Shown here piece by piece: positions 1-64,000 of a DNA stretch of 64,000 nt. Position 1 is the stretch's first letter, and the number at the start of each line of letters is the position of its first letter. The stretch is from the NCBI RefSeq assembly GCF_008520305.1, contig NZ_ML703260.1, positions 1 to 64,000 of the forward strand, in the 5' to 3' direction. The stretch comes from Mesorhizobium sp. SARCC-RB16n. Lineage in GTDB: Bacteria > Pseudomonadota > Alphaproteobacteria > Rhizobiales > Rhizobiaceae. The notes below the pieces were generated by a model. It did not search any database, had not been told where the DNA came from, and worked only from the letters and a program-made list of their open reading frames with translations. The position numbers and the translations under genes were made by a program.

Positions 1-24
1 AATGCCATCACTCATATGCGATAG

Positions 25-139
25 CCCTGCCCTCCGGAGGGAGAGGAAGGGAGCCAGCCGGCATAAGCTCGCGCCTTTCCTCTCCCCCGTCGATCGGGGG
101 AGAGGTGTCGAGCGCAGCTCGACGGAGTGGGGGTCGAAC
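25..139. repeat. Rhizobial-type palindromic intergenic repeat, family B
   Basis: The stretch contains a hairpin (CTCTCCCCC around CGTCGATC, then GGGGGAGAG) followed by GAGCTGCGCTCGA-type inverted sequence and the tail GGAGTGGGGGTCGAACC. The same blocks recur at about 34497-34713, where they occur in both orientations. This looks like a non-coding mosaic element of the RIME type. It lies immediately downstream of the monooxygenase stop codon, so it may also shape that transcript's 3' end. Confidence 0.7.
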
Positions 140-140
140 C

Positions 141-1928
141 TTACCCGGCGTTGCTGACCGCCCCATAAACCGGCGTATCGATCCCTTCCATCCGCGCCTT
201 GATCTGCAGCGCCACATATTTCGAATAGAAGCGCGACAGGGCCAGATTGCCGCCGTGGAACCACAGCGCTTCCTGCGCCGTCGGTTTCCACATGTTGCGC
301 AATTCGCCTTGCCAGGGGCCAGGGTCGCCCTTGACGCCGGAGCCGAGGCCCCAGCAGGGGCCGACCTTGTCGGCGACCTCGCGCGAGACGAGTGCGGCCA
401 CGTTCTCGTTCATCGACTGATAGCCGGTGCAGGCGATGATGGCGTCGGCCTCGAGTTCGCTGCCGTCCTCGAACAGGATGCCTTTCACCGTCAGCGCCTT
501 GATCGCGACGCCGCTTCGGATACCGATCTTGCCGTCGATAATCAGGTCCGAGGCGCCGACATCGATGTAATAGCCCGAGCCGGTGCGGTAGGCCTTCATC
601 AGCAGGCCGGTCTCGTCGTCGCCGAAATCCAGCGCGAAGCCGGACGCGGCGAGACGCTCGTAGAAAGCGGCGTCGCGCGCGCGGATGACGTCGTAGAGCG
701 CGCGCTGGCCCTTGGGCACCAGCGCGAATGGCGTCGAGGCGACGATCATGTCGGCCTTTTCCGTAGTGATGCCGCGCGCCAGCGCGTCCTCGGAGAAGAT
801 CTCGAAGCCGACCTGCATCAGCGTGTCCGACTTGACCACGGTCGTCGGCGAGCGCTGGATCATGGTGACGTCGGCGCCGTTTTCCCAGAGATCGACGCAG
901 ACATCGTGCCCGGAACTGGCCGCGCCGATGACGGCGACCTTTTTGCCGCGGAATTTCTCGCCGCTTGAATACTGGCTGGAATGCAGCAGCTCGCCCTTGA
1001 ACTGGTCCGCGCCGGGCAGCTCGATCTTGCGCGGCGGACCATAGGCGCCGGTGGCAAAGACGATGTGCTTCGGCTTCAGCGTGATCTGGCGGCCTATACG
1101 ATCGACCACCACGGTCCATTCCTTTTCGACCTCGTCATAACTGGCGCTGAGACACTTGGTGGCGACCCAGTAATTCAACTCCATGACGCGCGTATACATT
1201 TCCAGCCAATCGCCCATCTTGTCCTTGGGCGTGAAGACGGGCCAGTTGTCGGGGAACGGAATGTAGGGCAGATGGTCGTACCAGACCGGATCGTGCAGCA
1301 CGAGGGTGCGGTAGCGGTTGCGCCAGGAATCGCCGGGCCTTGCATTCTTCTCGATGACGATGCTGGGCACGCCGAGCTGTCTTAGCCGCGCGCCGAGCAT
1401 GATGCCGCCCTGGCCGCCGCCGATGACCAGGCAATAGGGCTGCTCGGAGGCGCCAAGCTCGCGCGTCTCGCGTGCCCGCCCTTCCGACCAGGTCTCGCGT
1501 TCCGGGTCGGCCTTGTGGCGCACGCCCAGCGGCCGCGCCGCGCCCTTGCGCTCCTCGAATCCTTTCAGCTCGCTCATCGCCGTGAACAGGGTGCGACAGC
1601 GGCCGTCGCGCAGCCGCATGATGCCTTGTCCCGTCGCCACCGACGTTTCGAATGTGAACCAGGCTTCGACGGTGCCTTCGTCGGAGGTTGCCTCGCCGGT
1701 GAGCTGCCACGCGGCAGGCTTGGTCGTTGCCAGCGTCGATTTCAACATGTCGGCGATGGCCTCGCGGCGGTCCATGGTGGTGACGTTCCAGGTGAAGGTC
1801 AGCAGGTCGCGCCAGTAGCAATCGTCGACGAACAGGTTTGCCGCGGCTGACACGTCGCCGGATTCAAGCGCCTGCGAAAAGGAGCCAAGCCATGCGGCCG
1901 CCTGTTTGGATGGTGACATTTCGAGCAT
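141..1928 (-). CDS. Flavin-dependent monooxygenase (NAD(P)/FAD oxidoreductase) with SnoaL-like N-terminal domain
   Basis: A protein of about 595 residues. The first 120 or so residues look like a SnoaL/nuclear-transport-factor-2 fold (aromatic-rich, WLGSF... ending near FTAMSEL). The rest is a two-dinucleotide-binding-domain flavoprotein: an FAD motif GGGQGG near residue 165, the conserved FATGAYG, a second NADPH-type motif VIGAASSGHD, and the distal ACTGY motif. This architecture is known from YUCCA-like and Baeyer-Villiger/FMO-type enzymes that oxygenate small organic substrates. The substrate cannot be read from sequence. The start at 1928 is preferred over the upstream ATG (1952) because GAGGGAAG sits 5-8 bases before it. 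It is a single gene, followed downstream by a repeat. Confidence 0.82.
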   Translation of the reverse strand: MLEMSPSKQAAAWLGSFSQALESGDVSAAANLFVDDCYWRDLLTFTWNVTTMDRREAIADMLKSTLATTKPAAWQLTGEATSDEGTVEAWFTFETSVATGQGIMRLRDGRCRTLFTAMSELKGFEERKGAARPLGVRHKADPERETWSEGRARETRELGASEQPYCLVIGGGQGGIMLGARLRQLGVPSIVIEKNARPGDSWRNRYRTLVLHDPVWYDHLPYIPFPDNWPVFTPKDKMGDWLEMYTRVMELNYWVATKCLSASYDEVEKEWTVVVDRIGRQITLKPKHIVFATGAYGPPRKIELPGADQFKGELLHSSQYSSGEKFRGKKVAVIGAASSGHDVCVDLWENGADVTMIQRSPTTVVKSDTLMQVGFEIFSEDALARGITTEKADMIVASTPFALVPKGQRALYDVIRARDAAFYERLAASGFALDFGDDETGLLMKAYRTGSGYYIDVGASDLIIDGKIGIRSGVAIKALTVKGILFEDGSELEADAIIACTGYQSMNENVAALVSREVADKVGPCWGLGSGVKGDPGPWQGELRNMWKPTAQEALWFHGGNLALSRFYSKYVALQIKARMEGIDTPVYGAVSNAG

Positions 1929-1985
1929 TTCTTCCCTCTTGCATGCGTCCAATCTGTATATTGGGACGGTAACCGTCGAACTCGG

Positions 1986-2041
1986 CGCTGCCCCTCATCC
2001 GCCTGCCGGCACCTTCTCCCCGTATAGTGACGGGGAGCAGG
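1986..2041. repeat. Palindromic intergenic repeat, family C
   Basis: The sequence contains GCTGCCCCTCATCCGCCTGC, then a CTCCCCGT...ACGGGGAG hairpin. A copy in the opposite orientation lies at about 58562-58618 after asd. The sequence is non-coding and palindromic. It falls between the monooxygenase and the RpiR regulator. Confidence 0.7.
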
Positions 2042-2043
2042 GA

Positions 2044-2970
2044 CTAGTCTCCCAGCGGCTCCATTTCCTTCCCCGTGCGGTGGATCTGGGCGTTGTACTT
2101 GATGCGGCGAACCGTCTCGCGGGCCGTGCCGTCGAGCTTGTAGGCCGAGGCGACCGCCAAAAGGTCGATCATTGCCAGGAAGGCGAAGCGCGAGGCCGTC
2201 GGCTTCAGCGTGTCGGGATATTCGGGCACGGCAACCGTCAGCCTGACGTCGCAGGCGCGGGCGAGGTCGGTATCGGGCGCCGTCACGCAGATAGCGTTGG
2301 CGCGGTAGTGCTTGGCGAGTTCGACGGCCTCGATCACCTCGCGCGTGCGTCCGGTCGCCGAGATGGCGATCACCAGGTCGCCGGGTTTCAGCGTCGAGGC
2401 GGTCATGCGCATCAGATAGGGGTCGCATTGGGCGCTGATCGAGATGCCGTAGCGAAACAGCCGGTACTGGGTTTCGTGCGCCAGCGCCGAAGAGCTGCCG
2501 CCGAGCCCGAATACGGTGACCTGGCGGGCCCGCGCGATCAGTTCGGCCGCCTTTTCCAGCTCACCGGGATCGAGCTGCCGCTCGGCCTCCTGCAGTGCCC
2601 GGCGTGCTTCGCCAAACACGGAGTTCCAGAACGGCATGCCGGTGTCGCTCTCCCTGGCCGGCGACGTATCGAGATAGAGCGCGCCGACGACAAGGCTCTG
2701 CGCCAGCTTCAGCTTGAAGTCGCGCACGCCCTCGCAGCCGATGGCGCGGCAGAAGCGGGTCACCGTCGGCTCGCTGACGCCGGCGCGCTGGGCCAGCGCA
2801 GCGTTAGAGGCGTCGACGGCGTATTTGACATCGTCGAGCACGACATCGGCGACGCGGCGTTCGGCCGGGCGCAATTCCGCGTAGGAGTCCTTGACCAGCG
2901 AGATGATGTCGGGAATGCGCCGGAAAGGCTCGCCCCCGGCTCCCTCTTCGTCCGCGATCGGATGGCTCAT
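2044..2970 (-). CDS. MurR/RpiR family transcriptional regulator
   Basis: About 308 residues with the RpiR layout. An N-terminal winged helix-turn-helix carries the signature LRPAERRVADVVLDD...ALAQRAGVSEPTVTRFCRAIG. It is followed from about residue 120 by a SIS (sugar isomerase) domain, with GLGGSSALAHET-like and ISATGRT motifs that bind phosphosugars. Family members usually repress or activate sugar or amino-sugar catabolism. No sugar operon is adjacent, so the regulated genes are unknown; the neighbouring M24 peptidase is a possibility. The start was set at the internal ATG 2970 because the 22 residues before it do not look conserved, but 3036 and 3015 remain possible. Confidence 0.85.
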   Translation of the reverse strand: MSHPIADEEGAGGEPFRRIPDIISLVKDSYAELRPAERRVADVVLDDVKYAVDASNAALAQRAGVSEPTVTRFCRAIGCEGVRDFKLKLAQSLVVGALYLDTSPARESDTGMPFWNSVFGEARRALQEAERQLDPGELEKAAELIARARQVTVFGLGGSSSALAHETQYRLFRYGISISAQCDPYLMRMTASTLKPGDLVIAISATGRTREVIEAVELAKHYRANAICVTAPDTDLARACDVRLTVAVPEYPDTLKPTASRFAFLAMIDLLAVASAYKLDGTARETVRRIKYNAQIHRTGKEMEPLGD

Positions 2971-3114
2971 GAAGTCGGTCTTCCCTGGCCCGTTTTCGAC
3001 CCGACCTCTTATCATGTTTGCATGCTGTCGCTCCATGCGCCCGGCACTGTCGCAACCGACGCGTGCCGCAAGGGCAGCGCCGCCTGCGCCTGCTTGACTA
3101 TGTAGGAAAGCAAC

Positions 3115-4359
3115 TCACCCAATCACCTCCAGCCGCCTCGACAACCGGTTCATGGCGACCGGTCCATCCGGCCTGATCAGGAACTGGTCCTCGAGGTTGA
3201 AGCTGGCGAGGCCGTCGATATAGAGCGGGATCTCGAAGGCCAGCACCATGCCTGGTTCGATCACGACATCGCTGCCAGCGGCAATGAACGGCCATTGCTC
3301 CGAGAAGACCGATTGGCCGACGCCGTGGCCGAAATGGCCGCGGCGGTACGAGCGCAGGCCTTGCCGCGCCAGGCTTTCGGTGGCGACAGCGTATACATGG
3401 CCAAGCGAATTTCCCGGCACAAGCTCGGCCAGGCCATCCTCGAAGGCGCGCTCGGCCATGGCGTGCAGTTCCGCCTGATCCGCCGAGGGCGGGCCAAAGG
3501 TGAAGTTGCGCGACATGTCGGAGGCGTAGAAGCCGACGGTGCAGACCATGTCGCATTTCAGGGGATCGCCGGCCATCGCCCTGGCGTCGGCGCCCTTGGC
3601 CCGGGCGCCCAGCGTCACATATTCGGCCGTGGTCACTAGATGCGAGAGCCCGGCCGCCGCCGTGGCGACGCCCTGCCGGTAGAGTGCAATGAGGTCGCCC
3701 TGGCGCATGCCGGCCATGGCATCGACCTGCAGCTGCTCCAGGCCGGCTTCCGACAGGAGGATGCCTTGCCGCAGGAGGTCGATCTCGCGTTGCGACTTGA
3801 CGGCGCGCAGCCGGTCCAGCACGGGCGAGCCGTCGACAAAAAGGCAATCCGGCAGCAGCGCCTGTATGGCGGCAAAATCGGCGGCGGGAACGAAGTCGAG
3901 GTCGACGCCGAGCGTGGCGCGCTCCAGCCCGAAATCAATGAGCATGGCTTGCAGCTGGCGCACCGAGCCGGCGAGGTCGAAGGTGGCGGGACGAGAAAAA
4001 TCCGGCGCACGTACCAGCGAAGCCAGGCCGGCCTCGATGCGCTCCGCCAGGGCAAGTCCTGCAGATCCTGTCTCGACGGGCGCCGATTCGATCCAGATCG
4101 GATGCGAACGCACAACCATCTCGGGCGCGGCGGTCCGCAGCTGCGCGGCATTGAAGTCCGCGACCACGACGCCAATCGGCAGGTCTTGCCGGGCCGGGAT
4201 GACGACGAAGCCGGCGCCGGCGCGCCGGAACAGGCCGGCCGGGCCGATCCAGGCGCCGGTCGCATAGTGGAAGGCCTCGGGCGCGCAAAGCACAAGCGCC
4301 GCAATGCCGACGCGCTGCAACAAAAGCGTGGCGCGCTGGCGGTCGACAAAGCCCGTCAT
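3115..4359 (-). CDS. M24 family metallopeptidase (Xaa-Pro aminopeptidase/creatinase-like)
   Basis: 414 residues, the usual size for two-domain M24 enzymes. The N-terminal creatinase-like domain spans roughly residues 1-165. The C-terminal pita-bread domain shows all five expected metal ligands: the Asp in KCDMVC, the Asp in SDMSRNF, the His in GHFGHGVGQ, the Glu in LAFEIPLY and the Glu in FNLEDQF. Members hydrolyse X-Pro peptides or small amidated compounds such as ectoine derivatives or creatine. Which one applies here cannot be decided. GGAG lies 8 bases before the ATG. The upstream RpiR regulator, in the same orientation, may be its regulator, but this is only inferred from position. Confidence 0.83.
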   Translation of the reverse strand: MTGFVDRQRATLLLQRVGIAALVLCAPEAFHYATGAWIGPAGLFRRAGAGFVVIPARQDLPIGVVVADFNAAQLRTAAPEMVVRSHPIWIESAPVETGSAGLALAERIEAGLASLVRAPDFSRPATFDLAGSVRQLQAMLIDFGLERATLGVDLDFVPAADFAAIQALLPDCLFVDGSPVLDRLRAVKSQREIDLLRQGILLSEAGLEQLQVDAMAGMRQGDLIALYRQGVATAAAGLSHLVTTAEYVTLGARAKGADARAMAGDPLKCDMVCTVGFYASDMSRNFTFGPPSADQAELHAMAERAFEDGLAELVPGNSLGHVYAVATESLARQGLRSYRRGHFGHGVGQSVFSEQWPFIAAGSDVVIEPGMVLAFEIPLYIDGLASFNLEDQFLIRPDGPVAMNRLSRRLEVIG

Positions 4360-4429
4360 GAAATTTCTCCGTATGCCCGAACCGGCAACGGAGCACTAAG
4401 GGTGCGGACAATCAAGCGGCCGGCAAGGG

Positions 4430-4981
4430 CTACTTGATCGATTCCAGCTTGGTAAGCGCGGCGGTGAAGCCGGCCAGTGACACCGGGATGGTGACCGGCT
4501 TGCGGGTGACGGATTCCATGCCGATGTTCAGGTTGGTTCCCGACTTCATCGCCTTGACCAGTTCCGGCGGCAGCGGCGTCGCGGCATAGGCGCCGTTCTG
4601 GTCGCTGGTCTGGATGGCGATGGTCGTCTTCTGCCCCTGGTCGATCTGATAGCTGGCGCCGGACGGCAGGAACAGGCCGTGCGGCAAAGCGAGCAGCATG
4701 GCAAGGCTGCCATTGGCATTGTCGCGGCGCACCGTCACGGTGAGCACGCGCTGTCCTGTCTTGGCCTCGGTCAGGTTCTGCGACACCTGGCATTGAAGCT
4801 CGGTGTTCGCCGCGCCGCTGGAGCAGTTGACCGCCCAGGGATTGGCGTCGGCCGGCTTGGGCTGGGCAGGCTTGGCGGCGTCCTCGGCGAGTGCGGGGCC
4901 AGCTACCGACAGGATCAGCCACAATGCACCGATAGCTGCGCCCAAGCCCAGAGTATTAGCTTGCGCTAAAGCAACGGTCAT
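4430..4981 (-). CDS. IalB-like (invasion-associated locus B family) periplasmic protein
   Basis: A 183-residue exported protein. From the chosen start there is a typical signal peptide (hydrophobic GAAIGALWLILSVAGPALA followed by ED). The body contains the family-typical NPWAVNCSSG...CQVSQNL pattern, a Cys pair, repeated VTVRRD strands, and the LPHGLFLPSGASYQIDQG segment near the middle. IalB proteins are small periplasmic or envelope proteins of alphaproteobacteria. The name comes from Bartonella invasion, but most members are of unknown function. The open frame extends 100 codons further upstream, but only the start at 4981 gives a signal peptide. It is divergent from the giant adhesin gene. 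Confidence 0.82.
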   Translation of the reverse strand: MTVALAQANTLGLGAAIGALWLILSVAGPALAEDAAKPAQPKPADANPWAVNCSSGAANTELQCQVSQNLTEAKTGQRVLTVTVRRDNANGSLAMLLALPHGLFLPSGASYQIDQGQKTTIAIQTSDQNGAYAATPLPPELVKAMKSGTNLNIGMESVTRKPVTIPVSLAGFTAALTKLESIK

Positions 4982-5184
4982 GTTTTTTTGCCCCGGTTTG
5001 GTATTTCCCGCAGTATGGCTTGATACAACACTCCAACCCGGCCCGGAAGCCGGGAATCCGGCCAAGCAAGCCGGCAAATCTACTGTGTCCATATTGCCAC
5101 AACGAAGCACTTTGGGGGGTGGCGGCAGCACTTGGGCCATTAGGGACTCGCTATACAATAGAATTCCAGTAAATATCCGCACGC

Positions 5185-5240
5185 GGGACGTGTAGTCCCA
5201 GAAGGACTCGCCGGGGATGGGAACTACCGAGAAGTCTCGG
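5185..5240 (+). promoter_or_regulatory. Two short hairpins around the start of the giant adhesin gene
   Basis: GGGAC-gtgta-GTCCC occupies 5185-5199, and CCGAGA-ag-TCTCGG occupies 5227-5240. The second overlaps the first codons if translation starts at 5217. If it starts at the next in-frame ATG (5253), both hairpins lie in the 5' leader and could affect translation. No regulator can be named. Confidence 0.35.
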
Positions 5241-8200
5241 CAAGTTGGTGAGATGGCGGCGCGTGGGGAGGGGTTCCACACGCGCGCCGGCTATCGCCGT
5301 TCGAGCATTGCAAGGCATCTCTGGAAGACGACGGCGCTTACGTCGTTGGCGCTGGCGCTTTCGGGCGCGGCCGCCTATGGCGACGATGCCGGGCTGTGGC
5401 AGCCGCAGGTCCGGGCCATCATCGGCGCAGACAACAATGGCGGCAACGCCGCGCTCGAAGGCTTCATCCCGATCAAGCAGACCGCCGAGTCGGTGCTGTT
5501 CCTGGATGTCCGCGCCAAGCACGATTTCAAGGACGCCTTCGGCCAGGACATCGGCCTCGGCATCCGCCGCATCGTCAACCCGGACCTGATGCTGGGCGGC
5601 TACGCCTATTTCAATGCCGAGAGCTACGGCGGTACCCAATTCACCGGCGGCACGCTCGGCGTCGAGGCGATCACGCCGAATTTCGACGCGCATGTGAACG
5701 TCTTCGTGCCGATCAAGGGCGACTCGACCGGCCACTCGGTCGGCTCGACCCTGTCGATGGTCAGCAATCAGCTGATCGAGCAGATCTCGGTGCTCGACCA
5801 TCGCGACTACGCGGCCTGGGGTATCGAGGGCGAGGTCGGCGCGAAGGTGCCGCTCAACCTGCCCGACAAGCATTCGCTGCGGCTGGACATCGGCGGTTAC
5901 CATTTCGAGGATCCGCACGGCGACGACGGCAGCGTCACCGGCGCCAAGGCCGGCATCGAGTATGAAATCGGCGATGTTTTCGGCACCGGAACGTCGCTGA
6001 CCTTCACCGGCGAGGTGCGCAACGACAACCGCGACGACACCCAGTTCGCCGGCAGCGTGCGGCTGAACATCCCGTTCAATCCCGGCGGCGGCTCGGACAA
6101 CACCGCGGCCATCGGCGGCGCGGAGCCTGTCTATCCGGTCAGCGAAGGCCTGCGAAAGCGCGTCAACGAGCGGGTGCGCGGCGATATCGGCGTCCGGATC
6201 CAGAGCCAGGACAAGACCGGCGGCTCGACGACGCGCGTCGCCATCAACGCCGCCACCAATGCAGCCTTCGGAAAATTCTACTTCGCCGACGGCGGCCTGG
6301 CCGGCGTGGGCACGCAGGCCGACCCGACGACGCTTGATGACGCGGTCACCAAGGCCGGCGCCGGCGGCTTCGTCGTGGCTCTGGGCGGCAACGGCAATCT
6401 GACCACCGCCGGGGTGACGCTGGCCACGGGCCAGACCGTCATCGGCGGCGGCGAAAGCGTCACCGCGAAGCTTTTCGACGGCGGCACCGCCACCTTCAAC
6501 CTCGGCGGCAGCGATGGCACGATCCAGGGCACCAACGTCGCCAACAACGTCATCACGCTTGGCAATGGCAACACGCTGAACGGCATCACCATCACCGGCG
6601 GCGCCGACGGTATCTTCGGCAACAACGTCACCGGCACGACGCTGACCAAGGTCACGGTGACGGGTGCCGGCGGCAACGGCGCCGACTTCACCGGCAATTC
6701 GACCAACGTCAGCGCGTCCAATTTCACCGCTACCGGCAACGGCCTCGACGGCCTGCATATCGAGGGCAACGGCACTTACAACTTCACCGGCACGACATTG
6801 CTGCAGAGCAATCTCGACGATGGCCTAGATATCACCGGGGCGGGCACCTACACCTTCGCCACGGTCAACGCGCTGGGCAATGTCGACCGCGGCATAACCG
6901 TGCAGGGCAGCGGCGGCAGCTTCACCACCACCGGCGGCAATATCTCCGGCAATGGCGGCATCGGCATCTACATCGACCCGATCACCGCGCATGTCGTGCT
7001 GGATTCGATCTCCCAGACCGGCGGCACGTCGGGCGTGGTGCTCGACCACGTCTCGGGCAGTTTCACCGTCAACGGCGCCACGACGATTTCCGGGACGTCC
7101 GGACCGGCGATCGCCATTTCGGATTCGCCCGCGGCGATCCGCTTCGGCGACGTCAGCATCACGACGCCCGCCGGCGACGGCATGGTGTTTTCCGGTGTCA
7201 ACGCGGCGGTGGTTGCCGGCAACATCGTCATCTCCGGGCTGGGTCTCGGCCATACCGGACTCGACTTCTCCGGCAGCCAGACGACCTTCACCGCACTGTC
7301 GGCCAATATCAGCGGGTCCGGCGCCGGCTCGATCGGCATCGATCTCGCCGACACGACCGGCGATGCCTCGATCATCATCACCAATGGCGGAACCATTTCG
7401 GGTGTCGACACCGGCGTGCGCCTCGGCATTGCCGGCTCGCTGGCCCACTCGGCCAATGCCCAGTTCAGCTTCGGCGGCGGCTCGATCGCGGGCATCACCG
7501 CCTCGCTCGATGCGCGCGGGCTTAACCAGACGCTCGGCCATTACGGGTTCGGCTCGACCACCTTCAGCGGCCCGCAGCTGTTCGACGTTCAGAACGTGAT
7601 CTTCGTCGGCGCCGCGGCGTCGGGCTCCGGCGACGGCTCATCGCTTGGCAACCTGGCGTCGATCGGTACGGCCGACGGCATCAGCGATAGCAACGCAATC
7701 TTCGTGCTGGTCAACGACGCCGGCAACACGCCGATCGACGCCACGGGCGGCTTCTCGCTCAGTGCCGGCCAGACGCTGGCTTCGTTCGGCAACGGCCGCT
7801 CCTTCTCGCTCGGCGGCGTGCCGATCAACGTTACCGGGGCCAACATCCAGCACGACGTCGTGGTTTCCGATCCCGGCACCGGGGCGGCGACGCTGACCAA
7901 TTCCGGCGCGGGCGCCGTGGTGACGGCGGCCAGCGGCGGCACGTTGGAGGATTTCAACATTTCCGGCGGCAGCGGCGCGGCGATCAGCGGCTCCGGCTCT
8001 TCCGCCCTGACAGTCCAGGGCGTGACGGTGAGCAGCGTCGCCACCGGCCTGTCGCTCAATGGTTTCAGCGGCACAGGCACCTTCACCAACTTCGACATCA
8101 CCAGCGCCGGCACCGGCGTCAGCATCACCGGCGGTACCACCGGCACCTTGACCTTCGATGCGGCGAGTTCGATCACCGGCACGTCCGGCGTGGCGTTCAA

Positions 8201-11200
8201 TATCGATTCCTCGACGCCGAACCTCACCTACAACGGCACGATCAACCAGACCGCCGCCTCCAGCGCGGTCAAGATCAACGCCATGACCGGCGGCAGCGCC
8301 ACCTTCGGCGGCAAGATCACCGCCAGCACGGGCGCGGCCAACGCGATCGACCTGACCGGGAATACCGGCAGCACGATCAACTTCACCGGCGGCCTCGACC
8401 TGACCACCGACGGCGGCTACGGCTTCAGCGCCGTCAATGGCGGCACGCTGACGGTGACCGGCTCCGGCAATACGGTCAACACCGGCGCCGGCGTCACGGA
8501 AAACGGCATTCATCTTGGCGGCGCCGGCGGCCTGACGATCGGCGCGGCCGGCGTGACGTTCGCCAGCGTCACCGTCGATGGTTCCGGCGGCTCGGTGCCG
8601 GCCGGCATCGTCATCGAGAACACCAGCGGCGGCAACGTCACATTCGGCGGCGTCAGCATCAGCCGTGCCAATGGCGACGCCATCCGCCTGACCAATGTCG
8701 CCAGCGGCACCTACAGTTTCAACGGCACGACGACGATTGCCGCGGTCGGCGGCGCGGGTCCCGGCTTCGTCGTTCAGGGCAGCGCCGCGACCGTCAGCGT
8801 CAACAATCTCGTCACCACTAATGTTTCCGGCGCCGATGTCAGCCTGACCAACAACACCGGCACAATCGGCATTGGCGGTACGATCACCAATTCAGGCGCT
8901 GGCGACGGCGTCGTCGTCTCCGGCGGCAGCGCCGCGATCACGGTTTCGGCCGCCATCTTTAGTTCCCCCGGCACGACCGGCACGGCGGTCAAGGTCGACG
9001 GCATCACCGGCGGCTCGGTTGCCTTCACCGGTTCGGTTACCTCGGCCGGTACAGGCAACCTCTTCGCCATCGGCTCGACCACCGCGCCGACGGGTGGCGC
9101 GATCAACTTCACCGGCTCGGCGCTGACGGCAAGCGGCGGTGGCGGCGCGGTCATCGCAGGCCTGGGCACGGCCGCGACCTTCAACGCCACGGCGCCGCTG
9201 TCGATCACCAACGCGACCGGCAATGGCGTGTCGGTCTCCAACGTTGCCGGCAGCGCCACCTTCGGCGCCGTCACCGTGACAACGGCCGGTGGCAACGGCA
9301 TCGATATTTCAGGCAATTCCGGCGCGGTGACTTTCGGCACGACCAATGTGACGCTGGGCGCTGCGGCCAACACCGCCGGCATCAATTTCAGCGGCACCAA
9401 TGCCGGTGTGACCTTCGGCACCACCACCGTCAGCAATGTCGGCGCCAACCAGACCGGCATCGACTTCAGCGGTTCGTCCACGACGGCCGCCCTCGGCCTT
9501 ACCACCATCACCGGCACCGGCGACCTGACCTCGCGCGGCATCGACCTGTCGTCGACGACAGGCAACAAGACCATCACCTTCCTGGCCGGCTCCAGCATCA
9601 GCAATGCCGGCGTCGGCGTCGAACTGGCATCGGATCACTCGACCGCGACTTCGGCCAACGCCAATTTCACCTTTGGCGACGGCACCTCCGCCAATGGGCT
9701 GCAATCCTCCATCACCGCGGCGGCCGGCGGCTACACCGTCAACACGGTCGGGCTGAATCCGGCGCTCGGCAACTACAATTTCAACGACGTCTCCTTCACC
9801 GGCAGCGCCAATCTGGCCAGCGCGGTCGGGGGGGTCATCATGGTCTCGCAGAACGGCGGCGTCATCGCCGCCGGGACCGACGGGCTCAGCGCCGATGTGA
9901 CCACGATCTCGGTTGCCGCGGCCGATGCCATGGCCGGCACGCAGACCTTCGCCTTCGTCGGTACCGTCGATCTCAGTGGCACGCCGTTCACGCTGGATTC
10001 GGGACAGTCGATCACCGGCTTTGGCAACAACACATCCATCCTCACCTCCGGCACCATCCAGCCGGTCAATGTCCAGGGCAATCTCGGCGCCACCGGCGGC
10101 AACGTCACCGGCAATGAGGGCGTGGTCACCGGCAGCGGCGGCTTCCTGCATCTGCTCGGCAGCAATCAGGTGCGCAACACCGCGTTCGACTTCACCGGCG
10201 CCAGCGGCTCGGTCTTCACCATCGACCAAAATGCGCTCGGCTTCAGCAACGCCGGCGGCATCGTCATCGACGGCGTGACGGTCAGCAACGTCGCCGCCGG
10301 CAGTGTGGTTTTCAAGGTCGTCGACGTCGACACCAATGTGTCGATCACCAACAACAACATCAGCGTCGCCGGCACGCTGCTCGACGCCAATGGCGGCGCC
10401 GGCAACATCACGCTCACGCGCGGCACCTTGCCCAACAGCGCGACGCCGGGCACGCTGACCGGCGGCGGCATCTCGATCGCCAACCGCAGCGGCGGCCTGG
10501 TCAACTTCACCGACAAGGTGACGGTCGGCGGCAATGGTGTTTCGCTGACTTCCAACACCGGCTCCACCGTCACTTTCGCGGATGTGGACATCACTACCAA
10601 TGGCGCGACGGCTTTCACCGCCACCGGCGGCGGCACGGTCAATGTCACCACCGGCACGGTGAACGCCACGGGCGCACAGGCGGTGGCGCTCGACGGTATC
10701 ACGGCCGGTATCAACTTCGCCTCGACCAGCGCGACGTTCAGCTCGGGCAACGGCATCGACCTGCAGAATCTCAGCGGCACGGCCGCTTTCGGCTCCGGCA
10801 CGCTGACCAACACTGGTTCGGGCACGGCGTTCAATGTCGGCTCCGCAACCAACCTCAGCGGCGGCAACGCCGCCATTTCCTATGGCGGCACGATCGCCAG
10901 CAACGGCACGGGTGCGTCGGTTTCGATCCAGGAACTGACCGGCGGCTCGGTGACGCTATCGGGCAATCTGACGGACGGCAACGCGGCGGCCGGCGGCAAC
11001 ATCGTCGTCGCCGGCATTGGCAACGGCACGGCAGCGGCCGTCACCTTCTCCGGCACAACCAAGCAGATCAGCTCGGGTGCGACCGACGCCGTCAGCCTTA
11101 TCGGCAATCCGAACGGTACGGTCGACTTCAGCAATGGTGGCCTCGCCATCAAGACCACCGGCGGCACCGGCTTTGGCGCCAGCACCGGCACGGTCAGCGT

Positions 11201-14200
11201 CACCGGCCCAGGCAACACCATCACCACCACGACCAGCACCGCGCTCAACCTCGACGGCGCGACGGTCGGCGCCGGCGGCTTCACCTTCGGCAGCGTCTCG
11301 GTCAACGGCGCGGCGACCGGCATTGCGCTGAACAATGTTTCCGGCGGCTCGATCGGCCTCGGCGTGGTCGATCTGCAAGGCATCACCTCGCGCGGTGTCG
11401 ACATCTCCAGCACGCTCGGCGCGACGCTGAATTTCACCAGCCTCAACATCGGGCTCGGTGCGGCAAACGCGGTCGGCCTCGACCTCAACGGCGCCGCGCT
11501 CGGCGCCAGCAACATCACGGCTGGCGATTTCGACGTCGACGGCGGCAGCTTCGCCGGCACGATAGGCATCGACATGGCCGGCACGACGGGCACCGGCACG
11601 ATCCAGCTCGGCGACACCGTCAACAACAATCCCGGCCCGAGCGGCCAGACCTCGACGATCAGCAATGTCGGCTATGGCGTGCAGTTCTCCAGCGCGACCA
11701 ACGCCCAACTGGTGTTCGGCGACGGCCAGGGTCCGGCCGAATCCTCGATCGCCACGACCGGCGGCCAGGTCATCCACGCCACAGACAGTTTGCCGCTCAG
11801 CGGCGACTATAATTTCAACGACGTCACCTTCACCGGCGATACGTCGAACCTGTCGTCGATCAGTGTCTACTACGTCACCGAGGGGGGCACTGGCGATGGC
11901 AGCCTCGCCAATCCGGGCAGCTATGCCGGCGCGCAGGCGTCCACTACCGCCAATGTCATCGTGCTGATCGACAAGACCGTCGACGCCAGCCAGTCGACGA
12001 TCGACCTCGGCGGCACCTCGTTCCAGCTCGATGACGGGCAGGTTCTGCTCGCCTTCAAGAGTGGCGACGCAGCCATTGACGTCTCGCAGCTTGGTGTCGA
12101 CACCACCGGCGGCGCGGGAGCGGCGTTCCATTTCACCACTGTGCAGAACTCGCCGATCGTCTCGGCGCCGGGCGGCATCGATTCGCTGCGGCCCATCCTG
12201 CAGAGCAACAACGCCATCTCGGTCGTCAGCCTGGCAACATCAGGCACGGGCCTCATCACCGGCGGCGTCCAGAACCTCATCATCCGCAACATCGGCACCG
12301 GCGACGGCATTGCCGTCAGTGCGACGGCCGCTTCCAGTTTCTTCCTGAGGAACAACGACATCGCGGCCGGCGGCAGCGCGCTCGACTTCGCCACGACCGG
12401 CGCCCCGGCCAATACGCTTCTGCTGTCGATCGACGGCAACACTCTCAAATCGACGGGATCGGCGCTGGCAGCGTCGTTCGTCGGCCAGAACATCAATGCG
12501 ACGGACAATTCGATCGCCATCCGGTCCTTTGCCGGCAACAAGGTCACCGGCGGCACCGGCGGCGGCATCGCCTTCAACAATGTCCGGTTCGACTCCGACG
12601 GCCTCGGCGGCACCGTCAGCGTCGGCACACTCGACATCGGCACCACAGGCGCGCGCGTCCAGGGCGACGGCCTCAACCTCACCAGCACCAGCGGGACGCT
12701 CGACCTCGGCACGTTCACCATAGCCAACAATTCAGGCACCGGCCTGCTGGTCGACACAAAGACGGCGGGCACCAACTTCACGCTCAACAGCAGCGGCGGC
12801 TCGGTCGACACCACTGGCGGCGCGGCGTTCAATCTCGACCCGCTGACGGTCAACATGACGATCGGCAGCGTCACCGCCGCGGGCGGCACCAGCGGCATCA
12901 TCTTCGACGGTGTCGCCGGCACCTTCACGGTTACGGGCGCCACGACCATCACCGGCACGTCGGGCGACGGCATCAGCGCCATCAACACCAACACCGGTAC
13001 CTTCAATTTCAACACGGTAACGGTCAACAACGCCCTCACGAGCGGCGGCGGCATCGGCTGGGCCAGCGGCACGCTCACCGTTAGCGGCCTCGCCAACATC
13101 GACACGACCAGTGGCACCGGCCTGACCCAGGGCGGCGGCACGACCAGCTTCACCGGCGGCCTGACCATCGACACCACGTCCGGCACCGGCATTCTCGGCA
13201 GTGGCGGCACGATGGCCATCGCCGCCACCGCCGGCGCCGAGACTGTGAATTCCACCAGCGGCCAGGCGATCGGCCTCACCAGCGTCGCCGCCAACATCGC
13301 GCTGGATTCAACCTCGTCGGGCGGCGGCTCCGTCAATGTGAACCTTATCAACACCAGCGGCACGATCGACCTTGGCTCGGGCGCGTTGACCGGCGCCGCG
13401 GCTGTCTCGTTCCTGGTGAATGGCGGCACGGCGGCAGTCAGCTATTCGGGCAGTGCCACCATCTCGAACGCTGCCGGCACTGCCCTGGAAGTCCAGAACC
13501 GATTGGCCGGGGCCGGACTCGTCTCGCTGAGCGGCAACTTGACCTCCAATGGCAACGGTATCTTCCTGAACAACAATGCCGGCGGCACCGTGACCGCGTC
13601 GGGGGCATCCAACAATTTCACCGGTGCGGGTACCGGCATTACGCTAATCAACAACACCAGCGGCACCTTCAACATCAACGGTGCAAGCTACACGATCGGC
13701 ATGAGCTCGACCGGCGCCGGCGTCGCCATCAGCGGCAACAGCAGCCCGGTGGTCATGAATTTCGGAGGCGGCCTGGCGATCACCACCGCGGCGGGCACGG
13801 GATTCTCCGCGACGGGCGCCGGCACGCTCAACGTGACCGGTTCCGGGAACATGATTTCGACCGGCACCGGCACCGCTCTCAACCTGAACGGCGTCACCGT
13901 CGGCACCGGCGGCGTGAATTTCTCCACCGTTTCGACCACCGGTGCGGCGACCGGCATTGCGCTGGCCAATGTCGCGTCGTCCGGCGGCGGCACCATCGCG
14001 CTCGGCACCGTCAATTTGCAAGGCATCACCTCGCTCGGCGTCGATGTTTCCGGCACGCTGGGTGCCGCCCTGTCCTTCAACTCTCTCGCCATCGGCCTCA
14101 ACAGCTCCACCGCGACGGCCTTCGACCTCAGCAATGCTACGATCAACGCGGCCGTTACCGCCAACGATTTCGATGTCACCAATGCCGCCGCCGGCGCGGG

Positions 14201-17200
14201 CACCTCGATCGGCGTCGACCTGCGCGGCGCCAGCGGCGGCCAGACGGTGCGGTTCGGCGATGCCGCAGTCGGCGGCAACAGCTCCAGCATTGCCGGCGTC
14301 AACACCGCCGTGTTCCTCAACAGCGCGACGAATCTTGCCTTCACCTTTGGCGACGGCGAGTCCGCGACAGACCAGAATTCGACCATCAGCGCCACTACCG
14401 ATATCGACGCCACCAACGCGCCGACGCTCGGAACCTACAATTTCAAGGACGTAAATTTCCAGTCGAGCCCCGGCAACGGCTTCGGCATCGGCAGGATATT
14501 CTTCGTCGGCGCCAGCGCGACCGGCAATGGCAGCGGCAAGGACCAGAGCAATCTGATTTCGTTGACCGGGGTGCAATTCCAGGCCACGACAAACGACGTC
14601 ATCGTCCTCGTCAACGATCAAGGTGTCATCACGGCGACAGGCTCGTTGGTGCTGCAGACTGGCGAACAGGTTCGCGGCTTCGGCAATGGCAACATCAACC
14701 TGGCGCTGACAGTGCCCTCGACCATCCAACTGGCCAGCAACAGCATTTCGATCATCGACCAGACGCCCAACGGCGCCGCGACACTGAGCGCCAGTGCGGG
14801 TATCGACGCCATCAGGCTCGGCGCCAGCGGCAATATCATCGACGGCTTCATCCTCGATGGCGGCGCGCGCGGCATCAAGGACAATGGCTCGGGTGCGTCC
14901 GGCACCACGATCAGCCACATGACGATCCGAAACTTCACCGCGGCCGGTATCGAGATCACGCCTTCGACCAGCACCACAATCGACAATGTGACGTTCTCGG
15001 GCAATGCCACGGACGTGATCCTCAACGCGTCCAACTCCACCATCGCCAACGTCACCAGCACCGGCGCGACAGGCATCGCCTTCGACCTGCGCAATACCAC
15101 CGGCACGACGACGCTGACCAACCTCAACATCACCACGGCGGCGAGCGGCACCGGTATCGTCTTCGGCGGCGCTTCCGGCCCCGGCGGCACGATCACCGGC
15201 ACCAATGTCGACATTTCGGGCGGCAGCGGCATTTCCGTTGTTGGCGGCAATGCCGCGATCAGCTTCGATGGCGCCAGTTCCATCGCCGCTGGCGGCTCGG
15301 GCACAGCGGCAAGCATCACCAACCGCACCGGCGGCAGCTTCGCCTTTGCAGGCACGGTCACCGCTAATGGCGGGGCGAGCGGCATTGTCATTTCCGGCGC
15401 GACGGGGGCGAGCGATGTCAGCTTCACCGGCGCGGTCGATCTCGGTGTCGGCACGACGATGACCGGCACAGCCGTGTCGATCAACAACAACGCTCAGTCG
15501 TCGGTTGTCGCCTTCTCAAACCTCGATGTCGTCACCAACGGCACAACCGGCTTCAGCGCCACGGGCGGCGGCACCGTCAATGTCACGACCGGCACGGTCA
15601 GCTCAACCGGGGCGCAGGCGGTCAACCTCAATGGCGTCGCGACCAGCACCGGCATCAACTTCACCTCGACGACATCGACGGGCGGCGCCAGCAACGTTTC
15701 GCTGACCAACGTCACAGGAGCTGGCGCCGTCAGCCTCGGCTCGGGCGCGCTCAGCGGCGCGTCCGGCACGGCGTTCCTGGTTTCTGGCGGCTCGAACAAT
15801 GTCAGCTACGCCGGCACCATCGCCAAGACGAGCGCCGGCAACGTCGTCAGCGTATCGTCTCACACCGGCAGCACCACCACCTTCAGCGGCACGATTTCGG
15901 CGACAGGCTCCAGCGGCGGAATAGCGCTTGCCAACAACACTGGGGCGATCATCAACTTCACCAACACGCTGACACTGACAGGCACGAACACCACCGGCTT
16001 CAGCGCCACGGGCGGCGGCACGGTGAGCGCGACCGGATCCGGCAGCATCATCAGTTCCGGCACCGCGACGGCGCTCAATGTGGCCAACACGACGATCGGG
16101 TCCGGCGGGTTGAAGTTCCAAAGCATTTCGGCCATCGGATCAAGCGGCAATGCCGGCATCGTCCTTGACACCACCGGCTCCCTGGGCGGCTTGACCGTGT
16201 CGGGAACAGGCACCGCCGGCAGCGGCGGCGTGATCTCCAACAAAACCGGTGGAGACATCCTCACCGGATCGGACGCAAGCGGCCAGACTGTATCCGGCAG
16301 CGGCGGCACCGGCATCTTCCTGCGGAATACGAGCGGTGCTTCATTCACCAACATGCAGCTGAACGACTTCTCCAACTTCGCCGTCTACGGCAACAACGTC
16401 ACCGGCTTCACGCTGGCGAGCAGTGTCGTCAATGGCGTCAACGGCACCAACAATGCCGGCGACCGCGAAGAGAGCTCGATCCGCTTCGACAATCTGCTCG
16501 GCACGGCCTCGATCACGGGTTCGAGCATTTCGGGCGGCTTCAACCAGAACATCGATCTCTACAATACCAGTGGCACGCTCACGCGCCTGACGATGGACAA
16601 CAACACGTTCGGGTTGGTCGGATCGACCGGCAACGACAATGTCAGCGGGCAGGTATTCAACAGCGCGACCGCCAACTACACACTGACCAACAGCACCTTC
16701 GCCGGAACCCGCTCCGACTTCATCGCCTTCCTTGCCAACAACAATGCAACGATGGATGCGGTGGTACGCAGCAACACGTTCCATAATGGCCAGGCTATCG
16801 TCCCCGGCGGCGGCACCGCGGTCGACATCCGTAGCGGATCCGGCGGCCTGACCTCCGCCGCGACGACGACTTTCGATATCTCGCACAACATCCTAACGGA
16901 TGGCGGCGCCAACGCCTTCGATACGGTCGGCATATTCGTCGCCAAGGGCCAGGACAACGGCACCATGTCCGGCACGATCGCCAGCAACGCCATCGGCCCG
17001 GCGAAAGTGAACTCGAATTCCGACGGCATCTTCGTGCGCTCCGCTGGCACCGGCACGTTGACGACCCTGATCCAGAACAACACCATCACAGGCGTTGGCA
17101 ACAACGGCATCCATCTGCAGAACAATGACGGCAGCGCGACGATGAACGCCACGATCTACGGCAACACCGTGTCCTCGCCGACGAGCTCGTTCCCGTTTGC

Positions 17201-17516
17201 CGCGCTGCTGGTCGACAATGGCGCGACAGCGACCGACACCAGCACGACGAACGTCGTCATCGGCACAGGCACTGGAGGCGCAGGCAGTAAGAACACACTG
17301 ACGCACAACGCTCTCTACGCGGTCGACGTTTCGCTAAGCAATTTCAACGCGAATACCCATCTCAATCTTTCTAGAAACGGCTCGGCCCAAAGCACCGCTC
17401 AAGGTGTCATAGGTGACGACAACAATGGCTCGCCGATCGTGGACACGACTGGCGGCAGCGGCGCGATCACATTTGTCAATACGTTACCGACGCTGCCTGC
17501 GGTGGTAGCGCCATAG
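5217..17516 (+). CDS. Giant inverse-autotransporter-like adhesin with beta-helix passenger (4,099 aa)
   Basis: The protein has an N-terminal extension and a hydrophobic signal core at about residues 39-55 (TTALTSLALALSGAAAYG). Residues about 58-290 resemble the inverse-autotransporter (intimin/invasin) beta-barrel, with alternating strands such as GLGIRRIVNPDLMLGGYAYF and a final amphipathic strand FAGSVRLNIPF. In known members this barrel sits in the outer membrane and exports the C-terminal passenger. The passenger, about 3,800 residues, is not Ig-like. It is Gly/Thr/Ser/Asn-rich beta-helix repeat with no cysteine that I can see. It falls into about five super-modules starting near residues 353, 794, 1538, 2216 and 3092, each opening with an F(Y/V)-V/A-x-G stretch and a VLVND/VLID strand. 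A less repetitive beta-helix end runs from about 3,630. The role is probably adhesion or biofilm formation. The start could be 5253 instead. Confidence 0.85.
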   Translation: MGTTEKSRQVGEMAARGEGFHTRAGYRRSSIARHLWKTTALTSLALALSGAAAYGDDAGLWQPQVRAIIGADNNGGNAALEGFIPIKQTAESVLFLDVRAKHDFKDAFGQDIGLGIRRIVNPDLMLGGYAYFNAESYGGTQFTGGTLGVEAITPNFDAHVNVFVPIKGDSTGHSVGSTLSMVSNQLIEQISVLDHRDYAAWGIEGEVGAKVPLNLPDKHSLRLDIGGYHFEDPHGDDGSVTGAKAGIEYEIGDVFGTGTSLTFTGEVRNDNRDDTQFAGSVRLNIPFNPGGGSDNTAAIGGAEPVYPVSEGLRKRVNERVRGDIGVRIQSQDKTGGSTTRVAINAATNAAFGKFYFADGGLAGVGTQADPTTLDDAVTKAGAGGFVVALGGNGNLTTAGVTLATGQTVIGGGESVTAKLFDGGTATFNLGGSDGTIQGTNVANNVITLGNGNTLNGITITGGADGIFGNNVTGTTLTKVTVTGAGGNGADFTGNSTNVSASNFTATGNGLDGLHIEGNGTYNFTGTTLLQSNLDDGLDITGAGTYTFATVNALGNVDRGITVQGSGGSFTTTGGNISGNGGIGIYIDPITAHVVLDSISQTGGTSGVVLDHVSGSFTVNGATTISGTSGPAIAISDSPAAIRFGDVSITTPAGDGMVFSGVNAAVVAGNIVISGLGLGHTGLDFSGSQTTFTALSANISGSGAGSIGIDLADTTGDASIIITNGGTISGVDTGVRLGIAGSLAHSANAQFSFGGGSIAGITASLDARGLNQTLGHYGFGSTTFSGPQLFDVQNVIFVGAAASGSGDGSSLGNLASIGTADGISDSNAIFVLVNDAGNTPIDATGGFSLSAGQTLASFGNGRSFSLGGVPINVTGANIQHDVVVSDPGTGAATLTNSGAGAVVTAASGGTLEDFNISGGSGAAISGSGSSALTVQGVTVSSVATGLSLNGFSGTGTFTNFDITSAGTGVSITGGTTGTLTFDAASSITGTSGVAFNIDSSTPNLTYNGTINQTAASSAVKINAMTGGSATFGGKITASTGAANAIDLTGNTGSTINFTGGLDLTTDGGYGFSAVNGGTLTVTGSGNTVNTGAGVTENGIHLGGAGGLTIGAAGVTFASVTVDGSGGSVPAGIVIENTSGGNVTFGGVSISRANGDAIRLTNVASGTYSFNGTTTIAAVGGAGPGFVVQGSAATVSVNNLVTTNVSGADVSLTNNTGTIGIGGTITNSGAGDGVVVSGGSAAITVSAAIFSSPGTTGTAVKVDGITGGSVAFTGSVTSAGTGNLFAIGSTTAPTGGAINFTGSALTASGGGGAVIAGLGTAATFNATAPLSITNATGNGVSVSNVAGSATFGAVTVTTAGGNGIDISGNSGAVTFGTTNVTLGAAANTAGINFSGTNAGVTFGTTTVSNVGANQTGIDFSGSSTTAALGLTTITGTGDLTSRGIDLSSTTGNKTITFLAGSSISNAGVGVELASDHSTATSANANFTFGDGTSANGLQSSITAAAGGYTVNTVGLNPALGNYNFNDVSFTGSANLASAVGGVIMVSQNGGVIAAGTDGLSADVTTISVAAADAMAGTQTFAFVGTVDLSGTPFTLDSGQSITGFGNNTSILTSGTIQPVNVQGNLGATGGNVTGNEGVVTGSGGFLHLLGSNQVRNTAFDFTGASGSVFTIDQNALGFSNAGGIVIDGVTVSNVAAGSVVFKVVDVDTNVSITNNNISVAGTLLDANGGAGNITLTRGTLPNSATPGTLTGGGISIANRSGGLVNFTDKVTVGGNGVSLTSNTGSTVTFADVDITTNGATAFTATGGGTVNVTTGTVNATGAQAVALDGITAGINFASTSATFSSGNGIDLQNLSGTAAFGSGTLTNTGSGTAFNVGSATNLSGGNAAISYGGTIASNGTGASVSIQELTGGSVTLSGNLTDGNAAAGGNIVVAGIGNGTAAAVTFSGTTKQISSGATDAVSLIGNPNGTVDFSNGGLAIKTTGGTGFGASTGTVSVTGPGNTITTTTSTALNLDGATVGAGGFTFGSVSVNGAATGIALNNVSGGSIGLGVVDLQGITSRGVDISSTLGATLNFTSLNIGLGAANAVGLDLNGAALGASNITAGDFDVDGGSFAGTIGIDMAGTTGTGTIQLGDTVNNNPGPSGQTSTISNVGYGVQFSSATNAQLVFGDGQGPAESSIATTGGQVIHATDSLPLSGDYNFNDVTFTGDTSNLSSISVYYVTEGGTGDGSLANPGSYAGAQASTTANVIVLIDKTVDASQSTIDLGGTSFQLDDGQVLLAFKSGDAAIDVSQLGVDTTGGAGAAFHFTTVQNSPIVSAPGGIDSLRPILQSNNAISVVSLATSGTGLITGGVQNLIIRNIGTGDGIAVSATAASSFFLRNNDIAAGGSALDFATTGAPANTLLLSIDGNTLKSTGSALAASFVGQNINATDNSIAIRSFAGNKVTGGTGGGIAFNNVRFDSDGLGGTVSVGTLDIGTTGARVQGDGLNLTSTSGTLDLGTFTIANNSGTGLLVDTKTAGTNFTLNSSGGSVDTTGGAAFNLDPLTVNMTIGSVTAAGGTSGIIFDGVAGTFTVTGATTITGTSGDGISAINTNTGTFNFNTVTVNNALTSGGGIGWASGTLTVSGLANIDTTSGTGLTQGGGTTSFTGGLTIDTTSGTGILGSGGTMAIAATAGAETVNSTSGQAIGLTSVAANIALDSTSSGGGSVNVNLINTSGTIDLGSGALTGAAAVSFLVNGGTAAVSYSGSATISNAAGTALEVQNRLAGAGLVSLSGNLTSNGNGIFLNNNAGGTVTASGASNNFTGAGTGITLINNTSGTFNINGASYTIGMSSTGAGVAISGNSSPVVMNFGGGLAITTAAGTGFSATGAGTLNVTGSGNMISTGTGTALNLNGVTVGTGGVNFSTVSTTGAATGIALANVASSGGGTIALGTVNLQGITSLGVDVSGTLGAALSFNSLAIGLNSSTATAFDLSNATINAAVTANDFDVTNAAAGAGTSIGVDLRGASGGQTVRFGDAAVGGNSSSIAGVNTAVFLNSATNLAFTFGDGESATDQNSTISATTDIDATNAPTLGTYNFKDVNFQSSPGNGFGIGRIFFVGASATGNGSGKDQSNLISLTGVQFQATTNDVIVLVNDQGVITATGSLVLQTGEQVRGFGNGNINLALTVPSTIQLASNSISIIDQTPNGAATLSASAGIDAIRLGASGNIIDGFILDGGARGIKDNGSGASGTTISHMTIRNFTAAGIEITPSTSTTIDNVTFSGNATDVILNASNSTIANVTSTGATGIAFDLRNTTGTTTLTNLNITTAASGTGIVFGGASGPGGTITGTNVDISGGSGISVVGGNAAISFDGASSIAAGGSGTAASITNRTGGSFAFAGTVTANGGASGIVISGATGASDVSFTGAVDLGVGTTMTGTAVSINNNAQSSVVAFSNLDVVTNGTTGFSATGGGTVNVTTGTVSSTGAQAVNLNGVATSTGINFTSTTSTGGASNVSLTNVTGAGAVSLGSGALSGASGTAFLVSGGSNNVSYAGTIAKTSAGNVVSVSSHTGSTTTFSGTISATGSSGGIALANNTGAIINFTNTLTLTGTNTTGFSATGGGTVSATGSGSIISSGTATALNVANTTIGSGGLKFQSISAIGSSGNAGIVLDTTGSLGGLTVSGTGTAGSGGVISNKTGGDILTGSDASGQTVSGSGGTGIFLRNTSGASFTNMQLNDFSNFAVYGNNVTGFTLASSVVNGVNGTNNAGDREESSIRFDNLLGTASITGSSISGGFNQNIDLYNTSGTLTRLTMDNNTFGLVGSTGNDNVSGQVFNSATANYTLTNSTFAGTRSDFIAFLANNNATMDAVVRSNTFHNGQAIVPGGGTAVDIRSGSGGLTSAATTTFDISHNILTDGGANAFDTVGIFVAKGQDNGTMSGTIASNAIGPAKVNSNSDGIFVRSAGTGTLTTLIQNNTITGVGNNGIHLQNNDGSATMNATIYGNTVSSPTSSFPFAALLVDNGATATDTSTTNVVIGTGTGGAGSKNTLTHNALYAVDVSLSNFNANTHLNLSRNGSAQSTAQGVIGDDNNGSPIVDTTGGSGAITFVNTLPTLPAVVAP

Positions 17517-17655
17517 GCTTTCGAGCCGCCTTCAACCAGAAGCCGGCTATCTTTAATAAAAGCCGATATAAAAATATTATTTTTATCTGCACGACTCTTA
17601 ACGTTGCGTAAGTTTGTAGTTGTGGCATATTGGCCTAAACAACTAGGGGACACCG
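17517..17655 (+). promoter_or_regulatory. AT-rich intergenic region before the tail-collar genes
   Basis: 139 bases, strikingly AT-rich against the GC-rich flanks. It contains a weak hairpin (CGGCT...AGCCG, 17544-17565) followed by an AAAAATATTATTTTT segment that could terminate the adhesin transcript. It is also the likely promoter region for the three downstream genes. I could not assign convincing -35/-10 boxes. AGGGGA lies 5 bases before the ATG at 17656. Confidence 0.4.
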
Positions 17656-18156
17656 ATGGCGGAACCATTTATTTCCGAAATCAGAATCATGTCTTTCGGT
17701 TTTCCGCCGAAAGGCTGGGCGCTGTGCGATGGGCAATTGCTGCCGATCGCTCAGAACCAGCCGCTGTTTTCACTGCTGGGCACCACCTTCGGCGGCGACG
17801 GCCGGGTGAATTTCGCCTTGCCCGATTATCGCGGGCGCGTTCCCATTCATGTCGGCAGCGGTCATACATTGGGTGAGCGCGGCGGCGAGCAGGCGCACAC
17901 GCTTTCGCTCGCGGAACTGCCTTTTCATAGCCACAGCGAACAGGCCACGACGGCCAATGCCGACGTGCCGGCACCCAACGGCAATCTGCTGGCGACGGTC
18001 TCCAACGTCTATACACCGCCAGGCAACCCCACGACGGCGATGGATCCCGGTACGCTAGCCTCTGTCGGCGGCAGCCAGGCGCATATCAACATGCAGCCGT
18101 TTCTGACACTGAGCTTCTGCATCGCCCTGCAGGGCATTTTCCCGTCGCCGACCTGA
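17656..18156 (+). CDS. Phage tail collar domain protein (MdpB-like), copy 1
   Basis: 166 residues, matching the size of microcystin-dependent-protein-type tail collar proteins. The N-terminus shows the collar signature: PKGWALCDGQLLPI, then FSLLGTTFGGDG, then FALPDYRGRVPIHVG. The C-terminus ends in the shared pattern QPFLTLSFCIALQGIFPSPT. Tail collar domains form the tip or collar of phage fibres. Free-standing bacterial members are uncharacterised and have no other phage genes here. It is the first of three tandem paralogues starting 139 bases after the giant adhesin and was probably produced by gene duplication. It is possibly a surface or fibre-associated protein; no signal peptide is visible. 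Confidence 0.9.
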   Translation: MAEPFISEIRIMSFGFPPKGWALCDGQLLPIAQNQPLFSLLGTTFGGDGRVNFALPDYRGRVPIHVGSGHTLGERGGEQAHTLSLAELPFHSHSEQATTANADVPAPNGNLLATVSNVYTPPGNPTTAMDPGTLASVGGSQAHINMQPFLTLSFCIALQGIFPSPT

Positions 18157-18168
18157 GGGAGCACTATC

Positions 18169-18672
18169 ATGGCACAGCCTTATGTTGGCGAAGTCCGTAT
18201 GTTTGCCGGCAATTTCGCGCCTGCCGGATGGATGATGTGCGAGGGGCAGTTGCTGCCCATCTCGGAAAATGAAACGCTGTTCCAATTGATTGGCACTACC
18301 TATGGCGGCGACGGCCAGGAAACCTTCGCGTTGCCGGACCTGCGTGGGCGCCTTCCGATCCATCAGGGCAACAGTTTCATCCTTGCCGAGGCCGGTGGCG
18401 TGGAAGAGGTCACGCTGACGACCCAGCAGATGCCCACGCACACACACCCCTTCGTCGCTTCTCTGAACAACGCGGGGGCGAGTACCCCGACCGGCAATAT
18501 GACCGGTCAGGTCGGTGCGTCGCAAATCTATCGTGAAGCGCCGGCGACCACTCCAATGTCTACGCAGACTGCAGGGCAAACCGGCGGCAACCAACCGCAT
18601 ACCAACTTCCAACCGTATCTCTGCATCAATTTCATCATCTCGCTGTTCGGAATCTTCCCGTCGCCGACTTAA
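18169..18672 (+). CDS. Phage tail collar domain protein (MdpB-like), copy 2
   Basis: 167 residues, 12 bases after copy 1, with GAGGGAGC just ahead of the start. It keeps the family blocks PAGWMMCEGQLLPI, FQLIGTTYGGDG, FALPDLRGRLPIHQG, the His-rich HTHPF segment and the C-terminal QPYLCINFIISLFGIFPSPT. It is clearly paralogous to copies 1 and 3 but diverged, so the three are old duplicates that may form a heteromeric assembly (inference). No export signal is apparent. Function is unknown. Confidence 0.9.
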   Translation: MAQPYVGEVRMFAGNFAPAGWMMCEGQLLPISENETLFQLIGTTYGGDGQETFALPDLRGRLPIHQGNSFILAEAGGVEEVTLTTQQMPTHTHPFVASLNNAGASTPTGNMTGQVGASQIYREAPATTPMSTQTAGQTGGNQPHTNFQPYLCINFIISLFGIFPSPT

Positions 18673-18682
18673 GAGGACCGCC

Positions 18683-19204
18683 ATGGCCGACCCATTCGTC
18701 GCCGAAATTCGCATCTTCCCGTTCAACTTCGCGCCAAAGGGTTGGGCATGGTGCGATGGGCAGTTGCTGCCGCTGTCGCAGAACACTGCGCTTTTCTCCC
18801 TGCTCGGCACCACCTATGGCGGCGACGGCAAGTCCAACTTTGCCTTGCCCGATTTGCAAGGCGGCGCACCGATGCACCCGGGGCAAGGGCCGGGTCTTTC
18901 ATTGCACGATCTCGGCGAGCAAGGTGGTTCGGAGACGGTCTCTCTGCTGATATCGGAGATGCCGCAGCACGGGCACACACTGATGGCGAACATCAATCCC
19001 GCCAATCTGGCGGCCCCAAGTGCGACTCGATCCTTCGCGCGTACGTCTCCTGGACAGTCTTATTCGGCGACGGCCACTTTGACGCCGCTCAGCGATCAGG
19101 CGGTGCGACCGGTCGGCGGCGACCAACCACATAACAACATGCAGCCCTACCTCACCTGCTATTTCTGTATCGCTCTCCAGGGCGTCTTCCCACCACGTCC
19201 CTAA
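18683..19204 (+). CDS. Phage tail collar domain protein (MdpB-like), copy 3
   Basis: 173 residues. The open frame runs further upstream into copy 2, but the ATG at 18683, preceded by AAGAGGA, gives the N-terminus MADPFVAEIRIFPFNFAPKG that aligns with the other two copies. Conserved blocks are KGWAWCDGQLLPL, FSLLGTTYGGDG, FALPDLQGGAPMHPG, HGHTL and a C-terminus QPYLTCYFCIALQGVFPPRP. It lies 10 bases after copy 2 and 6 bases before the GNAT gene, so all four genes are probably one transcript. Confidence 0.9.
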   Translation: MADPFVAEIRIFPFNFAPKGWAWCDGQLLPLSQNTALFSLLGTTYGGDGKSNFALPDLQGGAPMHPGQGPGLSLHDLGEQGGSETVSLLISEMPQHGHTLMANINPANLAAPSATRSFARTSPGQSYSATATLTPLSDQAVRPVGGDQPHNNMQPYLTCYFCIALQGVFPPRP

Positions 19205-19210
19205 TGCCCG

Positions 19211-19729
19211 ATGAGCCATTTTAGCAGGGCGGTCGGCTGGATGCGTGCGGCCGGTGCAGGGCTCACATTCCGCCCCATCACGGACGACGATCTGCCGTTC
19301 CTGGCAGGCGTCTACGCCTCGACCCGCGCCGAGGAACTCACCTTGACCTCCTGGACCGAGGCGCAGAAGGCTGCGTTCCTCGACATGCAGTTCCAAGCGC
19401 AGCACGCGCACTACCGGAAATACTATCCCAACGCCGACTGGCTGGTGACGATGCATGCTGGCAGCGATGTCGGTCGCCTCTATATCGAGCGCTGGCCAGG
19501 CGAGCATAGGATCATCGACATCACCTTTCTACCGGCGTTTCGCGGCAAAGGGTTGGGCTCAGCCCTGCTTGCCGACCTGATCGACGAGGCGGGTGCCGTC
19601 GGCAAGGCGGTCTCGATCCATGTCGAAAAGCACAACCCGGCTATGCGGCTTTACCTGCGACTGGGTTTCACCGTCGCCGAGGACAAGGGTGTCTACGATC
19701 TGATGGTCCGCCCAGCATCCTCATTTTGA
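19211..19729 (+). CDS. GNAT family N-acetyltransferase, in tail-collar operon
   Basis: 172 residues with the GNAT fold. An N-terminal strand LTFRPITDDDLPFLAGVYAS is followed by the acetyl-CoA-binding motif A (FRGKGLGSALL, i.e. R/Q-x-x-G-x-G/A) near residue 120 and motif B (NPAMRLYLRLGF). The gene starts 6 bases after tail-collar copy 3, which suggests it works with these proteins, perhaps by acetylating them or a surface component (inference). A second in-frame ATG at 19241 is possible and would match the usual family N-terminus better. Confidence 0.85.
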   Translation: MSHFSRAVGWMRAAGAGLTFRPITDDDLPFLAGVYASTRAEELTLTSWTEAQKAAFLDMQFQAQHAHYRKYYPNADWLVTMHAGSDVGRLYIERWPGEHRIIDITFLPAFRGKGLGSALLADLIDEAGAVGKAVSIHVEKHNPAMRLYLRLGFTVAEDKGVYDLMVRPASSF

Positions 19730-19730
19730 G

Positions 19731-19777
19731 CCAGTTCCGGACGGGAAGCTGCTTCACATTTTCCTGGAATTGCTCCT
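19731..19777. repeat. Fragment of palindromic intergenic repeat, family E
   Basis: The sequence AGTTCCGGACGGGAAGC...TTTTCCTGGAATTGCTC is a short copy of the element seen more completely at 22163-22259. It lies between the convergent GNAT and oxygenase genes and could form a hairpin that ends both transcripts. Confidence 0.55.
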
Positions 19778-19783
19778 GAGCCA

Positions 19784-20358
19784 TCACGCGCCGCGATACC
19801 AGGAGACGATGGTGAACCGCTCGCCGCGCGTCACCGGGGTGACTTCGTGCGTCGTTTCCGAACGGAATGCCACAAGGGAGCCCGGCAATGCCGGCATGGC
19901 GATGCGCAGGTCCGGACCGCTATAGTGTCCGTGCAGGACCAGCGAGCCGCCGGCGTAGCTTGTGGGCGAAGGATCGTCACATCGAGCGTTGAGAAAGATC
20001 ACCGCCGAGACTTTTCGGAAGCGCGACTCGTCGTGAATGAGCGGCGTGTTACCGTCCTGGTGCGGCACGAAGAAATCCCCCTCCCGGTAGTGCAGGAATT
20101 GGGGTTTCTCGGTACAGCCGAGCGCAAGTCCAAAATGTCGCTCCAAGGCCACTTTCTGGCCTGTAAACAGCACATTCACCCGCGCTTCGGTGGCCGGCGA
20201 GATTTCGGCGCGCCTGGTCTTGCGCACCTCCGGCCATGCGGGCTTCTGCTCAGGGGCCCCCATCAGGCCGGCCGGCCGCGGCTCGCCCGAATTTCAGCGC
20301 ACAGGGCGCCGCACGCCGCTTCGTCGAGCACGCCAGGGATTTCGATATGGTCGATCAT
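19784..20358 (-). pseudogene. Frameshifted 2OG-Fe(II) oxygenase (prolyl-4-hydroxylase-like)
   Basis: The 159-residue ORF from 20263 holds the catalytic double-stranded beta-helix core: the HxD iron motif in FVPHQDGNTP, the distal His in TTHEVTP and the 2-oxoglutarate Arg in RGERFTI. The first 31 residues (MIDHIEIPGVLDEAACGALC..., starting at 20358) lie in another frame, ending at a TGA that overlaps the next ATG (TGATG, 20261-20265). Immediately before it is GGCCGGCCGGCC. Adding one GGCC unit joins both frames into RASRGRPAGLMGAPEQK without a stop. The locus is therefore a broken gene, a slippage switch, an assembly error, or two translationally coupled ORFs. Its neighbours are DUF6916 upstream and the tail-collar operon, facing it. 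Confidence 0.75.
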
Positions 20359-20416
20359 GTGTCGAGCCGCCACCGCCCTGATGGTCCGATCGTCGCTCTG
20401 ACCGGATCGCCGAAAA

Positions 20417-20683
20417 TCAGTTGAACACCGCCTCGTAGACCCGTCCCGTCGCGTCGGCCGCCACCGGCACGATGAAGATGTCGTGGGTGCCGCTTTTGCC
20501 GGCAAGACTGTAGATCGCCTGTGGCAGCGCCGCATCGCCCGGGCCCCTGAACAACAGAGAGAATCCGCCGCCGGGGCGCGGGCTGGCGGGGATCGGCCTG
20601 ATATCGGTCAACTCAAGCGCAATCGACCTCTCGCCGAGCGTGATGGAGAAGGTCGTGCCCTGTTCGAAATCCGTGATCTTCAT
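20417..20683 (-). CDS. DUF6916 family protein
   Basis: An 88-residue protein of unknown function. The recognisable family pattern is an N-terminal LELTDIRPIP, a central GGGFSLLFRGPGDAALPQAIY, then DIFIVPVAAD and the terminal YEAVFN. The composition suggests a small all-beta fold with no signal peptide. I recall this family occurring beside tail-collar (MdpB-like) proteins in other bacteria. The pairing here, on the opposite strand and next to the oxygenase, fits that. A structural or accessory role in the same assembly is inference only. Confidence 0.7.
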   Translation of the reverse strand: MKITDFEQGTTFSITLGERSIALELTDIRPIPASPRPGGGFSLLFRGPGDAALPQAIYSLAGKSGTHDIFIVPVAADATGRVYEAVFN

Positions 20684-20995
20684 ACCATGCGCCTCGATCC
20701 GCCTGCCGCGACGGGCAATGTCGCCGCTTCACGGCTGACTGTCCATAGCGGCAAGCCGCCCTCGCGGCATGGCGCGGTACAAAGTTCGGCGTAAATCCGC
20801 ATTGTGGCGCCGTGCATGCTTTTGTGGAGGCGGGGAACATTGTAGAGCCTTTACTTCGATTTGCGCACGATCTCTTGCCAACCCCTTGCCCAACCCCTTG
20901 CCCAACCGAAGATCAGCGCAGAAAAACAGATCCCGGCGGGATCGCGTGTAAAGCGGACCGGTGCAACCGGGTCGCGGGAGAAGAGGAACCGGACG
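20684..20995. other. Intergenic region between DUF6916 and SapC genes, with a short tandem repeat
   Basis: 312 bases without a convincing gene. It must contain divergent promoters for the DUF6916/oxygenase pair and for sapC. From about 20878 to 20908 the 12-base unit CAACCCCTTGCC is repeated about two and a half times. AGAGGAAC precedes the sapC start. Confidence 0.5.
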
Positions 20996-21799
20996 ATGGC
21001 CGACAGCGGTGTGAAGAAGGAAACGGTGCCGGCGGGCGAATCCATGCCGCTGTTCTATACGAGGCCCGAGGCGCTCAATCCGACCCGGCACGGCTCGCTG
21101 GGTCTCGCCGCGCGCAGCGACTTCTCCTTCGCACGCTCGGCGCACGCCATTCCGGTGGTGGCGTCGGAAATGCCGGCGGCGATGCGCTCCTACCCGATCG
21201 TCTTCATCGGCCCCGCCAAGGCGCCTGTCATCATCACCGGCGTGCGCCAGGACGAGAACCTGTTCGTCGATGCCGACGGCAAATGGAACGCGCCGCACTA
21301 CGTTCCGGCCTATGTCCGCCGCTATCCTTTCATCCTGGCCGAGGACCCGACCTCGGCCGGCCGGCTGACGCTGTGCGCCGACCGGGCGAGCGAGCGCGTG
21401 GTCGACCAACTGCTGGCGCCGTCCCGCGACGACAAGGTGCTGCCGTTCTTCAGCGGCAACGAACCGACCGAGGCGACCAAGCAGGCGCTCGCCTTCTGCA
21501 ACCAGTTCCAGATCGACTTCAGGGCCACCCGCGAGATGGTCGACAAGATCGACGCGCACGGCCTGTTTTCGCCGCGCCAGAGCACGGTGACGCTGGAAGG
21601 CGGCGAAGTGCTCAACCTCACCGATTTCCAGGTGGTCGACGAGGCGGCCTTCAACAAATTGAGCGACGAGGCCTTCCTCGACCTCAGAAAGTCCGGCGCG
21701 CTCGGCCTGCTCTATTGCCACCTCGCCTCGACCAATAGCTGGACCTCGCTGGTGCACCAGGCGTCGGTGCGCAAGGCGGAGCGGGCGAAGGGCGCCTGA
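20996..21799 (+). CDS. SapC family protein
   Basis: 267 residues that read as a SapC-family protein. Features are an N-terminal PLFYTRPEALNPTRHG, SFARSAHAIPVVASEM, a YPIVFIG strand, the WNAPHYVPAYVRRYPFILAED block typical of the family, and a C-terminal LRKSGALGLLYCHLAS. SapC proteins are named after S-layer/peptide-transport loci, but their biochemical role is unknown. They often sit with outer-surface and oxygenase genes, as here. The start was placed at 20996 after AGAGGAAC; the upstream frame is low-complexity. It follows the adhesin/tail-collar region. Confidence 0.82.
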   Translation: MADSGVKKETVPAGESMPLFYTRPEALNPTRHGSLGLAARSDFSFARSAHAIPVVASEMPAAMRSYPIVFIGPAKAPVIITGVRQDENLFVDADGKWNAPHYVPAYVRRYPFILAEDPTSAGRLTLCADRASERVVDQLLAPSRDDKVLPFFSGNEPTEATKQALAFCNQFQIDFRATREMVDKIDAHGLFSPRQSTVTLEGGEVLNLTDFQVVDEAAFNKLSDEAFLDLRKSGALGLLYCHLASTNSWTSLVHQASVRKAERAKGA

Positions 21800-21922
21800 A
21801 GGCAAAAAAAGCGCGCCGCATCGCGGTTTTGGATGAATTGCTCGACCTGCCGAGGGTCGAGACATTGGGATGGAACATTTCAGGCGCTGTCCGGTTGCTT
21901 CCTCTAACGCGGAGGAATGGCC

Positions 21923-22123
21923 ATGGTGATCAGCCAGGAAGAACGTGTCGCGCATATCAGGAAGCGGGCTCGCGAACTCTGGGAACGGGAAGGTCTGATG
22001 CCCGACCGTGAGAAGGCCTGCTGGGACAAGGCGGTCGAGGAGTTCGAGTCCGGTAAACTGACCGCCGGACGAAAGCAGGCTGGCGCGGATGCCGCTGGCG
22101 ACTCCGCTGGTGCCGAACACTAA
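21923..22123 (+). CDS. Small DUF2934 domain protein
   Basis: 66 residues with the DUF2934 core RVAHIRKRARELWEREG, then WDKAVEEF, a charged helical motif of unknown function. A disordered Ala/Gly-rich tail follows. The start is decided by the ribosome binding site: GGAGG at 21911-21915 is 7 bases from the ATG at 21923 but only 1 base from the ATG at 21917. Confidence 0.72.
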   Translation: MVISQEERVAHIRKRARELWEREGLMPDREKACWDKAVEEFESGKLTAGRKQAGADAAGDSAGAEH

Positions 22124-22416
22124 CGCCCCCGCTGCGTCTCGTCACTTTACGGAATCCGCTATTTTAGAGCGGTTGAGTGTCGACTGAACCGCTCCAACTC
22201 TTTGTTCTCACCACGATTCCGGACGGAAAACCGTTAGACACTTTTCCTGGAATTGCTTCAGGCAGCCGCCCGCCGGTCGTGCCGGCCTTGCCTGATCTGT
22301 CGGTTGATGGATGGCTAACGAGGCCCGGCGTTCCTCCTGAAATTTTATGTGATTCCCGGGAGATGTCGGGCTGGGTGTCGGCCGCAGCATCCAGGCTGAC
22401 GTCCGCCACAAAACGA
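22124..22416. repeat. Intergenic region with family E palindromic repeat
   Basis: No gene is seen here. The hairpin GAGCGGTT (22167-22174)...AACCGCTC (22187-22194) is followed by ATTCCGGACGGAAAACCG...TTTTCCTGGAAT (about 22211-22253), which can fold through GGAAAA/TTTTCC. Parts recur at 19731-19777 and near 44577. The remainder up to the tRNA terminator is unassigned. Confidence 0.6.
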
Positions 22417-22442
22417 AAAAGCCGCGGCGGACCGCGGCTTTT
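22417..22442 (-). terminator. Rho-independent terminator after tRNA-Gly
   Basis: A perfect 11-bp inverted repeat, AAAAGCCGCGG...CCGCGGCTTTT, with a 4-base loop. Read on the minus strand it ends in a T run and lies 27 bases after the tRNA 3' end. It could also act on the plus strand. Confidence 0.85.
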
Positions 22443-22468
22443 CGATGCTTGATTCCCCTGGAGGAAAC

Positions 22469-22543
22469 TGGAGCGGGTGAAGCGATTCGAACGCTCGACC
22501 CCAACCTTGGCAAGGTTGTGCTCTACCCCTGAGCTACACCCGC
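22469..22543 (-). tRNA. tRNA-Gly (GCC anticodon)
   Basis: 75 nt including an encoded CCA. The acceptor stem GCGGGTG pairs with CACCCGC. A D-arm AGCTCAGGGGTAGAGC, an anticodon arm CAACCTTGCCAAGGTTG with GCC, and a T-arm containing GTTCGAATC are all present. Confidence 0.95.
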
Positions 22544-22754
22544 TCACACGGCGTCTTGGCCGCAAGCCGGGCCTATATGGCTGAAGAGCGCGGCGATTGC
22601 AACAGGGAAATAGCAGGCTTTTTGCAACCTCCCGAGCGATGCCGGCAAACCGCCCGCGACGCGCGGATTTCATCGCTCCTTGCGCGACGGTCTTGTGTCG
22701 CCCGCCTCATTGGCCGTAAACGGCAAGGCCAAGAAACGGACGAGAAGAAGATCA

Positions 22755-23252
22755 ATGCCGAAGACCGAAGCTGAACTGATGGCCTTTCTTGCCGAACTGG
22801 GCATCGCCGTTTCGACGATACGCCATCCGCCGCTCCATACGGTTGCCGATTCGCAGGCGCTGCGCGGCGAAATCGCCGGCGGGCACACCAAGAACCTGTT
22901 CCTGAAGGACAAGAAGGACAATTTCTTCCTGGTTACCGTCGGCGAGGACGCGGTCGTCGATCTCAAGCAGATCCACCAGTTGATCGGCGCCGCCAGCCGG
23001 GTTTCCTTCGGCAAGCCGGAGATGCTGATGGAGCTTTTGGGCGTCACGCCGGGCGCGGTTACCGTTTTCGGCGTCATCAACGACAGGGAAAACAGGGTCA
23101 AGCTGGTGCTCGACAAGGATTTGATGGCGCATTCCGTCATCAACGCGCATCCGCTGACCAATGAAGCGACGACGTCGATCGCTGCGGCCGACCTCATCAG
23201 ATTCGTCGAGGCAACCGGGCATGATGCTGCTATCTTGAAAGTCTCGGCGTGA
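22755..23252 (+). CDS. YbaK/EbsC-type prolyl-tRNA deacylase (PrdX-like)
   Basis: 165 residues of the YbaK/ProX editing-domain family, which hydrolyses mischarged aminoacyl-tRNA (typically Ala-tRNA-Pro) in trans. Visible features are an N-terminal helix LMAFLAELGI, TIRHPPLHTVADSQALRG, the family motif GGHTKNLFLKDKK with the catalytic-site Lys, FLVTV, RVSFGKPEMLMELLGVTPGAVTVFG, and LVLDKDLMAH. The start is the ATG at 22755; the upstream codons overlap the tRNA promoter region. It is followed by the thioredoxin-like gene 81 bases later. Confidence 0.88.
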   Translation: MPKTEAELMAFLAELGIAVSTIRHPPLHTVADSQALRGEIAGGHTKNLFLKDKKDNFFLVTVGEDAVVDLKQIHQLIGAASRVSFGKPEMLMELLGVTPGAVTVFGVINDRENRVKLVLDKDLMAHSVINAHPLTNEATTSIAAADLIRFVEATGHDAAILKVSA

Positions 23253-23333
23253 TCGCCACATGGATGGCGAAACCGATTTCCAAAGACATTGCGCCGAGCC
23301 GCGGGCCGGCGGCGCGACCGAAAGGGTGACGAG

Positions 23334-24338
23334 ATGAGCGACAACAATCCGTTTGGCGGATCATTCGGAAATAATGGCGGCCAGTATGCCACCACGGTGC
23401 AGTATGGCGGAACGGAGGCGGCGCCGGCGAAGACCGCGCTCGGCAACGCGCCCGCCGGCCCCGCCGGCGACGTCATCAAGGACACGACGACCGCGGCCTT
23501 CGCCGCCGACGTCATCCAGGAATCGCGCCGCCAGCCGGTGCTGGTCGATTTCTGGGCGCCGTGGTGCGGACCTTGCAAGCAGCTCACCCCGCAGCTGGAA
23601 AAGGCGGTCAAGGCCGCCGGCGGCAGGGTCAAGCTGGTCAAGATGAACATCGACGACCATCCCTCGATCGCCGGCCAGCTCGGCATCCAGTCGATTCCCG
23701 CCGTCATTGCCTTCAAGGACGGCCAGCCGGTCGACGGCTTCATGGGCGCCATTCCCGAGAGCCAGATCAACGAGTTCATCACCAAGGTCGGCGGCAAGGG
23801 CAATGGCGTGCCGCCGGTGGCCGAGGCCCTGGCGGCGGCAACCGAAGCCCGCGATGCCGGCGATATGCAGGCCGCCGCCGACATCTATGACGCCATCCTG
23901 GCGCAGGCGCCGGAGACGGTCGAGGCGATTGGCGGGCTGGGCGACCTGTTGTTCGAGGCCGGCGACACCGAGGGTGCCGAGGCGCTGCTCGCCACAGCGC
24001 CGGAGGCCAAGAAGGACGCTCCGCCGCTGGCTGCCCTGCGTGCCAAGATCGCGCTGGCCGCGCAGGCGGCGGCGCTGGGCAATCCGGCCGAGTTCGAGCA
24101 GCGGCTTGCGGAAAACCCCAGGGATCATCAGGCGCGTTTCGATCTGGCCATGATCCAGAACGCCAAGGGCGATCGCACGGCAGCCGCGGACAATCTGCTG
24201 GCCATCATCAAGGCCGACCGGAGCTGGAACGAGGATGGCGCCAGGGCGCAGTTGCTGCAGTTCTTCGAGGCCTGGGGCATGACCGACGAGGCGACGCTTG
24301 CCGCGCGCCGCAAATTGTCGGCGTTGCTGTTTTCCTGA
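23334..24338 (+). CDS. Thioredoxin-domain co-chaperone (YbbN/CnoX-like)
   Basis: 334 residues. The N-terminal 60 residues are disordered. A thioredoxin domain follows at about 60-165, with the active site WCGPCK (Cys78 and Cys81) and the cis-Pro segment SIPAVIAF. The C-terminal 165 residues are Ala-rich TPR-like helices (EARDAGDMQAAADIYDAIL and so on). This is the arrangement of YbbN/CnoX, a holdase that links redox stress to chaperones. Unlike the SXXC variants found in some members, both cysteines are kept. GTGACGAG precedes the start. Confidence 0.88.
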   Translation: MSDNNPFGGSFGNNGGQYATTVQYGGTEAAPAKTALGNAPAGPAGDVIKDTTTAAFAADVIQESRRQPVLVDFWAPWCGPCKQLTPQLEKAVKAAGGRVKLVKMNIDDHPSIAGQLGIQSIPAVIAFKDGQPVDGFMGAIPESQINEFITKVGGKGNGVPPVAEALAAATEARDAGDMQAAADIYDAILAQAPETVEAIGGLGDLLFEAGDTEGAEALLATAPEAKKDAPPLAALRAKIALAAQAAALGNPAEFEQRLAENPRDHQARFDLAMIQNAKGDRTAAADNLLAIIKADRSWNEDGARAQLLQFFEAWGMTDEATLAARRKLSALLFS

Positions 24339-24438
24339 GCCGGTTATCGGTTGTTTTGTCGCACGGGCTTGTGGCGTCGGGCCAGAGCGCCAGATAGGAC
24401 AAGGCACGCTTCGCGATGGAAGCGATCGGAGGAATGAG

Positions 24439-25110
24439 GTGCAAGCGGGAAACGCGCATTACCGGCTCGCCAAGGATCTGCCGTCGACGATCCCGATCTT
24501 TCCGCTCGAGGGCGCGCTGCTGCTGCCGGGCGGCCGCATGCCGCTCAACATCTTCGAGCCGCGCTATCTGCAGATGGTGGACGAGGCGGTCGCCCGCTCG
24601 CGTCTCATCGGCGTCATCCAGCCCAGTCTCGACGGCGCGCTACGCGAGGATGACGAGCCGGAGCTTTGCAATGTCGGCTGCATCGGTCGCATCATCGCCT
24701 TTTCAGAGACCGGCGACGGCCGCTACCTGATTTCGCTGCAAGGCGTGTGCCGGTTCCGCGTCGCCCACGAGCTGACGGTCAAGACACCGTTCCGCCAGTG
24801 CAAGCCGGCGCCGTTCCTTGCCGATCTCGGCGAGGATCAGGCGGCTGATGAAATCGACCGGCCGGCGTTGCTGCGGGCCTTTCGCGCCTATCTGCAGGCC
24901 AATGATCTGGAAGCCGACTGGGAAAGCGTCAGCCGGGCCGAAAACGCCATGCTGGTCAACGCGCTGTCGATGATGGCGCCCTACGGACCGGCCGAGAAGC
25001 AGGCATTGCTGGAAGCCGCGGACCTGAAGACGCGGGCCGAGACGCTGATCGCCATCACCGAAATGACGCTGGCGCGCGAGAATGAGGATTTTGGCTCGAG
25101 CCTGCAGTAA
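24439..25110 (+). CDS. Lon-substrate-binding (LON N-terminal) domain protein
   Basis: 223 residues comprising a stand-alone LON N-terminal domain: PIFPLEGALLLPGGRMPLNIFEPRY, VGCIGRIIAFSETGDGRYLISLQGVCRFR, then a helical part ending AETLIAITEM. It has no ATPase or protease domain. The function of such solo domains is not established. The start was taken as GTG 24439 because GGAGG (24428-24432) is 6 bases upstream. It forms a likely operon with the flanking thioredoxin and Trm112 genes. Confidence 0.85.
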   Translation: MQAGNAHYRLAKDLPSTIPIFPLEGALLLPGGRMPLNIFEPRYLQMVDEAVARSRLIGVIQPSLDGALREDDEPELCNVGCIGRIIAFSETGDGRYLISLQGVCRFRVAHELTVKTPFRQCKPAPFLADLGEDQAADEIDRPALLRAFRAYLQANDLEADWESVSRAENAMLVNALSMMAPYGPAEKQALLEAADLKTRAETLIAITEMTLARENEDFGSSLQ

Positions 25111-25145
25111 AATGAACGGAGGCTTGAAGCTGGAAAGAGAATGCG

Positions 25146-25397
25146 ATGGCGGATGGGCGTGACGGAAAGAAAACCAGCGTCGACCCGAAGCTGCTGGAAC
25201 TCTTGGCCTGCCCGCTGACCAAGGGCCCGCTGGCCTGGGACCCTGAGCGTGGCGAGCTGGTCTCGCGGGTCGCCAAGCTCGCTTATCCCGTGCGCGACGG
25301 CATCCCGATCATGCTGCCCTCGGAGGCGCGGACCATCTCGGCCGAGGATGTGCTGTCGCCGCCACGGCTGGGCGGGCCGAGCAGTTCAGTGTCATAG
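25146..25397 (+). CDS. Trm112-like (UPF0434) protein
   Basis: 83 residues, slightly longer than the usual 60-70 because of an N-terminal DGRDGKK and a C-terminal tail. The core has the family pattern [18 protein letters not shown]...[16 protein letters not shown], including the ACPLTK motif of Trm112-type zinc-ribbon relatives. The usual second Cys pair is not visible. Family members can partner methyltransferases; the role here is unknown. Confidence 0.88.
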
Positions 25398-25443
25398 ATA
25401 GTCATTTGCCGAGTGTGATCGGACGTTAAGTTGACGCTCTACG

Positions 25444-25604
25444 GCGCCCCCCTCTGTCCTGCCGGACATCTCCCCCACGAGGGGGGAGATTAGTAGCTTC
25501 GGCGCCGGCCCTTCTTCTTGCAACGTTGAAAATTGGCGAAGGCGATCGCGATAGCCGATCTCCCCCCTCGTGGGGGAGATGCCCAGCAGGGCAGAGGGGG
25601 GCGC
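25444..25604. repeat. Inverted intergenic repeat, family A (RIME-like), copy 1
   Basis: The ends are inverted: GCGCCCCCCTCTGTCCTGCC at left and GGGCAGAGGGGGGCGC at right, each followed inward by an ATCTCCCCC/GGGGGAGAT hairpin. The centre is unique. A second copy lies at 40049-40208. The structure resembles the mosaic intergenic elements described for rhizobia; it is non-coding. Confidence 0.75.
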
Positions 25605-25644
25605 TGTCCCGCCAGCGTTTGATGATGAGGAGCCCGGTCCGCCC

Positions 25645-28600
25645 CTACTGAAAATTGCGCCCTTTGGGCATGACCCTTTCCGCCTCTTCCGACAGCATCG
25701 CGAGATCCTGTCCGACTTTCCGTATTGCGGGTTGGCTGGAGCGATCCGGGTCGTTTGCCTTGCCGGAGCGGTCCGAAGCGACCGGCGGTGCCTCTCCACT
25801 GACCTTTTCCAGCAGTACGGTCAGCCAGGGCGTCAGATCCTCGATCTTCTCGGCGATGATATGGACGACACCTGATTCCGACTGCAGTTTCCCGCTGACC
25901 TTCACAAACCGGGCACCCATGACGATGGGCCGGAAGCGGGTGAAGGTCCTTTCCCAGAAGATGACGTTGGCGACGGCCTTGTCGTCTTCCAGCGTGAGAA
26001 AGATCGCGTTGCCCTTGCCGGGGCGCTGGCGCACCAGCACCAGACCGGCAACGGAGACCCGCCTTCCGTCGCGAACGGATGGCAGGCTGGCATTGGGGGT
26101 AACGCCGGCGCGCTCGAGCCGCTCGCGCAGGAAGGCGACCGGATGCGCCTTCAGCGACAGGCCGAGCGAACGGTAGTCGTGGATGACATGCTCGCCGAGC
26201 GGCATTTTCGGCAGCTTCGTCTCGGGCTCCAGCTCGCGCAGGTTGAGCGCCGGCTGGTCGAACAGCGGCAGCTTTTCGGCGGCACTCTTGCCGTCGAGCG
26301 CGCGGACCTCCCAAAGTGCTGCGCGGCGATCGAGGCCGATGGACCGAAAGGCGTCGGCCTGCGCCAGCTTCTCGATTTCATCGACATCGAGGCCGGAGCG
26401 CAGCCAGACATCCCGGACGGTCGAGTAGCCGGCGCAGCGCCGCTCGACGAAAGCCTCCATGCGTTCCTTGGAAAGACCCTTGATCTGCCTGAAGCCGAGC
26501 CGCAGCGCATGGCTCGTCTCGATGACATCACGCATATCGGCATGGCGTGGCAGGATGCGGGCCGGATCGAAAGGCGCTTTTTCCAGGGTGCAGTCCCAGA
26601 CGGAGAAATTGACGTCGACCTCGCGGATGTCGACGCCATGGTCGCGGGCGTCGCGCACCAATTGCGCCGGCTGGTAAAAACCCATCGGCTGCGAATTCAG
26701 GATCGCGGCGCAGAACACGTCGGGATAGAAGGTCTTGAACCAGCAGGAGGCATAGACGAGCAGCGCGAAGGAAGCGGCGTGGCTTTCGGGAAAGCCATAT
26801 TCGCCAAAACCCTCGATCTGCTTGAAGCAACGCTCGGCGAAGTCCTTTTCGTAGCCTCTGCCTGTCATGCCGTCGATCATGCGCTGGCGGTAATTGCCTA
26901 TGGTGCCGGTGCGTTTGAAGGTGGCCATGGCGCGGCGCAGTTCATCAGCCTCGCCCGGCCTGAAGCCGCCGGCAACGATGGCGATCTTCATCGCCTGCTC
27001 CTGGAACAGCGGCACGCCCAGCGTCTTGCCGAGGATTTTTTCCAGCTCCGGCTTGGGATATTCGGCTTTTTCCTTGCCTTGCCGGCGGCGCAGATAGGGA
27101 TGCACCATGTCGCCCTGGATCGGGCCCGGCCGCACGATCGCCACCTCGATGACGAGGTCGTAGAAGCAGCGAGGCTCGAGCCTTGGCAGCATCGACATCT
27201 GTGCGCGCGATTCGATCTGGAAGACGCCGAGCGTATCGGCGCGGCAGATCATGTCGTAGACACGGGAATCCTCCTTGGCGATCGTATCCAGGGTCAATGG
27301 CCTGCCATAGCCGTCTCTCACGCCGTAGTGGGTTTCGAGCAAGGTGAAAGCACGCTGGAGGCAGGTCAGCATGCCGAGCGCCAGGATATCCACCTTGAGG
27401 ATTTTCACCGCGTCGAGATCGTCCTTGTCCCATTCGACCATCTTGCGCTCGTCCATCGCCGTCTTGACGATGGGCACGATTTCGTCGAGCCGGTCCCTGG
27501 TGATGACGAAGCCTCCGACATGCTGGGAGAGATGGCGGGGAAAGCCCATGATCTCGTTGGCCCGCTCCATCACATGCCGCGATATGGGATCGCTGCGATC
27601 GAGGCCGCCGGCCCTGGCTTCCTTCTCGCCGAGCTCCGAGGTCGACCAGCCCCAGATCGAGCCGGAAAGCGACGCCCGGACATCCTCCGACAGGCCCATC
27701 GCCTTCGACACTTCGCGCAGCGCCGAGCGGCCGCGATAGCTGATGACGGCGGCGGCCAGCGCCGTGCGCTTGGAGCTGTATTTCGTATAGATGTACTGCA
27801 TCACCTCTTCGCGCCGCTCATGCTCGAAATCGACATCGATATCGGGCGGCTCGTTGCGTTCCTCTGAGATGAAACGCTCGAAGAGCGTGTCGATCTTGTC
27901 CGGTCCCACCTCGGTGATGCCGATGCAGAAGCAGATGATCGAATTGGCGGCGGACCCGCGGCCCTGGCAGAGAATGCCTTCGCCGCGCGCGAATTTGATG
28001 ATGTCATGGACGGTCAGGAAATAGCGGGCGTAATTCAGCCGCTCGATCAGGGCGAGCTCTTCCTGAATGCGTTTTATGACGCTGGCGGGGACGCCGCCCG
28101 GGAAGCGCCGGGCCGCTCCCTCCCGGGCCAGCCGTTCCAGCTCCGCCTGCGGGCCGAGGCCTGATTCCGTCGGTTCGTCGGGATAATTGTACTGGAGGTC
28201 GCTGAGCGAGAAGGTCAGCTCTTCGCCGAAACGCAGCGTCTCCGCCAGCGCCTGCGGATGCCTGCGGAACAGGCGCGCCATTTCCAGCGGCGGCTTCAAA
28301 TGGCGTTCGGCATTGGCGGTCAGCTCCAGCCCCACTTCGGCGACCGGAACATTGAGGCGGATCGCGGTCAGCACGTCCTGCAGCGGGCGGCGTTCGGCCG
28401 TGTGGTAGAGCACATCGTTGGTTGCCATCAGCGGGATGCCGGCACTCTCTGCAAACGCAGCCGCCTGCTCGATCCGGAAGCGATCATGGCCGGCATAACA
28501 GGGCGACACGCCGAGCCGCAGGGTCCTGCCGAAGCGGTCCTTGAGTTGGCGGAGCAGAGCCAGACTGTCTTGCGCGCCCTGCGCCAGATCGGGCAGGACC

Positions 28601-28989
28601 GCCAGCGACATCCGGTCCCCCCATTCGAGCAGGTCGTCGCGCCGGAGCAGGGTGGCGCCCTTTTCGGTCTCGTCGCGCAGATTGGCCTGGGTGAGCATGC
28701 GGCACAGATGCCCCCAGCCCTTGCGGTCCCTGGGATAGGCGAGAATGTCAGGCGTGCCGTCGTCAAAAACCAGCCGGCAGCCGGGATGATAGGAAAGCTT
28801 TTCGACCTTGGCCTGCTGCCAGGCGCGCACCACGCCGGCCACGCTGTTGCGGTCGGCGAGCCCGATCGCGGAGAAGCCCATGAGCTTGGCCGCGACCACG
28901 AGCTCCTCCGGCTTGGAGGCGCCGCGCAGGAAGGAGAAATTCGACTGGATGCCGAACTCGGCATAGGGGATGACGGTCAGCGCGTTCAT
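25645..28989 (-). CDS. dnaE2: Error-prone DNA polymerase III alpha subunit, SOS mutasome
   Basis: 1,114 residues, the size of DnaE2/ImuC. The N-terminal PHP domain starts [21 protein letters not shown]. The polymerase core has [17 protein letters not shown] and the catalytic aspartates PDIDVDF near residue 385. A C-terminal OB fold ([14 protein letters not shown]...VIFWERTF) is present. The protein extends DNA across lesions together with ImuA and ImuB. The start is 28989, where ATGA overlaps the imuB stop, so the genes are translationally coupled; the frame is open further upstream inside imuB. Regulation comes from the LexA box ahead of imuA. Confidence 0.95.
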
Positions 28990-30632
28990 GCGAAGACCCC
29001 GTGCATGAACCAGCGCGGCGGGATCTGCGAGACGCCGCCGTAAAGGCCTTGCCGGTAGAGCCAGTAGCGGCGGCCATCGGCATCCTCGATGCGGAAATAG
29101 TCGCGTGTCGATGCCGCCGGATCGCTTGGCACCTCGCGCCACCATTCGGCGGCGATGCGCTCCGGACCTTCGGCGCGCGTGACCCGGTAAAGCGCGCGGC
29201 GCCAGCGGAAATGCAGCGGCGGTCCCTCCGGCATTTCGGTGGCCGGCACATCGACGGGCTCGGGCGCCCGGAAGAGCCGGATCGGCCGTTCCGGCGGGAA
29301 GATGGTTTTGGGCGCCTGCATTTTGTCGGGCCTCTTCGGCGGCGTGGTCCGGCGCGGCGCCTCGGTGAAAGGGACGATGGCGACGGCGCGTTCGGGCAGA
29401 TGGCTTTCCACAGGGACAGGCTGCAGAACCGCGCCCTCGCCGAGGCGGGCGCGGATGCGGTCGACGAACAGGGCGATGTCGGCGCCGTCATCGGCCGCTT
29501 CACCGGTCAGATCGGCCTGCTGCATGTCGAAGGCGGCGACGGCCAGCACCGAGAGGCGCACCAGATCGAAGCCATAGCCGGCATCGATTTGCTGCTCTAG
29601 TGCTGCCAGCCGCTCATGGAACAATTTCCGGATCAGCAAGGGTTCGCGCATCGGCCGCGAGGTACCGAGCGCGATGCGGCTGACGGCGCCGTCGACGCGA
29701 AAGAGCAGCAGCGCCAGCGTCCGGGCGCCTTCGCCGCGGCGTTCGAGGTCGGTCTTCAAGGTCGTCGCCAGCATGCCCACCAGTCGCTCTATCTCCTCCG
29801 TCAGCGTGACGGGCTCGGCGAGATGGCGTTCGACCGAAAGTGGCGCGACGGGAAGGCGCGGCGAGATCGCTTCGTCGAGACGGCCGAGCGCCTGGTCGAG
29901 ACGCAAAAGCAAGGTGGCGCCGAAACGGCGGGCGAGCGGCGCGCGCGGCGCGGCCATGACGGCGCCCGCCGTGCGCAAACCGACGCTTTCCAGGCTGGTC
30001 CGGGTTTCCGGCGCTATGCGAAGGGCGGCCAGCGGCAAAGGGGCAAGCAAGGCTTCCTCCTCGCCTGATACGACGATGCGGTCGCCGCAAAAGCGTGCAG
30101 CCGCCCAGGCGGCCCCGGGCGTGCCGGCAAGTCCGGCGCGGACGTCGAACCCCTGGTGGAAGAAGCGCGACAGGATTTCGTCCAGCATGGCGCGTTCGCC
30201 GCCGAACAGATGGGTACAGCCGGTGACGTCGAGGAACAGGCCGTCGATGCTGTCCAGCGCCACCAGCGGCGTGTAGCGGTCGCACCAGTCGGCAAGGCCC
30301 TCGAGCAGGCGCCGGTCGGCCTCCGGATCGGCTTCGACGATGTCTATCGACGGATGCATGGCGCGCGCATCGGCAATGCCCATGTCGCGCTTCAGGTGCA
30401 GCGCCTCAGCCCGCTCGTCGAGGGCTAAGATGCGCTGCGCGTTGCCCTGGCGGTGGCTGATCACGAGCGGCGGGTGAGATGGCGACGGATGACCCGACGG
30501 CCGGGAACGCCAGGACTTCCCCAGACGCTGCCGCAGGATCCTTTCGGCCGCGAGATAGGGAAACCACAGGGACAGGATTCTCTGCCCGCTCCCGTCTTTC
30601 CTCGCCCCTTCTTTCTTCGAATCTGCGTTCAT
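28986..30632 (-). CDS. imuB: Y-family polymerase-like mutasome protein ImuB
   Basis: 548 residues in the Y-family polymerase fold: [19 protein letters not shown] at the N-terminus, then [21 protein letters not shown]. The position corresponding to the catalytic Glu of active Y-family enzymes (S-I/Y-D-E) is Gly here (SIDG), as expected of ImuB, which is a beta-clamp-binding scaffold rather than a polymerase. The C-terminal region is long and Arg/Pro-rich. The start MNADSKKEG at 30632 overlaps the imuA end by 227 bases. Any later start would remove the SLWFP motif region. Confidence 0.88.
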
Positions 30633-31449
30633 CGGGGTTCCACTCCAGTGTGAATTGTCCAGGCAGGGCCGTGCGGCTCTTGCCGATGCTGATGGTGAAG
30701 GCGGGGTGGCCGATCGAGCCGGCGAGTGGCCCGGCGACCGTGGCGCGCGGCACGGCCGGCGCCGACGCGACAATCAGACGAACAGGCGCCGCCGTTGGTT
30801 CCGGCTCGGCCGCCTGCCGCAGTAGGAACACCGGCCGGCCGGCCCCTTGCGCCCGCGCATGCAGGCGGCGCGTCGCGGTCAGGTCCAGCCGCTGCGGATT
30901 GCCGCGGATTTCCAGGATGACGGCGGCAAGCGCGGTCATGCGGGCCGCCTCCTCGGCGACCCACAGCGCATCGACAAGCCTGGGCGCCTCGGAAAACAGC
31001 AATTGCCCGGGCTCGATGCCGAACGAGGCATGCAGCCCCCTGGCGTAGGGAAAGCCGGCCTCGTGGAAAATTTCTGATGTCCCGATCCACAGGATGGGCA
31101 GCCCCTGCGCCTGGTTGAGGATCAGGCTGACGAGCGACAGGGCGAAGCCGGCGACAGCTCCCGCATCACGGGTTTCCAGGCCATGGATTTCACTGAGCGC
31201 GGCTTTCGGCAGGCCGCCGCTGAGCGCGGCATCGAGCCGCTCGACGCCGATGGGCAGGAAAGCATCCGGCAAGGCCGCGGCAAGGCCGCGCCGGACGATC
31301 GTCAGATCGCTGCCGGGGCCAGTGCCGGCGCCGTCATCAAGGGTCGCCCCCGCCGGCGCCTGCAGGCGCTCGGGCAGCGTTCCCTCGATTTTCGCGATCT
31401 GGCGGCGCAGGGCAAAAACAGTCTCCCGCGCCACGGCGGTCATCGCCAT
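30406..31449 (-). CDS. imuA: Mutasome protein ImuA (SulA/RecA-like)
   Basis: 347 residues. The central RecA-like region shows GLPKAALSEIHGLE (degenerate Walker A), LPILWIGTSEIFHEAGFPYARGL and AAVILEIRGNPQRLDLTATRRLHARA. The usual conserved end [12 protein letters not shown] comes about 75 residues before the stop; the tail beyond it overlaps imuB in another frame. ImuA helps ImuB and DnaE2 in SOS mutagenesis. The LexA box at 31474-31488 lies 25 bases before the start. An alternative ATG at 31443 would shorten the protein by two residues. Confidence 0.9.
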   Translation of the reverse strand: MAMTAVARETVFALRRQIAKIEGTLPERLQAPAGATLDDGAGTGPGSDLTIVRRGLAAALPDAFLPIGVERLDAALSGGLPKAALSEIHGLETRDAGAVAGFALSLVSLILNQAQGLPILWIGTSEIFHEAGFPYARGLHASFGIEPGQLLFSEAPRLVDALWVAEEAARMTALAAVILEIRGNPQRLDLTATRRLHARAQGAGRPVFLLRQAAEPEPTAAPVRLIVASAPAVPRATVAGPLAGSIGHPAFTISIGKSRTALPGQFTLEWNPDERRFEERRGEERRERAENPVPVVSLSRGRKDPAAASGEVLAFPAVGSSVAISPAARDQPPPGQRAAHLSPRRAG

Positions 31450-31473
31450 GACGGTCAGCGTCCACTCACAATT

Positions 31474-31488
31474 GTTCCTGTTATGTTC
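31474..31488 (-). promoter_or_regulatory. LexA (SOS) box of imuA-imuB-dnaE2
   Basis: GTTC-CTGTTAT-GTTC is an exact match to the alphaproteobacterial LexA consensus GTTC-N7-GTTC (GAAC-N7-GAAC on the transcribed strand). It lies 25 bases upstream of the imuA start, the expected place for repression of the mutasome operon. Confidence 0.9.
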
Positions 31489-31599
31489 CTATAGATTCCA
31501 GAGCGCTCCGGAAGAGTCAAGCGGAGTCACGAGGAATTTATTCCTGCCCGCATCGGCACACGAGTCCGACATCCACATGTCCGCACGTCACCATGAGGT

Positions 31600-31790
31600 C
31601 GTCATCCCTGAGCGAAGCAGCCGCGCAGCGGCGTCGCGGAGACCCTGGGATCCATGCCGCGACCTTGGCCGTGAAGTGCAGCGGAGCAAAATTCTGCCCC
31701 GTGGCTGCGCACCGGAGTCCCGGCATGGATTCCGGGGTCTGCGCTGCGTCGCTGCGCTCCTTGCTCCGCCCCAGAATGACGAAGTGATGG
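31600..31790. repeat. Long intergenic repeat, family D, in a 500-base gene-free region
   Basis: The region between imuA and the metallopeptidase (31489-31987) has no convincing gene. It carries two opposed blocks, GTCATCCCTGAGCGAAGCAG at left and CGCTCCTTGCTCCGCCCCAG...AATGAC at right, both containing TGGGATCCATGCCG/CGGCATGGATTCC. Together they form a large imperfect palindrome. A shorter degraded fragment lies at about 32420-32466. Confidence 0.6.
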
Positions 31791-31987
31791 GCGTTTCCTC
31801 GCCAATCGCCAAGCCACTCTTCCATGCGAGGCGATCACGCTTCTTCGTGGAGACTTGACCGCCGAAAGCGAACGTGCGGCGAGCTCCGCGAACGTGCGCT
31901 CTGAACTGGGTGCGCCTCGACAGAAATTGCCGCGCCATTTGCCTGGACCAGCACGAAAGCCTATATGCCGGGATCAAAGGACAAAGC

Positions 31988-32410
31988 ATGGCCCGCATCT
32001 ACAAGACACGCACCTGGCATGGCGAACTTGCGCCCTCAATGGAGGAATTGGAGTTCCTGGCCCTGGAGGCCTACGCCCATCTGCCGGAGGAGTTTCGCAA
32101 GCTGACCGGCGAGATCGTCATCCAGATCGCCGAATTCCCGACCGACGAGATCATGGACGATTTGTCGCTGGAAACGCCGTTCGACCTGCTCGGCCTGTTC
32201 GAGGGGCGCGGCATCGCCGAGCGCTGGAACCCGCAGACCGGCGAAGGCCCGAACCGCATCACGCTCTACCGCCGCGCCATGCTCGACTACTGGGCCGAAA
32301 ACGAGGAGACGCTGGGCGACATCGTCACCCACGTGCTGATCCACGAGATCGGCCATCATTTCGGCCTGTCGGATGATGATATGGAGAAGCTCGAAGAGGC
32401 GGCGGAATAG
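31988..32410 (+). CDS. Small zincin metallopeptidase family protein
   Basis: 140 residues with the extended zinc motif HEIGHHFGLSDDD near the C-terminus (HExxHxxGxxD), which defines the MMP-like small metallopeptidase family. Upstream are MEELEFLALEAYAHLPEEF, IAEFPTDEIM and a long acidic region. The family is widespread in alphaproteobacteria. Its substrate is unknown and it lacks a signal peptide, so it is probably cytosolic. The start at 31988 follows GGATCAAAGG. Codons upstream are in frame but unlike the family. Confidence 0.88.
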   Translation: MARIYKTRTWHGELAPSMEELEFLALEAYAHLPEEFRKLTGEIVIQIAEFPTDEIMDDLSLETPFDLLGLFEGRGIAERWNPQTGEGPNRITLYRRAMLDYWAENEETLGDIVTHVLIHEIGHHFGLSDDDMEKLEEAAE

Positions 32411-32469
32411 ACACACCTTCGTCATCTTAGGGGTCTGCGCCGCCTCGCTTTGCTCCTCGCTTCCCCTGT

Positions 32470-32538
32470 CCACTCGCTGATCTGGGTGTCCGGCCCGTGT
32501 TCCTGAACGTCGATATCCCCGACCATGGTCTGGTCGCA
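32470..32538 (-). pseudogene. Remnant of a duplicated DUF1737 gene (C-terminal 23 codons)
   Basis: Read on the minus strand this gives CDQTMVGDIDVQEHGPDTQISEW. It matches, position by position, the last 23 residues of the intact DUF1737 protein at 33266-33472 (CGQAVVKDVDGQEYGPDTKLSDW). There is no start, no upstream part, and the stop codon is lost. The two copies are direct repeats that bracket the higBA pair. Confidence 0.8.
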
Positions 32539-32631
32539 GCATGGGTCAATGAGCCGCCGCTATAGTCACCAATCGGCCGCTGGCGGGTCACCGTCTTGCA
32601 CGATTATACAAGTTTTGATATAAGTCTGCCA

Positions 32632-32952
32632 ATGCCAGTGACGAAGCGCTTAGAGTTTCTCGGAGATTCTCTTGCCCAACTCCGGGATTTTCCAGAGGCG
32701 GCGCGCAAGGAAACAGGCGTCCAGCTGCATAAGGTGCAACTCGGACTTGAACCAAGCGACTGGAAGCCGATGACGACGGTAGGCCCGGGTGTGCGGGAAA
32801 TCCGCGTCCGCGACGACGCCGGCGCGTTCCGGGTGCTTTACGTTGCGAGCATAAGCGACGCCGTCTATGTGCTCCACGCATTCCAGAAGAAGACGCAACA
32901 GACGGCGAAACGAGACTTGGATCTTGCCGCTTCGCGGTTCAAGCAAATCTAG
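32632..32952 (+). CDS. HigB/RelE-like toxin (Gp49-like family)
   Basis: 106 residues resembling the phage-derived Gp49-like/HigB branch of RelE toxins: KRLEFLGDSLAQLRDFPEAARKETGVQLHKVQLG, then WKPMTTVGPGVREIRVRDDAGAFRVLYVAS, then YVLHAFQKKTQQTAKRDLDLA. Members are ribosome-dependent mRNA interferases. The conserved basic residues of the RVLY and FQKKTQ segments are kept. The start is the ATG at 32632; a TTG at 32596 would add 12 residues. It is followed 13 bases later by its antitoxin gene (toxin first, as in higBA). Confidence 0.85.
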   Translation: MPVTKRLEFLGDSLAQLRDFPEAARKETGVQLHKVQLGLEPSDWKPMTTVGPGVREIRVRDDAGAFRVLYVASISDAVYVLHAFQKKTQQTAKRDLDLAASRFKQI

Positions 32953-32965
32953 TGGAGGTTCGACG

Positions 32966-33247
32966 ATGGAACGTCAGAGTTTTGAAAACGTGTGGGACGC
33001 ACTGGAAGGTACTTCGGCCGAATCCGCCAACATGACCATGCGCTCCAACCTGCTGATCGCGATCGAACAGCGGGTGCGGAGTTGGGACGTTACCCAGGCC
33101 GAAGCAGCCAACCGGCTCGGGATTACCCAGCCACGCCTTAGCGACCTCCTGCGGGGCAGGATCACGAATTTCAGTCTGGACACGTTGATCAATCTTGCCG
33201 CACTGGCCGGCCTTGTCGTGCGCCTTGATATTGTCGAGGCCGCCTGA
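32966..33247 (+). CDS. HigA-like XRE antitoxin
   Basis: 93 residues with a helix-turn-helix: VTQAEAANRLGITQPRLSDLLRGRITNFSLDTLINLAALAG. The protein neutralises the preceding HigB-like toxin and should repress the pair. TGGAGG is 7 bases ahead of the ATG at 32966. Length and layout fit the XRE/COG5606-type antitoxins. The pair lies between the remnant and the intact copy of a DUF1737 gene, which suggests insertion at that site. Confidence 0.88.
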   Translation: MERQSFENVWDALEGTSAESANMTMRSNLLIAIEQRVRSWDVTQAEAANRLGITQPRLSDLLRGRITNFSLDTLINLAALAGLVVRLDIVEAA

Positions 33248-33265
33248 TGCTCTCTTTGCCATCGG

Positions 33266-33472
33266 CTACCAGTCGCTGAGCTTGGTGTCCGGCCCGTATT
33301 CCTGGCCGTCGACATCCTTCACCACGGCCTGGCCGCAGCGCATGGTCTTGGCTTTCTTGTCATAGGCATAGGTCGGCGAGCCGAACAGGTGCCAGCCCTT
33401 GTTCAGCGCCGCCGTCACCTTGTGGCAGAAGCTGGCGTCGTCCGGGGCGGTGAGAAAGCGGTAGAGTTTCAT
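33266..33472 (-). CDS. DUF1737 family protein
   Basis: 68 residues of a small family with unknown function. The whole sequence fits: MKLYRFLTAPDDASFCHKVTA, LNKGWHLFGSPTYAYD, CGQAVVKDV. No signal peptide or membrane segment is present. The end of the gene lies 18 bases from the antitoxin stop, convergent. A decayed copy of its 3' end lies 730 bases away at 32470-32538. Confidence 0.85.
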   Translation of the reverse strand: MKLYRFLTAPDDASFCHKVTAALNKGWHLFGSPTYAYDKKAKTMRCGQAVVKDVDGQEYGPDTKLSDW

Positions 33473-33505
33473 CGTCCAATTCCTGTCATGTAAAGTCGAC
33501 GAATA

Positions 33506-34390
33506 TCATGCGCCGATGGCGGCGGCCTTCGCCAGCAGTTTTTCGGCTTGCGCCAGGTGCAGCCGCTCGACCATCCTGCCATTCAGCGCGATGACGCCCT
33601 TGCCGCTGTTTTGCGCAAGCGCAAAGGCGTCCTTTACCGCGCGCGCCTCGGCCAGCGCCTGCGCCGACGGGGCGAAGGCATGGTTGGCGGCCTCGATCTG
33701 CGATGGATGGATCAGCGTCTTGCCGTCAAAGCCCATGGCGGCGGCCTGCGTGCATTCGCGCGCAAAAGCATCCTGGTCGCGAAAATCGTTGAACACCCCA
33801 TCGAGCATGTCGAGGCCGCCGGCGCGCGCCGCCAGCAGCATCTGCATCAGCCATGGCAGGAGATAGGCGCGGTCCGGCGTCGCCAGCACGCCGGTATCCT
33901 TGATCAGGTCATTCGTTCCGGCAATGAAACAATCCAGCCGCGAGGCCGGGTCGCGGCCGAGTTCGGCGATGGCGCCGATGTTGAGCATGGCTTTGGGCGT
34001 CTCGATCATCGCCCATAGTTTCACGCTGTCGGGAGCAAAATTGTCGTCCAGCACATCGCCGACCTCGAGCACGTCACGCGGCGTGTCGACCTTGGGCAGC
34101 AGGATGCCGTCCGGTTCCGCCTTGGCCACGGCAGCAAGATCGTCGGCACCCCATTCGCTGGACAGCGCATTGACGCGCACCACCATCTCGCAGCGCCGGC
34201 CAGCGGTATCAGGGAGGTTGGCGAAAATGCCGGCCAGCTTCTCGCGCGCGGCGATCTTGTCGGTGGGGGCAACGGCATCCTCCAGATCGATGATGACGGC
34301 GTCGCAGGAAAGCTGCGCGATCTTGGCCAGCGCCTTGTCGTTGGAGGCCGGGACATAGAGTACGGAGCGGCGCGGGCGGTAGGTTTCCAT
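33506..34390 (-). CDS. HpcH/HpaI aldolase/citrate lyase beta family (CoA ester lyase)
   Basis: 294 residues, the usual size of CitE-like proteins. Seen: an N-terminal RRSVLYVPASNDKALAKI, CDAVIIDLEDAVAP, VRVNALSSEWGADDL, ILLPKVDTP, then the metal-ligand pair IETPKAMLN (Glu) and CFIAGTNDLIKD (Asp), and GKTLIHPSQIEAAN. Members cleave malyl-CoA, citramalyl-CoA or similar esters. The specific substrate cannot be read. It is a single gene, divergent from the DUF4173 operon, with a repeat between them. Confidence 0.87.
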   Translation of the reverse strand: METYRPRRSVLYVPASNDKALAKIAQLSCDAVIIDLEDAVAPTDKIAAREKLAGIFANLPDTAGRRCEMVVRVNALSSEWGADDLAAVAKAEPDGILLPKVDTPRDVLEVGDVLDDNFAPDSVKLWAMIETPKAMLNIGAIAELGRDPASRLDCFIAGTNDLIKDTGVLATPDRAYLLPWLMQMLLAARAGGLDMLDGVFNDFRDQDAFARECTQAAAMGFDGKTLIHPSQIEAANHAFAPSAQALAEARAVKDAFALAQNSGKGVIALNGRMVERLHLAQAEKLLAKAAAIGA

Positions 34391-34496
34391 GTCCGATCTA
34401 TGCCGTGTGTGGTTGGTCGAGGCAAGCGTCCGACCGCTACCTGATACGAGCCACCTGCGAAAGCTTGCGCTTGCCTGTCCGTCCTCTGCAGCAGTT

Positions 34497-34713
34497 GCGG
34501 AAGGAGCCCCTTCCTCTCCCCCGTCGATCGGGGGAGAGGTGTCGAGCGAAGCTCGACGGAGCGGGGGTCGACTCTTGGGCGCGAGGCGATGCGATGCTTG
34601 CGCCTAGTGCCCTTCCTATGTCCGTTTGCGGCGGTTACCAGGTGGTTCCCCCACTCCGTCTCGGCTTCGCCGAGCCACCTCTCCCCCCTCCGAAGGAAGA
34701 GGAAAGGAGCCTG
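34497..34713. repeat. Palindromic intergenic repeat, family B, inverted pair
   Basis: At left is CTTCCTCTCCCCCGTCGATC...GGAGCGGGGGTCGAC. At right the reverse, GGTTCCCCCACTCCGTC...CTCTCCCCCCTCC...GAGGAAAGGAGCC, flanks about 60 bases of unique DNA. The blocks match the element at 25-139. This occupies most of the 34391-34815 gap, in which I see no gene. Confidence 0.7.
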
Positions 34714-34815
34714 GCTCGGGCAGCGCACCAGCCCTGCACGAAAACTGCACGCGCCTGCGGAAAACGTCCTCCGATCCGCCATATCGCCACCCGGCCGGCC
34801 TGCGAGACAGGCGTC

Positions 34816-34977
34816 ATGCACAAGCGAGCAAAACCCCGTCTGCCCTACCGGCTGCGCAGCGAAGGCTGGTGGCTGGTCGATCCGCCACGCACGCGCCCAG
34901 CGGCGATCCTCATTCCTTTCATTCGCAAGCGCCTATCCACAGCCCGGCTAAAAGCCATGGGGAAGATCAGGTCGTGA
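34816..34977 (+). CDS. Possible 53-residue hypothetical protein
   Basis: A short ORF whose stop overlaps the GTG start of the next gene (GTGA, 34974-34977), the typical sign of translational coupling. The sequence is basic (RLPYRLRSEGWWLVDPPRTRP, then RKRLSTARLKAMGKIRS), without a recognised domain. The overlap is the main evidence. No strong ribosome binding site precedes the ATG, so it may be spurious. Confidence 0.35.
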   Translation: MHKRAKPRLPYRLRSEGWWLVDPPRTRPAAILIPFIRKRLSTARLKAMGKIRS

Positions 34978-36520
34978 CATCGTTCTTCCTCGCCGCGCCG
35001 AGCTATTGCAGCCGCTTCGGCGTTGCCGTCTTGCTGGTCGCGATCGCCGATTTCCTGTTCTATGGCCAGCCTGCCGGCATCACGGTTCTCCTGTTCGCCA
35101 TCCTGATTGCAGCCGCCGTCGTGGCCGTGCATCCGCCCGCCTTCAGCGATGGCAAGGTGTGGCTCAAGTCGGCCGCCTTGCTTGTCGCGCTGCTGCCTTT
35201 GGCCGAGACTGCCAGTCCCTTGTCCGTCTCGATCGCGCTTGCGGCCCTGGCGGTGTTCGCGCTTTCGCTGAGCGGCCGGCTGCGGCACCGCATGGCGCGC
35301 ATTGCCGGCCAGATCGTTCTGTTCGGGCTGGCGGCGCCGGCTCGGCTCATGAGCGATTTTCTGCAGTGGCGAAGGGCGGCGCGGCGGTTCGGCGGGCATC
35401 GCATAAGGCTGGCGGCGATCGCGGTCTGGGTGATGCCGCTGACGTTGGGCGCCGTCTTCGTCGCCCTGTTCGGCGCCGCCAATCCGGTTATCGAATACTG
35501 GCTGTCGCTGATCGATCTCATCAGGCTGGTCGACCTGATCCAGCTTACGCGGATTGCCTTCTGGCTGTTCGTGCTTGCCGGCGTCTGGGCCTTTCTGCGG
35601 CCGCGCCTGCCGCGCTTTCAGCGCCGTATCCCCAGGCCAGACCATCTTCCTGCCGATGCTCGGCCGGCGACCAAACCCGACAGGCGCGTGGTAGAGGACA
35701 TTGTCTTCGGCAAGGCTGCCATCTTGCGCGCCTTGATCGTCTTCAACATTCTGTTTGCACTGCAGAGCGGGCTCGACGCCACCTATCTGTGGGGCGGGAT
35801 AGCGCTTCCCGATGGCTTGAGCTACGCCGCCTACGCGCATCGCGGCGCCTATCCGCTTGTTGCCACCGCGCTGCTTGCCGCCGGTTTTGTCCTTGCGGCG
35901 CTGAGGCCCGGAAGCGAGACCTCAGGTGATCCCGTGATCCGCCGGCTGGTCTATGCCTGGGTGGCGCAGAACATCATGCTGGTCGTGTCGTCGATCCTGC
36001 GGCTTGATCTCTATGTCGGCATCTATGCGCTGACCTACTGGCGTATCGCCGCTTTCGTCTGGATGGGGCTGGTTGCGGCCGGGCTTGCGCTGATCATCAC
36101 CCGCATCGCGCTTGGAAAATCCAATGAATGGCTGCTGTCCGCCAATCTTCTGACGTTATCCCTAGTGCTTTATGCCTGCTGTTTCATCAATTTCGCCACA
36201 ACGATCGCCAATTACAATGTCGACCATTCCCTCGAGATGACCGGCCAGGGCATTCCCCTCGACGTCTGGTATCTGCGCTCGGGCCGGGCGCGTTTCCGGC
36301 GCTCGACCGATTCATTGATCATCAAGGCCCGACAACTGCCGAAGATCCAGCCTTTCGCCAATTTTTGGGGGTACGCCCTGTCGACGAAGCCAGGTATCGC
36401 GCTGTCCAGAACCAATGGCGCGCGTGGAGCTTTCGCGATTGGCGATTGCTGCGCTATCTCGACAAGCGCGGCTCGCTTGCTAATCCTGCCTTCACCCAAC
36501 CTTACGCGCCGGGCCATTGA
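34974..36520 (+). pseudogene. Frameshifted DUF4153/DUF4173 multi-pass membrane protein
   Basis: The GTG start at 34974 gives about ten membrane helices, for example FGVAVLLVAIADFLFYG, IAFWLFVLAGVWAFL, YWRIAAFVWMGLVAAGLALI and LLTLSLVLYACCFINFATTIAN. The family's expected end (ALGPGAFPALDRFIDHQG, then WRAWSFRDWRLLRYLD) is found only in another frame, running to a stop at 36518-36520, 3 bases before the next gene. The switch is needed at about 36273-36276 (after DVWY, residue 433). One extra base there, giving CTN-GCG-CTC, restores DVWYLALGPGAF. As it stands, translation would read 55 bases into the regulator gene. The family is of unknown function and often lies beside two-component genes. Confidence 0.75.
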
Positions 36521-36523
36521 TCC

Positions 36524-37216
36524 ATGCCGCATCACATTCTCGTCGCCGACGATGATCCGCATATCCGCGAAGTGATCTGCTTCGCGCTGGAAAAGGCCGG
36601 CATGAAAACGGCTGCCGTGTCCGATGGCGCCGCCGCCCTGCAGGCAATCGAACATCGCACGCCCGACCTTGTCGTGCTCGACATCGGCATGCCGGAGATG
36701 GACGGGCTGGAGGTCTGCCGGCGGCTGCGGCAGAGATCCGATGTGCCGGTGCTGTTCCTGTCCGCCCGAGACGAGGAGATCGACCGCATCCTCGGGCTCG
36801 AAATGGGCGGCGACGACTATGTCACCAAACCGTTCAGCCCGCGCGAGCTGGTCGCCCGGGTCAACGTCATCCTGCGGCGCGCCCGCCCGGCTGCGCCCGA
36901 ACCGGCCGACGACCGGCAATTTGTCCATGGCAAGCTCACACTGGTGCCGGCCAGCCATGGCGCCGGCTTCGACGGCAAGCCGCTGGCCCTGACCGGAATA
37001 GAATTCTCGATCCTGAAGGGGTTTCTGGCGCGGCCGACGCATGTGCTGGACCGCGACGCGGTGATGGCCAATGCCTATGCCGGCAAGATCCACGTCGCCG
37101 ACCGCACCGTCGACAGCCATATCCGCAACATCCGCGCCAAGCTGGCGGCGGTCGGATGCCTGGATGCCATCGAGACCGTGCATGGCGTCGGTTTCCGGCT
37201 CGGCCGATGCGGCTGA
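36524..37216 (+). CDS. OmpR-family response regulator (CreB-like)
   Basis: 230 residues: a receiver domain with HHILVADDDPHIREV, the phosphoacceptor Asp53 in VVLDIGMPEMDG, and the conserved Lys in YVTKPFSPREL. A winged-helix DNA-binding domain follows (LTGIEFSILKGFL...TVDSHIRNIRAKLAA...VHGVGFRLG). It starts 3 bases after the true end of the DUF4173 frame and overlaps the kinase gene by 10 bases, so it is one operon. In gamma-proteobacteria CreBC responds to carbon state. Identity with CreB is a guess from architecture. Confidence 0.9.
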   Translation: MPHHILVADDDPHIREVICFALEKAGMKTAAVSDGAAALQAIEHRTPDLVVLDIGMPEMDGLEVCRRLRQRSDVPVLFLSARDEEIDRILGLEMGGDDYVTKPFSPRELVARVNVILRRARPAAPEPADDRQFVHGKLTLVPASHGAGFDGKPLALTGIEFSILKGFLARPTHVLDRDAVMANAYAGKIHVADRTVDSHIRNIRAKLAAVGCLDAIETVHGVGFRLGRCG

Positions 37217-38823
37217 CCACTTCCAGCAAATGGATGGGCAGCAAGTGGATCGGCCGCAAATGGCGGCCGCGTCTCGCCACGGTCGTCGTCGCCATCCTGA
37301 TCCTGGTGATGGCCCTGCCGCTGGTCGGCCTGTTCTTCTTCCGCCTCTACGAGAACCAACTCATCCGCCAGACCGAGGCGGAGCTGATCGCGCAAGGTGC
37401 GGCCATCGCCGCAATTTATGCGCAGGAGGTGACCGACGCCGGCATTTCGCCGGATAAGCTTGGCGCGCCGATGCCACCGGCAAATGGGGGCACGAGTCGA
37501 AGCGCCAGCTCCGACATGCCCTACCGGCCGATCGAGCCGCAACTCGATCTCGCCTCGGATTACGTGCTTGCGACCCGGCCGGCGGGGGTGCCGGCCACGG
37601 CCGATCCCGCCTTCGCCGCGCTCGGCGCGCGCCTGTCGGGCATTCTCGATGCGACGCAGAAAACCACGTTGGCCGGTTTCCGGCTGCTCGACCCGCGAGG
37701 TGTCGTCATTGCCGGGCGCGACGAGGTCGGGCAGTCACTTGCCGGGGTCGAGGAGGTGCGTGAGGCGCTCGCCGGGCGCTATGCCAGCGCGCTCAGGCTG
37801 CGCATCCCCAACCAGCCGGCGCCGCCGCTCTATTCGGTCAGCCGCGGCACCAAGGTGCGCGTCTTCGTCGCCCTGCCGGTTGCCGTCGACGGAAAGGTCG
37901 CCGGCGTGGTCTATGTCTCGCGGACGCCCAACAACATCATAAAACATCTCTATGGCGAGCGCGGAAAGGTGACGGTGGCGGCGATCGCCATCCTCGGCGG
38001 CACGCTGCTCATCGGCCTCGTCTTCCTGCGCACCGTCAGCCGGCCGATCTATGCGCTGATCGACCGCACCCAGCGCATCGCCGCCGGCGAGCGCGACGCG
38101 ATCCGGCCGCTCGACCACCATGGCACGCGCGAAATGGCCGAGCTTTCCGCCGCCTTCCTCGACATGGCCGAAAAACTGCAGGCGCGATCGGACTCGATCC
38201 AGACCTTCGCCACCCATGTCTCGCACGAGCTCAAATCGCCGCTGACGGCGATCCAGGGCGCGGCCGAACTGCTGCGCGATTCAGGCAGCGCGATGGACGA
38301 TGACGAGCGGCGGCGATTCTCCAACAACATCGTCACCGATGCCGGGCGGCTCAACCTGTTGGTCCGGCGGCTGCTCGATCTGGCGCGGGCCGAAAACCTT
38401 GCGCCGAGCGGCGAAAGCACTTCGATCGGCGCGGCTCTGGCGCTGCTTCCCGCCGATGCCAGGCTGGCGGTTCGCGTCGAGGCCGGCGGCGATCTGGCCT
38501 TGCGTATCTCGGCCGAGAACGCGGCAATCGTGCTGGCCAATCTCATCGACAATTCGGCCAGGCATGGCGCGACACTGGTGTCGATCGCCGCGGTGGGCAC
38601 GAGCGGCAAGGCGACGGTGATGGTCAGCGACGATGGCGCCGGCATTTCGCAGAGCAACCGGGCGCGCGTCTTCGAGCCGTTCTTCACCACGCGGCGCGAT
38701 ACGGGCGGCACCGGCATGGGGCTCGGCATCGTGCTGGCCCTCCTGAAAGCGCATGATGGTACGATCAGGTTGGTTGACTCCGAGCGCGGCACGCGCTTCG
38801 AGATCACCTTGCCGGTCGCGTAG
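37207..38823 (+). CDS. Sensor histidine kinase (CreC-like)
   Basis: 538 residues. The N-terminal membrane helix VVVAILILVMALPLVGLFFF is followed by a periplasmic sensor region (about residues 50-255) containing PRGVVIAGRDEVGQSLAG and YVSRTPNNI. A second helix VAAIAILGGTLLIGLVFL and a HAMP segment follow. The H-box is SHELKSPLTAIQG (phosphoacceptor His340), the N-box ANLIDNSARHGA, and the G-boxes DDGAGIS and GTGMGLGIV. All catalytic boxes are intact. The start at 37207 lies inside the end of the regulator gene, indicating coupled translation. Confidence 0.9.
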   Translation: MRLTTSSKWMGSKWIGRKWRPRLATVVVAILILVMALPLVGLFFFRLYENQLIRQTEAELIAQGAAIAAIYAQEVTDAGISPDKLGAPMPPANGGTSRSASSDMPYRPIEPQLDLASDYVLATRPAGVPATADPAFAALGARLSGILDATQKTTLAGFRLLDPRGVVIAGRDEVGQSLAGVEEVREALAGRYASALRLRIPNQPAPPLYSVSRGTKVRVFVALPVAVDGKVAGVVYVSRTPNNIIKHLYGERGKVTVAAIAILGGTLLIGLVFLRTVSRPIYALIDRTQRIAAGERDAIRPLDHHGTREMAELSAAFLDMAEKLQARSDSIQTFATHVSHELKSPLTAIQGAAELLRDSGSAMDDDERRRFSNNIVTDAGRLNLLVRRLLDLARAENLAPSGESTSIGAALALLPADARLAVRVEAGGDLALRISAENAAIVLANLIDNSARHGATLVSIAAVGTSGKATVMVSDDGAGISQSNRARVFEPFFTTRRDTGGTGMGLGIVLALLKAHDGTIRLVDSERGTRFEITLPVA

Positions 38824-38850
38824 ACTGTGGACGGCGGATCGGAGAAAAAA

Positions 38851-40017
38851 GTGCGCTACGACATCGTCATCATCGGCGGAGCCATCGTCGGGTCCTCGGT
38901 TGCCTACTATCTGCGCGAGGAAGGATTTTCCGGCTCGGTCGCGCTGATCGATCGCGACCCGCAATTCGCCCATGCGGCGACGACGCTGTCCATGGCCTCG
39001 ATCCGCCAGCAATTCTCTATTCCCGAAAACATCCGCCTGTCGCAATTCACGCTGAAGCTGTTCCGGCGACTGAAGGAAGAATTCGGCGCGGACGCCGATA
39101 TCGGTTTTCGCGAGGGTGGCTATCTCATCCTTGCCGGCGAGGCCGGGCTGCCGATCCTGAGGGCCAACCACGAGGCGCAGGTCGCCGAGGGCGCCGACAT
39201 CCTGCTCGAGGACGCCGACCAGCTGACGCGCCGCTTCCCCTGGCTGTCGGCCGAAGGCATCGCCGCCGGCGCCTATGGCCGGACCGGCGAGGGCTGGTTC
39301 GACGCGCATGCGATGCTGATGCTGTTCCGCAAGGCGCTGCGGCAGAAGAAGATCGACTTCATCAGTGCTTCGGTCACCGGCATCGAGCGGCAGGGCGACC
39401 GCGTCACCAGCGTTAGCCTCGACAATGGCGATCGTATCGAGGCCGGCACCGTCATCAACGCCGCCGGACCGAACGCCGGCAAGGTCGCCGCCCTTGCCGG
39501 GCTGGCGCTGCCGGTCGAGCCGCGCAAGCGCAACGTCTTCGTCTTCGAGGCGCGCGAGAAATATGCCGACATGCCGCTGCTGGTCGACCCCTCCGGGATC
39601 TATGTGCGTCCGGAAGGCTCGGTCTACCTCACCGGCGGCGCCGAGCCGGAAGAGGGCGACGGCCCGGCCAACCCCAGGGATTTCGAGGTCGACTGGCCGC
39701 TGTTCGAAGAGGTGATCTGGCCGGTGCTGGCGATCCGCGTCCCGGCCTTCGAGGCCATCAAGCCGACCCGCGCCTGGGCCGGGCACTACGACTACAACAC
39801 GCTGGACCAGAACGCGGTGATCGGCCCGCATCCCGAGGTGACGAATTTCCTCTTCGCCAACGGATTCTCCGGCCACGGCCTGCAGCAGGCGCCGGCGGTC
39901 GGCAAGGCGCTGGCCGAGTTTTTGGTGCATGGCGGGTATCGGACGATCGACTGCTCGGCGTTTGGGTATGGGCGGGTGGCTGAGGGGCGGGCGTTCCGGG
40001 AGTTGAATGTGATTTGA
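38851..40017 (+). CDS. FAD-dependent oxidoreductase (DAO/glycine-D-amino-acid oxidase type)
   Basis: 388 residues. The FAD-binding motif VRYDIVIIGGAIVGSSVAYYL is at the very N-terminus. Further features are AATTLSMASIRQQFS, VINAAGPNAGKVAALAG (second dinucleotide loop) and a C-terminal NGFSGHGLQQAPAVGKALAE typical of the DAO fold. Substrates of the family are sarcosine, glycine or other amines; which one is unclear. The start GTG at 38851 is favoured because GGAG (38841-38844) is 6 bases upstream. A GTG at 38827 is the alternative. It begins 28 bases after the kinase stop. Confidence 0.85.
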   Translation: MRYDIVIIGGAIVGSSVAYYLREEGFSGSVALIDRDPQFAHAATTLSMASIRQQFSIPENIRLSQFTLKLFRRLKEEFGADADIGFREGGYLILAGEAGLPILRANHEAQVAEGADILLEDADQLTRRFPWLSAEGIAAGAYGRTGEGWFDAHAMLMLFRKALRQKKIDFISASVTGIERQGDRVTSVSLDNGDRIEAGTVINAAGPNAGKVAALAGLALPVEPRKRNVFVFEAREKYADMPLLVDPSGIYVRPEGSVYLTGGAEPEEGDGPANPRDFEVDWPLFEEVIWPVLAIRVPAFEAIKPTRAWAGHYDYNTLDQNAVIGPHPEVTNFLFANGFSGHGLQQAPAVGKALAEFLVHGGYRTIDCSAFGYGRVAEGRAFRELNVI

Positions 40018-40048
40018 GGGAGCAAGAACGATTGATGCCGGCGGGACA

Positions 40049-40208
40049 GCGCCCCCCTCTGTCCTGCCGGACATCTCCCCCTCAGTGGGGAGATCGAATG
40101 TCGCGACGGTTTCGCCAATCTTCAACGTCGACGAGAACGCGCCGGCATCAAAGCTGCCAATCTCCCCCCTTTTGAGGGGGAGATGCCCGGCAGGGCAAAG
40201 GGGGCGCT
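40049..40208. repeat. Inverted intergenic repeat, family A (RIME-like), copy 2
   Basis: It has the same termini as the copy at 25444-25604: GCGCCCCCCTCTGTCCTGCC at left and GGGCAAAGGGGGCGC at right, with ATCTCCCC hairpins inward. The centre differs. It lies between the convergent FAD oxidoreductase and DUF72 genes. Confidence 0.75.
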
Positions 40209-40221
40209 GCCCCTCCAGCGT

Positions 40222-40953
40222 CTACGCCATCATCGCATCAACCTTGATTGCATTGCCGAGCGCATTGCCTGCGGCCGTGTTGTCGAAAATCCCCCAGACC
40301 TCGGCACCCGAAGCGGCCGCTGCCTCAATTTGCCGGCTAAATCGGTCGAGGCTTTCGGCGTCGTAGTCCGAGTAATAGACGCGCGGCGCGCCGTGCCAGC
40401 GGAAATAGGCGAGGCCGGGCCAACCGCCCGGCACCGCTGCCGCCGGCATCGGAGCCGGATCGGCGGCGACACGCGCGATCCGGTGATCGGCCAGAAGCGC
40501 TTCTGCTTCCGGTTCGAACCAGCTGGGATGGCGCGGCTCGCAGACCGGCCTGACTTGCGTTCGCCTGCTCAGCATGTCGAAAAAACGGCTCGCGACATCC
40601 GGCTCGAAGGGTAGGCTCGGCGGCAGCTGCACCAGAAGCACGCTCAGCTTTCCGCCGAGGCCTTCGACCTGCTGGAGAAAGCTTTCCAAGAGGTCCTCGC
40701 AGTCGACGAGACGGCGCTCATGAGTGATGGCCTTCGGCATCTTGACGGCGAAGCGGAAGTGCTCCGGCACGGCGCGTGCCCAGCGCTCATAGGTCTCGCG
40801 GCGGTGCGGCTTGTAGAAGGACGTGTCGATCTCGACGATGGAAAAGTGCCTGGAATAGCGTTCAAGATGCGACCCGGGTTGCGGAAAATCTTGCCTGTAT
40901 CGTGTCGGAATGCCCCAGCCTGCCGTGCCTATGAAACATTCCTGTTTTCCCAT
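40222..40953 (-). CDS. DUF72 family protein
   Basis: 243 residues with the DUF72 (TIM-barrel-like) pattern: ECFIGTAGWGIP, YSRHFSIVEIDTSFY, HFRFAVKMPKAITHER, VLLVQLPPSLPFE, VRPVCEPRHPSWF and YFRWHGAPRVYYSDYD. The family is universal but without established function. The N-terminus is complete and starts right at the conserved strand. The gene is followed on its own strand only by the repeat. Confidence 0.88.
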   Translation of the reverse strand: MGKQECFIGTAGWGIPTRYRQDFPQPGSHLERYSRHFSIVEIDTSFYKPHRRETYERWARAVPEHFRFAVKMPKAITHERRLVDCEDLLESFLQQVEGLGGKLSVLLVQLPPSLPFEPDVASRFFDMLSRRTQVRPVCEPRHPSWFEPEAEALLADHRIARVAADPAPMPAAAVPGGWPGLAYFRWHGAPRVYYSDYDAESLDRFSRQIEAAAASGAEVWGIFDNTAAGNALGNAIKVDAMMA

Positions 40954-41026
40954 GCATGGGATGTGGGCCGGACGAGGTGTGGGTCAAGGCGTACAGAGGC
41001 GGGCTTTGCTACCACTGACCCGCTGC

Positions 41027-41518
41027 TCATGCTGCAACCCGCCTTCCGGCCTCGACATGCGCCTGTAGCCAGGCCAGCACCCGCGCCCAGCCCTCTGCAT
41101 GTTCGGTAGCCGCTTCGTGTAGCCCGGCAAAACCGCCATGGCAGATGGTGAGGCGCGTGCGCCTGGCAATCGGCTGCAACAGCCAGGCAACCGTGGTTTG
41201 CCGCCGGCCAAGCGTAGGATGGTCCCAGTCATAGGTCCGCGTCTGCACGATCCGGCGCGGCGCTTCGATCTCGAGGAATTCGCCGCTGGCCGGCATGTCC
41301 TTGCCGTCCGCCGTGCGGAAAACAACGTTCCAATGGCCACCGATGCGAAGGTCGGCCGACCAGTCGGCCATCCGATAGGTGCCGGCGGATCCCCACCACA
41401 GTTCGACTTCATCGGTGCTCAGCGCACGGAAGACGCGCTCTGGCAAAGCGCGGATATCGGCCGTGGCGAAGACGGTGTCGCCATTGGTCATGGCATGCAG
41501 GGCGGTGTGACGCAACAT
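41027..41518 (-). CDS. AHSA1/SRPBCC domain protein
   Basis: 163 residues of the START-like AHSA1 fold: ATADIRALPERVFRALSTDEVELWWG, a central WNVVFRTADGKDMPASGEFLEIEAPRRIVQTRTYDWD, then TRLTICHGGF and a C-terminal helix GWARVLAWLQAHVEAG. It may bind a hydrophobic ligand. The start at 41518 is preferred because GGAGG lies 8 bases upstream; an ATG at 41533 is also open. It is 36 bases downstream of a second AHSA1 gene and an ArsR regulator, in one operon. Confidence 0.85.
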   Translation of the reverse strand: MLRHTALHAMTNGDTVFATADIRALPERVFRALSTDEVELWWGSAGTYRMADWSADLRIGGHWNVVFRTADGKDMPASGEFLEIEAPRRIVQTRTYDWDHPTLGRRQTTVAWLLQPIARRTRLTICHGGFAGLHEAATEHAEGWARVLAWLQAHVEAGRRVAA

Positions 41519-41554
41519 CTCTGCTGCCTCCATAGTATTTCGCTACCGAAACGA

Positions 41555-42001
41555 TCAATCCTTCGATGGTGGACGCTCGAACCCCTTGCCGGTCTCGAGC
41601 AGGCTCTTCAGGCTGGCCAGCACCAACGGCCAGCCCTTGGCGACGTTGCCGATCAGCCTGTGCGGCCCGTCCGCTTCATGGGTGACGGCAAGCTTCATCA
41701 GTTCGCCGTCCGGCTCGATGGTGAAGGTGCAGCGTGTGTAGCCGTCTTCCCTGATCTCAGGCATCCATTCATTGCGCCATTTGATGACCAGGCGCCGCGG
41801 CGGGTCGATCTCGAGGATTTCGCCGCTGTCGGCGACGCGCCCGTCCGGGAAGATCAGCTTCCAGCTGGAGCCGACTTTCCACTCGCTCTCCTGATAGGAG
41901 CAGAGGAAAAACTGCCGGTTGAACTCAGGGTCGGTCAACGCTTCCCAGAGCTTTTCGGCCGTGGTGCGAATATAGGTGACGTAAACGAAACTGTTGCTCA
42001 T
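41555..42001 (-). CDS. AHSA1/SRPBCC domain protein
   Basis: 148 residues: FVYVTYIRTTAEKLWEALTDPEFNRQFF, SEWKVGSSWKLIFPDGRVADSGEILEIDPPRRLV, then LMKLAVTHEAD and GWPLVLASLKSLLETG. ArsR-linked AHSA1 proteins of this kind are common, and their ligand is unknown. The ATG overlaps the stop of the ArsR gene (ATGA, 41998-42001), so the pair is translationally coupled. Confidence 0.88.
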   Translation of the reverse strand: MSNSFVYVTYIRTTAEKLWEALTDPEFNRQFFLCSYQESEWKVGSSWKLIFPDGRVADSGEILEIDPPRRLVIKWRNEWMPEIREDGYTRCTFTIEPDGELMKLAVTHEADGPHRLIGNVAKGWPLVLASLKSLLETGKGFERPPSKD

Positions 42002-42312
42002 CGGTCTTCCCTTTCGAGGCGTTTCTTCAGGTCGCTAAGGGCGGTCAGCCGTCCCCGCTCGAATTTGCCGATCCAGCGTTCGGCGATCTCGTTGATCGGA
42101 ACCGGGTTTAGGTAGTGCTCCTTCTCGCGCCCCTTGCGGACGGTGGTGACGAGGTTTGCTTCTTCCAGGATCGCCAGGTGCTTGGTCACCGCCTGGCGGG
42201 TCATGGCCATCTCCGCGGACAGCGCATTCAGCGTTTGCCCATTTCTGGCATGGAGGCTGTCCAGTAATTGCCGGCGTGTCGGGTCCGCCAGGGCGCGAAA
42301 GACTGCATCCAT
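41998..42312 (-). CDS. ArsR-family transcriptional regulator
   Basis: 104 residues, a compact winged helix: MDAVFRALADPTRRQLLDSLHARNGQTLNALSAEMAMTRQAVTKHLAILEEANLV, followed by the beta-wing TTVRKGREKEHYLN. It belongs to the ArsR branch that controls linked AHSA1 genes; no metal-binding Cys box is visible. The start is set at 42312: AGAGG (42320-42324) is 7 bases away, but only 1 base from the ATG at 42318. A perfect palindrome lies immediately upstream. Confidence 0.9.
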   Translation of the reverse strand: MDAVFRALADPTRRQLLDSLHARNGQTLNALSAEMAMTRQAVTKHLAILEEANLVTTVRKGREKEHYLNPVPINEIAERWIGKFERGRLTALSDLKKRLEREDR

Positions 42313-42327
42313 GCTCATGCCTCTAAT

Positions 42328-42347
42328 ATGCAACCATTTGGTTGCAT
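42328..42347 (-). promoter_or_regulatory. Operator palindrome of the ArsR-AHSA1 operon
   Basis: ATGCAACCA-TT-TGGTTGCAT is a perfect 9-bp inverted repeat with a 2-base spacer, lying 15 bases upstream of the ArsR start codon. The location and symmetry fit autorepression by a dimeric winged-helix protein. It overlaps the only possible promoter region. Confidence 0.8.
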
Positions 42348-42401
42348 GTCAAGCGACAAGATCATGCTCGTTTGGTGGCTGTAGCGCGACAGGAGAAGAA
42401 A

Positions 42402-42827
42402 TCAGCGCTTGCGGGAGATCCAGAAGGCGTCGGGCATGCGTCGCATGCCAATGCGTTCGTAGAAGCCGACAGCCTCGGGCATCGAAATCAGGCTGATGGC
42501 GACCGACGGTCCGAGTTGGCGGGCCACCTCGTCCATCAGTCCCTTGCCAATTCCCAGACCTTGCGCCTTGGCCGAGACGGCGAGATCGGAGATGTAGCAG
42601 ACCCAGGAAAAGTCGGTCAGGCAGCGGGCGACACCAATCAGTGGCGTGCCTTCCATGTCGAGACGGGCGGTCACGATCAGACTGGCGCCCTCCAGCATCG
42701 CCTTCAGCCTTGCCTGGTCATCAACGGGCCTGCCTTCGCCGAGACCGGAGTCCACCAGCACGCGGCGGAATTCGGCAACGCCGAGCGCCGTTTCACGGGC
42801 GTAGAGGACGTGGGAGTTTTCTGCCAT
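42402..42827 (-). CDS. GNAT family N-acetyltransferase
   Basis: About 141 residues: [17 protein letters not shown] at the N-terminus, [20 protein letters not shown], then the acetyl-CoA motif [14 protein letters not shown] and the final [13 protein letters not shown]. The Q/A-x-x-G-x-G/A acetyl-CoA loop is kept. The substrate is unknown. The start could be 42845 (MMQSGP) or 42827 (MAENSH). Neither has a clear ribosome binding site. Confidence 0.82.
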
Positions 42828-42980
42828 GGGACCAGACTGCATCATCGGGCGGTGAATTCGAAGCCATTAGTGCATAGCCCTCGTGCAGGCGCGCGCAAAC
42901 AGCTGCCTTTTATTTGCCCGCGGCTTTGTGTAAACCGGGCCTCAGCAAAATCCCCCGCAACGAAAACACGGGCCAAAGCC

Positions 42981-43586
42981 ATGGAAAAATTCACCAAGCT
43001 CACCGGCGTCGCCGCTCCCATGCCGATCGTCAATGTCGACACCGACATGATCATCCCGAAGGATTATCTCAAGACGATCAAGCGCACCGGGCTCGGCACC
43101 GGCCTGTTCGCCGAGATGCGCTACAATGACGACGGTTCGGAAAATCCGGATTTCGTGCTCAACAAGCCGGCCTACCGCAAGGCGCAGATCCTGGTCGCCG
43201 GCGACAATTTCGGCTGCGGCTCATCGCGCGAACACGCGCCGTGGGCGCTGCTCGACTTCGGCATACGCTGCGTCATCTCGACCTCGTTCGCCGACATCTT
43301 CTACAACAACTGCTTCAAGAACGGCGTGCTGCCGATCGCAGTCAGCCCCGAGGACCTGGAGAAGCTGATGGACGACGCTTCGCGCGGCTCCAACGCCACT
43401 CTGTCGGTCGATCTCGAGGCCAAGGAAATCCGTGGTCCGGACGGCGGCGTGGTCAAATTCGACCTCGACGACTTCAAGCGGCACTGCCTGCTCAACGGGC
43501 TCGACGATATCGGCCTGACCATGGAAAAGGCCGGCGCCATCGCCTCGTTCGAGAAGAAGAACGCCGAGCAGCGCCCCTGGGCCTGA
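42981..43586 (+). CDS. leuD: 3-isopropylmalate dehydratase small subunit
   Basis: 201 residues, the standard size for LeuD. Motifs: [23 protein letters not shown], the ligand loop [34 protein letters not shown] and the C-terminal [17 protein letters not shown]. With LeuC, which is not in the window, it isomerises 2- to 3-isopropylmalate in leucine synthesis; leuB follows about 6 kb away. The ATG at 42981 has only a modest AAAGCC ahead of it. Confidence 0.97.
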
Positions 43587-43647
43587 GCGGCACAGGCGAA
43601 TAGGCCCGGCCCTTTCCGGCCGGGTGGCGACCGAGGGAGGGACAGTC

Positions 43648-44574
43648 ATGAGACATCAGCTTCTCGCCGGCGTTTGCGGGCTGGCCTTGTTGCTGGCGCC
43701 CACCGTGTTTGCGCAAACGCAGACCCAAACGCCCGCCGCGCAGCAGACGCCCCCTTCGGCGGAGAAGCCGGCTGCTGACACGGATACCGCAAACGCTGCC
43801 GATAACGACAAGCAGGCGCCCGTGCCGTTCGAGGGCGGCCAGCTGACCATCACCCAGAAGGAACAGTACGGCGAAAAGGTGCTGGCCTATGACGGCAAGG
43901 AGCTGGCGAGCAACTATGATGTGTTCTTCGACAAGATAGTCGAAGTTGGCGGCATCAAGGTGGCGCTGTTCGATGTCGGCGACGGCGGCAACCAATGCGG
44001 GCCGGCGACCGTGATCGTCTGGAAACCGGAAGGCGGCACCATCCAGAGCACCAAGGTCGAACAGGACGAGTGCGGCTCGCCGCCGTCGGCGGTGTCCGAC
44101 ACCGCCATCTATTTCGTGCCCTATTTGCTGCCGGGGGAAGAGAAGCCGGCTTTGCAATGGTCGCCGACGGACGGGCTGATGATTTCGGGCAATCTGACCT
44201 ACATGCCGGAACCCGGCACCGACTGGAAAGACATCGATCCGGAAAAGTACCAGAACATTATCGACGCCTTTCACAATGAGGCCGTCTACAGGCAAGCCGA
44301 AAAGCTGCTCGGCAAGGACATGACCGACATGGCGACCAGCCTGCTGGTTGGCGGCGGCACGGAAAAGACGGCGTCCGGCGCCTTCTACGCCAGCGGCTGC
44401 GTGCCGCATGATTGCGGCGGCAATGACGGCTTCATGGCTGTCGACCCGGCCCAGCACCAGCTCTACTTCGCCCGCCGCGGCGACAATGGCCAGCCGAGCG
44501 CATGGCCGGCGGTGGCGACATGGCCGGCCGAGGTGAAGGAAGCGCTGGACAAGGCGCTGGGGTCAGCGAATTAA
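43648..44574 (+). CDS. Exported hypothetical protein between leuD and leuB
   Basis: 308 residues. It has an N-terminal signal peptide (LLAGVCGLALLLAPTVFAQ), then a Gln/Pro/Thr-rich linker (residues about 22-60) and a beta-rich domain containing LTITQKEQYGEKVLAYDGKELASNYDVFF, IKVALFDVGDGGNQCGPATVIV and GSPPSAVSDTAIYFVPYL. Later are LVGGGTEKTASGAFYASGCVPHDCGGNDGFMAVD and a terminal helix. Four Cys may form two disulfides in the periplasm. I do not recognise a functional domain. GGGAGGG precedes the ATG at 43648. Confidence 0.8.
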   Translation: MRHQLLAGVCGLALLLAPTVFAQTQTQTPAAQQTPPSAEKPAADTDTANAADNDKQAPVPFEGGQLTITQKEQYGEKVLAYDGKELASNYDVFFDKIVEVGGIKVALFDVGDGGNQCGPATVIVWKPEGGTIQSTKVEQDECGSPPSAVSDTAIYFVPYLLPGEEKPALQWSPTDGLMISGNLTYMPEPGTDWKDIDPEKYQNIIDAFHNEAVYRQAEKLLGKDMTDMATSLLVGGGTEKTASGAFYASGCVPHDCGGNDGFMAVDPAQHQLYFARRGDNGQPSAWPAVATWPAEVKEALDKALGSAN

Positions 44575-44831
44575 CTAGAGCATTTCCGGCGAAACAGGGG
44601 GTGGGGAGGCGAATTTCTCCGGCCTACGCGCGACAACCGTCCACTGTCGCGGACCTGCGCAGGACTGCGGTTTGTTCTTCCTTTGAGCGCCGCCGGCCGC
44701 CGGCATGGAGATCGAGGACGGCCTTCTGCCCAAACCGCGTCAACGGCAATATTCGCTGGGACAAATGGAACCAGATCGGCCGCGCCGCGTCATAGGAGCA
44801 GCTTCGCGCGGCAGTGCCTGGAGTAACATCG

Positions 44832-45836
44832 ATGGTCAGGCTCGTTCTTCTGGCGCTTGTTTTGTTCGCCTTCGCATCTGGCACCACAGAGGCGGCAAAG
44901 CTGGACGCAGCCGCCGTCAACGATGCTCAATTCAGCGATGACGCAACGAAGGGCGTCGATGCGACCGTGCTGAAGGCGCAGATCCTTTTGGATCGCGCGC
45001 GGTTCTCGCCTGGCCTCATTGACGGCCGCCAGGCGGAGAACTTCACCAAGGCGGTCCGGGCCTTTCAGGCGGCCAACGCCCTGCCCGCCGATGGCAAGCT
45101 CAACCGGGAGACCTGGGACAAGCTGGTCGCAACCTCACCAGGCGCGGTTCTTGTGAACTACGAGCTGACGCGCAAGGACTTGCGTGGACCGTTTACCAAG
45201 CGCATTCCGGCCAGTATGGAAAGAATGGCTCGCCTGCGCAGGCTCGGCTATCGCAGTTCGCTGGAACGGATCGCGGAGCACTTCCACATCAGCGAACAAT
45301 TGCTGCGAAGGCTCAACCCGGGCATCAGCTTCAGGAGGGCGGGCGCAAAGGTGCTGGTGCCGGCTATCGACCGGGGCGATCCGCCCTCAGCCGTTGCCAG
45401 CGTCGAGGTCGACAAGGCCGCGCGCCAAGTTCGCGTCCTCGACAATGCCGGCAAAGTGGTTTCGGTCTATCCCGCCTCGATTGGAAGCGAAGAGAAACCG
45501 GCGCCGAGCGGCGAGGCACAAGTCACACGGGTGGTCCAAAACCCCACCTATCACTACGATCCCCGCTTTGCCTTCAAGGGGGTTAGAACCAAACGGCCCT
45601 TCACCATCGCCGCAGGGCCGAACAATCCCGTGGGCTCAGTCTGGATCGATCTGTCCATTGAAAGTTACGGAATTCACGGCACGCCCGAGCCAGGCAAGAT
45701 CGGGAAGACCTTTTCGCATGGTTGCATCAGACTGACCAATTGGGATGCCGAAGACCTCGCCCTTGAGGTGCACAAGGGCACAAGGGTTGTCTTCACCGGA
45801 GAAACGGCTGAACCGGCCAAGGACCAATCCGGCTGA
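44832..45836 (+). CDS. L,D-transpeptidase (YkuD) with peptidoglycan-binding domain
   Basis: 334 residues. A signal peptide (MVRLVLLALVLFAFASGTTEA) is followed by a peptidoglycan-binding-like helical repeat (LKAQILLDRARFSPGLIDGR...FQAANALPADGKLNRETW) and a LysM-like segment ISEQLLRRLNPGISFRRAGAKVLVP. The catalytic YkuD domain contains the YGIHGTPEPGKIG and SHGCIRLTNWD motifs with the catalytic Cys. Such enzymes make 3-3 crosslinks or attach proteins to peptidoglycan in the periplasm. The GGAG at 44820-44823 supports the start. No operon partner is seen. Confidence 0.9.
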   Translation: MVRLVLLALVLFAFASGTTEAAKLDAAAVNDAQFSDDATKGVDATVLKAQILLDRARFSPGLIDGRQAENFTKAVRAFQAANALPADGKLNRETWDKLVATSPGAVLVNYELTRKDLRGPFTKRIPASMERMARLRRLGYRSSLERIAEHFHISEQLLRRLNPGISFRRAGAKVLVPAIDRGDPPSAVASVEVDKAARQVRVLDNAGKVVSVYPASIGSEEKPAPSGEAQVTRVVQNPTYHYDPRFAFKGVRTKRPFTIAAGPNNPVGSVWIDLSIESYGIHGTPEPGKIGKTFSHGCIRLTNWDAEDLALEVHKGTRVVFTGETAEPAKDQSG

Positions 45837-45996
45837 GCATGGCGGGCAATGCAGACCTCTGAGCGGGGCCCGCACGGAGAGCACCTCACGGTAGCCGGCG
45901 CACGAGGAATCAACGTCAAAATCTAAAGCGGCGTTTACCGCTCGGAGCCTGCCATGGGCCGGCCGGAACTGCTCGCAATCCGACCGGACAAGCTTA

Positions 45997-46044
45997 ATGC
46001 ATGTCGCCCAAAAGTGACCTCGGTTTTGGGAAGACGACATGCAT
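45997..46044. repeat. Hairpin repeat element, family F
   Basis: ATGCATGTCG (45997-46006) pairs with CGACATGCAT (46035-46044). Inside, CCCAAAA (46007-46013) pairs with TTTTGGG (46024-46030). This is a strong two-part hairpin typical of repeated rhizobial intergenic elements. Confidence 0.6.
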
Positions 46045-46056
46045 AAAAACAAAGAC

Positions 46057-46100
46057 CTAAAGCGCGTCGCCTGAATCCGTTTCGACGCGACGCGCTTTAG
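46057..46100. terminator. Bidirectional terminator-like hairpin between L,D-transpeptidase and TPR genes
   Basis: A perfect 14-bp inverted repeat, CTAAAGCGCGTCGC (46057-46070) with GCGACGCGCTTTAG (46087-46100), and a 16-base loop. It lies between convergent genes. The right arm contains the TAA stop of the TPR gene, so the end of that gene and the terminator share sequence. Confidence 0.65.
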
Positions 46101-48736
46101 TTCGCTCCGAGGCTCAGCGCCTTCTTGCGGTCGGCCTTGGCTCGCTTGGTATTGCCTTTTGCCTGCCAGGAGCGGCCCCGGAAAGTGTAGGCATCGGCAT
46201 AGTTGGGGTAAAGCTTGATCGCGTGATTGAAGTTGGCGATCGCGCCGTCGTGATCGCCCGCGCGTGCCTGCACGAGACCTCTGCCGAAGTAGCCGCCCGG
46301 ACTGCTCCGATCGATCTGGATCGCCATGTCGAAATCAGCCAGAGCGCGCTTCGCATCGCCTTTGGCCATCCAGACGATACCGCGATCGACACGCATTTTG
46401 GCGACGCCCGGACTAAGGCTGATGGCTTTGTCATAGTCTGCTATGGCGCCGTCGTAATCGCCTATGGTCATCCGGCTGATCGCTCGAGCGTGGAAATGCA
46501 GGGGGTAGGTGGGATCGAATTCGATCGCCTTGCCGAAATCGTCGATGGCACGTTTGTGGTCGTTCTTGGCCGTCCAGGCAAAGCCACGTGCGGAATAATA
46601 GCTGCTGTTCTTTGGCTCGATCGCAATCGCGCTGCCGTAGTCCGTTATGGCGCGATCGTAATTGCCCTTCTGCCCCCATGCGAGACCGCGATATCCGAAA
46701 GCCTCCGCATCGTTGGATTCGAGCACCAACGCCTGATCGAATTTGGCAATCGCAAGGTCGTATTGACCCTTGTTGTAGAGGGCTATGCCACTCTTTGTGG
46801 CGTCGCGCGCCGTTGCTGCTGTCCCGGTCGTTGGCGTCTGCTTGTTTGCCGCTCTCGCCGCGGTCGCATCGTCGCGCTCCTTGCGGGCATTGGTGTAGTT
46901 TGGATCGAGGCGTAAAGTCTCATCCAGATCGGCGATGGCGCGGTCGTATTGTTTCTCCCTGTTCCAGCAGAATCCGCGATTGAACCATGCTTCCGCATCC
47001 GTTGGCCGCAGCCCGATCACCTCTGTCGAATCGGCGATGATGCCATCGCAATCGTGTTTTACAGCGCGGGCCCGGCTGCGCAGCACATAAGCGTCGGCAT
47101 TGGCCGGTTGCAACGAAATGATGGTGCTTAGATCCGCGATGGCACGGTCGATCTTGCCCTTCTGCCGCCAGATGGCGGAACGGTAGAAATAGGCGTCGGT
47201 CGACTTTGGGTCGAGCTTAATCGCCTTGTTGTAGTCGGCCAGCGCCCGGTCGAGGTCGCCCTTCAACGCAAAGGTGAAGCCGCGCAAGGTATGGGCGCCG
47301 GCATTGGATGGGTCGGCGGCGACCGCTATGTCGTACTGCTCGATGGCGCGGTCGAATTGATTTTGGGAGCGCCAGATCGTGCCCTGCTCGATAGCGTCCT
47401 CGACGATTTTGTTTCGAGCCTGGCCGGCAGGCTTGGTTGCCGTGGCTTTGTCTTTCGCCGCCACGGCCATCATTCGGCCCTTGCTGGCAAGCGCCATCCC
47501 GGGATCGAGTTTCAGCGCCTGGTCGAAATCGGCTATTGCCCGGTCGTAGTCGCCTTTATCGATGAAGGCGCTGCCACGCCCGAAATAGGCCGGCGCGTAA
47601 TCGGCATCGAGTTCGATGGCGCGGCTCAAGTCGACTATGGCGCGATCCGGCTCATTCTTTTTGGTCCACGCGACGGCACGGCCGATGTAAACGTCTGAAT
47701 AATCGGGATTAAGTTCGACTACCTTGTTATAGTCCTCGATCGCCGCGTCATACTTTCCCTTGTCGACCAGCGCGATGCCCCGCCCGACATAGGCCGAGAC
47801 ATCTTTCGGATCGAGCGCGATCGCCTTGTTGTATTCGGCGATCGCACGATCATATTTGCCCTTGTGGTAGAAGGCATAGCCGCGATCGACGAAAGCTCTG
47901 AGCTTCTTCGAGGGTGGTACAATCGCATCCGCGCCGCCGCCGACTTTGGCTTGTAGCGCCAGCGCCGCGTTGCGGGCGGCCGCGTAGTTTGGATTGTGCG
48001 AGTCGAGTTTTGCCGCCTGGTCGAAGTCGGCAACGGCCTCGGCATAGTTCTGGCCGTCGGCTTGCACCATGCCGCGTCCGTAATGGCTGGCGGCGTCTTT
48101 CGGATCGATCTCGATCGCCACTGAAAAAGCCTCGATCGCTCGCTTGAGGTCGCCCGTGGCGTACCAGGCCGCTCCGGAACAGAAGTAGGCGCCGCTCGCT
48201 TTCGGATCGAGCCTGGCGGCCCCGATGCAATCGGCAAGCGCGCCGACCGCGTCGCCCGCGGCAGCCTTGGCCATGCCACGGCGCATGAGCGGCGTGGCCA
48301 TATCCGGAATCATAGCGATGGCCTTGTCGTAGTCGGCGATGGCGCGGGTATAGGCGTTCTTGCCGTCAAAGGCGTTGCCGCGACCGAGATAGGCAAGCGG
48401 GCTCTCAGGAGCGATCGCGATGGCTTCTTCGTAGGCCTTGATCGCTTCGTCGTACTTACCGTCGTGCGCGAGGCTGTCGCCTTTGGACACCGCGACCAGG
48501 ACGCGGGGATCCGCGTCGTCGGTCAGCTTCGCCAACCTCGAATCGACAGGCGCAATATCTTCGCTCGCACTCTGCTTGGCCGCAGGCCGGGTCGCGGCAG
48601 GGGCGATTGCGCTCTGTCCGGCGAGCGTCGTCGTGGTCGACGCACCGACCACAGCAATCGCTGTCAGAGCAGAGAACGCCCAGAGCAAGAGATTTGAAAC
48701 AGCAGCGCTCGCCGGCGCGCCAGTACGGCGTGACAT
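46097..48736 (-). CDS. Large tetratricopeptide-repeat protein (879 aa)
   Basis: It begins with a hydrophobic segment (SNLLLWAFSALTAIAVVG), a signal peptide or anchor, then a 60-residue linker. After that there are about 20 TPR units, many with AIADYNKAIALDPK or AIADFDQALKLDP consensus spaced 34 residues apart. Large TPR arrays scaffold protein complexes, here probably in the periplasm or at the inner membrane. No enzyme domain is seen. GGGGGGAG precedes the ATG at 48736. Paralogous drift between neighbouring units suggests expansion by recombination. Confidence 0.88.
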   Translation of the reverse strand: MSRRTGAPASAAVSNLLLWAFSALTAIAVVGASTTTTLAGQSAIAPAATRPAAKQSASEDIAPVDSRLAKLTDDADPRVLVAVSKGDSLAHDGKYDEAIKAYEEAIAIAPESPLAYLGRGNAFDGKNAYTRAIADYDKAIAMIPDMATPLMRRGMAKAAAGDAVGALADCIGAARLDPKASGAYFCSGAAWYATGDLKRAIEAFSVAIEIDPKDAASHYGRGMVQADGQNYAEAVADFDQAAKLDSHNPNYAAARNAALALQAKVGGGADAIVPPSKKLRAFVDRGYAFYHKGKYDRAIAEYNKAIALDPKDVSAYVGRGIALVDKGKYDAAIEDYNKVVELNPDYSDVYIGRAVAWTKKNEPDRAIVDLSRAIELDADYAPAYFGRGSAFIDKGDYDRAIADFDQALKLDPGMALASKGRMMAVAAKDKATATKPAGQARNKIVEDAIEQGTIWRSQNQFDRAIEQYDIAVAADPSNAGAHTLRGFTFALKGDLDRALADYNKAIKLDPKSTDAYFYRSAIWRQKGKIDRAIADLSTIISLQPANADAYVLRSRARAVKHDCDGIIADSTEVIGLRPTDAEAWFNRGFCWNREKQYDRAIADLDETLRLDPNYTNARKERDDATAARAANKQTPTTGTAATARDATKSGIALYNKGQYDLAIAKFDQALVLESNDAEAFGYRGLAWGQKGNYDRAITDYGSAIAIEPKNSSYYSARGFAWTAKNDHKRAIDDFGKAIEFDPTYPLHFHARAISRMTIGDYDGAIADYDKAISLSPGVAKMRVDRGIVWMAKGDAKRALADFDMAIQIDRSSPGGYFGRGLVQARAGDHDGAIANFNHAIKLYPNYADAYTFRGRSWQAKGNTKRAKADRKKALSLGAN

Positions 48737-48970
48737 GGTCTAATTCTCCCCCCGGAACAACTGTGCCGCCTTCGCGGTTATATCTATAGTTCTTTTTTTG
48801 TTCCTTAATGCAAGCAAAAATTGCAACGAGCTTCGACGCTAACAATGTCTACCCATCGGAAGGTTAAGGCGTCGCACGGAGGGGTCGGGGCCGATCCGCC
48901 GGTGGCGCCCATCCTGCACTGCCGATCCATCCGTATTGGCCCATGGCAGGGTCGGCGTTTTCCCCACAGA

Positions 48971-48984
48971 ATGGTTGCAACCAT
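48971..48984 (+). promoter_or_regulatory. Palindrome upstream of ridA-like gene
   Basis: ATGGTTGCAACCAT is a perfect 14-bp palindrome ending 13 bases before the RidA start. It could be an operator or part of an mRNA hairpin. Confidence 0.35.
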
Positions 48985-48997
48985 GGCGAGGTTCCTC

Positions 48998-49381
48998 ATG
49001 CGTAAACTGATCTCCACCGGCTCACCATTCGAAAAGACCGCCGGCTATTCGCGTGCCGTGGTGCAGGGCGACTGGTGCTTCGTGTCCGGGACGACCGGCT
49101 ACGACTATGCGACCATGACGATGCCGGAGACGGTCGAGGCGCAGACGCGTAACTGTCTGGCGACGATCGGCAAGGCGCTCGGGGATGGCGGCTTCGAGAT
49201 GGCGGATGTGGTGCGGGCGCATTACTACATCACCGACCAGGCCTTCGTGGATGTCGTCTTCCCGATCCTCGGCGAGACGTTCGGCGACATCAGACCGGCG
49301 GCGACGATGATCGTGTGCCAGCTGAACAAACCGGAAATGAAGATCGAGATCGAGGTGACGGCGCTGCGGCGTACGGCCTGA
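48998..49381 (+). CDS. RidA family protein
   Basis: 127 residues of the RidA/YjgF fold: STGSPFEKTAGYSRAVVQGDWCFVSGTTG, EAQTRNCLATIGKALGDGGFEMADVVRAHYYI, then FGDIRPAATMIVCQLNKPEMKIEIEVTALRR, with the conserved Arg of RPAATM that binds the substrate carboxylate. RidA proteins deaminate reactive enamines. GAGG (48988-48991) is 6 bases before the ATG chosen; the upstream in-frame region is not family-like. It is followed 13 bases later by a VOC protein. Confidence 0.88.
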   Translation: MRKLISTGSPFEKTAGYSRAVVQGDWCFVSGTTGYDYATMTMPETVEAQTRNCLATIGKALGDGGFEMADVVRAHYYITDQAFVDVVFPILGETFGDIRPAATMIVCQLNKPEMKIEIEVTALRRTA

Positions 49382-49394
49382 GGGGACCAAGGCG

Positions 49395-49745
49395 ATGAAG
49401 GTCCGGCGCATCGTGGCCAATATCGAGACACGGGACGCTGCGGCGGCCAGTCGTTTCTACCACGATGTGCTCGGCCTCGATCTGCTCATGGACCAGGGCT
49501 GGATCGCAACCTACGGCTCTGGCGAGACGATGCAGGTGCAGGTCAGCTTCATGGCGCAAGGCGGGTCCGGCACGCCGGTGCCGGATTTGTCGATCGAGGT
49601 CGACGATGTCGATGCGGCGCTCGAAGCGATGAAGGCCGCCGGTTTCGCCGTCGAATATGGGCCGGCCGACGAACCCTGGGGCGTGCGGCGCTTTTATGTG
49701 CGCGATCCCCTCGGCCGGCTGGTCAACATTCTCTCGCATCGGTGA
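49395..49745 (+). CDS. VOC (glyoxalase-like) family protein
   Basis: 116 residues: RRIVANIETRDAAAASRFYHDVLGLDLLMDQGWIATYG, PDLSIEVDDVDAALEAMKAAGFAVEYGPA and VRRFYVRDPLGRLVNIL. These are two beta-alpha-beta-beta-beta units of the vicinal-oxygen-chelate fold with partly conserved metal positions. Substrate and reaction are unknown. It is co-transcribed with the RidA gene (13-base gap, GAGGGGACC ahead of the start). Confidence 0.87.
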   Translation: MKVRRIVANIETRDAAAASRFYHDVLGLDLLMDQGWIATYGSGETMQVQVSFMAQGGSGTPVPDLSIEVDDVDAALEAMKAAGFAVEYGPADEPWGVRRFYVRDPLGRLVNILSHR

Positions 49746-49816
49746 TGGCTGCGCGGGGCTGAAAGGCTTGCGCGCCGCGCGCTTGGCGTTTAGCAAGGCC
49801 GCGGTCGCACAGCGCC

Positions 49817-49835
49817 GCGCGCCTCTTTGGCGCGC
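49817..49835. other. Short hairpin upstream of leuB
   Basis: GCGCGCC-TCTTT-GGCGCGC is a perfect 7-bp stem with a 5-base loop, 52 bases before leuB. No T run follows on the plus strand. Its role, if any, is unclear. Confidence 0.35.
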
Positions 49836-49886
49836 AAAGGACGCTGCGTAAAATCGAAACGCAATCTTTCTGGGACGGTTTTCTCC

Positions 49887-50990
49887 ATGGCAACGAAGCA
49901 TCTTTTCCTGCTCCCCGGCGACGGTATCGGCCCCGAGGCCATGGCCGAGGTCAAGAAGCTGATCGCGGCGATGAACGAAAAGCTCGGCAGCGGCTTCGTC
50001 ACCGATGAGGGCCTTGTCGGCGGCTGTGCCTATGATGCGCATGGCGCGGCGATCTCCGATGCCGACATGGAAAAGGCGATGGCGGCGGACGCGGTGCTGT
50101 TCGGCGCCGTCGGCGGGCCGAAGTGGGACGCCGTGCCTTACGAGGTGCGCCCCGAGGCCGGCCTGCTGCGCCTGCGCAAGGACATGGAGCTGTTCGCCAA
50201 TCTGCGCCCGGCAATCTGCTATCCGGCGCTGGCGGCATCTTCCTCGTTGAAGCAGGAAGTGGTCGAAGGCCTCGACATCCTCATCGTGCGCGAGCTGACC
50301 GGCGGCGTCTATTTCGGCGAGCCCAAGCAGATCATCGATCTCGGCAACGGCCAGAAGCGCGGCATCGACACGCAGGTCTACGACACGTTCGAGATCGAGC
50401 GCATTTCGGGCGTCGCTTTCGAGCTGGCGCGGACCCGCAAGAACCACGTCACCTCGATGGAAAAGCGCAACGTCATGAAGTCCGGCGTGCTTTGGAACGA
50501 GGTTGTCACCCAGACCCACAAGGCGCGCTATGCCGACGTCAAGCTCGACCACATGCTGGCGGATGCCGGCGGCATGCAGCTGGTGCGCTGGCCAAAGCAG
50601 TTCGACGTCATCGTCACCGACAATCTGTTCGGCGACATGCTGTCCGACATCGCCGCCATGCTGACCGGCTCGATCGGCATGCTGCCGTCGGCCTCGCTCG
50701 GCGCGCCCGACGTGAAGACCAAGAAGCGCAAGGCGCTCTACGAGCCGGTGCATGGCTCGGCGCCCGACATTGCCGGCAAGGGCATCGCCAACCCGATCGC
50801 CATGATCGCCTCCTTCGCCATGTGCCTGCGCTATTCCTTCGGCATGGTCGATGAAGCCGACAAGCTCGAAGCTTCAATCGCCGCCGTGCTCGACCAGGGC
50901 CTGCGCACCAAGGATATCTTCTCGCCGGGCATGACCGAGGTCGGTACGGTCGAGATGGGCGACGCGATCATCGCCAAGTTCCTGGCGTAA
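49887..50990 (+). CDS. leuB: 3-isopropylmalate dehydrogenase
   Basis: 367 residues. NAD-dependent decarboxylating dehydrogenase motifs: [27 protein letters not shown], the Arg-rich substrate loop [40 protein letters not shown], then [30 protein letters not shown] and the NAD-binding [18 protein letters not shown]. It acts third in leucine biosynthesis. The start at 49887 fits the family N-terminus. leuD is about 6 kb upstream, separated by unrelated genes. Confidence 0.97.
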
Positions 50991-51003
50991 CGCTCGTTCG
51001 GCC

Positions 51004-51453
51004 TCAGCGGATTTCGCCGGCAAGCTGACGCAGCAGGCCGACGAGCTGTGCCTCGTCCACCGGCTCGAAAAACGCCGCGTCGGCGGCCTCGACGGCGACA
51101 ATGGCGCGCTGTGCGGCGGCGGCCCCGGCTGATGTGACGCGGATCACCTTGGCCCGGGAATCCCGGGGATCGGCCTCGCGCGCGATCAACCCCTTGGCCT
51201 CCAGCCGGGCGACGACATCCGAGGTCATCTTCACCTCGGTGCCGGCCTGGGCGGCGAGCTGCACCTGGTTGGGCGGCTCGCCATTGCGGCCGAGCCACAT
51301 CGCCGAGGCGAGCAGCACGAACTGGACATGCGTCAGGTCGAGCGGCGCCAGCGCCGCTGTCATGACCCGCTGCCAGCGCATCGTGGTTCGCCAGAGCAGC
51401 AATCCTGGGCTCTCCGATGGTCCGCCCTTGAAGCGCGTGTCGAGTTCAGCCAC
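51004..51453 (-). CDS. MarR-family transcriptional regulator
   Basis: 149 residues: LLLWRTTMRWQRVMTAALAPLDLTHVQFVLLASAMWLGRNGEPPNQVQLAAQAGTEVKMTSDVVARLEAKGLIAREADPRDSRAKVIRVTSAG, the classic MarR wHTH with wing. It overlaps the SRPBCC gene end by 8 bases and is probably transcribed with it. Two tandem palindromes upstream of the pair are the probable operators. Confidence 0.9.
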   Translation of the reverse strand: MAELDTRFKGGPSESPGLLLWRTTMRWQRVMTAALAPLDLTHVQFVLLASAMWLGRNGEPPNQVQLAAQAGTEVKMTSDVVARLEAKGLIAREADPRDSRAKVIRVTSAGAAAAQRAIVAVEAADAAFFEPVDEAQLVGLLRQLAGEIR

Positions 51454-51874
51454 GGTTCGCCAACGCCTCCGCCTGTTCGAACAGCCTGGCCATCGAGACG
51501 TCGAAATCGCCGCTGATCTGCGGCCCTAGTTCCGGGCCGACCTCGGCGGCGGAAGGGCCGGAGATATCGAGCCGGTGCGTCACCTGCGTGCCGCCTTCGA
51601 CGGGCACCAGAGTGTGCCGGAACAGCAGCGTCGTGTCGCCGAAGGAGGTTTCGTCGGCATAGGTCACGTTGTCGACGAGATCGACGATGGTCGATTCGAA
51701 CGTGTCCTGACCGACCGGTGTCACCGAGACGCGGGTGCCCTTGGCGAACGGCCCGTGCAGCACGAAGGTGTCGGACCCTTCATAGGTCAGGCGGCCTTCA
51801 TGCAATGCCTTGAGCGCATTCCAGATAGCTTGCGCCGGAAGCGGGGAAGTCGCGGTGTATTCATTGGTCCACAT
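51446..51874 (-). CDS. SRPBCC family protein with MarR partner
   Basis: 142 residues of the START-like fold: YTATSPLPAQAIWNALKALHEGRLTYEG, then TFESTIVDLVDNVTYADETSFGDTTLLFRHTLVPVEGGTQVTHRLDISG and a C-terminal helix. It may bind a hydrophobic ligand. The start at 51874 follows GGAGCGAG; the open frame extends 40 codons further but is low-complexity. The MarR gene overlaps its end. Confidence 0.82.
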   Translation of the reverse strand: MWTNEYTATSPLPAQAIWNALKALHEGRLTYEGSDTFVLHGPFAKGTRVSVTPVGQDTFESTIVDLVDNVTYADETSFGDTTLLFRHTLVPVEGGTQVTHRLDISGPSAAEVGPELGPQISGDFDVSMARLFEQAEALANRG

Positions 51875-51910
51875 CGTCTCGCTCCATCCATCTTGCCGAT
51901 CGACCATTCG

Positions 51911-51939
51911 ATCTGTGCACAGACTATCTGTCCACAGAT
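51911..51939 (-). promoter_or_regulatory. Two tandem MarR-type operator palindromes
   Basis: ATCTGTGCACAGAC (51911-51924) and ATCTGTCCACAGAT (51926-51939) are near-identical 14-bp inverted repeats, with starts 15 bases apart. They lie 37-65 bases before the SRPBCC start. They are probably bound by the MarR protein encoded in the same operon. Confidence 0.75.
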
Positions 51940-52037
51940 TAAAATGCAAGAGGAATCTTTTGAGCTGAGACGCATCCCAACGCCTTGTTTTCATGCAGTT
52001 TCAGACGAAAATCCCTTCGGCATTCCTGCCGGGATCG

Positions 52038-52694
52038 CTAAATTTGGGCCCTCGCCGGCATAAATCCCCATCGGTTCTCCCCGGGCTGAGAGGGAATGAG
52101 CCCGAAAATGAGAACGGCCAACGCTCCCAAAGCCGGGGTGTAGCAAAGCAAGACAAGCCAGCCCGTCAGCCCGATGTCGTGCAGACGCCGCACGACGACT
52201 GCGATCGACGGCAGGATTCCCGCCAGCACGAAGAGCAGGGCAGGAATGTAACCGATCGAGGTCCTTGGGCCGTCGTCGAAGCCGCCTATCGCTAGGTTTA
52301 GGAGAATGCCGAAACCGAACAGCGCGACGAGTATGACGTAGAACCAGAGATAGAACGCCCAAAACTCCTTGCGACAGGCCCGGCCGGTGAAATTGCGGTA
52401 ATCGTCGCCAAGGGCTCGCAGGAAGTAGGCCCAGAGTCCCATGGGCCTGAGAAGGCGCGTTTCGAATGTCTGGCCAGATTGCTCCGGCCTGCCATTTGGT
52501 GACGGTGCGGCGGGTTTTGCGGCGACGATTTCGTGAGCCGTTCCGTCGTCCGGTGTGAACTCGACCAGTACGCCTTTCGCAATGGCCATGTCTTGGATCA
52601 AGTCGCTACGGCTGAAGATGTAACGCTTGCCGTCAACGCCGTTCACGTAGCCGTAATCATGATCTTGGTCGTAGTGAAAGACTTCTCCGCGCAT
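52038..52694 (-). CDS. DUF805 membrane protein with cold-shock-like N-terminal domain, copy 1
   Basis: 218 residues. The first 65 (MRGEVFHYDQDHDYGYVNGVDGKRYIFS..., then AIAKGVLVEFTPDD) resemble a cold-shock/OB-like module: glycine-rich strands with a Tyr-Gly-Tyr core. Residues about 100-210 form the DUF805 domain with YRNFTGRACRKEFWAFYLW, VVVRRLHDIGLTGWL and about four membrane helices. A similar paralogue lies just upstream. The function of this fusion is unknown. Confidence 0.82.
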   Translation of the reverse strand: MRGEVFHYDQDHDYGYVNGVDGKRYIFSRSDLIQDMAIAKGVLVEFTPDDGTAHEIVAAKPAAPSPNGRPEQSGQTFETRLLRPMGLWAYFLRALGDDYRNFTGRACRKEFWAFYLWFYVILVALFGFGILLNLAIGGFDDGPRTSIGYIPALLFVLAGILPSIAVVVRRLHDIGLTGWLVLLCYTPALGALAVLIFGLIPSQPGENRWGFMPARAQI

Positions 52695-52761
52695 TGCTTC
52701 CCCTTGCGTAGGGTCGCCATACTATGCAAGGTTGCATATGATTGCAATACACACGTTTAGG

Positions 52762-53478
52762 TTAAACGCTGACACCCGCCGGCACCGGTCCCCACTGGTT
52801 TTCGCGCGCCTGGGTCGGGATCAGCGCGAAGACCAGGATAATCAGGCTGCCGATGCTCGGAATGAGGATCAGCAGATAGAGCCAGCCCGACAGGCCGATG
52901 TCGTGCAGCCGCCGCACGGTCACCCCGAGGCCGGGCAGGAACGTCGCCAGCAGGAAGGTGCCGCACAGGCCAACCGTCACCGCCGCCGAGACGTTGGTGT
53001 CGAAATTGCCCATTTCGATATCGGTGAAGATGCCGATGCCGAAGATGATCAGCAGGCAGACCACCCAGAACAGGCAGTAGCCCCAATATTCCTTGCGACG
53101 GGCGCGGCCGGCGAAGTTGAAGTAGTTCTGCGTCAGGCCGCGCCAGAAATAGCCCCAGAGATCACTGGGTTCGGCAGGCGTGCCCTCGCTGGGTCGGCCG
53201 AAATGCTGCGCGTGCGATGCGGCGGCCGCAGGTGCGGGCCCGGCTTGAGCCGGTGCGGTGCCTGTGGCGGCGTCGGTGGCCGGGCGGGCAGTCTGGGCGG
53301 CGATCGAGAAAACGTCGCGCGCCTGACCGCCGCCCGCCTGGAACTCGACCACCGTCCCCTTGGGCATGGCGGTTTGCCGGCGCAGGTTCTCGCGGGTGAA
53401 GGTGTAGCTGTTGCCGTCGGCTCCGGTGATGAAGCCGAAGCCCTGATCCTCGTCATAGTGGAGCACTTCGCCGCGCAT
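52762..53478 (-). CDS. DUF805 membrane protein with cold-shock-like N-terminal domain, copy 2
   Basis: 238 residues. It shares the architecture of the downstream copy: N-terminal MRGEVLHYDEDQGFGFITGADGNSYTF...MPKGTVVEFQA, a Pro/Ala linker (residues about 65-105), and then DUF805 with YFNFAGRARRKEYWGYCLF, VTVRRLHDIGLSGWLYLLIL and four hydrophobic segments. Both copies probably arose by tandem duplication. The start is at 53478, where the N-terminus aligns with copy 1; the frame is open for another 119 codons. Confidence 0.84.
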   Translation of the reverse strand: MRGEVLHYDEDQGFGFITGADGNSYTFTRENLRRQTAMPKGTVVEFQAGGGQARDVFSIAAQTARPATDAATGTAPAQAGPAPAAAASHAQHFGRPSEGTPAEPSDLWGYFWRGLTQNYFNFAGRARRKEYWGYCLFWVVCLLIIFGIGIFTDIEMGNFDTNVSAAVTVGLCGTFLLATFLPGLGVTVRRLHDIGLSGWLYLLILIPSIGSLIILVFALIPTQARENQWGPVPAGVSV

Positions 53479-53614
53479 CGCCCACCCCCTTGTCGCCACG
53501 TCCCTGCCAAGATGTGGCACAGGGCCGAGCCGATGGGCAAGCCGCCCATGGCTACCGCCTTCGCGGCAAATGAAGCATAAGACATCGAGTGCAACCGTTT
53601 TGGCCAAGGCAGAA

Positions 53615-55048
53615 ATGACAGTCGAACGTTCCGATGCCGGCGCGGTGACCGCGGATGGCGAGGCGACCATGCCACCGGGACGGGTCTCTCTGGCCATCGA
53701 CGCCACCGGGCTGATGTTGTGGCCGGCCGGCAAGGGCCTGGCGGGCATTCCGCGGGTGGAGAGCTTTCTCGTCAACGCGGCGCTGGCGGATACCGATCCT
53801 TGCGTGGAGGTGGTGGCGCTCAGGCCGAACGGCAAGTTTCGGCCGCTTGCCCCCTATGAACTGGATCATGTCGCGGCGGCCCGGATCTCACCGCACCGTG
53901 TCAAACGGTGGCCGGGAAGACGCACGGCCCTGTCGCAGGCTTTCCAGGCGGTGAGGCAACAGCCATGGGACAAGCGCGAGACGGATCGTCATCTTGCCAA
54001 GACGGTGACCAACGGCCGCAAAGGGGTCGCCTACCAGGCGACGCGGCTGCTGATCCGCGCCTATCGCCTGTACCAACGGGCACGGATCCGGTTGGGCTCG
54101 GAGCCCGATGCGCCGGGCCAGAGCCCCGAGGCGAAGCCGGGCCTCGTGCTGATCAGCCATCACGTCCTTACCCAGCACGACCGATCCGCGGTCTCTAGCG
54201 CCGGAAAACTTGCCTTCCTCTGCCATGATCTCATCCCGACATTGCGTCCGGACCTGATCGGTGCGGGCATCGGCGAGACCCGGTTCGGCTCTTATCTCGA
54301 ACAGTTGGTGCGCACCGGCGCACCGGCGTTCTGCGCCTCCGACGAGGTTGGCGCGACGCTGACCGATCACATGCGCAAGGCCGGCATCGCCGCGCCTGTG
54401 GTGTACCGTTTTCCAATGCCTTCCATCCTGCATGAAACCGCTTCGCGCATGAGCGCGACCTCGCGCATCGAGACCAGCGAACCGTTCGTGATCTATTGCT
54501 CGACCATCGAAGTACGCAAGAATCACATCCTGCTGGCGCGGATATGGCAGCAGGCGCTGCAAGAAGGCGTAAAACTGCCGCGGCTTGTCTGCGCCGGGCG
54601 CTGGGGCTGGATGATCGAGCCGCTGCGCGCCTATCTGAAGGATTATCCGGAGCTGCTCCGGTCGGTGACATTCACCGGGCTGGTCAGCGACGAAGAGCTC
54701 ATCCAATATTATCGCAGCGCCACCTTTGGCGTCTTTCCCTCGCATATAGAGGGCTGGGGCTACGGCGCCTCGGAATGCCTCGATTTCGGCGTTCCGGTCA
54801 TCGTGTCCACCGCGCCGTCGCTGATCGAGGCGAGCGGCGGCCTGATGCCTGCGGTCGATCCCAATGATCAGGCCGGCTGGTACGCCGCCATCCGCAGGAT
54901 GGCGGACGATCACGCCTGGCGCTCCTCGCTGGCGGAGCGCATCGCCCAAAACCACCGGCCGACGCCGGCATCGGCAAGCTGGGCCGCCATCAAGGCCGGC
55001 CTCCGTGAAAGCGCATCCCGCCAGCAGTTCGAAACGGCCGCACCCTGA
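53615..55048 (+). CDS. Glycosyltransferase (GT4-like)
   Basis: About 477 residues. The N-terminal part contains PAGKGLAGIPRVESFLVNA and KLAFLCHDLIPTLRPDL. The C-terminal GT-B domain contains FVIYCSTIEVRKNHILLARIWQ, RLVCAGRWGWM, VTFTGLVSDEELIQYYRSATFGVFPSHIEGWGYGASECLDFGVPVIVS with the E-x7-E motif of retaining transferases. It probably transfers sugars to a surface polysaccharide. The start ATG at 53615 has AAGG 5 bases before it; 53570 is also open. Confidence 0.82.
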   Translation: MTVERSDAGAVTADGEATMPPGRVSLAIDATGLMLWPAGKGLAGIPRVESFLVNAALADTDPCVEVVALRPNGKFRPLAPYELDHVAAARISPHRVKRWPGRRTALSQAFQAVRQQPWDKRETDRHLAKTVTNGRKGVAYQATRLLIRAYRLYQRARIRLGSEPDAPGQSPEAKPGLVLISHHVLTQHDRSAVSSAGKLAFLCHDLIPTLRPDLIGAGIGETRFGSYLEQLVRTGAPAFCASDEVGATLTDHMRKAGIAAPVVYRFPMPSILHETASRMSATSRIETSEPFVIYCSTIEVRKNHILLARIWQQALQEGVKLPRLVCAGRWGWMIEPLRAYLKDYPELLRSVTFTGLVSDEELIQYYRSATFGVFPSHIEGWGYGASECLDFGVPVIVSTAPSLIEASGGLMPAVDPNDQAGWYAAIRRMADDHAWRSSLAERIAQNHRPTPASASWAAIKAGLRESASRQQFETAAP

Positions 55049-55083
55049 CGCGCAAAATCAGCGGTCCCGCAGTGGCGCCGGTC

Positions 55084-56952
55084 TTACGACGGCCGCTTCT
55101 TCGCCTTCTTGTGCTTTGGCGCACCGGCATTTTCGAATTTCGGGTTGCCCGGTTTTTTCGCCCAAGGCTTTGCCTCATGCGCGGCGGCCGGCCGCTGGTC
55201 GGCTGACGCCGGTGCTCGCTTCTCGAATTTGCGCTTCGGCGCGTTCGGGTCGAAAGGCGCCTTGCCGCGATGCGGCTTCTTGTCCGGGCTCGGCGGCTGA
55301 TAGCCGGCCCGCGACAGGTCCGGCGTGCCCTCCAGCCGCTTGACCACGATGTTGCCCTGCAATTTGCGGTCGGGGCCGATCGCGGCGAGAAAACGGTCCG
55401 CCCAGTCGGCGGCAATCTGCACGAAAGTCTCTTCCGGCTGCATCTTGATGGCGCCGATCTCGCGCTTGCTGATGCTGCCGGCGCGGCACAGCATCGGGAT
55501 CAGCCAGCGCGGCTCGGCATTCTGCCGGCGGCCCACCGACAGCGAGAACCAAACACTGGCGCCAAAATCGTCGCGGCGGCTGGGCGCCTCGTCGCGGTGC
55601 GCAAACTTCTCTCCCGCCAATCTTTCGCGGGAAGGCGTGAAAGGCGCGACATCCATGAGGTCTTCGGGCGCCGAGCGGCTGGAGCGGCATTGGCGCACGA
55701 AGGCGGCCGCCACCTGTTCGGCGCCGTGCCTGGCAAGAAGCGCGTCGATGAATGCACGCTCGTCATCCATCACCGGTTCGTCGAAGGCCGGGTCGGCAAG
55801 GATGCGCTCGTCGTCGCGCCGCATCACGTCGTCGGCCGAGGGCGGGCTCGCCCATGTCGCCGTCAGCTTGGCGCTTTGCAGCAGCCGCTCGGTGCGCCTG
55901 CGGGCGCTGTTGGGCACGATCAGCGCGCTGACGCCCTTGCGCCCGGCACGCCCGGTGCGGCCGCTGCGGTGCAGCAGCGTTTCCGGATTGGTCGGCAGGT
56001 CGGCGTGGATCACCAGCTCGAGGTTGGGCAGGTCGATGCCGCGCGCCGCCACGTCGGTGGCGATGCAGACTTTCGCACGACCGTCGCGCATTGCCTGCAG
56101 CGCGTGGCTGCGCTCGTTCTGGCTGAGCTCGCCCGACAGCGCGACGACCGAAAAATTGCGGTTGTTGAAGCGTGCGGTGAGATGATTGACGGCGGCGCGC
56201 GTGTTGCAGAACACCAGCGCGTTCTTGGCTTCATAGAAACGCAACACGTTGATTATGGCGTTCTCGCGGTCGGCCTGGGCGACATTCAGCGCCCGGTACT
56301 CGATGTCGAGATGCTGCTTTTCCTCGCCGGCGGCCGAGATGCGCACGGCATCGCGCTGATAGCCCTGGGCGAGCGTGGCGATGGAGCGCGGCACGGTGGC
56401 CGAGAACATTAGCGTGCGGCGGTCGGTCGGTGCGGCATCGAGGATGAATTCGAGGTCCTCGCGAAAGCCGAGATCGAGCATCTCGTCGGCCTCGTCGAGA
56501 ACCACGGCCTTGAGCGTCGACATGTCGAGCGAATTGCGCGTGATGTGGTCGCGCAGGCGGCCCGGCGTGCCGACGACGATGTGGGCCCCGCGCTCCAGGG
56601 CGCGCCGTTCGGTGCGCATGTCCATGCCGCCGACGCAGGAGGCCACCGTGGCGCCGGTCGGCTCGTAGAGCCATTCGAGCTCGCGGGTCACCTGCAGTGC
56701 CAGTTCGCGCGTCGGCGCTACCGCCAGAGCCAGCGGCGTTGCTGCCGGGCCGAAACGTTCCGCGCCGTCGAGCAGCGTCGGCGCCATGGCAAGGCCGAAG
56801 GCCACGGTCTTGCCCGAGCCGGTCTGCGCCGACACCAGCGCATCGGCCTGCCCGAGTTCCAGCACCGCCTTCTGCACCGGTGTCAGGTCGGAATAACCGC
56901 GCTTTTCCAGCGCTTGTGCGAGCGCGGGAACAATACCATCGAAGTTGGACAT
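55084..56952 (-). CDS. DEAD-box RNA helicase
   Basis: 622 residues. The Q motif GYSDLTPVQ, Walker A SAQTGSGKT (residues 43-49), TRELAL, VLDEADEMLD, SATVP, ATDVAARGIDLPN and HRSGRTGRAG are all intact. A DbpA/CsdA-like RNA-binding domain at about 480-560 contains FVQIAADWADRFLAA. The C-terminus is Lys/Pro-rich and probably binds RNA. It unwinds RNA, likely in ribosome assembly or cold adaptation. Confidence 0.93.
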   Translation of the reverse strand: MSNFDGIVPALAQALEKRGYSDLTPVQKAVLELGQADALVSAQTGSGKTVAFGLAMAPTLLDGAERFGPAATPLALAVAPTRELALQVTRELEWLYEPTGATVASCVGGMDMRTERRALERGAHIVVGTPGRLRDHITRNSLDMSTLKAVVLDEADEMLDLGFREDLEFILDAAPTDRRTLMFSATVPRSIATLAQGYQRDAVRISAAGEEKQHLDIEYRALNVAQADRENAIINVLRFYEAKNALVFCNTRAAVNHLTARFNNRNFSVVALSGELSQNERSHALQAMRDGRAKVCIATDVAARGIDLPNLELVIHADLPTNPETLLHRSGRTGRAGRKGVSALIVPNSARRRTERLLQSAKLTATWASPPSADDVMRRDDERILADPAFDEPVMDDERAFIDALLARHGAEQVAAAFVRQCRSSRSAPEDLMDVAPFTPSRERLAGEKFAHRDEAPSRRDDFGASVWFSLSVGRRQNAEPRWLIPMLCRAGSISKREIGAIKMQPEETFVQIAADWADRFLAAIGPDRKLQGNIVVKRLEGTPDLSRAGYQPPSPDKKPHRGKAPFDPNAPKRKFEKRAPASADQRPAAAHEAKPWAKKPGNPKFENAGAPKHKKAKKRPS

Positions 56953-57153
56953 CTCGTTCTTTCGGAATTCAGGGTTCCGCGCTCATCATGGAGCACATGC
57001 CGGGGCTGACGCCGCGCCAGCCAAACAATCTTGGCCGTTCGTACTTCCTGCCGCCCTTCTTGTACAGGGTGCCATCAAGGCTATGCGGCGCCCCGCCAAT
57101 TGACTCCTGCCGCAAACCGCGTAAAAGCCCGCTTCGAACGGGATCGTTTTTCG

Positions 57154-57303
57154 ATGCGCGGCCTCTTGATGGCTCTTCTTGCATTCGACGCCCCCAGCCT
57201 CGATGCGAACCATTGGGCCGGGCGTGTCGGCGCGTCGTCTCGTTCCGGCAAAACCCCATTCTTGGCCAAGAAAACTACCAAAACCACCATCAAAACGGTG
57301 TGA
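57154..57303 (+). CDS. Candidate asd leader peptide with Lys/Thr/Ile run
   Basis: The in-frame ORF ends ...LAKKTTKTTIKTV before TGA (57301). The last ten residues before the Val (57268-57297) are only Lys, Thr and one Ile, the amino acids made from aspartate semialdehyde. Start candidates are the ATG at 57154 (49 residues) or the TTG at 57262 (13 residues, MAKKTTKTTIKTV). Neither has a strong ribosome binding site. A hairpin with a T run follows at 57350-57374, then asd at 57411. This arrangement is that of transcription attenuation, as in thrABC. Confidence 0.5.
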   Translation: MRGLLMALLAFDAPSLDANHWAGRVGASSRSGKTPFLAKKTTKTTIKTV

Positions 57304-57349
57304 TTCCCTTGGCCTAACCACCCTCTCCCGGGTCCGGCCCGGGGGACGG

Positions 57350-57375
57350 AACCCGCACTTGGCCGGCGGGTTTTC
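57350..57375 (+). terminator. Attenuator-like terminator upstream of asd
   Basis: The stem AACCCGC (57350-57356) with GCGGGTT (57366-57372) is followed by TTCT. Upstream, CCCGGG-tccgg-CCCGGG (57327-57343) can form another hairpin. CCGGCC (57334-57339) can pair with GGCCGG (57361-57366), an alternative that would disrupt the terminator. Confidence 0.5.
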
Positions 57376-57410
57376 TCCAAAAACCAGGCGGAGAGGGACA
57401 GGAGATTTCT

Positions 57411-58445
57411 ATGAGTTTCAAGGTTGCAGTCGTCGGCGCCACGGGCAATGTGGGCCGGGAAATGCTCAACATACTGGAAGAGCGCGGCTTTCCGGTCAGC
57501 GAAGTCGTGGCGCTGGCCTCGCGGCGCAGCATGGGCACGGAAGTGTCGTTCGGCGACCGCACGCTGAAGGTCAGGCCGCTCGACCAGTATGATTTTTCGG
57601 ACACCGACATCTGCATCATGTCGGCCGGCGGCAACGTCTCCAAGGAATGGTCGCCGAAGATCGGCAAGCAGGGCTGCGTCGTCATCGATAATTCGTCGGC
57701 CTTCCGCTACGACCAGGACGTGCCGCTGATCGTGCCGGAGGTGAACCCGGACGCGATCTCGCTGTTCACGCGCAAGAACATCATAGCCAACCCGAACTGC
57801 TCGACGGCGCAACTCGTCGTGGCGCTGAAGCCGCTGCATGACGCTGCCACCATCAAGCGGGTCGTCGTCGCCACCTACCAGTCGGTGTCCGGCGCCGGCA
57901 AGGAAGGCATGGACGAGTTGTTCACGCAGACGCGGGCGGTGTTCGTCGCCGACCAGGTCGACGTCAAGAAGTTCACCAAGCGCATCGCCTTCAACGTCAT
58001 TCCGCATATCGACGTCTTCCTCGACGACGGCTTCACCAAGGAAGAGTGGAAGATGGTCGCCGAGACCAAGAAGATGCTCGACCCCAAGATCAAGCTGACG
58101 GCGACCTGCGTGCGCGTGCCGGTGTTCATCGGCCATTCGGAAGCGGTCAACATCGAGTTCGAGAAGCCGATCACCGCCGACGAGGCACGCGACATCCTGC
58201 GCGAGGCGCCCGGCTGCCAGGTCTTGGACAAGCGCGAGGATGGCGGCTACATCACGCCGCTGGAGTCGGCCGGCGAGGACGCCACCTTCATCTCGCGCAT
58301 CCGTGAGGATTCGACCATCGACAACGGCCTGTCGATGTGGATCGTCTCCGACAATCTGCGCAAGGGCGCGGCGTTGAACGCGGTGCAGATCGCTGAACTG
58401 CTGGTCGAGCGCGGGCTCATCCAGCCGAAGAAGAAGGCGGCCTGA
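57411..58445 (+). CDS. asd: Aspartate-semialdehyde dehydrogenase
   Basis: 344 residues. NADP-binding VAVVGATGNVGREML at the N-terminus, NSSAFRYD, NPNCSTAQLV with catalytic Cys130, YQSVSGAGKEG and KIKLTATCVRVPVFIGHSEAV with the catalytic His. It reduces aspartyl phosphate to aspartate semialdehyde, the branch point to lysine, threonine, isoleucine and methionine. AGGAG is 7 bases before the ATG. The preceding leader peptide and hairpin suggest attenuation by Lys/Thr supply. Confidence 0.97.
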   Translation: MSFKVAVVGATGNVGREMLNILEERGFPVSEVVALASRRSMGTEVSFGDRTLKVRPLDQYDFSDTDICIMSAGGNVSKEWSPKIGKQGCVVIDNSSAFRYDQDVPLIVPEVNPDAISLFTRKNIIANPNCSTAQLVVALKPLHDAATIKRVVVATYQSVSGAGKEGMDELFTQTRAVFVADQVDVKKFTKRIAFNVIPHIDVFLDDGFTKEEWKMVAETKKMLDPKIKLTATCVRVPVFIGHSEAVNIEFEKPITADEARDILREAPGCQVLDKREDGGYITPLESAGEDATFISRIREDSTIDNGLSMWIVSDNLRKGAALNAVQIAELLVERGLIQPKKKAA

Positions 58446-58561
58446 CGGCGGTCAGTTTTCGCTCACGGGCCGTATCGCCGCTGCCGCGGCGGGCCCTCCG
58501 CGAGGGCGCCGGACGACCGGCGGCCCGCAGTCGCGGGCTCGGCCTTCGGCCGTCAGCTTTC

Positions 58562-58618
58562 TTCTCCCCGTCACTCTACGGGGAGAAGGTGCCGGCAGGC
58601 GGATGAGGGGCAGCGCTG
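58562..58618. repeat. Palindromic intergenic repeat, family C, inverted copy
   Basis: CTTCTCCCCGT...ACGGGGAGAAGGTGCCGGCAGGCGGATGAGGGGCAGC is the reverse of the element at 1986-2041. It lies between asd and the GNAT gene. The bases just upstream (58480-58555) hold further short hairpins (GGGCCCTC/GAGGGCGCC, GGCCGAAGGCC). Confidence 0.7.
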
Positions 58619-58651
58619 ACCCGAAATCATTTTTCGATCGCGGGGCTTGAT

Positions 58652-59104
58652 ATGACCGATGACGCTAAAGTTGCTCTGCGCCCGGCCATCGCTTCTGATG
58701 CTACCGCCATTGCCAGAATCATGCGGGCGGCGCTCAACTCATTCGCCTGGATGCCGGTCGTCCACACGCCGGCCGAGGACCTCGCCTTCATCCGCGATAT
58801 CGTGTTGCCCAACCAGCAGGTGACGGTCGCCGAGGCCGGTGCTGACATTGTCGGCTTCATCGCCGTCAACGGCGATTGGGTGGAACAACTTTATCTCGAT
58901 CCGGCCTGGACCGGGCAAGGCATAGGCAGCCGGCTGCTGATGGACGCGACCGCCACGCTGCCGATCGTCAAACTCCATTGCTTCCAATCCAATGCCGGCG
59001 CCCAGCGTTTCTATGAGCGCCATGGGTTCCGTGCGGAGGCGTTCGGCGACGGCACGACCAATGAGGAAGGGCTGCCTGACATTTTGTATGTCCGCAGGCA
59101 CTGA
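58652..59104 (+). CDS. GNAT family N-acetyltransferase
   Basis: 150 residues: VALRPAIASDATAIARIMRAAL, VGFIAVNGDWVEQLYLDPAWTGQGIGSRLL with the acetyl-CoA loop QGIGSR, and NAGAQRFYERHGFRAEAFGDG. The substrate is not identifiable. It ends 1 base before the stop of the convergent ACT protein gene. The start ATG follows GATCGCGGGGC, with no clear ribosome binding site. Confidence 0.87.
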   Translation: MTDDAKVALRPAIASDATAIARIMRAALNSFAWMPVVHTPAEDLAFIRDIVLPNQQVTVAEAGADIVGFIAVNGDWVEQLYLDPAWTGQGIGSRLLMDATATLPIVKLHCFQSNAGAQRFYERHGFRAEAFGDGTTNEEGLPDILYVRRH

Positions 59105-59105
59105 T

Positions 59106-59513
59106 TCAACAGGCGCTGTCCCTGGCCAGTTGATGCAACAGCGCCATCGCCTCCTCCGCCCTCTCGGCCGGCACAAACAGATGATCATGATAAAACGCCG
59201 AGACCGGATTGACGGCCATGCCGGCGGCGGCGAGGCGCGCGGTGATGGCGGCGAGGAAGCCGACTGCTTCCAGCGACGAGTGGATGTTCAGCGTGATCAT
59301 CCGGCAGCGGAACGAGCCGGTCAGCCCTGCTTCTCTCGCCGCGTCTTCGGTCACGATCAGTGTCGTGCCCTCGCGCTCCCGAAACACCATGACCGGCTCC
59401 AGGCCTTCGGGCTGCGGAACACGAGGCGCCAGCGTGGCGAAGACATAGGTGCCGTCAAGCAATTCCGGCGTCATCGACGCCAACAGAGTCCTCAGATCGA
59501 TCTCGCCGGTCAT
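59106..59513 (-). CDS. ACT-domain protein (DUF2241-like)
   Basis: 135 residues: RTLLASMTPELLDGTYVFATLAP, PVMVFREREGTTLIVTEDAAREAGL, then CRMITLNIHSSLEAVGFLAAITARLAAAGMAVNPVSAFYHDHLFVPAERAEEAMALLHQL, an ACT-like ligand-binding fold. It may bind an amino acid; partner proteins are unknown. The ATG at 59513 is the natural start; the frame is open far upstream over the bestrophin gene. Confidence 0.85.
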   Translation of the reverse strand: MTGEIDLRTLLASMTPELLDGTYVFATLAPRVPQPEGLEPVMVFREREGTTLIVTEDAAREAGLTGSFRCRMITLNIHSSLEAVGFLAAITARLAAAGMAVNPVSAFYHDHLFVPAERAEEAMALLHQLARDSAC

Positions 59514-59684
59514 TTTTCTCGCCTGCATCGGGACGGCCGCAGACTTCCCAATATCCGCAACCAGCACACACCGGTAGCCCAACATGGACGACATGGCGAC
59601 GTCGTTGTCGGCTGGGCTTGCGCATCTCTCGCATCGCACAATACAGGAGCTGAGGGCCGACGCCGGCCCGTGAAAGGCCCCTGA

Positions 59685-60590
59685 ATGATCGTTCGTCCGC
59701 GCCCCACCTTCCTGCAGCTGTTCTTCATCATGCGCGGCTCGGTGGTGCCACGCATCCTGCCGCAGATTTTCGGCTTCGCGATCTATTCGGCGGTCATCCT
59801 CGTCGTGGCGCGCTGGTTCCAGCTCGATCTCGGCGTCTTCAACATCACACCCTTCGGCTTGGTCGGCGTGACCTTGTCGATCTATCTGTCGTTCCGCAAC
59901 AACGCTGCCTATGACCGCTGGTGGGAAGCGCGCAAGCTGTGGGGCGCGCTGGTTTTCGAAATCCGCAATCTGGCCCGCGCAACGACCAGCCTCATTCCCG
60001 ATCGGACCGAGCAACGCGCCCTGTTGATGGAAGCGCTGGCCTTCTGTCATTTCCTGCGCGGACAGTTGCGCAAGATCGATAGCGTGAAGGACGTCCGTGC
60101 CTTCATCGAGGCTGAAGCCGAGACGGCGGCGAGTTACGCCAATCCGGCGGACGAGATGGTCAGGCGCATGGGCCGCCGTGCAAATGCGCAGCGCGGGGGT
60201 GGCGACCTCGACACGATCGGTTTCCGCATCCTGGACGAGAGGCTGGCATCAATCACCGCCATCCAGGCCGGCTGCGAGCGGATCGCCGGCACGCCCTTGC
60301 CCTTCGCCTACACGCTGCTGGTGCACCGCACGGCCTACATCGTGTGCCTGCTGTTGCCGATCGGCCTGATCTCGACCACCGGCTGGGCGACGCCATTGTT
60401 CACGGCGCTGATCGCCTACACCTTCTTCGGCCTCGATGCGCTTTCGGAAGAACTCGAGGACCCGTTCGGCACCGAAGCCAACGACCTCGCGCTCGACGGC
60501 CTGTGCAGGGTCTGTGAAATCTCGGTGTTCGAGGCCCTCGGCGAGACGCCGCCAAAGATGCTGCCGGCCGAAAAATTCTATTTTTCGTAA
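59685..60590 (+). CDS. Bestrophin family (UPF0187) membrane protein
   Basis: 301 residues. Four membrane segments (LPQIFGFAIYSAVILVV, FGLVGVTLSIYLSFR, AYIVCLLLPIGLISTT, LIAYTFFGLDALSEELEDPFGTEANDL) with the family hallmarks NAAYDRWWEARKLWG and DPFG. Bacterial bestrophins are ion channels of the inner membrane. GAAAGG precedes the ATG at 59685. Its relation to the downstream DoxX gene is unclear (105-base gap). Confidence 0.9.
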   Translation: MIVRPRPTFLQLFFIMRGSVVPRILPQIFGFAIYSAVILVVARWFQLDLGVFNITPFGLVGVTLSIYLSFRNNAAYDRWWEARKLWGALVFEIRNLARATTSLIPDRTEQRALLMEALAFCHFLRGQLRKIDSVKDVRAFIEAEAETAASYANPADEMVRRMGRRANAQRGGGDLDTIGFRILDERLASITAIQAGCERIAGTPLPFAYTLLVHRTAYIVCLLLPIGLISTTGWATPLFTALIAYTFFGLDALSEELEDPFGTEANDLALDGLCRVCEISVFEALGETPPKMLPAEKFYFS

Positions 60591-60694
60591 GGCCGCATCA
60601 TCAAAGAATCCGGACACCTGTCGGATTGCCGCCTCATGGCACGTCCTTGGTTCGACCCGCTGAAAACGGGGCTAACCATCAGAAGGGACGACCA

Positions 60695-61105
60695 ATGAGC
60701 ATTTCCGAAACCGCGCCCGTCTCGTCCGGCGCCCTGTGGACCGGCCGTGTGCTCAGCGGCCTCATCATCCTGTTCATGATCTTCGACGGCGCCATCAAGC
60801 TGCCGCCGCTCGACGTGGTCACCCAGACGATGGTGCCGCTCGGCTGGCCGGCCGACGCCAATGTCGCGCGCATGCTGGGCATCATCGGCCTGGTCTCGAC
60901 CGCGCTCTACGCACTGCCGCGCACCTCCGTGCTCGGCGCCATCCTGCTCACCGCCTATATGGGCGGCGCCATCGCCACCAATGCGCGTATCGGCAATCCG
61001 CTGGTTTCGCACACGCTGTTCGGCGTCTATCTCGGCATCATACTGTGGGGCGGCCTCTATCTGCGCGACCCCAGGGTGCGCGCGCTGATCCCGTTCAGCC
61101 GATAA
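60695..61105 (+). CDS. DoxX-like four-helix membrane protein
   Basis: 136 residues with four hydrophobic segments: VLSGLIILFMIFDGAIKL, ARMLGIIGLVSTALYAL, VLGAILLTAYMGGAIATN and LFGVYLGIILWGGLYLRD. It matches the DoxX-like family (the GAIATNARIG segment is typical). A role in redox or membrane processes is proposed for some relatives. GAAGGGACGACCA precedes the start. An SRPBCC gene follows 17 bases later, so they probably share a transcript. Confidence 0.85.
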   Translation: MSISETAPVSSGALWTGRVLSGLIILFMIFDGAIKLPPLDVVTQTMVPLGWPADANVARMLGIIGLVSTALYALPRTSVLGAILLTAYMGGAIATNARIGNPLVSHTLFGVYLGIILWGGLYLRDPRVRALIPFSR

Positions 61106-61122
61106 TTTTAGAGCAGAGAAAA

Positions 61123-61645
61123 ATGTTCAGCACCATCCTCGTCATTCTGGTCGTCATCATCGCCGCCGTGCTCGTCTATGCCGCGACGCGGCCCAATGAT
61201 TTTGTCGTCACCCGCACCGCCAACATCAAGGCTCCCGCCGAAGCGATCTTTCCGCTGATCAACGATTTCAGCCGCTGGCCGGCATGGTCGCCTTACGAAA
61301 AGCTCGACCCCAACATGAAGCGCACGCTTTCCGGCGCGCCAAGCGGCAAGGGCGCCGCCTATGCCTGGGAAAGCAACGGCAAGGCCGGCAAGGGGCGCAT
61401 GGAGATCGTCAATTCGGTGCCGTCCTCGCTGGTGTCGCTCAATCTCGATTTCGAGAAGCCGTTTCGCGCCAACAACAGCGTCGACTTCACCTTGGCGCAA
61501 TCGGGCGAGAACACCGCCGTGATCTGGGCGATGCGCGGCAACAGGCCGTTCATCGCCAAGCTGATGGGCCTGTTCATGAATTTCGCTGATCGGCAGGGAT
61601 TTCGAGGCCGGCCTCGCCAATTTGAAACGCGACACCGAGGCATGA
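61123..61645 (+). pseudogene. Frameshifted membrane-anchored SRPBCC protein
   Basis: The frame gives an N-terminal helix (TILVILVVIIAAVLVYA), then the SRPBCC domain: APAEAIFPLINDFSRWPAWSPYEK, KGRMEIVNSVPSSLVSLNLDFEKPF, NTAVIWAMRG and FIAKLMGLFMNF. After this it reads non-homologous sequence (ADRQGFRG...) to a stop at 61716. The other frame, from about 61586 to a TGA at 61645, encodes LIGRDFEAGLANLKRDTEA, the expected C-terminus. The switch is needed at about 61584-61587; loss of 2 or 5 bases would explain it. Otherwise translation yields 197 residues with a foreign tail. It is coupled to the DoxX gene. Confidence 0.75.
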
Positions 61646-61776
61646 CCAGCCTGGGACGCCGCTGCCTGTCCGAGCGAGCGGCGTCGCGATCTTCGTTCTT
61701 CTCGGGATCAAATTAGCCGTCTGAGAGTTTAGGACTTGGCGGCGAGACGGCGATCCGCATGTGAGAGGAACGACAA

Positions 61777-62040
61777 ATGAAGAGAATCCTGACCATTCTG
61801 GTGCTGACGACGGCGCTCGGTGCCTGTTCGCAGACGGAAAAAGGGGCTGCCGTCGGCGGCCTAGGCGGTGCCGCGGTTGGCGCGGCCGTGGCCGGAGATC
61901 CGGTGCAGGGCGCGGTTGTGGGTGGCGCTGTCGGTGCGGTGGCCGGGGCGTTGATCGGCCATGCCAGCGAAAGCGGCAAATGCCGGTACCGCGATCGCTA
62001 TGGTCGTACCTATGTCGATCGCTGCCCAAGCGGCTATTGA
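61777..62040 (+). CDS. Small glycine-zipper lipoprotein
   Basis: 87 residues. A lipoprotein signal (ILTILVLTTALGAC; lipobox LGAC with Cys17), then a glycine zipper (GGLGGAAVGAAVAGDPVQGAVVGGAVGAVAGALIGH), typical of outer-membrane lipoproteins that insert in membranes, and a final YGRTYVDRCP. The function is unknown. GAGAGGAACGAC precedes the ATG. Confidence 0.85.
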   Translation: MKRILTILVLTTALGACSQTEKGAAVGGLGGAAVGAAVAGDPVQGAVVGGAVGAVAGALIGHASESGKCRYRDRYGRTYVDRCPSGY

Positions 62041-62066
62041 TCGGCGACCAGGACTGAACACAACAA

Positions 62067-62090
62067 AACGGCGGGCACAGGCCCGCCGTT
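62067..62090 (-). terminator. Rho-independent terminator of the ffh-chorismate mutase-rpsP operon
   Basis: AACGGCGGGC-acag-GCCCGCCGTT is a perfect 10-bp stem. On the minus strand it is followed by TTGTTG after a T-rich arm. It lies 27 bases after the rpsP stop and could also end the lipoprotein transcript. Confidence 0.85.
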
Positions 62091-62116
62091 CTATTTCCGC
62101 AAGGAATAGGAAGCGA

Positions 62117-62515
62117 TTACTCGGCGGTAGCTGCTTCCTCGGCCGGCGCGGCAGCGGCCGCGGCGACGGCGGCAGCGGCGTCGTCCTGGGCCTTCTTCAG
62201 CAGGGCGGCGCGTTCCTGCGCCTTCTTGCCGGGCTCGGCCTTCTTCGGGTTGGAGCGGGCTTCGCGCTTGGCCAGGCCGGCTTCATCGAGGAAGCGCAGC
62301 ACGCGGTCGGTCGGCTGGGCGCCGTGCGACAGCCAATGCTTGACGCGGTCGGCGTCAACCTTGATGCGCTCGCCGTCCTTCGGCAGCAGCGGGTTCCACG
62401 AGCCGAGCGACTCGATGAACCTGCCATCGCGCGGCGAACGGGCGTCGGCGACGACGACGTGGTAGTAAGGACGCTTCTTCGAGCCCGCACGGGCCAGTCT
62501 GATCTTCAGTGCCAT
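62117..62515 (-). CDS. rpsP: 30S ribosomal protein S16
   Basis: 132 residues. The N-terminal 85 are S16: [42 protein letters not shown], then [28 protein letters not shown]. The Ala/Lys/Glu-rich C-terminal extension (about 45 residues) is typical of alphaproteobacteria. A component of the small ribosomal subunit. It is downstream of chorismate mutase, in the same direction. Confidence 0.97.
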
Positions 62516-62564
62516 TTCTTTTCTCCTAAAAGCTCTGATTTCGTTGATCTGTTCAGGCTGGTTA

Positions 62565-62891
62565 TCAGCCGGTTTTCGTCACGCCGTTGGCAGCGGCGAT
62601 CTGTTCGTGGTGCCGGATCACTTCGCGGACGACGAAGTTGAGGAATTTTTCCGCGAAATCCGGGTCGAGATGCGCGTCCTTGGCCAGCTGGCGAAGACGG
62701 GCGATCTGCTGCTGCTCGCGCGCCGGGTCGGCCGGCGGCAGGCCATGTTCGGCCTTGAGCACGCCAACCGCCTTGGTGCAGCGGAAGCGCTCGGCCAGCA
62801 TGTGGATGAGGGCGGCATCGATGTTGTCGATCGAGGCGCGGTAGCCGGCCAGGACGGTGCGGGCGTCGGCCATGTCCTTTTCTTCGTTCAT
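62565..62891 (-). CDS. Chorismate mutase (AroQ type)
   Basis: 108 residues: three-helix AroQ fold with [57 protein letters not shown] and [14 protein letters not shown]. The Arg/Lys residues of the active site (R in YRASID, K in CTKAVG, R in AREQQQ) are kept. It rearranges chorismate to prephenate in Phe/Tyr synthesis. The ATG at 62891 is 5 bases after GAGG. It lies 7 bases after the ffh stop, an unusual but common arrangement in this group. Confidence 0.9.
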
Positions 62892-62898
62892 AGCGTCC

Positions 62899-64000
62899 TC
62901 ACTTCTTCTTGCCGAGACCGGGCAGGCCGCCACCACCGCCGAGGCCAGGAAGCTTCATGCCGCCAGGCAGGCCGGGCAAGCCGCCGCCTGGGGCGGGCAG
63001 ACCCTTCATGCCGCCGAGGCCGGCGGCCTGCGCCTGCTTCTGCAAGACTTCGAGCTGCTTGGGGTCCATCTTCGACAGATCGGGCATGCCGCCCATTCCA
63101 CCGCCGGGCATCATGCCGCCGAGACCCATCTTGGAGGCAAGACCGCCCATCATGCCGCGCATGAGGCCGCCGCCTTTTCCCTTTCCGCCCATCGCCTTCA
63201 TCATGTCGGCCATGCCGCGATGCATCTTGAGCAGCTTGTTGATCTCGGCGGCATCGGTGCCGGAGCCGGCGGCGATGCGCTTCTTGCGCGAGTGTTTCAG
63301 CATATCGGGATTGGCGCGCTCGGCCTTGGTCATCGACGAGATGATGGCGAGCTGGCGGCCGAACATCCTGTCGTCGAGGCCGGCGGCGGCCATCTGGTCC
63401 TTCATCTTGCCCATGCCGGGCATCATGCCCATGATGCCGCCCATGCCGCCCATCTTCGACATCTGCTGAAGCTGCTGGGCGAGGTCGTTCAGGTCGAACT
63501 TGCCTGATTGCATCTTCTTGGCCATCGCCGCCGCCTGCTCGGCGTCGATGTTTTCTGCCGCCTTCTCGACGAGCGAGACGATGTCGCCCATGCCCAGGAT
63601 GCGGTCGGCGATGCGCTTGGGGTGGAATTCCTCCAGCCCGTCCATCTTCTCGCCGGTGCCGATCAGCTTGATCGGCTTGCCGGTGACGGCGCGCATCGAA
63701 AGCGCGGCACCGCCACGGCCGTCGCCATCCATGCGGGTCAGCACCAGGCCGGTGATGCCGACGCGCTCGTCGAAGCTTTTCGCCAGGTTGACGGCGTCCT
63801 GACCGGTCAGGGAGTCGGCGACCAGAAGGATCTCGTGCGGGCTCGACACCTTCTTGATGTCGGCCATCTCGACCATCAGCGGCTCGTCGATATGGGTGCG
63901 GCCGGCGGTGTCGAGGATGACGACGTCATGGCCGCCGAGCTTGGCCGCCTGCACGGCGCGCTTGGCGATATCGACCGGGTTCTGGCCCGATATCACAGGC
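62899..64000 (-). CDS. ffh: Signal recognition particle protein Ffh, 3' part (truncated by window)
   Basis: 365 residues are visible; the N-terminal four-helix bundle and P-loop lie beyond the window edge, so the 5' end is missing. Visible are G3 VILDTAGR, the GTPase G4 region TRMDGDGRGG and GTGEK, and the Met-rich M domain (GGIMGMMPGMGKMKDQM; LKHSRKKRIAAGSG). A Gly/Pro/Met-rich tail follows (about 90 residues). With the SRP RNA it targets nascent membrane proteins to FtsY. It overlaps nothing; chorismate mutase begins 7 bases downstream. Confidence 0.96.
   Translation of the reverse strand, partial: PVISGQNPVDIAKRAVQAAKLGGHDVVILDTAGRTHIDEPLMVEMADIKKVSSPHEILLVADSLTGQDAVNLAKSFDERVGITGLVLTRMDGDGRGGAALSMRAVTGKPIKLIGTGEKMDGLEEFHPKRIADRILGMGDIVSLVEKAAENIDAEQAAAMAKKMQSGKFDLNDLAQQLQQMSKMGGMGGIMGMMPGMGKMKDQMAAAGLDDRMFGRQLAIISSMTKAERANPDMLKHSRKKRIAAGSGTDAAEINKLLKMHRGMADMMKAMGGKGKGGGLMRGMMGGLASKMGLGGMMPGGGMGGMPDLSKMDPKQLEVLQKQAQAAGLGGMKGLPAPGGGLPGLPGGMKLPGLGGGGGLPGLGKKK

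Follow-up and report, generated by a model that had tools for sequence, protein, structure and literature searches.

In the present study, we identified a cassette of three collar-domain genes beside giant surface proteins in bacteria of several phyla, and these results suggest an undescribed surface structure. The loci share a gene composition, each collar triplet contains one member of each of three clades, and giants are linked to the collars. The two kinds of acyltransferase beside the collars exclude each other, the collar N-termini correlate with the enzyme present, and Tat-like signals occur on only some of the subunits. From these features we infer a collar heterotrimer that would hold a metal ion, be acylated, contact the giant protein and function in adhesion. 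A literature search, with subscription papers mostly outside its reach, found no description of the cassette.

Gene content of the Mesorhizobium locus

The window was a stretch of 64,000 nucleotides from Mesorhizobium sp. SARCC-RB16n (contig NZ_ML703260.1). Pfam and ORF checks confirmed all of the genes that an earlier note had named in this DNA, and its statement that other phage genes are absent holds for the Pfam-searched window proteins (Table 1). The three collar proteins scored 92.3, 100.1 and 91.5 bits against PF07484, above the Pfam gathering score of 24. The alpha, beta, gamma and GNAT genes are separated by gaps of 12, 10 and 6 bases, and the alpha gene begins 139 bases after the end of the giant gene. 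The DUF6916 and oxygenase genes lie on the opposite strand and face the collar and GNAT genes. The beta collar shares 87% identity with its counterpart in M. loti CJ3sym. The signal in a promoter scan was at chance level.

Table 1. Features of the locus in the window (coordinates of the forward strand)
Feature	Position	Strand	Evidence
Giant secreted beta-helix protein, 4099 aa	5217..17516	+	Beta_helix PF13229, 5.5e-6
Inverse-autotransporter-type N-terminal barrel of the giant	about 5397-6206	+	PF11924 in homologous N-termini
Collar protein alpha	17656..18156	+	PF07484, 1.8e-26; alpha clade
Collar protein beta	18169..18672	+	PF07484, 6.4e-29; beta clade; HxH at residues 91 and 93
Collar protein gamma	18683..19204	+	PF07484, 3.3e-26; gamma clade; start revised in the present study
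RimI-like GNAT acetyltransferase; proposed to acetylate the collar N-termini	19211..19729	+	PF00583, 3e-11
2OG-Fe(II) oxygenase	19784..20263	-	PF13640, 1.3e-16; N-terminal part in another frame, about 20264-20358
DUF6916, six-stranded beta-barrel, proposed cassette partner	20417..20683	-	PF21880, 1.8e-21
SapC-family gene	20996..21799	+	PF07277, 2.4e-62; start revised in the present study

Three collar paralogues, one of each

Bacterial genomes were scanned with the beta collar alone as the query, which gave 136 related stretches. The best 80 were retained and, together with the window, formed 81 loci that were examined using stop-to-stop reading frames and HMMs built from these loci. According to their record titles, the best 80 of the 136 loci belong to seven phyla (Pseudomonadota, Actinomycetota, Bacteroidota, Chloroflexota, Acidobacteriota, Verrucomicrobiota and Bacillota).

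These loci held 82 complete collar triplets, or 246 proteins of about 165-175 aa; four loci (L024, L026, L056 and L057) carried two complete triplets each, and three with incomplete triplets (L004, L016 and L055) were left out. A FastTree phylogeny divided the 246 collars into three non-overlapping clades, each with 82 members (SH-like supports 0.90, 0.97 and 0.87). Every triplet (82/82) consisted of one alpha, one beta and one gamma protein; the loci were selected by similarity to beta, a choice that cannot by itself impose the presence of alpha and gamma. In 67 triplets the genes run alpha-beta-gamma; the other 15 have a different order but still retain one of each. A tree of a 96-tip subset recovered the same clades, with alpha, beta and gamma found in 46, 59 and 41 of 60 bootstrap replicates (FastTree), respectively. 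Since a homotrimer does not need three retained partners, we favor a heterotrimer as the product of the three genes. One further locus (L202, positions 9536-11215) contains a single 560-aa ORF that fuses three collar domains; their alpha, beta and gamma identities were not separable, and neither a GNAT nor a giant gene was found beside it.

Fold and putative metal site of the collars

A profile of 88 aligned collars matched a cyanophage fibre (8kec, 3.2e-9) and the tip of T4 gp12 (1ocy, 1.1e-4) in the PDB, and a fold search with the model of the beta collar returned the same top matches (8kec, 6.9e-5; 1ocy, 2.6e-3). Both of these structures are of fibre tips that form trimers. The monomer model of beta (pLDDT 68) was confident to approximately residue 65 only and poor beyond it; the poorly modeled C-terminal part may correspond to a fold that exists only in a trimer. 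The HxH motif (beta residues 91 and 93) and His144 were invariant in the 88 collars, and HxH plus the third histidine were conserved in more than 95% of the members within each of the alpha, beta and gamma clades. In gp12, HxH binds metal, and the gp12 tip is a homotrimer on the phage shaft. The collars resemble gp12-type fibres (1ocy and 8kec) in their domain and the conserved HxH motif, and match them in sequence and fold, weakly but clearly. In contrast, the present genes encode three obligate paralogues without a shaft, lie beside giant adhesins, and are located in bacterial chromosomes and plasmids.

Giant adhesin-like neighbours

A giant was defined as an ORF with an adhesin-like composition, 700 aa or longer, located within 2 kb of the collars, and linkage was assessed in the 65 loci whose flanks reached 2 kb or more on both sides. 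A giant was detected in 56 of these 65 loci under a loose composition cut that admitted some antisense frames, and none was nearby in the remaining nine. When the composition cut was tightened, a giant was detected in 60 of the 81 loci. As a control, ten 20-kb regions were taken arbitrarily from six of the genomes, and one ORF in them (728 aa) exceeded the loose cut.

Most of nine giants searched outside the window contained Big_9 and cadherin-like repeats. Their secretion domains differed: T9SS sorting domains were found in the giants of Flavobacterium (L021) and Dyadobacter (L018), SLH in that of Paenibacillus (L072), and the ESPR and TPS domains of two-partner secretion in that of Massilia (L058). 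IAT_beta (PF11924) was detected in two of four Mesorhizobium-type giant N-termini (best E-value 4.5e-8); the window copy itself had no match, and three relatives were 82-89% identical to it in this region. NCBIfam inverse-autotransporter models matched the giant weakly, far below the cut-off (1.8e-4 and 7.4e-3). The N-terminal barrel of the Mesorhizobium giants resembles that of type Ve inverse autotransporters such as intimin and invasin. However, inverse autotransport is only one of several secretion types found beside the collars, and the differing domains indicate that the cassette has been combined with stalks of different secretion types. A shared C-terminus of the giants was considered as a docking site and rejected: one seed linked 12 of 49 C-termini, which could reflect generic beta-helix similarity, and other seeds linked close relatives only.

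Acyltransferases and the collar N-termini

On a Spirosoma plasmid, the position of the GNAT gene is occupied by a formyltransferase. We examined the enzymes in 123 loci, consisting of the 81 loci, 36 further regions selected for the presence of collars, and six plasmid loci. GNAT was present in 78 and formyltransferase in 13, and no locus had both; neither enzyme was found in 21 loci with adequate flanks. The proposal of the earlier note that modifying enzymes accompany fibre-like proteins holds for the acyltransferases, because this second kind replaces GNAT in 13 loci, but not for the hydroxylase discussed below.

The collar N-termini differ with the enzyme. Residue 2 was small in 229 of 241 collars from GNAT loci (Asp in 11 and Asn in one), whereas it was Asp or Glu in 27 of 36 and small in 7 of 36 from formyltransferase loci; nine loci with neither enzyme and short flanks were left out of this table. 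The difference (Fisher p 2.9e-22) is uncorrected for relatedness and not phylogenetically independent because the formyltransferase loci are nearly all from Bacteroidota with divergent collars. In another table of 86 triplets, residue 2 was mostly small in 67/67 triplets with GNAT versus 8/19 without it. Typical starts were Met-Ala-Glu-Pro for alpha (40), Met-Ala-Gln-Pro for beta (37) and Met-Ala-Asp-Pro for gamma (34), and those of Spirosoma were Met-Asp-Pro, Met-Glu-Pro and Met-Asp-Pro, respectively. The residue available for capping would thus hold the same position before the motif in both types.

We consider it possible, albeit not probable, that the acyltransferases modify another target, such as an amino sugar within a glycan attached to the giant, and that the collar N-termini merely track lineage. 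The phylogenetic confounding described above is consistent with this explanation, and formyltransferases of this fold include sugar enzymes, with the Spirosoma protein matching ArnA (6.5e-20) and GDP-sugar formyltransferases (1e-14). However, its best matches are Met-tRNA formyltransferases (5uai, 3.7e-26), and a glycosyltransferase was seen in one of six annotated loci inspected (Deinococcus). Furthermore, the NCBIfam model nearest to the GNAT is RimI (TIGR01575, 4.3e-9), albeit at 36.6 bits against a cut-off of 86.4. The GNAT resembles RimI-type N-alpha-acetyltransferases in this respect, and its substrate N-termini would be Ala or Ser; it differs in its score under the cut-off and in its linkage to collars rather than ribosomal proteins. 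We prefer the collar N-termini as the substrate.

DUF6916

Among 190 alphaproteobacterial genomes, DUF6916 occurred ten times in eight genomes (nine above the cut-off), and all ten copies were within 2.6 kb of a collar domain; collars were found in 24 of the 190 genomes. It was also detected at five places in 5/198 genomes of Bacteroidota, ten places in 7/198 of Actinomycetota and 16 places in 10/149 of Acidobacteriota. Across these four sampled taxa, collars were within 7 kb of 37 of the 41 places, the exceptions being L127, L142, L143 and L146.

In the 123 loci, DUF6916 accompanied GNAT in 67 of 78 cases versus none of the 45 other loci. Outside this table, L244, L245 and L248 carry DUF6916 and collars with no GNAT in approximately 20 kb. 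These loci weaken the view of DUF6916 as a strict partner of GNAT; the two are associated, not inseparable. An AF2 model of DUF6916 was a confident six-stranded barrel (pLDDT 94.7), a fold search with which gave no significant match; matches to PilZ-like, YcgR-N-like or head-tail-connector-like barrels were too weak to support such an assignment. No mention of DUF6916 was found in the literature searched, with subscription papers mostly outside its reach. Separately, a DUF6916 profile weakly matched chagasin (1.6e-4 over 39 residues).

Export and location of the collars

No signal peptide was seen by eye in the GNAT-type collars. Tat-like signals, scanned as twin arginines together with a hydrophobic stretch using our own criteria instead of a trained predictor, were found in 11 loci in all, including nine triplets of Bacteroidota. 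Within these nine, the signals were on alpha and gamma in five Hymenobacter-type triplets (L046, L069, L079, L228 and L231) and on a single subunit in four (alpha in L039, gamma in L205 and L214, and a gamma-like protein in L210); beta had none (0/9). The flanks of L205, L210 and L214 are short, and the collars of L210 do not separate cleanly into alpha, beta and gamma. Tat is known to co-export a signal-less partner within a folded complex, which would explain a beta collar without a signal. Sec-like signals were seen by eye in L216 and L236.

An improbable alternative is that the collars have an intracellular role, perhaps as assembly factors or as storage proteins, and do not belong to a surface structure. 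The lack of a visible signal peptide in GNAT-type collars fits this explanation, and, in the part of the source available, RhiA, which is encoded beside the collar protein RhiB, serves as a cytoplasmic marker (PMC2275737). The Tat-like and Sec-like signals argue against it, as does a pfam07484 collar-domain protein of Ruegeria pomeroyi, which may or may not be a triplet member, detected outside the cells according to the available part of an exoproteome study (PMC4949626). According to the excerpt available, a soil metaproteome contained COG4675 proteins (PMC5579227). RhiB of Rhizobium is a collar-domain protein with a proposed role in plant interactions in the accessible sections of two sources (PMC13133039 and PMC6969944). 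As described in these partial sources, RhiB of the rhiABC(D) operon of Rhizobium leguminosarum (COG4675, 'microcystin-dependent protein') resembles the present proteins as a bacterial collar-domain protein. However, rhi has one collar gene in a quorum-sensing operon, whereas the present cassette has three. We favor a surface location for the collars.

Extent of the conserved set

Collars were found in all 81 loci, GNAT in 68, DUF6916 in 60, SapC in six and the oxygenase in five (including one weak match 5 kb away); absences counted in this manner are upper bounds because many contigs are cut. The conserved core is smaller than the set that the earlier note grouped together, and its distribution is much wider. 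The collars, GNAT, DUF6916 and giant recur in seven phyla, in agreement with that grouping, whereas SapC and the oxygenase are local, lineage-specific additions outside the conserved set. The DUF6916-collar and giant-collar pairs are neighbours more often than by chance.

It is very unlikely that the full set, with SapC and the oxygenase, works as a single machine for the hydroxylation and acetylation of a fibre, and we rejected this explanation on conservation. Two other loci (L009 and L054) contain all members together, as does the window. However, in addition to the low counts above, the window oxygenase is split across two frames, with approximately 30 N-terminal codons out of frame with the remainder, whereas the copies of L009, L045 and L054 are open from end to end. 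At this locus, an Aminobacter plasmid retains SapC with no annotated oxygenase (one record). The idea of hydroxylation, therefore, relies on a lineage-specific gene, and in the window this gene is split as well.

Origin of the collar genes

The collar domain is the one found in phage tail fibres; nevertheless, a remnant of a phage tail or tail-like particle is highly improbable, and a prophage remnant was rejected, because the DNA patterns that matched 157 bacterial stretches detected no triplet-type collar in 2.9 million viral contigs, all 409 phage records with a collar match were less than 60% identical, DUF6916 was absent from phages and viral contigs at the sensitivity used, and the one-of-each triplet is retained across phyla. 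Six annotated plasmid loci, like the Pfam-searched proteins of the window, contained no other tail or virion genes.

Proposed model and implications

We consider a metal-locked, N-terminally acylated alpha-beta-gamma collar heterotrimer, located at the surface with a giant stalk, to have approximately even chances of being correct. The core would be a surface cassette with a mobile host range, consisting of a giant secreted stalk and three obligate collar paralogues. Alpha, beta and gamma may co-fold in the cytoplasm into one heterotrimer similar to a short-tail-fibre tip of phages, in which the HxH motif of each chain would provide two of the six ligands of a central metal ion. A dedicated acyltransferase may then cap the N-termini of the chains: GNAT would place an acetyl group on Ala or Ser once Met is removed, and the formyltransferase a formyl group on the retained Met. 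The folded trimer would move to the surface, via Tat in some lineages, and act there with the giant, most likely as the tip of an adhesive stalk, with a binding or capping role.

A more general proposal is speculative, and we regard it as rather doubtful. In many phyla, the surface tip may be an obligate collar heterotrimer that needs acyl caps, with acetyl (GNAT and DUF6916) and formyl caps swappable before an Asp/Glu/Gln-Pro-aromatic motif, and may be exported whole onto any giant stalk that can be secreted.

The system allows direct tests of whether a phage-type fibre tip may be heterotrimeric and whether N-terminal acylation may be a dedicated maturation step. If true, maturation by a dedicated N-terminal formylation would be new. 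If the model is right, non-phage 'tail fiber' genes, DUF6916 and the linked GNAT would have a common purpose. Moreover, soil- and water-dwelling bacteria from seven or more phyla would share a surface system in which the tip is conserved and the stalk is exchanged to suit each envelope.

Variation in gene content at the collar loci

An additional gene lies between gamma and the GNAT gene in several of the compared loci from other bacterial genomes (table below). It matches Tectonin (0.0095) and Beta-prop (0.028), both weakly, and its copies in Aminobacter, Mesorhizobium, and Ruegeria are homologues. The periplasmic-binding-protein-like gene of the Deinococcus locus has relatives that adjoin collars in four more loci (L017, L019, L050, and L074). 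In a Bacteroidota genome, three collar domains are carried by one ORF. Neither a collar nor a GNAT gene was present in approximately 20 kb around the DUF6916 genes of loci L127, L143, and L146 (L152, L154, and L156).

Features at the compared loci and downstream of the window locus
Feature	Position	Strand	Remarks
Additional gene, gamma-GNAT interval	L222:10071-11555; L225:10126-11343; also L001, L002, L003, L008		weak beta-propeller matches
Periplasmic-binding-protein-like gene, adjoins collars	L223:7081-8241		PF13458; Deinococcus
ORF with three collar domains	L202:9536-11215		560 aa; Bacteroidota
tRNA-Gly gene, 3' of locus	window 22469-22543	-	
DNA polymerase III alpha-type gene, 3' of locus	window 25648-29145	-	PF07733

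A frame comparison revealed that the oxygenase gene of the window (19784-20358, minus strand) is spread across two reading frames, while a single open frame is present in loci L009, L045, and L054. Either genuine damage to the gene or an error in the sequencing may account for this split.

Some giants encoded 5' of the collars in different phyla, including that of L039, appear to have similar C-terminal ends, and one seed recovered 12 of 49. This likeness possibly reflects a docking region or generic beta-helix similarity.
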